From Bacteroidales bacterium (lineage in GTDB: Bacteria > Bacteroidota > Bacteroidia > Bacteroidales > FEN-979): a stretch of DNA of 32,483 nucleotides. The notes beneath the pieces are model-generated. The model did no database searches, was not told the DNA's origin, and saw only the letters and a program-made list of their open reading frames with translations. The position numbers were made by a program, and so were the translations under genes. This document shows positions 1 to 32,483 of this stretch, in pieces (the stretch's first letter is position 1; every line of letters starts with the position of its first letter). The stretch lies in the NCBI GenBank assembly GCA_003142515.1, contig PLMO01000182.1:1-32483 (forward strand), given 5' to 3'.

Positions 1-62
1 TTTTTCTTAAACCCCGGCGAGCCAGATGCCTAAAAAAGTCTGCAAGGCAGCAGCGAAACACA

Positions 63-509
63 ATGACAAAGATCACAGCACCAGTACTGAAGCCGACCAA
101 CGGCGGAGCATCCAAGGAAGAAAACGCAGTTCTTGCAGCTGCAAAAACGGTTCTCAACCCTGAAGAGAAAAAAACCGAAGAGCAGAAACCGCTCTTGAAG
201 GTCGAACCTGAAAAACCTGTTGTTCCTGCTCCTGAACCAGTCAAGGAAATGACCCTGATGGAGAAGATCCTCAAGGTCGAAAACCTCCAGTTGGTCATCG
301 AAAAAAGGGCGAAGCTGGTCCAGACCCGAAGCGAACTGGAAAGGTTCCAGACAGCATCCAATGACTTCAACTGCTCCATGCGGCTGAATGACTCAGACGG
401 AAATGTCTTCACCACCAGTTTTACCCCTGGTATCAAGAAAGTCATTGATTTTCTCAAGTCATCATTCGATGCAAGCATTGCTGATGTAGAAGGCAAAATC
501 AAGTTCTGA
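63..509 (+). CDS. Hypothetical protein, 148 aa, Lys/Glu/Pro-rich
   Basis: I do not recognise the family. The first ~65 residues are low-complexity, rich in Lys, Glu, Pro and Ala, and probably disordered. Residues ~66-148 look like a small folded domain: a charged helix around 70-95 (MEKILKVENL, then KLVQTRSELERF), a Ser/Thr-rich stretch, and a closing helix ending near SIADVEGKIKF. There is no signal peptide or membrane segment, so it is probably cytoplasmic. The C-terminal ~16 residues recur in a remnant at 1647-1730, so this gene belonged to a small local family. A strong hairpin terminator follows 24 bases after the stop. The coding reading is supported by length, composition and the conserved duplicated C-terminus; the function is unknown. 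Confidence 0.7.
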   Translation: MTKITAPVLKPTNGGASKEENAVLAAAKTVLNPEEKKTEEQKPLLKVEPEKPVVPAPEPVKEMTLMEKILKVENLQLVIEKRAKLVQTRSELERFQTASNDFNCSMRLNDSDGNVFTTSFTPGIKKVIDFLKSSFDASIADVEGKIKF

Positions 510-532
510 CCTTCGGTCAAATCTGAGATTTC

Positions 533-567
533 GGCGTTCAGGCTAAAGCCTGAACGCCTGTTTTTTT
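533..567 (+). terminator. Rho-independent terminator after the 148-aa gene
   Basis: A perfect 11-bp inverted repeat (533-543 pairs with 548-558, loop TAAA) is followed by a run of T up to 567. It ends the + strand gene at 63-509. It also lies just beyond the 3' end of the opposing gene at 593-1612 and may help insulate it. Confidence 0.85.
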
Positions 568-592
568 GATCGTAAAGAGGGCTAATCTTTCT

Positions 593-1612
593 TTATCCTC
601 TGCTGAAATACTCTAAAATGGCACTTCTCGCAGTTTCAAGGCTACTCAAACCTTTTTTATATTGAAGCTTTATACCTAGCGATTTCATCAGTGGCGACAG
701 GAGGTCAGCCAAACGTGGCGACCCGGCAAGAACTGCCTGTGGGAGGGATGTACCATTTGATAATTTCTTAAGTGTAAGTCCAGGAATTTTAACGAGCATT
801 TGTTCAATGCCATCAGAAGGATCAAGCAGATCACTGGAAATTACAAGCTCACTTCTTTCATCAACAATCAGAAGCATATAGGAGAAAAAAGGACGTTTAT
901 TCTTTTCTCTTACCTGGGCCGGGGTCAGAAAGAAATCCATCTCATAAATGTTCTTGCCGATCGGTATAGCCCTTGTTTTTTCCAGCAATCCGGAGTCGAT
1001 TGCGTAACGAATTTCCCGGGTTGAGGGTAATACGATTTTCTGCCAGGTATCTTCCCACTTAATGTTTTCACGAATTTTCTTACATTCTCTCACAAGATAA
1101 TTGTCATGTCCATTTGAACCCGGTGTTGCCTTCCGTTCATCAGAGTTTGACCTTGATGCAACTTCCAGGAATTGTTCAAGAAAGCTGACCATGCTCTCCT
1201 GCTCGTGTTCTTCAAGGAACCACGGAACCATCCCTGGCCGATAGCTCCTGAACATTGGCCACGATTTCTTCCCCGAGACTTTGACCCCATTTTCTTTTAT
1301 AATTGCACGATCTTCCTTTTCCAGAAACTCCCTGTCCTCAAAAGAAATCATCAACTGTGGGATTTCCAGCACCATTTCAGGAGTAGCATTAGCTTGGTTC
1401 TCCGAAAGCTCCAGATACTGTCCCAAAGCCCGCTCACCAAGGTACACGGTGAGAGCATAGTGTTCGCCGAGATTCCCCATTACACTGATAAAACCGATGG
1501 TACTCGTAACCGGATCGCGAACACCGGTTATTTCATCTTCATACATGAACCGCCACGGTTTCAGTGCGTTGATGTGATCTGCAAGCGAGTATAGTCTTGA
1601 CCAGTTACTCAT
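593..1612 (-). CDS. Hypothetical protein, 339 aa (possibly DUF6930/DUF7309-like)
   Basis: A soluble protein without signal peptide or membrane helices. The N-terminal part has a block around residues 19-60 (WRFMYEDEITGV, then GFISVMGNLGEHYAL and VYLGERAL). This reminds me of uncharacterised DUF7309/DUF6930 proteins sometimes annotated near plasmid pRiA4b ORF-3-like domains; that is a recollection, not a search result. A second domain starts near residue 205, with FSYMLLIVDERSELVISSDLL around 243-263 and an amphipathic C-terminus. No catalytic motif was recognised. Its base composition resembles the core genes, not the A+T-rich island to its right. It faces the 148-aa gene tail to tail and lies between that gene and a 3' remnant of its paralogue. 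Confidence 0.7.
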   Translation of the reverse strand: MSNWSRLYSLADHINALKPWRFMYEDEITGVRDPVTSTIGFISVMGNLGEHYALTVYLGERALGQYLELSENQANATPEMVLEIPQLMISFEDREFLEKEDRAIIKENGVKVSGKKSWPMFRSYRPGMVPWFLEEHEQESMVSFLEQFLEVASRSNSDERKATPGSNGHDNYLVRECKKIRENIKWEDTWQKIVLPSTREIRYAIDSGLLEKTRAIPIGKNIYEMDFFLTPAQVREKNKRPFFSYMLLIVDERSELVISSDLLDPSDGIEQMLVKIPGLTLKKLSNGTSLPQAVLAGSPRLADLLSPLMKSLGIKLQYKKGLSSLETARSAILEYFSRG

Positions 1613-1646
1613 AAATTTTTTTTACAAACATGCGAAAAATTCTTGA

Positions 1647-1730
1647 AAGTGCTCCGATTTGCTTTCTGATTTATCCAAAACCGCATTTGATGCCCGTATA
1701 GCCGACGTTGAAAACAAGATCACCTTCTGA
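1647..1730 (+). pseudogene. 3' remnant of a paralogue of the 148-aa gene
   Basis: The frame ending at the TGA at 1728-1730 reads KTAFDARIADVENKITF before the stop. The gene at 63-509 ends KSSFDASIADVEGKIKF, so the two C-termini match at most positions and stop at the same place. A stop codon at 1644-1646 closes the frame upstream, leaving only ~27 codons. At the DNA level the copies are clearly diverged, so this is an old tandem paralogue that lost its 5' part, not a fresh duplication. Confidence 0.6.
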
Positions 1731-1827
1731 ATCTTCTTTTTCATCAAGATTCCGATGTTTTTGGCTAAGACAGGAACCTTTTGTTAGGGTCATAAACAGT
1801 TGCCTGTAATTGTGTCATTTTTATTAG

Positions 1828-1835
1828 TATTTTTG
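1828..1835 (+). promoter_or_regulatory. Candidate -7 element for the five-gene defence operon
   Basis: TATTTTTG matches the Bacteroidota -7 consensus TAnnTTTG. It lies in the A+T-rich stretch 1740-1938, about 100 bases before the first gene of the operon. No upstream TTG sits at the preferred 19-21 base spacing, so the call is weak. Apart from the remnant at 1647-1730, I see nothing else in 1613-1938. Confidence 0.3.
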
Positions 1836-1938
1836 GATTACACTTCATGTTTTAAAGTTTCACTACTTCTTACGATATATCTATTCTTGCATTTTAATTA
1901 TATTTTTCACATCAAATATGTCACATACCTTATAACGG

Positions 1939-4758
1939 ATGAATTTCCTCGAATGGAACAACCGTATTGCAGAACACTTCTTCAATTCTTCACAAGCAGG
2001 GAAGGATATATTGTTATTCATTACCAAACAAGAGATTATAAACCTTGCACGAGAAAATTTCGATGGAGAGTCAGATCAAGAAATTTGGATTGACTTTCTC
2101 GTAAAAATTAGAAATGGACTTCCTGGCTCAAGTGGATTCCCGAACCTTTTTGACAAAGCTGTTCATTCTTTTCAACAATGGAAGAGGCCTGGACTAAAAT
2201 CCATTGAAGGAATTGAGCTAAAGTACCCACCTTACATTTCTCATTTAGTTTTTACTGTTTTACCGTTGATTGAAATCCAAGGTGACTATTATGCAAGCAA
2301 CTATTACGATAGATTAGATGATTTTTTAGCAGAGAATTGCATTAACCAAAACTTACGAGGCAAACTAAGAACAATTGACGATTTATGGTCAGACCTTTCA
2401 AACTGGGCTAATGAAGTCAATAATGGCAAATTAGGATTTTTTAAATTATTGACATTTACTAATCGAGCACGAAAGTTTGTTTACAAGCCATTTTCACAGT
2501 GCGTTCTGCCGCCTAAAGCAATTAGAAAACTACCTGATTTCTTCTATACATCTGGATTAACACCAAAAACCTTTTACCAAGACGATATATTCAGAAAACA
2601 TCTAATAAGAAATGGGTTGTCAATACTTGGTTTGAAGCCTGGTGTGATTGACATCATTAAAAAGACAGATGATGAGATTGGAAGATCAATAATTGAAACA
2701 GTAAAATCGGAATTTGAAATTTGGACGGGAGAAGAACATGAAATCATTTTGAAAGATGGAATAGAGAAGCATATTAGAAAGCAAACCGTAGTCCCTATCA
2801 AACTTCAATTCAAACTAAATGAAGATGGTGAAATTGACTTTTCCTTCAGAATAAAATATATAACTGAACCACCACCCGGATTGAAATTCGAAGAGTTTGA
2901 TGACATTTATGAAAATGAAAATTGGTCCAGGACATTCAGGAGACAATTCGACGAACATTTTGAACTTAGAGACCCTATTAATAAATGGACAGCAAAATTT
3001 GAGTTTAGAAATATGCGTCTTTTTATTCGTGGTGGTTATTTCTTACTTGGAAATGATTTCTGGATTGAAACGGAAACCTTATCAAGAGTAGAAGAGATGT
3101 ATCTTCTATGTGGAAACGATATTAAAAATTCGATCAAAGTGTGGGGAGAAAAAAATTGTAGTCACTTTATAGATTGCAGCACATTCCCTAATATTCCAGC
3201 TGGTTATTCGCTTTTCCGTTTTAAGAATCCCCAAACAAGTCATGAGCAATTTCAACAACTCAAAGTTTACAAGAAAAAAAAGATTTCGCTTCGTGAAGGA
3301 ACAGGTTTGAAAATTGGATACAGAACTTACTTGAATGAATTATTACCAGAAATTGAAATATCAAATGCCGATGGAACAGAATCAGTCTACTTTCAATATG
3401 AAGGAAGAGATGACAGATTTTTCCTCCAAAGGCATCCAAGTTTTGGAGGGATTTGGCTATTACCAAGCAATCTGATTCTAAATTCCAATTTTTTAATTCA
3501 AATTGAAAATGAGCACTTAGAGGGTACAAGACAAAATTACAAAATTGATGAAGCATTTTACCAAGAGTTAAGCAATGACATTCTTCCTAAGCGAAATAAG
3601 CACAATTCGATTATTAATGATACTGACAACTTTATTCAGGGAAATAATGTTCAATTTTATGGATTCAGAAGTAATTTGGTTGATGAGCAATCATTTAATC
3701 CAAGCCTAAAGGCGAGAATTCAGCAAATCCCAATCAAATTCACAGATAGTTTATTGTTAAAATGGTTAGTTGGAGTAAAAGATTGTGACATTTTAAAATT
3801 TAACGAAGTATTTGAAATTGTTTTACGCAATACTTTTAAAGAACCCCAACATGATTTTCAGCAAAGGAGAAAATCTTCTATTCATCTTTTGGATTATCTT
3901 GGTTATGTTGATTACGATTATTCAAGTGGGAAAATTTGTACACTACCACCTAAACTAATATCTATTCCATCTACATATGGGCTGAAGGTTCTACTTATTG
4001 GAGGGAGAACCGAAAAATTGATTAATGAAATGATGACCTATTGCTTAAAAAGTGATGGTGAAATTTCACTTTCAATTAAAAAACAAAGTAAATCAAATCA
4101 ACAACTGCTTCTTCCCGATGCAATAATATTTGAGAGTAACAGTAAAACATGTTTTTTGAATCTTGTTAATGAATTTCAGATTGAATTCGATGAATGGTAT
4201 ATTTTAAAGCTAAAAAACTTTCTCACTACTTTGTTAGATTACGAACAATACCAAAAAGATCAAGGCAGTTCGGAATCATGGGAAAGATTTGGGTTAGAGA
4301 CAAAAGTATTCAATAAAGACTCATTAAAGTTTGAAATTTGTGGTGAACCTGATAAAACATACTCGCTTTCTGAGTGCAAACCTGGTTACATTCATGAATA
4401 TGGTTTATGGATTGACCAAGCATATTTCCCAGTAGATAAAAATTGGGGGAAGTATCTATTCCTTAATCATATATCAGAAAAAGAAAGAGGATACGGAGTC
4501 GGGAATTTCTTTGCTAGACCAAAAGAAATTTATTTTACCGAAAATACACTCGCAATTCCGGCGGCTCTTCCTTTGCCAAAACTGATTTCAAGAACAATAA
4601 TTCAATTGAGTGGAGAAGCACCTGAATTCAAACAACTGAATCTCAAAGGCAAGGCTGTATGGTATAATGTTTATCGGGATGTTCCCTCCATATTTACACA
4701 AAATTTTTTTCGATTTATATTAAATATGAACATTGAAACAACCCCACAAGCCATATGA
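1939..4758 (+). CDS. Large unassigned defence-operon protein, 939 aa (Druantia-associated?)
   Basis: First gene of the operon; its stop overlaps the next start by 4 bases (ATGA), so it is probably translationally coupled to the DruE-like helicase. I cannot assign a family. Visible features: an N-terminal ~250-residue part with YPPYISHLVF, YYDRLDDFL, LWSDLSNWAN and GKLGFFKLL, an aromatic-rich arrangement I associate with large accessory proteins of helicase-DUF1998 defence loci; a middle section (~250-560) rich in alternating beta-like segments; and a C-terminal ~250 residues containing KTYSLSECKPGYIHEYGLW. No Walker motif, PD-(D/E)XK, HNH, TIR or membrane helix was seen. By position and size it may correspond to DruH or DruF of Druantia, but this is inference. 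Confidence 0.8.
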   Translation: MNFLEWNNRIAEHFFNSSQAGKDILLFITKQEIINLARENFDGESDQEIWIDFLVKIRNGLPGSSGFPNLFDKAVHSFQQWKRPGLKSIEGIELKYPPYISHLVFTVLPLIEIQGDYYASNYYDRLDDFLAENCINQNLRGKLRTIDDLWSDLSNWANEVNNGKLGFFKLLTFTNRARKFVYKPFSQCVLPPKAIRKLPDFFYTSGLTPKTFYQDDIFRKHLIRNGLSILGLKPGVIDIIKKTDDEIGRSIIETVKSEFEIWTGEEHEIILKDGIEKHIRKQTVVPIKLQFKLNEDGEIDFSFRIKYITEPPPGLKFEEFDDIYENENWSRTFRRQFDEHFELRDPINKWTAKFEFRNMRLFIRGGYFLLGNDFWIETETLSRVEEMYLLCGNDIKNSIKVWGEKNCSHFIDCSTFPNIPAGYSLFRFKNPQTSHEQFQQLKVYKKKKISLREGTGLKIGYRTYLNELLPEIEISNADGTESVYFQYEGRDDRFFLQRHPSFGGIWLLPSNLILNSNFLIQIENEHLEGTRQNYKIDEAFYQELSNDILPKRNKHNSIINDTDNFIQGNNVQFYGFRSNLVDEQSFNPSLKARIQQIPIKFTDSLLLKWLVGVKDCDILKFNEVFEIVLRNTFKEPQHDFQQRRKSSIHLLDYLGYVDYDYSSGKICTLPPKLISIPSTYGLKVLLIGGRTEKLINEMMTYCLKSDGEISLSIKKQSKSNQQLLLPDAIIFESNSKTCFLNLVNEFQIEFDEWYILKLKNFLTTLLDYEQYQKDQGSSESWERFGLETKVFNKDSLKFEICGEPDKTYSLSECKPGYIHEYGLWIDQAYFPVDKNWGKYLFLNHISEKERGYGVGNFFARPKEIYFTENTLAIPAALPLPKLISRTIIQLSGEAPEFKQLNLKGKAVWYNVYRDVPSIFTQNFFRFILNMNIETTPQAI

Positions 4759-7700
4759 AAGATCCCATAGGTTCATTTGAATTAATCAAAGAAAATTTCA
4801 TTCGTTATGTTGAGACTGCTTTTGGGACAAAGTTTCCCGGACTAGAAAAAGAACGAAATGATTTGCTCAATTGTGATAAAGTTCTTTACAGAAAACCGTG
4901 GATTGAGCCATTACCTGATTATGAGACAAGCGGGCTTACAATCAATGATATTAATACAGAGGATTTGGAATTTGCTCTGAACGAGGAAGAAGCAAAATAC
5001 TTCAAAGAAATTGTTAAGACAGGCTTATTTCCTGCTTCAGCAAAATTGCACAAGCATCAAGCTGAAATGTTAAAGGAAGCATTGCAAGGTAACAATTGCA
5101 TCATTACTTCAGGGACTGGTTCCGGTAAGACTGAAGCATTTTTATTTCCATTATTCGCACAACTTTCTAAAGAGTTTATGAAATGGAAAAGTGCAAATCA
5201 AAGATCAGCAAGTATCGATACTTGGTGGAAAGATTCAAATGGGTTAACCCCTGCCAAAATTGTTGACAGTACGAATCGATGTTTGAGCCCAGTAGTTAGA
5301 CAAAGAAATCACGATATTCGGCAAGCAGGAATAAGAGCATTGATTCTTTATCCGATGAATGCTTTAGTGGAAGACCAAATGAGCAGGTTGCGAAAAGCAC
5401 TTGATTCAGATGATACACGAGAATGGTTGGACAAGAATGGTAATGGCAACAAAATTTATTTTGGCAGATACAATGGTTCGACTCCAACTGCTGGAGAACT
5501 TTTCACTTTGGATGGAGAAAGGAACGACGGCAAAATTAAAAAACTGAAATCTGAGCTGAAAGACTTAGATGATGAGTTTCAAAATGTCTCTGAATATATA
5601 CTAACAGATTTACTTAATGAGGAAGATTTCAAGAAACTTAAAGAAGAAAAAAAGAAAGAAAAAATAAAGGAACTAAAATCCTTTTTTCAACGGCTTGATA
5701 ATAGTTCAGAAATGCGATGCAGGTTCGATATGCAAATTGCACCTCCTGATATTCTGATTACGAACTTTTCAATGTTAAGTATTATGCTGATGAGGAACAT
5801 CGATTCAGGCATCTTTGATGAGACAAAAAAATGGCTTAGTTGTGAAGAGTTACCAGAAAATGAAAAAGAAGCGGAAAAAACAAACAGAATATTTCATTTA
5901 ATTATTGACGAGCTACACCTTTACAGAGGCACTCAAGGAACGGAGGTAGCATATCTGCTTAAACTTGTGCTTAACCGTTTGGGATTGCACCCACATCACC
6001 CGCAATTAAGAATACTAGCGTCAAGCGCATCAATTGTTGCTGACGAATCAACAGAAGGGAAAAAAAGCAAAAAGTTTATTGAGGATTTTTTTGGTGTTGA
6101 TTGGAATAGAAAGCCTTTTAAAATAATTGAAGGGAAAAATAATGCCGTTGCTTCCTTATCTGCCGGTGTGAAAAAGCTGCCTATAAACCCTTTTCTATTA
6201 ATTGCAAAAACATATTCACAAACAGGATATGATATTTCCAATCCTGATTTTATTTCATCTTGCGAAAAAGCAGCCAGTGAACTTGCAGATACCTTCAAAA
6301 TTACTCAGGATGGAAAGGGAGTAGAAAAACTTCTCACTGTAATTACAAACCCAATAATACTTATAAAGGAACGAATGTTTTCGCCTTGCGAGAATTATCA
6401 AGCAGTTTGTTCAATCAAAGCAGAAGGAGATGAATCAGAAGAACATTTCTTTGCTAATATGATCTTTGAAAAGCCAAATTCTGAGCAGGATTTACAAGAG
6501 GCGCTGAGAGGTTTGCTAATCTCAAGAGCTTTATTAGACGAACCCCAATTCAAATCGATTGCAGATAATGTTCCTGATAGTAGAAAATTACCAAGATTTC
6601 GTTTTCATTACTTCTTCCGAAATATCGAAGGCATTTGGGCTTCTGTCAAACCTGATGATATTGATAACTTAGGATACAAAGATGGAGAGAGGACTGCCGG
6701 GAAACTTTATTCATCCTCCAAAATTCATTCAGAAAACGGGAACAGAATTTTAGAATTGCTCTATTGTGATAACTGCGGAACAACATTTTTTGGAGGGAGC
6801 AGATCAATAGGGAAAAATAATAATTGGGAACTATTGCCATTAAGCCCGAAGATTGAAGGTATTCCTGAAAAAACACCTGGAAAATTAGTTGACAAGAGAA
6901 CTTATCAAGAATACGGTATTTTCTGGGCCCAAGGTAATCAAAGATTTACTAAACACACACAACGCTTTGGAAGAAATGCAGGCCTGGAAGCAGACACTTG
7001 GAATGATCAAACCTTAGTAAATCCTAGTGATAATAATGATTATATTGCCCAATGGATTCCTGCAATACTAAATGTTAAGTCTGGTGATGTTGATACCGGG
7101 AATAAAGACGATAAGGACAATCCTGAAGATTGGATTAGAGGAAGAATGTTTTTTATTTTTCACAATGGTATTGATGTTGCAAATGATTTATTTGTGCGCA
7201 ATGTAGGACACGATACACATTATGCACTTCCTTGTATTTGTCCTTGTTGTGCAACTGACTATTCAGAAAAAAGAAGCAGGAAATCAACAATTCGTTCATT
7301 CAGAACAGGTTTCGCCAAGACAAGTCAAATTTTTGCAAAGGAGTTAATGTTACAACTCCCAGATAAAGTTGATGAAAGAAAACTTGTTGTTTTTTCTGAC
7401 AGTCGTGAAGATGCTGCTCAAGTTGCAAATGGAATAGAAAGAAATCATTTCACTGATTTATTAAGAGAATCATTACTCTTTGAACTTCACTCAAATATTC
7501 TGATGAAAAACGAACTTGTCAATGCATTTGATAATGGTGATGAAGTAACAAAGCAAAAGTTTGAAAAAGAGCATCAAAATATTTTTGAAGATATCAATGG
7601 GCTTGTTTATCATTCAAATTCTCCCAATCGGCAGGAGAAAGAAAATGCCCTGGAAAGATTAAATCAAATCAGAAAAAGAACAATGAGTGTTCGTGATTTA

Positions 7701-10700
7701 ATTGACCTATCTCCTTCTTTCAACCTTGCTCCAATCATAAAAAATCTTGTAAAACTTGGTGTCAACCCCGGTGGGTTAAATATTTCAATCAGACAAAAGG
7801 AAATTGCGAATGGGGTTTGGGTTGATTGGTATAATCTAATTGATTATTTAAATGAACCAGTTTGGAAATCTCAAACAAACTTAAATCAATTTATTCAACA
7901 AATAAGGAATAATTCATTTGATGAGTTATCTCAAATGTTTTTTGGCCAACTATTTTATTCTTTTGAATCGTCTTGCTTTGGTTATCTTTCAATCAATCCT
8001 GAAACGCCTTCAATAAATCACTTTGTCCAATCACTGAACATTAGTCGTGATTTGTTCTTAGATATTATTAACAGTTCCATTAGAATTTTAGGAGACAAAT
8101 ACAAGCACAACTATTCAGATTTTCCAAATAGAACCCCATTTGTCAATTTTGATTCGTTGCCAGCTCCATTAAGGAGATGGATTAGAAATGTAGCAGCAAA
8201 AAATACTGTTGATCCGGATGATTTAGGAAATGCCATTTATGAGACACTTTTTCGTTCAGGGCTTTTAGATGCACAGCGAGGTTTACTGATTGAGAATTTA
8301 TTTATAAAGGTTTCAACCGGAACAAATCCGATTTGGAAAGGAACATTGGTGAACAGGCCGCATCTGCATTCCTCTGGAGGTATTTGCACTTTTGCTGGAA
8401 CTACAAGAGATGATATTGTTTTAACGGAATTGCTATTATCAAGTGATAATTGTAAAAATCATTGGGATAGAAATTATTTAGCATTCAATGCTATTACCGA
8501 AAGGAGGAAACCAATCCGCTTACATTGTGAAGAATTGACAGGCCAAACAGACAATCAATTTGAACGACAAAGACATTTTAGAAATATTATTTTGCCAAAG
8601 GAAGGAAACCGAAATGTCAAAACTATTGACTTATTGAGCGTTACAACAACTCTGGAAGTTGGAGTCGATATCGGTGCGTTACAAGCAGTGATGTTAGGAA
8701 ATATGCCACCACAAAGGTTCAACTATCAGCAGCGAGTTGGACGGGCAGGACGACGGGGCCAAGCATACTCTGTGATCCTGACTTTTTGTAGAGGTAGAAG
8801 TCATGATGAGTTTTATTTTGCTAATCCACATAAAATTACGAATGATTCACCGCCCACACCGTTTCTTACAATGAATCAAGACCGGATTTTAAAAAGACTA
8901 CTTGCAAAAGAAATTTTCAGAAAGGCATACAAGCAAACTCCCATTAATGTGACCAATGACGAAAAATCAAGCATACATGGTGAATTTGGTAAAATTGGTA
9001 TAGCACAAGTGAATTGGATTGATTACAAATCGCAAATTATTACCTGGATTCTAAAAAACAAAGAAGAAGTAGAAAAAACAGTTGATGCATTGATTACACC
9101 TGAACTGCAAGGACATAGAGGTGAATTAATTAATTGGATTTATGATGTTAATGCAGATAATGCATTAATAAATAAATCTCAAAGTGTAATTGATAACAAC
9201 GAGATTTCTTCTGATGATGTTTCGCAAAAGTTGGCCGAAGGTGGAATTCTTCCAATGTTTGGAATGCCAACGACAATAAAGAACTTGTTTCATGGATTCA
9301 ATAAAAAATTTGAACCACTTTTAATAGACCGGGATCAATCAATGGCAATTTATGAGTTCGCACCTGGCGCACAGAAAACAAAGGACAAAGCAATTCACAC
9401 GGTCATAGGTTTTACTTCCGAATTACGGGATAAATTATCTCAATATGGTAGTCCAAACTATGAAGGCGGCCCTTTTTATATTAATAAGTGGATGGTCCGT
9501 TGCAAGAGCTGTGGATTTTACAAGACTTATACTGAAGAGGAAAAAATCCAATTAGAAGCGCAAAGTTATTTTGATGTATGCCCAAATGGGGGAGATGCTT
9601 GTATAGGATATCAACCACCGGTCATGTTAAAAGCACCAAGGGCTTACAGGACAAATTTTTCCCAAGGAGAGGATTCAAAAGAAGACTCATTAATACTTTT
9701 ATCACGACCGCCAATTCTTGCAGAATCAAGTGGTGATGTTGACAACAAAACAGAAACTGCTAAAATAAGAAACACTAATCTTACAATTTCAGACCATGAT
9801 GTAACTTGGCGTGTAAATACCAACGCAGACAATTTTTTCACAGGGAAACTATATAACACAGTAAACAGATTCCCGTTTGGACAAAGAATCGGTTATAGGT
9901 CTCAAGAACAATGGATTATCAACGACCTTTCAGGTCGCTATTCTGACGACAATGGGTATTCGATGGAAGCCTTTCCGGTTGCTAATTCTCAAGAAGAATT
10001 AATAGCATTAGCAAGTAATAAAAAAACTGAGATTTTAAGATTAGCACCAGCTTCAGTTCAAGGTGCATTAAACCTGAATATGGTTTCGACCGAAATTCCC
10101 AACAACATAACACACATCAGCGCACAATCATATGGAGTGCGGTCGGGATATTATTCGGCTGCTTTTTTGCTTCAAAGAATAATTGCAGATAAACTTGATG
10201 TCGACCCAACAGAAATTGAAGTTGCTGACATTGCAAGAAAACCACTTAATGATGATACTGGCAGATTTGTTGCAGAAATTATTTTGACAGATGAATTGCC
10301 AAACGGTTCGGGATTCGTTAGACATTTGTTTGACAATTTTGAAACAATACTTTCAGATTCAATTGCCCCATCAGATGATAAGGTCTATTTGAAGAAAATT
10401 CACTCCGATTCTCATTCAAATTCTTGTAAAGATTCCTGCTATGAATGTTTGAAGGTTTATAGAAATATGAATTACCATAGTTTGCTTGACTGGCGATTAG
10501 CATTATCCATGCTCAGAACGATGCACGATGAATCATTTGTTTGTGGTGCGGATTACAACTTTGACTTTATTGAATTGAAGGATTGGCTCTCAACAGCAAT
10601 AGGATTAAGAAACACATTTGCCCAAAGTTTTGGATACAAGAACAATGAAGAGGAGAATGGACTTCCAATAATTAAATGGGGGGCGAACAAAAAAAATGTT

Positions 10701-10883
10701 ATTGCAATAGTACATCCATTTTGGAATGTTAGTAATCTTAATTATGATGAAAACTGGTTGGCAAAAACATTTACAGCATTAAGAAAGTATGTCGGTTCAA
10801 CAGGAGGTTCACTAAGTATTATTGACACATTCAATTTACTAAGAAGACCTGGTTGGTGCTATGAGAAATTGATTATTAGATGA
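4755..10883 (+). CDS. druE: DruE-like SF2 helicase with DUF1998-like C-terminus, 2042 aa
   Basis: A very large superfamily 2 helicase. Walker A TSGTGSGKT is at residues 118-126. Motif II reads DELH (385-388) instead of DEAH/DEAD. The second RecA domain has TTTLEVGVDIG from 1297 and the arginine-finger motif QRVGRAGRR at 1326-1334. Cysteine pairs C671/C674 and C829/C831/C832 may form a zinc ribbon inserted between the RecA lobes, and C1583/C1586 begins another. The C-terminus has the DUF1998-type pattern: SYGVRSGYYSAAFLLQR, then C1891, C1895, C1898 followed by YRNMNYHSLLDWRLA. A lysine/glutamate-rich, probably coiled insertion lies at ~255-320. Size, fold order and methylase neighbour fit DruE of Druantia. 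Alternatives are a DISARM-like DrmA/DrmB fusion or another YprA/MrfA-type helicase. It overlaps both neighbours by 4 bases. Confidence 0.85.
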   Translation: MKDPIGSFELIKENFIRYVETAFGTKFPGLEKERNDLLNCDKVLYRKPWIEPLPDYETSGLTINDINTEDLEFALNEEEAKYFKEIVKTGLFPASAKLHKHQAEMLKEALQGNNCIITSGTGSGKTEAFLFPLFAQLSKEFMKWKSANQRSASIDTWWKDSNGLTPAKIVDSTNRCLSPVVRQRNHDIRQAGIRALILYPMNALVEDQMSRLRKALDSDDTREWLDKNGNGNKIYFGRYNGSTPTAGELFTLDGERNDGKIKKLKSELKDLDDEFQNVSEYILTDLLNEEDFKKLKEEKKKEKIKELKSFFQRLDNSSEMRCRFDMQIAPPDILITNFSMLSIMLMRNIDSGIFDETKKWLSCEELPENEKEAEKTNRIFHLIIDELHLYRGTQGTEVAYLLKLVLNRLGLHPHHPQLRILASSASIVADESTEGKKSKKFIEDFFGVDWNRKPFKIIEGKNNAVASLSAGVKKLPINPFLLIAKTYSQTGYDISNPDFISSCEKAASELADTFKITQDGKGVEKLLTVITNPIILIKERMFSPCENYQAVCSIKAEGDESEEHFFANMIFEKPNSEQDLQEALRGLLISRALLDEPQFKSIADNVPDSRKLPRFRFHYFFRNIEGIWASVKPDDIDNLGYKDGERTAGKLYSSSKIHSENGNRILELLYCDNCGTTFFGGSRSIGKNNNWELLPLSPKIEGIPEKTPGKLVDKRTYQEYGIFWAQGNQRFTKHTQRFGRNAGLEADTWNDQTLVNPSDNNDYIAQWIPAILNVKSGDVDTGNKDDKDNPEDWIRGRMFFIFHNGIDVANDLFVRNVGHDTHYALPCICPCCATDYSEKRSRKSTIRSFRTGFAKTSQIFAKELMLQLPDKVDERKLVVFSDSREDAAQVANGIERNHFTDLLRESLLFELHSNILMKNELVNAFDNGDEVTKQKFEKEHQNIFEDINGLVYHSNSPNRQEKENALERLNQIRKRTMSVRDLIDLSPSFNLAPIIKNLVKLGVNPGGLNISIRQKEIANGVWVDWYNLIDYLNEPVWKSQTNLNQFIQQIRNNSFDELSQMFFGQLFYSFESSCFGYLSINPETPSINHFVQSLNISRDLFLDIINSSIRILGDKYKHNYSDFPNRTPFVNFDSLPAPLRRWIRNVAAKNTVDPDDLGNAIYETLFRSGLLDAQRGLLIENLFIKVSTGTNPIWKGTLVNRPHLHSSGGICTFAGTTRDDIVLTELLLSSDNCKNHWDRNYLAFNAITERRKPIRLHCEELTGQTDNQFERQRHFRNIILPKEGNRNVKTIDLLSVTTTLEVGVDIGALQAVMLGNMPPQRFNYQQRVGRAGRRGQAYSVILTFCRGRSHDEFYFANPHKITNDSPPTPFLTMNQDRILKRLLAKEIFRKAYKQTPINVTNDEKSSIHGEFGKIGIAQVNWIDYKSQIITWILKNKEEVEKTVDALITPELQGHRGELINWIYDVNADNALINKSQSVIDNNEISSDDVSQKLAEGGILPMFGMPTTIKNLFHGFNKKFEPLLIDRDQSMAIYEFAPGAQKTKDKAIHTVIGFTSELRDKLSQYGSPNYEGGPFYINKWMVRCKSCGFYKTYTEEEKIQLEAQSYFDVCPNGGDACIGYQPPVMLKAPRAYRTNFSQGEDSKEDSLILLSRPPILAESSGDVDNKTETAKIRNTNLTISDHDVTWRVNTNADNFFTGKLYNTVNRFPFGQRIGYRSQEQWIINDLSGRYSDDNGYSMEAFPVANSQEELIALASNKKTEILRLAPASVQGALNLNMVSTEIPNNITHISAQSYGVRSGYYSAAFLLQRIIADKLDVDPTEIEVADIARKPLNDDTGRFVAEIILTDELPNGSGFVRHLFDNFETILSDSIAPSDDKVYLKKIHSDSHSNSCKDSCYECLKVYRNMNYHSLLDWRLALSMLRTMHDESFVCGADYNFDFIELKDWLSTAIGLRNTFAQSFGYKNNEEENGLPIIKWGANKKNVIAIVHPFWNVSNLNYDENWLAKTFTALRKYVGSTGGSLSIIDTFNLLRRPGWCYEKLIIR

Positions 10884-11953
10884 TGAATAAAGTTGGCGAA
10901 ATAGAATTCAAGAAAATACGGAGAATTTCACCGAGTCAATTTTATTCAATGAAAAATTGTCGTTACAAATCTCTATTGGCGGAAGCAATGAATAAAAAAC
11001 CATTACTTCCAATTTCTCCTAATGCATATTATGGAACTGTATTACACAAATTGCTTGAGCTAATATCAAAGGGTGAAATCATTAATGAAAATGACTTTAA
11101 TAAAACTTTTGAAGAGCAAATTGGATTAATGGAACAAAAATTACTTGAACAGGGTTTTGACTTTTTTGTTCCACTTCAAAAAAAGGTAAAGGACTTTATG
11201 ATGAAAAAGATTCTACTGAAAGAACATTTACACAATTTTTCAGGGCAATCTCAGTCATTAACAAGGGTTAATTATATAGCAGAGAAATGGTACGAATCAA
11301 AAGATAAAACGATAGGTGGAAAGATCGATTTGGTAATTGAGGAAGGCAACAAAATAGAAATATTTGATTTTAAAACAGGAGCAATAACACAAGATTATTT
11401 AGATGATGATGGAGAAGTTTATTCCGATGTAAAAGAAGAATACAAGGATCAACTTAAACTTTATGCTTACATATATTATGAAAACACGGGCAAATTCCCA
11501 ACCAAATTAAGTTTAGTTGACCTAGCAAAGCAAAAATTTGCAGTTCCTTTTTCTCAGAAAGAATGTTATACTGTTTATTTGGAATCAAAAAATTTATTAA
11601 ATACAGTAAATAGTTGCATTGACACAGGGATATTCAAAGCAAATCCTACAGAGTCAAATTGCAAGTTTTGCTTATACAGACCCGCTTGTTCTTTTTACTT
11701 GAACCAGATTGAAATATGTAGCACCTTTAAAGATGTTTCTGGATTTTTGGTGAATACTTTGAAATTTCAAAATGGGAATATCAGTGCATATATAGAATCA
11801 GGGAGGAAAAGATTAACGGTTTCTAATTTACCAGAAGAAATGTTTGATGAGTTAAATGAGAGCCATACGAAAAAACTATATTTTTTCAACCTTAAACGAG
11901 AAACAAAAGACGGATTATATACTGCAACAAAGGCGACAATGATTTATGAATAA
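10880..11953 (+). CDS. Cas4/AddB-like PD-(D/E)XK nuclease with Fe-S cysteines, 357 aa
   Basis: A RecB-family nuclease. After an N-terminal SPSQFYSMKNCRYK segment comes GTVLHKLLE (helix with the conserved His), then GGKIDLVI with D150, the core FDFKTG (D163, K165) and QLKLYAYIYY, the usual Q-x-x-x-Y helix. Cysteines C27, C261, C264 and C270 have the spacing of the four-cysteine iron-sulfur site that staples N- and C-termini in Cas4 and AddB. The expected activity is DNA exonuclease or flap/end processing; this is family knowledge, not shown here. It starts inside the stop of the helicase gene and overlaps the methyltransferase start by 8 bases, so it is part of one operon. It may be the equivalent of DruG or DruF, but I cannot confirm this. 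Confidence 0.85.
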   Translation: MMNKVGEIEFKKIRRISPSQFYSMKNCRYKSLLAEAMNKKPLLPISPNAYYGTVLHKLLELISKGEIINENDFNKTFEEQIGLMEQKLLEQGFDFFVPLQKKVKDFMMKKILLKEHLHNFSGQSQSLTRVNYIAEKWYESKDKTIGGKIDLVIEEGNKIEIFDFKTGAITQDYLDDDGEVYSDVKEEYKDQLKLYAYIYYENTGKFPTKLSLVDLAKQKFAVPFSQKECYTVYLESKNLLNTVNSCIDTGIFKANPTESNCKFCLYRPACSFYLNQIEICSTFKDVSGFLVNTLKFQNGNISAYIESGRKRLTVSNLPEEMFDELNESHTKKLYFFNLKRETKDGLYTATKATMIYE

Positions 11954-13073
11954 TAATAGCAAACATAAAATTCCAATTCTCTCATTTTACTCGGGTGGGG
12001 GGTTTTTAGATATGGGTTTTGAAATGGCAGGATTTGAAATCGTTTGGACAAACGAGTTCGATGTTGTTTTTGCAAAACTTCATTCTGCTGGTATAACATC
12101 TTGGAGAAAGGCAAGAGGTAATGGAATTAAAGCTGAAATATTCAATGTCAAATCTATAATAGAAATAGGCTCTGAAGATATTATAAATGAAGCATTTCCA
12201 CTAGGTAAGCCTGGGGACTTTGGAATAATCGGAGGTCCGCCATGTCAGGACTTCAGTATGAATGGGAGTTTAAAAGGTTTTGATGGCGAGAGGGGAAAAC
12301 TTACAATCCTATTCTATGACAAAATTTTAGATTTAAGACCAACATTTTTCGTAATGGAAAATGTTACTGGATTAACCAAAAGCAACTCGACTAAAGAACA
12401 TTTACAAAAACTATTACAAAAAGTTGAGAAAGAGTATTTTGTTGACCACAAGACATTAAATGCTTTAGACTTTGGTGTACCTCAATTTAGGGAAAGAGTT
12501 TTTTTTGTTGGAATTCGGAAAGATAAAATTGATGAGCAAGTAATAAATCAAAGTCCTTTTGGTCAATGGTTTACATTTCCAGTGAACCCTAAGTATCAAG
12601 ATGCAGCGACAAAATATAAATGGCCAACGTCAGTCCCTTTCGGAAAAAATTTGACTAAGCCGAATGTGTTGCCACTTGAATTATGCGTTGCAAGTTGTTT
12701 AGTCTCCCATCGCGAAATGAAAACAATTCCTAATGCAAATGAATATTTTAAATTGTATAATTCTGAAGAAACGCTAAATGCAATTGATGAGGGGGAAACA
12801 AATAGACCATCGTTTAAACGATTACATCGCTTTAAATTTAGCCCTACAGCTTGTTATGGTAATAATGAAGTCCATTTACACCCATATAAAAACAGGCGTT
12901 TATCAGTGCGTGAAACATTGAGAATACAAGGCGTTCCTGACTCATATGTGCTTCCTCCGGAGTTACCATTAACGAAAAAATTCAAAATGATAGGTAATGG
13001 GGTTCCGGTTCCTCTGGCAAATGCTGTTGCCATTGCGCTTCATTTATTCCTTGAAAAGCAGAACGTGATTTAA
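11946..13073 (+). CDS. DNA (cytosine-5-)-methyltransferase, 375 aa
   Basis: All main C5-methyltransferase motifs are present in order: motif I FYSGGGFLDMGFEMAGF binds S-adenosylmethionine; motif IV GGPPCQDFS carries the catalytic C100; motif VI is ENV at 138-140; motif VIII QFRERVFFVG; then a short target-recognition region; RRLSVRETLRIQG (motif IX); and IGNGVPVPLANAV (motif X). It transfers a methyl group to cytosine C5; the target sequence cannot be predicted. In this operon it would mark host DNA for protection and so could correspond to DruM of Druantia type II. Its GC content matches the other A+T-rich island genes. A 3-base gap separates it from vsr. Confidence 0.95.
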   Translation: MNNNSKHKIPILSFYSGGGFLDMGFEMAGFEIVWTNEFDVVFAKLHSAGITSWRKARGNGIKAEIFNVKSIIEIGSEDIINEAFPLGKPGDFGIIGGPPCQDFSMNGSLKGFDGERGKLTILFYDKILDLRPTFFVMENVTGLTKSNSTKEHLQKLLQKVEKEYFVDHKTLNALDFGVPQFRERVFFVGIRKDKIDEQVINQSPFGQWFTFPVNPKYQDAATKYKWPTSVPFGKNLTKPNVLPLELCVASCLVSHREMKTIPNANEYFKLYNSEETLNAIDEGETNRPSFKRLHRFKFSPTACYGNNEVHLHPYKNRRLSVRETLRIQGVPDSYVLPPELPLTKKFKMIGNGVPVPLANAVAIALHLFLEKQNVI

Positions 13074-13076
13074 CCA

Positions 13077-13484
13077 ATGGACATCTGGACAAAAAAGAAG
13101 AGAAGTGAAGTAATGAGTAGAATTAAAAGTAAGGATACAAAACCTGAACTAATTCTGCGTTCAAGTCTTTTTAAGTTAGGCTTTAGATTTCGAGTTCATC
13201 GCAAAGATCTTCCTGGTAAACCAGATATAGTTTTACCCAAGTATCATACAGTTATTTTCGTTCATGGTTGTTTTTGGCATTATCATGATAATTGCATTGA
13301 AGGCCGCATTCCCTCTACAAATTCATTATTTTGGGAAACGAAGCTTGAAAGAAATATCGCCAATGACATAAAAAATAGTGAGCTGCTTAAATTAAGTAAC
13401 TGGAAAGTGATAGTAGTCTGGGAATGTCAAATAAATAAACATCTTGAAAAGACGATTAATAAAATCATTATGGAGTTAATCTGA
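13077..13484 (+). CDS. vsr: Very short patch repair (Vsr) endonuclease, 135 aa
   Basis: Full-length Vsr. The N-terminus has RSEVMSRIKSKDTKPE; the catalytic region PGKPDIVLP gives D50, followed by H63, C65, W67 and H68 in VHGCFWHYH. C65, H70, C73 and C117 match the structural zinc ligands of E. coli Vsr allowing for a one-residue insertion. Vsr nicks at T:G mismatches produced when 5-methylcytosine deaminates and starts short-patch repair. It follows the cytosine methyltransferase by 3 bases, the classical dcm-vsr pairing, and is the last gene of the five-gene operon. Confidence 0.95.
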   Translation: MDIWTKKKRSEVMSRIKSKDTKPELILRSSLFKLGFRFRVHRKDLPGKPDIVLPKYHTVIFVHGCFWHYHDNCIEGRIPSTNSLFWETKLERNIANDIKNSELLKLSNWKVIVVWECQINKHLEKTINKIIMELI

Positions 13485-13578
13485 TTAAAGTAATTAATGC
13501 TCATAGAAGCATCATTGTATTCGTGACTTTTAAGATCGGATTTGGTGATTGTATATTCCGGAGCATAGTGATGGTAAA

Positions 13579-13586
13579 TATATTTG
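13579..13586 (+). promoter_or_regulatory. Candidate -7 element upstream of the Hachiman-like pair
   Basis: TATATTTG is an exact TAnnTTTG match in the 132-base gap after vsr, about 30 bases before the next start codon. The nearest upstream TTG is 27 bases away, too far for the consensus. It suggests that the following two genes have their own transcript. Confidence 0.35.
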
Positions 13587-13616
13587 ACGATATTAATACA
13601 ATGTAAATGATTTTAT

Positions 13617-14525
13617 ATGATTCTAACAAAACGTCTTCGACAAAATCTAATTGAAAAATGGTTAGTGATTCAAACACCAATATCTCCATCAAGCCGATAC
13701 AGGTTAAGGGTTTGGAAAGAAAATCACAATGAATTTGATGCTATCAAAGAGGATTTGATAGAGTATTTTGAATCTGCATTTGCGGATGCAAAAGAAAGAC
13801 TTCATAAAGGATTTGACATTTCATTATCACCTTTTAAGGATACAATTCTTGATCCTGCAGCAAATTATCCTACAATGTTACACCGCAATACACTTCTAGG
13901 ATATTTCGGGGAGACTCTTTCAGTAATTGCCGTCGAACATTGGGGAGCACTTGGGTTGAGTGATTGGCAAGTCCCCTTTATGCTTTTTAGGATGCATGAA
14001 ATCGAATTTCAACATCTTGAAACAATAAACGAAAGAATAATTGCTGGGATAAATGTTGATCCCGATGATGTTGCAGAAATACGTCCTGGACGAACTGGAG
14101 ATGATGCAATTGTTTTTCGAATCGATGATAAGAATATAATCACGGACGTTCTAACCTTGGAAGCAAAGTGTCTATCAGCAAATAATAATACAAAAATCAA
14201 AGAAGCGCATGAAAAGCTTGTTAATAGTGTCAGAAGGCCGACTAGCATACATGAACTTATTGAAATACTTCATGATTATAATTCGAAGGAAGCTAAACAA
14301 TGGCAAGAGTCGCTTCTTCATTTGTGGTCAAATGGTTATATAAACGCGAACAGACATGATGGGGTTTGTTATGCTTGCGCTGAGACCCCAAAGAAAAAAA
14401 CTTCTTGGTTAGACCCAGATAAGCCCCATCCTGCATACACTTTGAAAAGAAATCTTGAGTGCATGGAATTCCATCTCCAAGATCTGAAGATAACTATTGA
14501 TGCAATATTTAAGAGGGAGAAATAA
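13617..14525 (+). CDS. hamA: HamA-like (DUF1837-type) nuclease component, 302 aa
   Basis: The central part has GYFGETLSVIAVEHWG with E99, then DWQVPFMLFRMHEIEFQ, then GRTGDDAIVFRID with D162/D163, and finally LEAKCLS with E182 and K184. This E...D...ExK layout is that of a PD-(D/E)XK-type nuclease and fits HamA of Hachiman, in which HamA is the nuclease partner of a helicase. Its length and the 1-base TAATG overlap with a ~1200-aa helicase gene support that. The start is uncertain: the first ~35 residues look less natural than an overlapping reading in another frame from 13659, so the true N-terminus may differ. The DUF1837/HamA name comes from pattern memory and needs a profile search. Confidence 0.7.
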   Translation: MILTKRLRQNLIEKWLVIQTPISPSSRYRLRVWKENHNEFDAIKEDLIEYFESAFADAKERLHKGFDISLSPFKDTILDPAANYPTMLHRNTLLGYFGETLSVIAVEHWGALGLSDWQVPFMLFRMHEIEFQHLETINERIIAGINVDPDDVAEIRPGRTGDDAIVFRIDDKNIITDVLTLEAKCLSANNNTKIKEAHEKLVNSVRRPTSIHELIEILHDYNSKEAKQWQESLLHLWSNGYINANRHDGVCYACAETPKKKTSWLDPDKPHPAYTLKRNLECMEFHLQDLKITIDAIFKREK

Positions 14526-17500
14526 TGATAACCGAAAAAATATTCACTAATTCAAAGGAGGTCCGTGAAAAAGCTGCAAATAAAACTTTGACCGAAGGAC
14601 AAGCTCGTTTATACAGCCAAAGCCTACGAAAGAGCTTAAGACAGGATGGCTTAAAAAGTTTTCGTCCTGAAGAAGAGTTGAAGGACCTTGACGAAGCACT
14701 GTTACTAATCCAATGTGCTCTTATTGAACGGCGTTTTAATCCTAATGGTAGTTGGCGAGATGGAATTAAAAGAGCTGCGGAAATCATGGAGTGGCTGTCC
14801 AAACTCAATTCATCTCAACTTGAATCTCCATTAGTTCTTCTTTCCGCTGCAGCCTATCAGTTAGCCAATTATCCAGCAATGGCTCTTGGACAACTAAGAA
14901 CCATTCGAGAAGATCAATTAACTTCATTAATTCTGTCAACATTTTTAACCGCTAATTTTCCGGCAACTTTAACAGCAATTCAAAAATTTTGGCAACAATA
15001 TTATTTTCAACTTAATACTGGACAGATTTTTAAAGATAATATTACTTGCAGCATCTTTTATGAGGTAATAAGATGTTTGGGAGTGGTCTGTACCTATTTT
15101 CGACAGGGAAATGAAGATTTGAGAACCCTAGCGAACGATGCTATAGATAAATTTATATGTCATACTGATTCATTGATATATTCTCGAGATCCTTATTCAT
15201 TCCTACTTAGTACACTTACTTCAGCAAGTTGTTCACATTTTAATGAAGTTTGTCTCTGGCAACATATTTTAAAGTTGGGAGATAAATCTGATGATTCTCT
15301 AAATGGCGCGCTGATTCAATTTGCAAAAGCCTCATTCAACAATCGACGCTCTCTAATTTGGCCGTCGCAATTTTCTGGTATTAAACAACTTCCCTCCAAA
15401 GAATCATTTGTTCTTTGTACTCCTACAGGGTCAGGAAAAACCACAGTAGCTACAATTGCATTATTACAGGCACTTTTTTCTGAACTTCACCCTGGGTTAG
15501 GTATAAGACCAGAAAATAATCAAGGAAATTTAGCGCTTTACCTAGTTCCATCAAGAGCTCTGGCATCAGAAGTGGAAGCAAGACTACTTCAGGATTTTAA
15601 GGGTGTGTCAAAAACTCCAGTTATTATTACCGGATTATATGGTGGTATAGATTGGGGACCAACCGATGCCTGGGTCCAATCAGATAATCCTACTATTGTG
15701 GTTTGTACTTTTGAAAAAGCCGATGCTTTATTAAGATACTTAGGGGTATTATTTCTTCATCGAGTTCGGTTAATAGTCATTGATGAAGCCCATATGGTGG
15801 AGCAAGATTTAACTAGGCTACCTGATCTTATCTCAGGAACATCTAGGTCACTTCGTCTCGAACAGTTAGGTGTACGTATACTTCGAGCACAATCAGAGTA
15901 TAAATTTAGGATTATTGCTTTATCAGCAGTGGCAGCAAATGCTGCACCTGCAATGTCACGCTGGATATCTAGTAACCCTGAAGCTTTACCTGCTACATCG
16001 TCATATCGTAGCACAAGACAAATGATTGGTCAACTGGAAGTTAGTTCTGCAGGTAACTATATGATCAGGTACAAGCTAATGGATACTTGCTCTTTAAAAT
16101 TTGATGATGAAGTAAGAGCTGATACACCGTATGTTTCTGATCCAATTCCTAAATTATCTGGAGGCGTCGACAATACAGCAGGGCCTGAAGTTTCAATGCG
16201 TGCTCCGACTTTATGGGCAGCCTTACATCTTGCAGCTGAGCAAGATGATGGCACGCGGCCTTCAGTATTAATATCCATAACTTCAAGTATTGAGAATTTT
16301 ATAGCAACTTGTGCAGAATTGATGGATGAATGGTCTAAGTCTCCTTTGCCAAATTACCGGCATCTAGATAATTCAGATGAATTGTGGAATAAAACTCTTT
16401 CAATCATTGCAGATTATTTTTCTATTGAATCTATTGAATATAGGCTTATTCTGCATGGTATTGCTGTTCACCATGGAAAAATGCCTGGACTTTTAGCACG
16501 TAGAATAAAAAATCTGATAAACCGTGGAGATTTACGAGTTATCATTGCAACTTCAACACTTTCTGAAGGTGTTAATATTCCTGTTACGTACCTTTTAATC
16601 CCAAGTTTATGGAGAGGACCTGTCGAGATGAGTCTTCAAGAATTTACAAATCTTTCCGGACGTGCTGGTAGACCAGGAGTTTCTACAGAAGGTAGCACAC
16701 TTGTCGTCCTTCCAGAAAGGAAATGGAAAACTTATTATGGCCGTCGAGTACCTGAGTTCAACCGCCAATGGGAACGGTTTGAGGAAATTATTAGTGAGCT
16801 TGTCCAAGTTAATAATACACAAGTTCAAGATATTTCTGAAAGCACACCCAAGAGTCCACTTGCTTACCTCCTGATAACATTGAAAGATGCTTGGTCAAAG
16901 TTAACTGGTGATGAAAGAGATTCTGAATTCTACTTGTGGTTAGAAAAAACAGCCATATCTGAAATTGCCGAGAATGAAGATGAAGAAAAAGCCTATTCAT
17001 TGCTCGATACTTTAGACACAATACTCATAGCTTCAATTCAGGAAGTCGAGGAATTGGAACAAAGAGAACTTGAACCTGACCAAATTGAAACGGAACTTAA
17101 AGTAATTTGGCAAAAAACTTATGCGTATGCAACGCTTATAGAGGAGCAACAATTATCGGAAATTTGGCTTAAGAGAGGAAATGTAATAAAGAAGAAGTAT
17201 CCTGACTCACAGAATCGACGACAAATTTATCGTTCAAGTCTATCACCTGGGTCTGCAACAGTTCTATTTAAAATTGAAGATGAAGTAAAAACCCTTCTTC
17301 TGCATGGTGTTGATTATGCAGTTTGGGAAAACGAAAAACGATTTGAGTTCATTTGTGATGTTATTGCCAAGCTATCTGAGGTACCCTCTTTCAGCATTGG
17401 TACAAACTTAGGTCGAATTAGAAATTTTACAGGTTGGAAAGAAATATTGCGATGGTGGCTGTTAAAGGATTCCATTAAAGATCAACCCACTCCAAAAAAG

Positions 17501-18112
17501 GTTACTCAATGGTTTGAGTTCGTCTCACATAATTTCATTTATCGCAGCGTATGGGCAGTTGGAAGCATTCTTGGATTAATCCTAGATAATGGTAAAAATG
17601 ACGAGAAAATTAAGTTACTCGAAATTGGAGACTGGCCTAACAGTGGCTTACCTTGGTTGGCATTCTGGCTCAAGGAAATAATAACATGGGGCACCCTCGA
17701 TCCAGTTGTTGCATTTGTCATGGCACACGATAAAGCAACCGATAGAAAACAAGCAGCAACTTTAGCTCAGGATTATTATTCAAAAGTGTCTGCTACCCTT
17801 GATTCCAACAGTATTCTAGACCCCAGGAGTATTCGGGATTGGATGTTATCTATTGGTTATAAACGTCCTAGAAAAGAGAAATCCTATTTCGATGAAATAA
17901 GTGTGAGTCTTGTTCGTCCAATTAATGATTACATCACTCAACAAATAATTGTTCTGCCACTTGAAGTTCAAAATGCTATAATATGGATTACTCCATCTGG
18001 GTTTAAAGTGGCTGAAAGCAAAAAAATATCTATCCCTATAAGTGATTTTTTATTATTTGAATTTGAACTAAATGTTTCAAATTCAAAGGTGATTGCAAAA
18101 CCTTACATTTAA
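14525..18112 (+). CDS. hamB: HamB-like Ski2-type SF2 helicase, 1195 aa
   Basis: Helicase motifs are intact: Walker A TPTGSGKTT at 299-307, DEAH at 420-423, SAVAA (motif III) soon after, STLSEGVNIP (motif V) and QEFTNLSGRAGRPG (motif VI) from 705. The SGRAGRPG form is typical of Ski2/Hel308-like enzymes. Residues 1-~270 are a helical N-terminal extension before the first RecA domain, and ~380 residues of mixed helices follow the helicase core. A clear ribosome-binding purine run (GAGGGAGAAAT) precedes the ATG, which overlaps the last base of the HamA-like stop. The likely role is a DNA-translocating helicase that activates or delivers the nuclease partner during phage attack. AbpA/AbpB-type or another nuclease-helicase pair is the main alternative. 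Confidence 0.8.
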   Translation: MITEKIFTNSKEVREKAANKTLTEGQARLYSQSLRKSLRQDGLKSFRPEEELKDLDEALLLIQCALIERRFNPNGSWRDGIKRAAEIMEWLSKLNSSQLESPLVLLSAAAYQLANYPAMALGQLRTIREDQLTSLILSTFLTANFPATLTAIQKFWQQYYFQLNTGQIFKDNITCSIFYEVIRCLGVVCTYFRQGNEDLRTLANDAIDKFICHTDSLIYSRDPYSFLLSTLTSASCSHFNEVCLWQHILKLGDKSDDSLNGALIQFAKASFNNRRSLIWPSQFSGIKQLPSKESFVLCTPTGSGKTTVATIALLQALFSELHPGLGIRPENNQGNLALYLVPSRALASEVEARLLQDFKGVSKTPVIITGLYGGIDWGPTDAWVQSDNPTIVVCTFEKADALLRYLGVLFLHRVRLIVIDEAHMVEQDLTRLPDLISGTSRSLRLEQLGVRILRAQSEYKFRIIALSAVAANAAPAMSRWISSNPEALPATSSYRSTRQMIGQLEVSSAGNYMIRYKLMDTCSLKFDDEVRADTPYVSDPIPKLSGGVDNTAGPEVSMRAPTLWAALHLAAEQDDGTRPSVLISITSSIENFIATCAELMDEWSKSPLPNYRHLDNSDELWNKTLSIIADYFSIESIEYRLILHGIAVHHGKMPGLLARRIKNLINRGDLRVIIATSTLSEGVNIPVTYLLIPSLWRGPVEMSLQEFTNLSGRAGRPGVSTEGSTLVVLPERKWKTYYGRRVPEFNRQWERFEEIISELVQVNNTQVQDISESTPKSPLAYLLITLKDAWSKLTGDERDSEFYLWLEKTAISEIAENEDEEKAYSLLDTLDTILIASIQEVEELEQRELEPDQIETELKVIWQKTYAYATLIEEQQLSEIWLKRGNVIKKKYPDSQNRRQIYRSSLSPGSATVLFKIEDEVKTLLLHGVDYAVWENEKRFEFICDVIAKLSEVPSFSIGTNLGRIRNFTGWKEILRWWLLKDSIKDQPTPKKVTQWFEFVSHNFIYRSVWAVGSILGLILDNGKNDEKIKLLEIGDWPNSGLPWLAFWLKEIITWGTLDPVVAFVMAHDKATDRKQAATLAQDYYSKVSATLDSNSILDPRSIRDWMLSIGYKRPRKEKSYFDEISVSLVRPINDYITQQIIVLPLEVQNAIIWITPSGFKVAESKKISIPISDFLLFEFELNVSNSKVIAKPYI

Positions 18113-18282
18113 AAAAGGAAGTGATTTTTCGATTTTACATTTTGGTTCTTAGTGAAGCAGCAATTTGTTCAATCAAGGCTATTTCCCTCAATCAAAGTTC
18201 TAAATTATAGAAAAAAGGTGTTCCAGATGCATCATTTAATAGAAATAATTCCAACTAAAATAATGCAAATTTTGTGCAAATG
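18113..18282. other. Intergenic stretch between hamB and the tRNA-Pro terminator
   Basis: A+T-rich, with no open reading frame or RNA I can support. It contains a short repeated word (TGCAAAT at about 18264 and again near 18276). This is where an island junction would be expected, but no copy of the tRNA 3' end is visible here. Confidence 0.5.
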
Positions 18283-18307
18283 AAAAAGGGTCCCAGAAGT
18301 TGACCCT
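18283..18307 (-). terminator. Terminator for tRNA-Pro
   Basis: On the minus strand a 6-bp stem (AGGGTC with GACCCT, 9-base loop) is followed by a short T run. It begins 22 bases past the tRNA-Pro 3' end, so it would end that transcript before the defence island. Confidence 0.6.
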
Positions 18308-18328
18308 CTGAAACCCTTGATTTTGCTG

Positions 18329-18404
18329 TCGGGGTAGCAGGATTCGAACCTGCGACCTCCTGCTCCCAAAGCAGGCGCGATGAACCGGGCTACGCTATAC
18401 CCCG
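18329..18404 (-). tRNA. tRNA-Pro (anticodon TGG)
   Basis: The minus strand folds as a cloverleaf. The acceptor stem CGGGGTA pairs with TACCCCG, with discriminator A. The anticodon arm is CCTGC-TTTGGGA-GCAGG, giving anticodon TGG. The T arm contains GGTTCGAATCC. CCA is not encoded. Its 3' end points toward the A+T-rich defence island, the usual side for tRNA-targeted integration. Confidence 0.95.
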
Positions 18405-18413
18405 AAGCGATTT

Positions 18414-18447
18414 GTGATGTGTGATATGAGATAGGTGATGTGTGATA
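18414..18447. repeat. Short direct repeat, 20-base period
   Basis: The 14-mer GTGATGTGTGATAT occurs at 18414-18427 and again at 18434-18447. It lies between the tRNA-Pro 5' side and the 3' end of the four-helix-bundle gene. A second low-complexity word series (ACTCTGTGACTCTGTCAC) is at about 18478-18497. Confidence 0.8.
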
Positions 18448-18492
18448 TTTTACCTTTATGAACTTTAAAAACTTTATAACTCTGTGACTCTG

Positions 18493-18843
18493 TCACTTTG
18501 TATACGAACGATACATTCCCAAAAGCATCTTCGAACTCTTCTCGTATCCGTCGTAAAGTTCTGTGAAAGTGGCATCATCAAGTACCTTCATTGATTTCAA
18601 TAGATCCAGGATGGCTACGGATTCGTAGACGCTGCTACGGGCGATGGTGAGATAATGCTTTTTATCCTGGTCAGTCATCCTGCCTGTTCCTTCTGCGAGA
18701 TTTAAAAGAATATTCAAACTCGCACGCTTCCATTGATCCATCAAATACGGATCTATATTTTTATTCACCTTAAGTATGTTCAGCACCTTCAGATTCTGAT
18801 CCTTCACAACCTGGTAAACATCTAATTTCTCAAAATCAAACAT
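18493..18843 (-). CDS. Four-helix-bundle protein (S23/IVP, TIGR02436-like), 116 aa
   Basis: The typical start MFDFEKLDVYQ is followed by the helix WKRASLNILLNLAEGTGRM and then KKHYLTIARSSVYESVAILDLL, the family's conserved central block. The total length of ~116 residues is usual. Relatives occur in 23S rRNA intervening sequences of some bacteria and as stand-alone genes in Bacteroidota; the structure resembles the Avd accessory protein of diversity-generating retroelements. The cellular role is unknown. I prefer the start at 18843 over the longer frame from 18894, because the extra 17 residues are encoded by repeat DNA and the candidate promoter would begin transcription at about 18885. No reverse transcriptase or variable repeat is nearby. 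Confidence 0.85.
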   Translation of the reverse strand: MFDFEKLDVYQVVKDQNLKVLNILKVNKNIDPYLMDQWKRASLNILLNLAEGTGRMTDQDKKHYLTIARSSVYESVAILDLLKSMKVLDDATFTELYDGYEKSSKMLLGMYRSYTK

Positions 18844-18854
18844 CCTTTTCGATT

Positions 18855-18874
18855 TTCGCTGTTCGCTGTTCGCC
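18855..18874. repeat. GCGAACAGCGAA-type repeat in the leader of the four-helix-bundle gene
   Basis: On the + strand it reads TTCGCTGTTCGCTGTTCGCC, i.e. tandem GCGAACA units on the minus strand. It lies between the candidate promoter at 18892-18899 and the start codon at 18843, so it would be in the 5' untranslated region. It is one of five copies of this repeat family seen in the window. Confidence 0.75.
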
Positions 18875-18891
18875 ATTTCACTACTTCGCGG

Positions 18892-18899
18892 CAAAGGTA
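18892..18899 (-). promoter_or_regulatory. Candidate -7 element of the four-helix-bundle gene
   Basis: TACCTTTG on the minus strand matches TAnnTTTG. It predicts a transcript start near 18885 and a leader of about 40 bases that contains the GCGAACA repeat. No TTG at -33 was found. Confidence 0.4.
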
Positions 18900-18983
18900 G
18901 AAAAAATTGGGTTAATGATTTTTAATTATTTTCGCCTTAACTGTACAACACTTCCCCGGACCCCGGGAAAAAGTAATAACAGC

Positions 18984-19026
18984 TATTCGCCGTTCGCTGT
19001 TCGTAGCGAAAAGCGAATAGCGAATA
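18984..19026. repeat. Long imperfect hairpin built from TTCGC/GCGAA repeats
   Basis: The left arm at 18984-19003 and right arm at 19007-19026 are reverse complements at 17 of 20 positions, with a 3-base TAG loop. A further GCGAAC unit follows at 19031-19036. It lies upstream of the tRNA-Ser promoter. No T run follows, so it does not look like a simple terminator. Confidence 0.8.
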
Positions 19027-19048
19027 AACAGCGAACTACTAACTATTT

Positions 19049-19079
19049 TTGTGAAAGTAAAATGAAATTAATACTTTTG
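19049..19079 (+). promoter_or_regulatory. Bacteroidota-type promoter of tRNA-Ser
   Basis: TTG at 19049-19051, a 20-base spacer, and TACTTTTG at 19072-19079 match the TTG-N19-21-TAnnTTTG consensus of the Bacteroidota housekeeping sigma factor. Transcription would begin near 19086, about 70 bases before the tRNA. This is the best promoter match in the window. Confidence 0.6.
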
Positions 19080-19155
19080 CAGTCCTTTAAAAAAATGAGA
19101 AACAATCACTACTCAAATACTATTCACTGTTAACCAATATCTGTTAACTGGATTC

Positions 19156-19242
19156 GGAGAGGTGGGTGAGTGGCTTAAACCAACAGTTTGCTAAACTGTC
19201 GTACGGGAAACTGTACCGGGGGTTCGAATCCCCCCTTCTCCG
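19156..19242 (+). tRNA. tRNA-Ser (anticodon GCT)
   Basis: The acceptor stem GGAGAGG pairs with CTTCTCC, discriminator G. The anticodon arm ACAGT-TTGCTAA-ACTGT gives GCT. A long variable arm (GTACGGGAAACTGTAC) and T arm GGGGGTTCGAATCCCCC are present, as expected for serine tRNA. CCA is not encoded. Confidence 0.95.
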
Positions 19243-19252
19243 CAGGATCAAG

Positions 19253-19289
19253 AAAACCATCGAAAAGACTGACATCTCGGTGGTTTTTT
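19253..19289 (+). terminator. Terminator after tRNA-Ser
   Basis: Positions 19253-19262 pair with 19278-19287 (10 bp with one G-T wobble) and the stem runs into a T tract ending at 19289. The A tract at its start means it could also work on the minus strand for the four-helix remnant. Confidence 0.65.
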
Positions 19290-19304
19290 CATAAAGCCGT
19301 TCAA

Positions 19305-19500
19305 CTATTTTCGTGGACTATCGGATTGTATTGTCTGGATTAACAAGTTGAGTTTTCTGCCGAGTTTGTCAAGTTTTTCAGACAAATCCAGGTATTTCCT
19401 TTCATCTTTTAATGATTTAGTAAAAAAAAGTGTTTCCAAATGATCTCTTGATTCACAAACCGAGCCAAAAGCAAAAAGGTGATATCTTTTTAACCGGTTT
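19305..19500 (-). pseudogene. Truncated four-helix-bundle gene (C-terminal half only)
   Basis: The minus strand frame ending at 19305 contains FAFGSVCESRDHLETL, then DERKYLDLSEKLDKLGRKLN and LIQTIQ. This is the C-terminal helix pair of the S23/IVP four-helix-bundle family (Glu-x-x-x-HL, LxxKLxxLGRxLNxLI). The N-terminal half with the usual F-x-x-L-x-V and AEG blocks is absent; upstream the frame runs into repeat DNA and the opposing gene. It is therefore a broken paralogue of the gene at 18493-18843. The open frame formally continues to 19664, but that part is antisense to the aconitase-family gene. Confidence 0.65.
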
Positions 19501-19519
19501 TTTTTAATTTTACACACCC

Positions 19520-19550
19520 GAAAGCGAAAAAGCGAATAGCGAACAGCGAA
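19520..19550. repeat. GCGAA repeat array upstream of the aconitase-family gene
   Basis: Five GCGAA units are seen: GCGAAAAA, GCGAATA, GCGAACA, GCGAACA and a preceding GAAAGCGAA. It ends 10 bases before the start codon at 19561 and abuts the broken 5' side of the four-helix-bundle remnant. Confidence 0.8.
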
Positions 19551-19560
19551 CAACAACCCT

Positions 19561-21336
19561 ATGACGAAACAAACATTTGCAGAAAAAATCTTCGGGGCAC
19601 CTAAGGGATCGATCATATTTGCCCGGCCTGATATCATCTTATCGCACGACAATACCTCTTCCATCTACATCACATTCAAGAAAATGGGCGGGGAAAAGCT
19701 CGCTAACCCCGACACCCTGTTGATCACACTCGATCACAACGCCCCTCCTACCAATGCCAAGCTGGCAAACGATTACCAGGTGATCAGGAATATGGTTGAA
19801 CAATTTGAGATTAAAAAATTCCATGATATGGGCGACGGTATCTGCCACCAGATCATGTCGGAATATGCCAAACCAAAAATGCTCATCGTGGGCAGCGACA
19901 GCCATACCAGCACTGCCGGGGCATTTAATGCACTGGCAGCAGGGATCGACCGCACCGAGACCGCCGGGTTATGGAAACAGGGAGAAACCTGGTTCAGGGT
20001 CCCGGAAACGATTAAAATCACCCTCACAGGGAAACTGCAGCCGAATGTTTTTGCAAAAGACCTGGCCCTCTGGATCATCGGGATGACCGGCAGCAGCGGA
20101 GCCGATTACATGTCCATCGAATACCACGGGGAAGGGGTCAAAACCCTCTCTATCTCTGACCGCATGGTACTCTGCAACATGGCATCGGAAATGGGCGCGA
20201 AAAACGCCGTTTTCCCTGCCGATGAAGTGTTGGAAAACTGGTTCGGCGAGAAAACGGAAGGCTGCTGGGCCGATGAAGGTGCATCTTACCTGAAAGAAAT
20301 CGTCATCAACCTGGACGAAATATTCCCGGTCGTTGCAGCACCTCATCATGTCGACAATGTCAAAGCCGTTTCCGAAGTGCAGGGAACCAGGATCCAGCAG
20401 GCGCTGGTCGGAACCTGCACAAACGGTCGTATCGAAGACCTGCGGGAAGCTGCGGCAGTGCTGAAAGGGAAAAAACTCCCGAAATACATGCAGATGCAGA
20501 TCATCCCGGCATCAAAAGAAATTTACATACAGGCCATGAAAGAGGGACTGATTGAAATATTTTTCGAAGCCGGAGCAAATGTACTTTCTTCTTCATGCGG
20601 TCCCTGCCTCGGCACCGGACAAGGTATCCCACCCGACGGGATTAACGTCATCTCTACCGCCAACCGTAACTTCAAAGGAAGGATGGGGAACAACTTAGCC
20701 AGCATCTACCTCGCCTCACCCGCCACCGTTGCGTGGTCGGCACTGAAAGGCGAGATCACCGACCCGCGCGGGATCCAGTCCAACGATAAATTCCCCTACC
20801 ATGCTCCTCAAAGCAGTACAGTTGATATCAAAGAAGGGGAAGACCGTTACGACAAAAACACCTGGAATTACGCGGATGTGGATAACCTCAACACCGACCA
20901 GATGTTTGCAGGCAACCTCACCTACAATATTCAGAGTTCAGACCCGGAGAAGATCATGCCATACCTCTTCAAGGGATTCGACAATAGTTTTGCCGAACGG
21001 GTGAAAGCAGGCGATATCATTATGGCTGGCGCGAATTTCGGCTGCGGCAGCTCCCGCGAACATCCCTCCGTCGGACTTGCATTTGCAGGAATCAAAGCCG
21101 TTATCTGCAAATCAGTTAACCGTATCTTCTACCGGTCATCGGTCAACCAGGGACTGCCCATTATCCTGGTCCCGGAAGCCGTGGATGCTTATAAACAAGG
21201 CGATACCGTAGATATTGATTTTGAAAAAGGAATAATCAATGTTGGGGGACAAAAATTTTCATTTTCACCCTTGCCGGCCAAACTCATGGAGATCTTCAAG
21301 GCAAAAGGATTAGTGAATTACGTCAAAAATAAATGA
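19561..21336 (+). CDS. Aconitase-superfamily hydro-lyase, fused large and small domains, 591 aa
   Basis: A LeuC-like large domain is followed by a LeuD-like swivel domain in one chain. Cluster ligands C286 (VGTCTNGR) and C346/C349 (SSSCGPCLGTG) bind the [4Fe-4S] cluster. Other family blocks are DHNAPPTN, GDGICHQIM, GSDSHTSTAGA and, in the small domain, GANFGCGSSREHP. Such enzymes isomerise citrate, isopropylmalate, homocitrate or methylcitrate by dehydration and rehydration. With 591 residues it is shorter than AcnA/AcnB and resembles a fused isopropylmalate-dehydratase/homoaconitase or Aquifex-type aconitase. The substrate cannot be fixed by eye; no leucine genes are next to it. Its stop overlaps the next start by 4 bases. 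The GC content is that of the core genome. Confidence 0.9.
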   Translation: MTKQTFAEKIFGAPKGSIIFARPDIILSHDNTSSIYITFKKMGGEKLANPDTLLITLDHNAPPTNAKLANDYQVIRNMVEQFEIKKFHDMGDGICHQIMSEYAKPKMLIVGSDSHTSTAGAFNALAAGIDRTETAGLWKQGETWFRVPETIKITLTGKLQPNVFAKDLALWIIGMTGSSGADYMSIEYHGEGVKTLSISDRMVLCNMASEMGAKNAVFPADEVLENWFGEKTEGCWADEGASYLKEIVINLDEIFPVVAAPHHVDNVKAVSEVQGTRIQQALVGTCTNGRIEDLREAAAVLKGKKLPKYMQMQIIPASKEIYIQAMKEGLIEIFFEAGANVLSSSCGPCLGTGQGIPPDGINVISTANRNFKGRMGNNLASIYLASPATVAWSALKGEITDPRGIQSNDKFPYHAPQSSTVDIKEGEDRYDKNTWNYADVDNLNTDQMFAGNLTYNIQSSDPEKIMPYLFKGFDNSFAERVKAGDIIMAGANFGCGSSREHPSVGLAFAGIKAVICKSVNRIFYRSSVNQGLPIILVPEAVDAYKQGDTVDIDFEKGIINVGGQKFSFSPLPAKLMEIFKAKGLVNYVKNK

Positions 21337-22661
21337 AAAACATTCTGATTACTAGTCTGATTGTCCTGACAACCGCCTGCATTTTCCTGGCGCTCGGCAT
21401 GGCATTCCCGATCTACGCACCCATGCTGCCGCTATTGTTCATCCTGTTTGTAATAGATGGATATCTTTGGTTTTCGATACAAAAATGGATTCTTGGTTTT
21501 AAACCCTTCTGGAAGTATTTAACGCTGATTTTTTATTGGCTGGCAGAAATCCTTCTGTTCACTTGCATAATTGCCGGCATCTTCGTTTCCTTTGTTGAAT
21601 GGAACATTCCCTTGCGTACCCTCGTACCCGGCGTCATTTTCATTCTCTTCGTGTTTAAACTCCTGCCTTTTATCTTCCAGTTGATTGCAGATATCCTGCG
21701 TTTATTCAGTTTCGGGATCCAATCATTTATCCATGGCGGGATCCATTTGAAGGATGTGGCAAGGATGAGATGGCTTCAGCTGACAGGCTGGGTGACCGGA
21801 ACCCTTTTCCTCATCCTGATGATCCTCGGAATGGCTTGGTGGAACTATGACTTCAGCGTAAAAAAACAGGAGATAATACTCCCGGAATTGCCGGCATCAT
21901 TCGAAGGATTAAAGATTGTTCAGATTTCCGATTTACACCTGGGAAGCTGGGCTTGTAAGGGGGAACTCCGCAGAGCCGTTGATATCGTAAATTTCCAGCA
22001 TCCGGATGTTATTTTCTTTACAGGCGACATGGCCAATTACACCGTGCTTGATGTCCTGCCTTTTGAGGAGATCCTCACACACCTGAAAGCGCCTTACGGG
22101 ATTTTTGCCATACTTGGCAACCACGATTATGGTGCTTATGTGAAATGGCCTTCTGAAGAGGCAAAAGAAAAGGACATGAAGGATTTGGTCAGTTTTTATC
22201 ATCGCCTGGGGTGGAAACTTCTTCTGAATGAACATTCGATTCTAAGAAAGGGAGATGATTCCATTGCCATCCTGGGAGTCCAGAATTGGGGGAAAGCCCA
22301 TCGCTTCCAGAAACTTGGCGATATTCCTGCTGCTCAGAAAGGGGTGGAAAATATGTCCGTGCAACTCTTGTTGTCGCATGATCCTAGTTTCTGGGACAGC
22401 ATCATCTGCCATAAGTTCCGTAACATCGATATCACCTTCTCAGGACATACCCACGGTTTCCAGTTTGGGATTGAATGCTGCGGCATCAAATGGAGCCCGG
22501 CACAATACCTTTATAAACAATGGGGAGGATTGTATGAAAAACCGGTTCCGGGTTCACATCCGCAGTATATCTATGTCAACCGGGGATTGGGGTCACTTGG
22601 CTATCCGGGGAGAATCGGGATATTGCCAGAGATTACAGTGTTTACATTGCGGCGACGCTGA
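21333..22661 (+). CDS. Membrane-anchored calcineurin-like metallophosphoesterase, 442 aa
   Basis: About five hydrophobic helices fill residues 1-~170 (for example 4-24, 28-46, 62-85, 95-118, 150-170). A metallophosphoesterase domain follows with all metal motifs: DLH at 200-202, GD with D232, GNHD at 262-265, an LSHDP block and GHTHG at 371-375. This is the YkuE/LpxG-like arrangement, with the catalytic domain placed at the membrane surface. Possible substrates are lipid or nucleotide phosphoesters; none can be deduced. The ATG overlaps the stop of the preceding hydro-lyase gene, suggesting co-transcription, although a functional link is not obvious. Confidence 0.85.
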   Translation: MKNILITSLIVLTTACIFLALGMAFPIYAPMLPLLFILFVIDGYLWFSIQKWILGFKPFWKYLTLIFYWLAEILLFTCIIAGIFVSFVEWNIPLRTLVPGVIFILFVFKLLPFIFQLIADILRLFSFGIQSFIHGGIHLKDVARMRWLQLTGWVTGTLFLILMILGMAWWNYDFSVKKQEIILPELPASFEGLKIVQISDLHLGSWACKGELRRAVDIVNFQHPDVIFFTGDMANYTVLDVLPFEEILTHLKAPYGIFAILGNHDYGAYVKWPSEEAKEKDMKDLVSFYHRLGWKLLLNEHSILRKGDDSIAILGVQNWGKAHRFQKLGDIPAAQKGVENMSVQLLLSHDPSFWDSIICHKFRNIDITFSGHTHGFQFGIECCGIKWSPAQYLYKQWGGLYEKPVPGSHPQYIYVNRGLGSLGYPGRIGILPEITVFTLRRR

Positions 22662-22663
22662 TT

Positions 22664-22685
22664 TGCTGTTCGCTATTTCGCTATT
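22664..22685. repeat. TTCGC/GCGAA repeat between convergent genes
   Basis: TGCTGTTCGCTATTTCGCTATT is the same word family as the arrays at 18855, 18984 and 19520. It sits exactly in the gap between the phosphoesterase and the opposing cysteine-synthase-like gene. Confidence 0.65.
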
Positions 22686-23782
22686 TAAATTTTAAACTCA
22701 CACGGCCGTAACTCACAATCCATCATATCGCAACAGGTATCGCAAACCCGTTTGTAAACTTTAAACCCGGTAAGTTCGATATATTTCGATTGATAGTCGT
22801 CCCGCATGGGCTCATCGCGCATCAGGTCGGTGCTGAGGTATTTCTTGTTGCAATCGGAAAACACAGTGGCAACGGCTGCATCGTCTCCCATTTCATTCTG
22901 GATCTGAAGGGCGCCGAGGAAATTGGCTCCGGAAGAGATCCCTACGGCCAGGCCTATCTGTTGTGCAAGTTTTTGCGCCATGATGATGGAATCGCCATCA
23001 GGAACTGCCACTACCCTATCGAGTTCATCTAATTTTACGATCGCGGGGATGAATTCATCAGAGATGCCCTGGATACGATGGGCGCCAACTTTGTACCCCG
23101 TTGAAAGCGTAGGGGATTCTGCTGGTTCGAGCGGATGTATGCGGATATTCGGATCCTGGCTGCGTAAATATCTCCCGACACCCATCACCGTTCCACCCGT
23201 TCCGACACCAGCAACAAAAGCAGCCGGTTTCACGCCATGGTACTGCATCTGGAACCAGATCTCAGGCCCGGTGGTACGTGTATGGGCTTCTGCATTGGCG
23301 ATATTGGAGAATTGTTGTGGAAGGAAAATATTGGGCTCATTAGCCGCAATCTCTTCTGAGATCCGGATACTTCCCAGGAAACCGCCTTGTTCTTTCGATA
23401 CCGGGATGATCTGTGCTCCGAGGCTGCGGATGATATCCACGCGTTCGCGGCTCATCCAGTCGGGCATGATGATCCGGACCGGGTGTCCCAGTGCGCGCCC
23501 GATGGCAGCGAAAGCAATACCGGTATTGCCGCTCGTGGCTTCAACAATGGTATCGCCCTTTTTTATGCGTCCTTCGGCATAGGCCTTTTCCAGGATGTAC
23601 AATGCCATCCGGTCCTTGATACTTCCTGTGACATTATAATGCTCTGCTTTTGCATAAATAACGCGTTTTTGCCCTTTGTACTGGAAATAGATGACAAGCA
23701 GGGGTGAATTGCCGATCAGTTGCCAGATATGTTTGAACTGAAGCGTAAAGATGGTATTCGCGGTAGTAGCAAAATTGTGCAT
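22685..23782 (-). CDS. Cysteine synthase family PLP enzyme with Cys-rich tail, 365 aa
   Basis: A fold-type II PLP enzyme. The Schiff-base lysine is K56 in NVTGSIKDR. The substrate/phosphate loops are TSGNTG (84-89) and [15 protein letters not shown], and GISSGAN lies near the C-terminal part. This fits O-acetylserine/O-phosphoserine sulfhydrylase or a cystathionine-beta-synthase-like enzyme making cysteine. Unusually, the last 20 residues carry C347, C350, C351, C356 and C361, a dense cysteine cluster absent from ordinary CysK/CysM; it could bind metal or carry sulfur. The gene lies 55 bases downstream of the TPR-like gene, and a TAnnTTTG element in the gap suggests its own promoter. Confidence 0.9.
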
Positions 23783-23822
23783 AGAAATAAATTTGGATTA
23801 TTTCCGGGATTAAGTTCAACTG

Positions 23823-23830
23823 CAAATTTA
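23823..23830 (-). promoter_or_regulatory. Candidate -7 element of the cysteine-synthase-like gene
   Basis: TAAATTTG on the minus strand is an exact TAnnTTTG match, predicting a transcript start near 23816 and a leader of ~34 bases. No -33 TTG was found at the right spacing; the element overlaps no coding sequence. Confidence 0.4.
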
Positions 23831-23837
23831 GGATTTT

Positions 23838-26800
23838 TTATTGGCCCGATCGCGAAATCTGGATAAAAGTGACCTCCACATCGCCTCCCTGCGGGTAAAG
23901 GCTGATCCAGTTATTATCGATGCGGTACCAGGGATCCTGCTCACGAACACTGATCAATCGTTCATTCACCTTCCCGTCGCCGGTAATATTCTTGATCACC
24001 GCACCGCCATTGATCTGCTTGTCCTTGCCATACCTGATCATTACGCTGAAGGGCCTGTTGCTGAGGTTCCTGATCTTGATAAAGAGGTAGTTGTTCTTCC
24101 GGGAAATAACGTTGACCGGCGCGAAATCAAATTGCTTCTCCACTCCGTTTGTGACCGTCTGTGCTGAATTCAACACATCGACGATGGCATTTTCAGCGAT
24201 TGTCCTCTTGATCTTATTGATCATATCTTTCGGATATTGCTCCATCGGCAGGTAAGAAAGCGCCTCCTCGTATGAATCCACTGATTTATCAAAGACCATC
24301 GCATTAAAATTCTTATCCCCTTCGGCAACAGCCTTGTCATAAAATCCTTTGTTGGCACGGAAAATACTGTCGATAACAGAATTGATCCGGATCAGGCGTT
24401 CTTTCGGGTAGGATTCGTCCGGGAAGATGGATAAGGCTTGCTGGAAGTTATCTTTTGCCTTGTAAAAGTCCTTTATCAGCAGAAGGTCATTGCCTTTTGA
24501 TACCAGTTCGTCATATGTTTGCTTCTTCCCTTTCAGTTCCATCAGGATCTTATTGATCTCAGCGATCTTGTCCTTGGGGTATTGTTCATTGGGCTTGATC
24601 TCGCCGGCATTCTGGTATTCTGTCCGCGCCTCCTCATAAGACTTCTGGACCATCAGCTGGTTGGCTTTTGCAACAGAGGCTTTGTAGGCATCATCCTTTG
24701 CTTTGAGATCGGCCATAATCCCATCGATCTCGACGATCTTATCCTTCGGATACTGCTCGGTTGGCTTGATATTAGAGGCATTGCCGTATTCCGTTTTCGC
24801 CAGGGCATACGATTTGTCTGCCAGCAACTTATCGGCTTTGGTAACGGAGCCCTGGTACTGGTCGTCGATCACCTTCTGTTTTGCAAGTTCTGTAAGGATT
24901 TTCTCGATCCCGGCAATTTTATCTTTCGGATATTTCTCTGCCGGCTTCATCTGGAGGGCCCCCTGGTAGGCAGACTTTGCCTGGGCATACGATTTATTGT
25001 TAAATGCGGTATCCCCGGTGGCAATTGCGCCGTTGTATTTGTCTTCAAAAGCTTTCATATCTGCCAGGATATTGTCAATGGCTGCGATCTTCACCTTCGG
25101 ATATTGCTCATCTGGTTTCAGAGTAACGGCATTCTGGTATTCCGTTTTTGCCGGCTCATACGATTTGGATAAAAGCAGCTGGTCTGCCTTGGCAATTGAG
25201 GCTTTGTACTGAGTTTCAATCTCCTTTTGGTGAGTAATGTCAGCGATGATCTTGTCGATTTGTGCCATTTTATCCTTTGGATATTGTTCGGCAGGCTTTA
25301 GCCCCGATGCATCAAAGTAAGCCAGCCTTGCAAGGTCATACGTTTTGGCCTCCAGCAATTTGTCGCCGGTTGCGATCGCAGTCTGGTATTTCTGATCTAT
25401 CACCTTCTGTTTTGCAATGTCATCCAGTATCTTTTGGATCTCAGAGATCTTATCCTTCGGATAGGTTTCATTGGGCTTAAGCGCTGAAGCAGCAGTATAA
25501 TCCGTTTTTGCCTGTTCCCAGGTCTTTGCAGCAAACGAGTTATCTGCTTTGGCAATAGCAGCAATGTATTGATCATCGAGCGCTTTTTGTTTTGCAAGGT
25601 CTGATAATGCGAGATCGATCTCAGCGATGCGATCTTGCGGATACTTTTCTTCCGGCTTTAATTTTAATGCAGACTGGTACTGAACTTTTGCCGGTTCATA
25701 GGATTTATCAGCCAGCAGCTTATCTGCATTGGCAATTGTCGATGTGTATTGGTCATCGAGGGCTTTTTTCTTAGCAATCCCGGCCAAAACATCGTTAATC
25801 TCAACAATCTTTCCCTTTGGGTAAGATTCTGCCGGCTTGATAGCGCTTGCATTCTGGTATTCCGTTTTTGCCGGCTCGTACGATTTATCTGCCAGCAATT
25901 TGTCAGCTTTTTCGATCAGGCCACTGTATTGTTCGTCCTTCGATTTCTGTGCCTCGATGGCAGCAAGGATATTGTCAATTTCAGCAATTTTTGTTTTAGG
26001 ATAGGCTTCCGAAGGCTTCAGGTCACCGGCTTTGCCATATTCTGTCCTGGCTTCAGTATAAGTTTTCGCCAGCAACAATTTATCCGCATTGGCAATTATC
26101 CCGGCATACTGATCATCCAGCGCTTTCTGCTTAGCAAGGTCGGCCACGATCTTTTCAATCTCGAGGATCTTATCCTTCGGATAGGTTTCATTGGGCTTAA
26201 GCGCTGAAGCAGTGGTATAATCCGTTTTTGCCTGTTCCCAGGTCTTTGCAGCAAACAATTTATCTGCTTTGGCAATAGCAGCAGTGTATTGATCATCGAG
26301 CGCTTTTTGTTTTGCCAGGTCGGTCATTGCCAGGTCGATCTCAGCGATGCGGTCTTTCGGGTATTTCTCTTCCGGCTTTAATTTTAAAGCCGACTGGTAC
26401 TGAACTTTTGCAGGCTGATATGACTTATCCGCAAGCAACTTATCAGCAGCGGCAATGATATCAAGGTATTGCTTGTCCTGCTGTTTTTGCTTGTCGGCCG
26501 TGGCATATATATCATCGATTTGTTTGATTTTATCCTTCGGATATTGTTCATCAGGCTTGATCCCAAGGGCATTCTGGTACCCGGATTTTGCTTTATCATA
26601 TTCCTTAGCTGTATATAGCTTATCGGCATCCGATACTGCAACCTGGTAGGCTTCTTCCAGGGCTTTCGAATTAGCTTCCTGCCCGGAGATCAGGTTATCC
26701 GCCTTGGAAATCATTTCCTTGGGGTAAGACTCATTGGGTTTTACCTTCAATGCCTGCTGGTAATTGGCTTTGGCATTGATGTATTTTTTTGCCACATAAA

Positions 26801-27875
26801 AGCTGTCGGCAAGATCGACAAGCCGGTTGTACTCTTCTTTGGCATTTTTTAGCCTTGCCATGATCAAGTCAATTTCTTTGATCCGGTTGATTGGATAAAT
26901 TTCATCAGGTTTTATCTTCGATGCATTCTGATATTCAGATTTTGAAGGTTCATAGGATGCATCGTCAAAAAGCTTGTCGGCAGTGTCGATGGATTTTTTG
27001 TATGCCTCATCCCTGGCTTTCATGGCTGCAAGGAGCGCTGTCAGTTCCTTGATCCGGTCTTTCGGGTATTGTTCCTCCGGTTTATAAGAAGCCGCATGCT
27101 GGTATTCGAGTAAGGCATTCTGGTACCCTTTTGAATTATAAAGTTTATCGGCAGCAGCAATGGACCGGGTATACATCTCCTCCGTTGTTTGCTTATCAAC
27201 CATCATCTTTATAATCTCATTGATGCGGTCTTTGGGATATTTTTCATTTGGGAGTATCTTGCTGGCGTCCTCGAATTCGGCCATCGCCTTTTCATATTCT
27301 TTCTGCTGGTAAAGTTTTTCGGCGCTCGCAATGGCAACATCGTAAAGGATGTTACTGGCCTTCATCGACCGCAACAAGTCCATTGTCTCCTTCAGTTTTC
27401 CCTTGGCATAGTCATCATCCGGTTTAGCATCGATAGCAAGTTGGTAGGAACCTTTGGCATTGAGATAATCTTTGGCTTTAAAATAACTGTCGCCGGAAGC
27501 GATGGATTTTACGTAATCCATTTCAGCCTTGACCTTGGTTTCCAGCTGTTTTTTTGCCTTACCCAGACGGTCAGTGGCGTAAGGATCTTTTGGCCTCAGC
27601 TTCAGTCCGTTCTCATATTCAGAAATGGCTTTTTCATATTCCTTTGCAACAAAAAAATTATCCCCCTTCCGCATACTGGCTTTATAGAGGGAGTCGACTG
27701 AAGCCGGTTTCTTAGGCTGAAGCGTATCGTAATTTACCTTTTCTGAAGTTTCCGGTGAATAATGCCTGTACATAGAAGCAGCAATCATGCCGCTTCCAAT
27801 GAAAAAAAAGGAAAGGAAAACGAATGTGAGGAAGGTATTTTTTTTAACAAGAGATTTGACAGTACATGACTTCAT
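23838..27875 (-). CDS. TPR-like repeat membrane protein, ~20 repeats, 1345 aa
   Basis: An N-terminal hydrophobic segment at ~14-35 after a basic start is either a signal anchor or a signal peptide, placing the rest outside the cytoplasm. From ~60 to ~1225 I count 20 repeats of about 57-62 residues with the pattern ADKLxxxKxYxxAKxxYxxAxxxKPxExYPKDKIxEIDxIL, a TPR-like helix pair plus an extra helix. Residues ~1230-1345 form a different, beta-rich domain (NNYLFIKIRNLSNRPFSVMIRYG, ending VEVTFIQIS). The closest general idea is a periplasmic scaffold or cell-envelope protein; I do not recognise a named family. Two repeat pairs are nearly identical at DNA level. It lies 55 bases downstream of the lolD-like gene in the same direction and may be co-transcribed. 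Confidence 0.85.
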   Translation of the reverse strand: MKSCTVKSLVKKNTFLTFVFLSFFFIGSGMIAASMYRHYSPETSEKVNYDTLQPKKPASVDSLYKASMRKGDNFFVAKEYEKAISEYENGLKLRPKDPYATDRLGKAKKQLETKVKAEMDYVKSIASGDSYFKAKDYLNAKGSYQLAIDAKPDDDYAKGKLKETMDLLRSMKASNILYDVAIASAEKLYQQKEYEKAMAEFEDASKILPNEKYPKDRINEIIKMMVDKQTTEEMYTRSIAAADKLYNSKGYQNALLEYQHAASYKPEEQYPKDRIKELTALLAAMKARDEAYKKSIDTADKLFDDASYEPSKSEYQNASKIKPDEIYPINRIKEIDLIMARLKNAKEEYNRLVDLADSFYVAKKYINAKANYQQALKVKPNESYPKEMISKADNLISGQEANSKALEEAYQVAVSDADKLYTAKEYDKAKSGYQNALGIKPDEQYPKDKIKQIDDIYATADKQKQQDKQYLDIIAAADKLLADKSYQPAKVQYQSALKLKPEEKYPKDRIAEIDLAMTDLAKQKALDDQYTAAIAKADKLFAAKTWEQAKTDYTTASALKPNETYPKDKILEIEKIVADLAKQKALDDQYAGIIANADKLLLAKTYTEARTEYGKAGDLKPSEAYPKTKIAEIDNILAAIEAQKSKDEQYSGLIEKADKLLADKSYEPAKTEYQNASAIKPAESYPKGKIVEINDVLAGIAKKKALDDQYTSTIANADKLLADKSYEPAKVQYQSALKLKPEEKYPQDRIAEIDLALSDLAKQKALDDQYIAAIAKADNSFAAKTWEQAKTDYTAASALKPNETYPKDKISEIQKILDDIAKQKVIDQKYQTAIATGDKLLEAKTYDLARLAYFDASGLKPAEQYPKDKMAQIDKIIADITHQKEIETQYKASIAKADQLLLSKSYEPAKTEYQNAVTLKPDEQYPKVKIAAIDNILADMKAFEDKYNGAIATGDTAFNNKSYAQAKSAYQGALQMKPAEKYPKDKIAGIEKILTELAKQKVIDDQYQGSVTKADKLLADKSYALAKTEYGNASNIKPTEQYPKDKIVEIDGIMADLKAKDDAYKASVAKANQLMVQKSYEEARTEYQNAGEIKPNEQYPKDKIAEINKILMELKGKKQTYDELVSKGNDLLLIKDFYKAKDNFQQALSIFPDESYPKERLIRINSVIDSIFRANKGFYDKAVAEGDKNFNAMVFDKSVDSYEEALSYLPMEQYPKDMINKIKRTIAENAIVDVLNSAQTVTNGVEKQFDFAPVNVISRKNNYLFIKIRNLSNRPFSVMIRYGKDKQINGGAVIKNITGDGKVNERLISVREQDPWYRIDNNWISLYPQGGDVEVTFIQISRSGQ
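25441..25700. repeat. Internal ~260-bp direct repeat, copy 1
   Basis: It aligns without gaps to 26161-26420. Over the first 240 bases I count 218 identical positions (about 91%). It encodes parts of repeats 12-13 of the TPR-like protein. The offset is 720 bases, or 240 residues (four repeat units). Confidence 0.9.
26161..26420. repeat. Internal ~260-bp direct repeat, copy 2
   Basis: Partner of 25441-25700, encoding parts of repeats 8-9 of the TPR-like protein. Similarity falls off on either side, as expected of a duplication or gene conversion within the repeat array. Confidence 0.9.
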
Positions 27876-27930
27876 GCGGAGGATCAGGGTTTTTCAATGG
27901 AAGAGATAACGCAAAAAATGGGATTTAATT

Positions 27931-28593
27931 TTATGCAGATGGTTTTTCAATCACACCGTCACGCATGGTCAGCTTCCGGTCGGCCATATTTGCAAGTTCG
28001 GAATTGTGCGTTACGATGATGTAGGTCTGGTTGAAGGAATTCCGGAGGCTGAAGAACAGGTTATGCAGTTCCACTGCAGAGGCGGAATCAAGGTTTCCTG
28101 AAGGCTCATCGGCAAGTATCACATCCGGATTATTGATCAGGGCACGGGCAACGGCTACCCGCTGCTGTTCACCGCCCGACAATTCATTGGGTTTATGTTG
28201 TGAACGCTCTTTCAGTCCCATGAAATTCAGAAGATCAAGCGCCTTCCGTTCAACTTCACGTTTGTTCCTTCTCCCGAGAAACCCCGGGATGCAGATATTT
28301 TCAAGTGCGGTGAATTCGGGTAAAAGATGATGGAACTGGAAAACGAATCCAATGTTTTTATTGCGGAATGCCGCCAGTTTTTTATCTGATAATTTCAGGA
28401 CATTCACTTCGTTCATTTCAATAGTGCCGGCATCTGCCCGGTCGAGGGTACCGATGATATGAAGCAGGGTTGATTTCCCTGCCCCGGATGCGCCCACGAT
28501 AGAAATGATCTCCCCTTTTTCCACTTCCAGGCTGATCCCTTTCAGCACTTCCAGGCTTCCATAGGATTTGTGTATGTCTTTTACAATGATCAT
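27931..28593 (-). CDS. lolD: ABC transporter ATPase, LolD/MacB type, 220 aa
   Basis: A complete ABC ATPase: Walker [10 protein letters not shown] at 34-42, Q-loop Q86, signature LSGGEQQRV at 138-146, Walker B VILADEP at 158-164, D-loop SGNLD, and H-loop VTHN near the end. The [23 protein letters not shown] stretch and [10 protein letters not shown] are typical of the LolD/FtsE/MacB group. LolD with LolC/E releases lipoproteins from the inner membrane for transport to the outer membrane. No permease partner is adjacent in the window, so the LolD name rests on the protein alone; a MacB-type efflux or other extrusion ATPase is possible. Confidence 0.85.
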
Positions 28594-28612
28594 CCCTTCT
28601 GATTTTGTGCCT

Positions 28613-28620
28613 CAAAGGTA
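28613..28620 (-). promoter_or_regulatory. Candidate -7 element of the lolD-like gene
   Basis: TACCTTTG on the minus strand matches TAnnTTTG and would start transcription near 28606, about 13 bases before the start codon. The -33 TTG is not evident. Confidence 0.4.
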
Positions 28621-28650
28621 AGAAATCTTTGGTATTTGTAAGTTACACCT

Positions 28651-28755
28651 GGAGAATGGAGGATTGAGGATTGAGGATGGAGGGTGGAGGTCAGGGGTCA
28701 GAGATCGTAAATCCAAAATCGAAATTCAATCGTAAATCTGAAATCGCACATCGGA
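28651..28755. repeat. Low-complexity intergenic words between lolD and sucC
   Basis: Two simple word series follow each other: GGATTGAGGATTGAGGATGGAGG (about 28661-28683, with GGTGGAGG after it), then ATCGTAAATCCAAAATCGAAATTC and a second ATCGTAAATCTGAAATCGC. The first is tandem GGATTGA-like; the second is a diverged ~30-base direct repeat. No coding potential was seen. Confidence 0.65.
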
Positions 28756-28772
28756 ATTTGATTATGATTGTT

Positions 28773-28780
28773 TACATTTG
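28773..28780 (+). promoter_or_regulatory. Candidate -7 element of sucC
   Basis: TACATTTG matches TAnnTTTG, predicting a start near 28787 and a leader of ~15 bases before the ATG at 28802. A TTG lies only 12 bases upstream, too close for the -33 element. Confidence 0.45.
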
Positions 28781-28801
28781 AAGTCCGAAAACTAACCACT
28801 T

Positions 28802-29992
28802 ATGAACTTACATGAATTCCAGAGCAAGGCGATCCTGAAGAAGTACGGGGTCTCTGTTCCCGAAGGAATACTCGCGCACACTGTCAGAGAAGCAATCAAA
28901 GCGGCAGAGATCATTCAGAATAGTACAGGGAGTGAAAAATGGGTGATAAAGGCACAGGTTCATGCCGGAGGCCGAGGTAAGGGTGGCGGGGTGAAAGTGG
29001 CCAAAACCATTGAGGAAGTGAGGACGTTTGCCGGCCAGATCATCGGGATGCAGTTAGTCACACCTCAAACCAGCGCCGAGGGGAAAAAAGTCAGGAAAGT
29101 TCTGGTTGAACAGAACATCTTTTACCCCGGAGTCAGTGAACCTGCCGAATTTTATCTCAGCGTTCTCCTAAACCGACAGAAAGGACATACCATCCTGATG
29201 TATTCTCCCCGCGGAGGAATGGAGATCGAAAAAGTGGCTGAAGAAACGCCTGAACAGATCTTCACAGAGGAGATCGATCCGAAAGCAGGACTGCAGCCGT
29301 TCCAGGCCCGCAAGGTTGCCTTTAACCTGAACCTGAGCGGTGAGGCTTACAAAAATATGATCAACTTTGTGAATGCCATCTATGCTGCCTACGATGGATG
29401 CGATGCCTCTCTGATCGAGATCAATCCTGTATTCAAGACGTCCGACAACAAGATCCTTGCAGCCGATGCGAAAGTTGTGATCGACAACAACGCTTTGTTC
29501 CGTCATCCTGATATTTCCGCGATGCGTGACTTCGACGAGGAAGATCCCATAGAAGTTGAAGCAACGCGTAATGACCTGAATTACGTAAAACTCAACGGGA
29601 ACGTGGGTTGTATAGTGAACGGGGCAGGACTTGCCATGGCCACCATGGATATCATCAAACTGTCGGGCGGCGACCCGGCTAACTTTCTTGATGTAGGCGG
29701 CTCTGCCAATTCCAAGCGCGTTGAAGAAGGTTTCCGCATTATCTTGAAAGACGCCAACGTAAAAGCCATCCTCCTCAATATTTTCGGAGGAATCGTGCGT
29801 TGCGACCGCGTAGCCCAGGGCGTAGTGGATGCCTATAATAATATCGGAGAGATCAACATCCCGATCATCGTGCGGTTACAGGGAACCAATGCCATCGAAG
29901 GCAAGAAGATCATCGATGATTCGGGGTTACGCGTACATTCAGCAATCACCCTCAAGGAAGCGGCTGACCTGGTAACGAAGGTATTGAGTTAG
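28802..29992 (+). CDS. sucC: Succinyl-CoA synthetase (ADP-forming) beta subunit, 396 aa
   Basis: The start MNLHEFQSKAILKKYGV and the ATP-grasp region VIKAQVHAGGRGKGGGVK are typical of SucC. The C-terminal CoA-ligase domain has GLAMATMDIIKLSGGDPANFLDVGG and NIFGGIVRCDRVAQG. The protein has the usual full length. With SucD it converts succinyl-CoA plus ADP and phosphate to succinate, CoA and ATP in the TCA cycle. sucD is not downstream: the next gene is on the opposite strand and its 3' end overlaps sucC by 41 bases. Confidence 0.97.
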   Translation: MNLHEFQSKAILKKYGVSVPEGILAHTVREAIKAAEIIQNSTGSEKWVIKAQVHAGGRGKGGGVKVAKTIEEVRTFAGQIIGMQLVTPQTSAEGKKVRKVLVEQNIFYPGVSEPAEFYLSVLLNRQKGHTILMYSPRGGMEIEKVAEETPEQIFTEEIDPKAGLQPFQARKVAFNLNLSGEAYKNMINFVNAIYAAYDGCDASLIEINPVFKTSDNKILAADAKVVIDNNALFRHPDISAMRDFDEEDPIEVEATRNDLNYVKLNGNVGCIVNGAGLAMATMDIIKLSGGDPANFLDVGGSANSKRVEEGFRIILKDANVKAILLNIFGGIVRCDRVAQGVVDAYNNIGEINIPIIVRLQGTNAIEGKKIIDDSGLRVHSAITLKEAADLVTKVLS

Positions 29993-31199
29993 CCTGGTAT
30001 TCTTCTTCCTTTTTCATCAAAAATATTCTTACAAGATCCAGTTCATGTAATGTCGATGTGGCAAAAGAAAACTTTGCAGTATCAGGTATTATCGCCTTGC
30101 ATTCATCCGGGTAAAACCGTGAAAGAAACTCCAAAAGATGCTCCTCATCGGCCTTGGATTCATTGTTCTGCCTGTATTTCAGGTATTGAAGGATCCGTAA
30201 GCCGTCAAATTTTTCATGGCAGGCCCTGGTAAATGTTGCCGGATCTTTGAAATTATCCCGGAGGAGCTGAAAAGGATCCTCCTCTTTGAGCAGTTGCCTG
30301 AGAAAACTGACAACCGGAGTTGTTTTTGTTTTTCGGAAGAACTCCCTGAAAAGATCTGTTGTCATCCTGATCTCATCAAAATAATGAAAAGAATAGACCG
30401 GGTAACTCGTCCAGTCGCCCTGTTCCCCTTTGATCATGGCTGGGCCGGTTCCGAAATAAACACGATCGGAAAAACGGGCTGCCGGGTAGACTTTTTCAGG
30501 GTTGGAGAAGAGCATCTTCCCGTATTTCCTGAGCTTCTGAAGAAAATAAAAATCCTCGCCACTCATTTTGGGCGTCATCCCGCCAACGGCACGATAAGCC
30601 CATACGGGAAAAGCCATGGCCGAACCCAGCGCCATGAAAGAATAAGGGCTGCCGATCCTCCATAAGTTCAGGGAATAATACCGCATGTAGATCTCGTACC
30701 GCAGCATTGCACGGTTTGCCGCTTCATCTTCCACCAGCTGATGAAAATAAGGAACCGCGATGGCAACAGCATCGGGATGAGATGAGAAATTCTCTGCAAG
30801 AGAGGAAAAATAATTTTCAAGGAAAGTGGTATCGGCATCTAAGCTAACAATGATATCCTTCGCTTCGGCAACTTTGCTGATGGCATCCATCACTGTTTTC
30901 CGGGCCCACCCTACGCCGTGCTTTTTCCCTTTCCACCCGTTTCCGGGAGTACACCGGTCGATCATTGTCAGATCAATTCCACGGAATTTTTCAAGGGTTC
31001 GGAGAGTTTCAACATTGGCTTCGCAAATGTGCTTTTTTACAGGTATCTCCCACCACTCATCCGGTTGGTTGACACAGATAAAAACCCTGAACTTATTGTA
31101 ATCCTGGCGCAACATGCATCCGAGGATCCCTGGAAGAAATTCCCCTTCGTCGATAACAGGAAGAGCGATGTAAAGGAAAGGAGTCGGTTTGTTATTCAA
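29952..31199 (-). CDS. Family 2-type glycosyltransferase, 415 aa
   Basis: GT-A fold features: LYIALPVIDEGEFLPGILGCMLRQ at the N-terminus, the metal-binding DAD at 121-123 in VSLDADTTF, then GSAMAFPVWAYRAVGGM and GEDFYFLQKLRK (E215/D216 as the likely acceptor-activating pair). The C-terminal ~130 residues are helical, with no transmembrane span, so the enzyme is cytoplasmic or peripheral. It probably transfers a sugar to a glycolipid or polysaccharide; donor and acceptor are unknown. It converges on sucC with a 41-base 3' overlap and lies 45 bases downstream of the S41 protease gene on the same strand. Confidence 0.85.
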   Translation of the reverse strand: MNNKPTPFLYIALPVIDEGEFLPGILGCMLRQDYNKFRVFICVNQPDEWWEIPVKKHICEANVETLRTLEKFRGIDLTMIDRCTPGNGWKGKKHGVGWARKTVMDAISKVAEAKDIIVSLDADTTFLENYFSSLAENFSSHPDAVAIAVPYFHQLVEDEAANRAMLRYEIYMRYYSLNLWRIGSPYSFMALGSAMAFPVWAYRAVGGMTPKMSGEDFYFLQKLRKYGKMLFSNPEKVYPAARFSDRVYFGTGPAMIKGEQGDWTSYPVYSFHYFDEIRMTTDLFREFFRKTKTTPVVSFLRQLLKEEDPFQLLRDNFKDPATFTRACHEKFDGLRILQYLKYRQNNESKADEEHLLEFLSRFYPDECKAIIPDTAKFSFATSTLHELDLVRIFLMKKEEEYQANSIPSLPGQPLP

Positions 31200-31244
31200 T
31201 ACCGGAATAGTATTTAATAAATTTGAGAGGTCGGAAAAACCTCG

Positions 31245-32483
31245 TTACCGTTGGATTCCCAGCTTATCAAAAAGCGCATTATTTTTTATAATCCCGATCG
31301 CTTTCTGCACCTCATTATCTTCCCGGTTAATGATCTTATAGGAGGCATTCACATCCCAGAGCTTTTGCGCAATCAACGATTTGATCTGTGATTTGATGAG
31401 GGTTTCCGAAAGTCCATACTCCTTCTCATTCATCTTCACCCCCTCTTTTTCTGCCAGCGACAGAAAATCTTTTATAAAAGCATCATCGATGATGAACTTT
31501 TTATCGAACGCGTCAAAATCCGGATATTTTGTCTGGAGATCTTTGCGGTATTTATCTACATAATCCCCTACGAACAGGTTGATCACATTTTTTCTCCGGA
31601 GGTTAAGGAAATAATCCGTAAAAGGAGTAGTGTCAAGCGGAATGAAAACATCCGGCATAATTCCTCCCCCTCCATAGACAATGCGGCCTTTGGAAGTATG
31701 GAATTTCAATGAATCCGGGAACTTGATGCTGTCGGAATTTTCCATCTCCCCATGTTTTAAGCGGGTGGTAAAATCCTCATAATATTTATCCACACCTTCC
31801 GAATACGGTTTCTGGATACAACGGCCGGATGGAGTATAATAGCGGGCGGTGGTCAGCCTGACTTCCGAGCTATCGGGCAATTGGAAAGGCCTTTGCACAA
31901 GTCCTTTTCCGAACGACCTGCGGCCGACAATGATGCCCCGGTCAAGGTCCTGGATGGCACCTGAAACGATTTCGCTGGCGGATGCTGAGTTTTCATTGAT
32001 CATGATCACGAGTTTCCCTTTCTCGAACATTCCTTTTTCTGTGGAATAATAATCTTCCCGGGGACTCATCCGGCCCAGGGTATAAACGATGAGTTTCTTT
32101 GTTTCCAGGAACTGGTCTGCCAGTTCAATGGCAGTATTCATATAGCCTCCGCCATTGTTACGCAAGTCGAGTATCAGGCTTTTCATTCCTTGTTCGTTCA
32201 GCTTTACCATGGCATCGGTGAATTCTTTCATGGAAGTGGAAGAAAACCGTGTCAGGTTAATGTACCCGATGCCGGGCTCTATGATGTAAGATGCATCAAT
32301 GCTGTTGATAGGGATCTTGTCGCGGACAATGGTAAAATCGATGAGGTCTTTTTTCCCGGAACGGTAAATGGAAACGTTGACCTTGGTGCCTTTTTTGCCG
32401 CGTAAACGGTCGAAAACAAACTGGTTGGTGATCTTCTTGCCGGTAACATTCTCCGACTCAATTTTAATGATCTTATCGCCCGA
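31245..32483 (-). CDS. S41 family C-terminal processing peptidase (CtpA/Prc type), 5' end missing
   Basis: The minus strand frame stays open from 31245 to the window edge (413 codons), so the start lies beyond 32483. The visible N-terminal part is the end of a PDZ domain (SGDKIIKIESENVTGKKI), then GYINLTRFSSTSMKEF. The tail-specific protease core has LILDLRNNGGG, the nucleophile region NENSASASEIVSGAIQD and the lysine of SFGKGLVQ, giving the Ser/Lys dyad. A C-terminal extension of ~130 residues follows, common in Bacteroidota members. It would act in the periplasm on exported proteins. An internal Met at 32231 is not the start, because it would discard the PDZ domain. Confidence 0.93.
   Translation of the reverse strand, partial: SGDKIIKIESENVTGKKITNQFVFDRLRGKKGTKVNVSIYRSGKKDLIDFTIVRDKIPINSIDASYIIEPGIGYINLTRFSSTSMKEFTDAMVKLNEQGMKSLILDLRNNGGGYMNTAIELADQFLETKKLIVYTLGRMSPREDYYSTEKGMFEKGKLVIMINENSASASEIVSGAIQDLDRGIIVGRRSFGKGLVQRPFQLPDSSEVRLTTARYYTPSGRCIQKPYSEGVDKYYEDFTTRLKHGEMENSDSIKFPDSLKFHTSKGRIVYGGGGIMPDVFIPLDTTPFTDYFLNLRRKNVINLFVGDYVDKYRKDLQTKYPDFDAFDKKFIIDDAFIKDFLSLAEKEGVKMNEKEYGLSETLIKSQIKSLIAQKLWDVNASYKIINREDNEVQKAIGIIKNNALFDKLGIQR

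What the first reader, a model, noticed from the sequence alone, without database searches (positions are those of the whole stretch)
1939..13484. Five-gene helicase/nuclease/methylase/Vsr operon resembling Druantia but with an unusual gene set
The sequence shows one overlapping operon: unknown 939 aa, DruE-like 2042-aa helicase with a DUF1998-like end, Cas4-like nuclease, cytosine methyltransferase, Vsr. Druantia is defined by DruE; type II adds a methylase (DruM) and two further proteins (DruF, DruG). The order here, with the methylase and nuclease after the helicase and a Vsr gene included, may be a variant or new subtype. The match of the 939-aa and nuclease genes to DruF/DruG/DruH is inference.
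Basis: partly seen in the sequence, partly recalled or inferred. Interest (0 to 1): 0.75.

Follow-up and report, generated by a model that had tools for sequence, protein, structure and literature searches.

The report
Druantia-like phage defence operon variant
A five-gene bacterial operon that probably protects its host against viruses turns out to be a recurring, previously unsorted arrangement of the Druantia defence family, with its own DNA-marking and DNA-cutting enzymes.

Summary
Five overlapping or near-touching genes (1939-13484) encode DruF, DruE, a PD-(D/E)XK nuclease (DruK), a cytosine methylase (DruM) and Vsr. The 939-aa 'unknown' is DruF: its halves match PADLOC DruF and DruL, and DruL probably corresponds to the C-terminal half of type II DruF. 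DruG, required for type II, was not found; type IV is defined without DruM.

The order DruF(L)-DruE-DruK-DruM is complete in 10 of 13 related loci. All 13 lie on one side of a fully supported DruE branch, with two cyanobacterial F-L-E loci, apart from eight type II loci. Vsr does not define it: it follows DruM in 3 of the 10 and lies near 8 of 8 type II loci examined.

DruF evolves fastest, druM was swapped between cassettes, and DruM shares a segment with methylases of Bse634I/Cfr10I-family restriction systems, suggesting a CCGG-core site. Likely model: DruF senses, DruE translocates, DruK cuts, DruM marks self, Vsr repairs. New variant of a known kind; mechanism inferred. A Hachiman-like pair lies downstream.

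The parts
1939..4758 (+). druF (DruF+DruL in one protein), 939 aa; proposed sensor/regulator
   Evidence: PADLOC DruF4 230 bits over 1-572 and DruL4 120 bits over 606-916; poorly conserved stretch 573-605 marks the join; profile match to type II DruF
4755..10883 (+). druE, 2042-aa YprA-family SF2 helicase with MZB/DUF1998 zinc module
   Evidence: PADLOC DruE2 1736 bits, DruE4 1591 bits; Pfam DEAD, Helicase_C, MZB; GTGSGKT at 120, DELH at 385, QRVGRAGR at 1326
10880..11953 (+). druK, 357-aa PD-(D/E)XK nuclease with a four-cysteine pattern of the AddB/Cas4 kind (cluster type recalled)
   Evidence: PADLOC DruK 68 bits, PDDEXK_1; GGKID 146, DFKTG 163, QLKLY 191, CxxCxxxxxC 261; C27, D150, D163, K165, Q191, C261, C264, C270 identical in 12 of 12 rows
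11946..13073 (+). druM, C5-cytosine methyltransferase, predicted CCGG-core specificity
   Evidence: PADLOC DruM2 493 bits; GPPCQ, ENV, QxRER motifs; segment shared with Bse634I/Cfr10I-linked methylases
13077..13484 (+). vsr, T:G mismatch nicking endonuclease
   Evidence: PF03852 and TIGR00632 above cut-off; aligned to the solved Vsr 1cw0 (E. coli, recalled) at E 9e-28
13617..18112 (+). adjacent Hachiman-like pair (HamA-like 13617-14525, HamB 14525-18112); separate system
   Evidence: HamB1 227 bits; HamA1 only E 0.0023
18328..18404 (-). tRNA-Pro at the right border of the low-GC stretch
   Evidence: ARAGORN and Rfam; homology with relative L081 stops at window 18254

Best explanation
A Druantia variant of fixed order druF(L)-druE-druK-druM, here with vsr, that works like a restriction system built round a DNA translocase. 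DruF, the fastest-changing subunit, is proposed to sense infection or regulate the complex. DruE is a helicase loading on 3'-tailed DNA (by analogy with type III); the nuclease-like domain at the DruE end is reported inactive in type I and II relatives, so the separate DruK nuclease does the cutting as DruE moves. DruM methylates a CCGG-core site, probably RCCGGY or close to it, in host DNA and so marks self. Vsr repairs T:G mismatches left when 5-methylcytosine deaminates. Shown here: gene identities, recurring order, one group in the DruE tree, motifs present, purifying selection, druM exchange. Inferred: defence function, roles of DruF and DruK, methylation site, self-marking.
For: Profile identities. 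Recurrence of the order: 10 of 13 loci complete, 12 of 13 with E-K-M. DruE tree with all 13 on one side of a 100% branch. E next to K also outside this group, in L039, L075 and L111. Pairwise identities over 11 loci track DruE best for DruK (r 0.938) and DruF (0.906), less for DruM (0.781). DruF diverges most: window against L053 is 27% for DruF but 62% DruE, 61% DruK, 78% DruM. DruE and DruK motifs present. Segment of DruM shared at 71-77% with three Bse634I/Cfr10I-linked methylases against 16-23% in three control methylases. Type III: DruE as helicase-nuclease effector and DruH as likely sensor (PMC13192584, passages). Bell et al.: type I and II DruE carry predicted inactivated Vsr-like domains (PMC12458937, section 8).
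Against: No experiment. Both structure predictions were unusable (mean pLDDT 31). Homology of the DruE C-terminus to Vsr was not significant (P 0.08; four control regions 0.11-0.85). druM behaves as a swappable module (L005/L050). L035 and L038, inside the same branch, have F-L-E with neither K nor M by profile (L035 has an annotated PD-(D/E)XK protein about 4 kb downstream that did not match the DruK profile at 1e-5). L057 has no DruM in the 1.9 kb before its contig end. The 8-nt K/M overlap holds in the window and five other loci computed but not in L051, L054, L055 and L056, where 6-99 nt separate the genes (coordinates). DruM's target domain proper is only 19-32% like the CCGG-linked methylases (controls 9-21%); the strong match is confined to about 31 residues.
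Confidence: 0.47

Rival explanations
1. An F-L-E Druantia (type IV) core, perhaps with DruK, and with DruM and Vsr as neighbours: DruM-Vsr would be an orphan methylase pair or restriction-system remnant that hitch-hikes and has no part in the defence reaction.
For: druM swapped alone between L005 and L050; L035 and L038, next to L056 in the tree, lack K and M by profile; K and M are 6-99 nt apart, not overlapping, in L051, L054, L055, L056 (coordinates); the gene after DruM varies: Vsr, a type II REase (L051), an AspBHI-like methyl-directed REase (L050), others; Vsr can stabilise a solitary cytosine methylase (PMC12907096, abstract and passages).
Against: E-K-M order kept in 12 of 13 loci, with an 8-nt K/M overlap in the six loci computed; DruE and DruM identities still correlate (r 0.781; 1 of 5000 permutations as high); best PADLOC hit of DruM is a Druantia model.
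Confidence: 0.32
2. Ordinary type II Druantia (DruM, DruF, DruG, DruE) with the genes in another order.
For: DruE2 and DruM2 are the best PADLOC models for P0002 and P0004; DruF is homologous; type II loci also carry Vsr nearby (8 of 8).
Against: No DruG in the window by PADLOC (the PADLOC DruG model is weak even on a type II locus, 24 bits on L037) or by a profile of eight DruG-position proteins, and no profile match of that set to DruF, DruL or DruK; DruK is extra; separate groups in the DruE tree.
Confidence: 0.12
3. A DISARM, ARMADA or YprA/MrfAB-type DNA-repair operon rather than Druantia.
For: DruE belongs to the YprA family; short helicase-motif matches to DrmA (34 bits) and BrxHI/BrxHII (44 bits).
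Against: Full-length DruE matches of 1591-1736 bits; no BrxHII-like helicase plus PglX pair and no split DrmA/DrmB among the window proteins scanned.
Confidence: 0.03

Closest known systems
Druantia type II (DruM-DruF-DruG-DruE)
   Same: Homologous DruE and DruF, a cytosine methylase, Vsr nearby (8 of 8 examined)
   Different: No DruG found; DruK added; methylase after DruE (in 6 of the 8 type II loci it lies before); DruM of a different subfamily (21-26% core identity to three type II DruM; motif segment 20-27%)
Druantia type IV (DruE, DruF, DruL), PADLOC
   Same: DruF and DruL both present and in the same order before DruE; DruF4 and DruL4 are the best models for the two halves of P0001
   Different: F and L in one protein; a DruM is present, while type IV was defined as lacking DruM and DruG (PMC8565338, passages). 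PADLOC-DB also holds a DruK label, whose place in its rules I could not read
Druantia type III (DruH-DruE)
   Same: YprA-family helicase with a partner protein
   Different: No DruH hit; type III DruE carries PLD nuclease domains (PMC12458937), here the nuclease is a separate PD-(D/E)XK protein
AddAB/Cas4-type PD-(D/E)XK nucleases
   Same: DruK motifs and four cysteines; only PDB match is the nuclease region of an AddA-type subunit, E 2e-4
   Different: Separate subunit in a Druantia operon
Bse634I/Cfr10I-family restriction-modification systems
   Same: Their methylases share DruM's SFKRLHR-YSPTA-YGNNEVHLHP segment
   Different: No Bse634I-like endonuclease found at E 1e-3 among ORFs of the window and 37 loci (no positive control in that search)

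Membership tests
Druantia (all types) | DruE helicase with DUF1998/MZB end | tested here: met
   DruE2 1736 bits over 1-2039; MZB 25.5 bits over cut-off 24.2
Druantia type II | DruM cytosine methylase | tested here: met
   DruM2 PDLC00030 493 bits
Druantia type II | DruF | tested here: met
   DruF2 PDLC00021 204 bits; profile P 4e-10 to type II DruF N-half
Druantia type II | DruG | tested here: not met
   No DruG hit in 8 window proteins nor with a profile of eight DruG-position proteins over window ORFs; seven of those eight are called DruG by position and size only, PADLOC was run on L037's alone
Druantia type IV | DruE, DruF and DruL | tested here: met
   DruF4 and DruL4 on one protein, DruE4 1591 bits
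Druantia type IV | lacks DruM and DruG | tested here: not met
   DruM present; definition read in PMC8565338 passages
Druantia types I and II as described by Bell et al. | inactivated Vsr-like domain at the DruE C-terminus | tested here: inconclusive
   HPFW aligned to Vsr HGCFW but P 0.08; model unusable
Type IV CoCoNuT (Bell et al. name for Druantia II) | inactivated McrB-like CnuB homologue with coiled coil | tested here: inconclusive
   No Pfam AAA/McrB match in P0001 or P0003; inactivated forms could escape
[quoted passage not shown]
   Neither among the 8 window proteins scanned; the BrxHI/BrxHII match (44 bits) is a 51-residue helicase-motif stretch of DruE itself
DISARM | split DrmA/DrmB with DrmC | tested here: not met
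   DrmA 34 bits over 73 residues of DruE only
Any Druantia | protects against phages | not testable with these tools
   needs plaque assays

The most novel reading that the evidence does not exclude
A distinct Druantia type (DruF(L)-DruE-DruK-DruM, optional Vsr) that is a true restriction-modification machine: a methylase taken from RCCGGY-type restriction systems marks self, while a helicase with a separate AddB/Cas4-like nuclease and a fast-evolving sensor replaces the classical restriction enzyme. The methylase slot is exchanged between cassettes like a cartridge.
Probability: 0.3. Interest if true: 0.65.

Novelty: new variant of a known kind. Interest (0 to 1): 0.5.

Why it matters
I found no mechanism in print for Druantia types II and IV in the held library (searches; subscription papers are mostly missing from it). 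This variant links the two types. It suggests that 'DruL' of type IV corresponds to the C-terminal half of type II DruF, separates a nuclease subunit (DruK) that can be mutated without touching the helicase, and gives a concrete methylation site to test, so the question whether Druantia uses DNA methylation for self-recognition becomes directly testable. Annotation rules that require DruG, or exclude DruM, may misname such loci.

Tried and rejected
AlphaFold2 of DruF (3-row alignment) and of the DruE C-terminal 553 residues (5-row alignment) gave mean pLDDT 31 and were not searched or interpreted. Sequence proof that the DruE end is a dead Vsr: not significant. Attachment-site repeat of tRNA-Pro at the left border: nothing longer than 12 nt in the window. 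Empty site: the right border could be placed against a relative, the left could not, because P0008 has no match in the three relatives searched. DruK in viral contigs: 27 loci, 23-28% identity, mostly over the nuclease core; I take them to be generic Cas4-like nucleases and did not use them. DruE in viral contigs: none with P0002, four with the profile, one of them (L111) with F/L-E-K. Phage records: 2 weak helicase-motif matches. Promoter scan: 70 sites against 59 expected, uninformative. PDB 9wae (1970-aa 'Helicase', E 1e-195) is the nearest solved relative, but a search for its code found no paper. Idea that Vsr defines the variant: rejected. Idea that DruL equals DruG: no support. Transcriptional link to the Hachiman pair: not settled (132-nt gap). 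Of the 17 window proteins scanned with Pfam none is an integrase; the ORF at 3-509 was not scanned.

Rows left out of counts: L059 (contig end, F/L and part of E) and L058 (the F/L contig that I pair with L005, because L005 matches contig C57 of the same genome G418 in length and place) are not tree rows. L036 (Hymenobacter, broken DruE) and the four viral-contig loci were not put in the tree. All 18 plasmid records whose DruE match covers at least 80% of the query were read as regions, plus L075 at 72% (19 regions). Of 729 plasmid records with a DruM match, 12 were listed and 7 read.

Full report
What is there. The window carries five overlapping or nearly touching genes on the + strand: 1939-4758, 4755-10883, 10880-11953, 11946-13073, 13077-13484, with junctions of -4, -4, -8 and +3 nt. 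A gap of 132 nt separates them from a two-gene Hachiman-like unit (13617-18112), and the low-GC stretch ends near a tRNA-Pro gene. Third-position GC is 0.25-0.29 in the seven genes and 0.59 in the aconitase gene beyond the tRNAs, so the block looks acquired. In the family relative G488 the stretch 18254-18405 with the tRNA is kept at 93% identity, and beyond it lies a different, 877-aa gene.

What the proteins are. PADLOC gives P0001 as DruF over residues 1-572 (DruF4, 230 bits) and DruL over 606-916 (120 bits); P0002 as DruE (DruE2 1736 bits, DruE4 1591); P0003 as DruK (68 bits); P0004 as DruM (493 bits); P0005 as Vsr. Pfam and NCBIfam agree where they have models. Signature motifs are present in DruE, DruK, DruM and Vsr. 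In DruK the residues C27, D150, D163, K165, Q191, C261, C264 and C270 are identical in 12 of 12 rows. Reading these as nuclease residues and as an iron-sulphur cluster of the AddB/Cas4 kind is recalled knowledge. The only sequence relative in the PDB is the nuclease region of an AddA-type subunit at E 2e-4.

The 939-aa gene. hhalign of the F halves against the N-terminal half of eight type II DruF proteins gives P 4e-10. For the L half the evidence is weaker. The pooled DruL set against the type II C-terminal half gives P 3e-4 (probability 39%), score 37.6 against at most 20.5 in 30 column-shuffled controls. The cyanobacterial DruL set alone gives P 3e-5 (73%), collinear over 239 columns. The window-type DruL set alone gives P 0.47, although its best alignment falls in the same place. 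Separate DruL proteins of L055 and L056 also weakly hit the end of a 1011-aa PADLOC DruF2 model (E 4e-4 and 2e-4). So F+L in one chain is probably the type II state as well, and the split is the variable feature (F and L are separate in L055, L056, L057 and in the cyanobacterial loci). DruG has no counterpart in the window by PADLOC, by profile search or by profile comparison. The DruG set rests on position and size in seven of eight loci, and on a weak PADLOC hit in L037 (24 bits).

Recurrence. I looked for DruE relatives in genome contigs (4 loci), in 395 genomes of the class, 295 of the order and 395 of the phylum (overlapping draws, the window's own genome counted in each; 38, 4 and 9 genomes with a match, the first at E 1e-3 and including distant helicases, the others at 1e-60), and in plasmids (70 records, 18 with at least 80% coverage). 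That the phylum is Bacteroidota is inferred from the record titles of L002-L005. With window-based profiles, the complete order F/L-E-K-M was found in 10 of the 13 loci grouped with the window: window, L002, L003, L050, L051, L052, L053, L054, L055, L056. L004 and L005 start inside DruE and show E-K-M. L057 shows F-L-E-K without M up to its contig end and has a broken DruE. In an SH-aLRT tree of 35 DruE proteins, rooted at the midpoint, these 13 lie on one side of a 100% branch, which also takes in two cyanobacterial F-L-E loci (L035, L038); the eight type II M-F-G-E loci, with L039, form the neighbouring group. The tree used a quick search and a simple model, and many rows have odd composition. 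PADLOC scores point the same way: representative DruE proteins of this side score nearly alike on DruE2 and DruE4 (window 1736/1591, L035 1936/1893, L056 1871/1808, L054 1695/1553), while a type II DruE scores 2340/1184. DruK is not confined to this group: it also follows DruE in L039, L075 and the viral contig L111.

Junctions. K and M overlap by 8 nt in the window, L002, L003, L004, L005 and L053. By the ORF coordinates they are 99, 85, 99 and 6 nt apart in L051, L054, L055 and L056; in L050 and L052 the longest ORFs overlap by 41 and 56 nt and the true start is not settled.

Vsr. Of the 10 complete cassettes, Vsr follows DruM in 3 (window, L052, L053), precedes DruF in 2 (L054, L055) and is not seen in 5. 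Of the 8 type II loci, 8 have a Vsr gene in the stretch fetched. Other loci with a methylase near DruE but no Vsr by profile are L068, L072 and L074. So Vsr tends to go with the cytosine methylase and does not define the variant. After DruM other cassettes carry a type II restriction enzyme (L051, 437 bits), an AspBHI-like methyl-directed enzyme (L050, 472 bits) or other defence-candidate genes.

Evolution of the parts. Across 11 loci (DruF of L005 taken from L058), identity matrices correlate: DruE-DruK 0.938, DruE-DruF 0.906, DruE-DruM 0.781 (permutations reaching the value: 0, 0 and 1 of 5000); DruF-DruM is weakest, 0.536 (46 of 5000). DruF changes fastest: window against L053 is 27% for DruF and 62% for DruE, spread along the chain. 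druM has moved on its own: L005 and L050 share 90% of DruM residues but 61% of DruE, and the nucleotide identity per 100 bases is 83-95% inside druM (about 6700-7690 of L005), 56-81% in druK before it and 37-66% after it. Among the four nearest loci dN/dS is 0.04-0.18 in the four genes; synonymous sites are near saturation in many pairs, and one DruM pair could not be computed.

DruM's likely site. Of 729 plasmid records with a DruM match, 12 were listed and I read 7. Three (41.5%, 37.3% and 35.0% identity) sit beside a Cfr10I/Bse634I-family restriction enzyme (PF07832 in 3 of 3; L114's enzyme is Bse634I by sequence, 1knv E 1e-173). A fourth (L119, no annotation) has no such gene in its 6 kb by phmmer. 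These four share 71-77% of the residues 286-316 of DruM (SFKRLHR-YSPTA-YGNNEVHLHP), whereas the three control methylases, with similar core identity (37-41% against 32-43%), share 16-23%, and three type II DruM share 20-27%. Within this variant the segment is kept at 74-97% except in L056 (42%) among the seven other DruM in that call. That Cfr10I and Bse634I recognise RCCGGY is recalled. The prediction is therefore a CCGG-core site, RCCGGY first. Against it, the target domain proper is only 19-32% alike (controls 9-21%). A CCGG-core solitary methylase with a functionally linked Vsr-like protein is known from Caulobacter (PMC12907096, abstract and passages).

How it most likely works. Shown: gene identities, motifs, order, grouping, selection, exchange of druM. 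Inferred: DruF senses or regulates (fastest-changing part; in type III the partner DruH is the likely sensor, PMC13192584, passages), DruE translocates, DruK cuts, DruM marks host DNA, Vsr repairs its deamination products. The main rival is that DruM and Vsr are passengers beside an F-L-E(-K) core.

Known or new. PADLOC's paper defines type IV by DruE, DruF, DruL and the lack of DruM and DruG, and type II as requiring DruM and DruG (PMC8565338, passages). Bell et al. classify YprA helicases and describe Druantia types I-III (PMC12458937, passages, sections 5, 7, 8 and legends). I found no text on this combination: searches, several of which were swamped by unrelated words; 'DruK' with 'Druantia' gave 0 papers. 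Results against strong novelty: PADLOC-DB already holds a DruK label and a DruM model that fits this methylase at 493 bits, so its authors have probably seen such loci. Doron et al. 2018, which named Druantia, was not read (recalled). I therefore call it a new variant of a known kind.

Limits. No experiment, no usable structure model, a sample dominated by one phylum and, for type II, by plasmid records, and no access to PADLOC's rule files.

Noticed in passing
13617-18112: A Hachiman-like pair directly downstream: HamB is clear (227 bits), HamA is very divergent (PADLOC HamA1 E 0.0023) but keeps an ExK motif at 182-184, as the HamA nuclease does (D-E(X)K, PMC12278908, passages); it may be an unmodelled HamA branch.
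   Followed up: partly
18328-19243: tRNA-Ser lies inverted relative to the aconitase gene when compared with relatives L081 and L082; a 23S rRNA intervening-sequence-type protein (18493-18894) sits between the two tRNAs here and is kept in L082, while L081 has only a 72-nt gap between its tRNAs.
   Followed up: partly
L050:3922-5109 (-): An AspBHI-like methyl-directed restriction enzyme lies about 300 nt after a DruM cytosine methylase, an odd pairing unless their sites differ.
   Followed up: no
L051:3967-5070 (-): A type II restriction enzyme (437 bits to PADLOC REase_II) overlaps the end of a divergent DruM, so this Druantia cassette carries a restriction-modification pair.
   Followed up: no
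L111:6743-16989: An IMG/VR contig carries F/L-E-K in order with a DruM-like gene on the other strand nearby, so such cassettes may travel on viral or proviral elements.
   Followed up: no
L072:5940-19098: Alisedimentitalea plasmid: DruF-like, DruE, unknown 655-aa gene, cytosine methylase, then an MvaI/BcnI-family restriction enzyme; another methylase-after-helicase arrangement on a distant DruE branch.
   Followed up: no
593-1612 (-): DUF7309/DUF6930 protein at the left edge of the low-GC stretch, without a match in the three nearest relatives searched.
   Followed up: no
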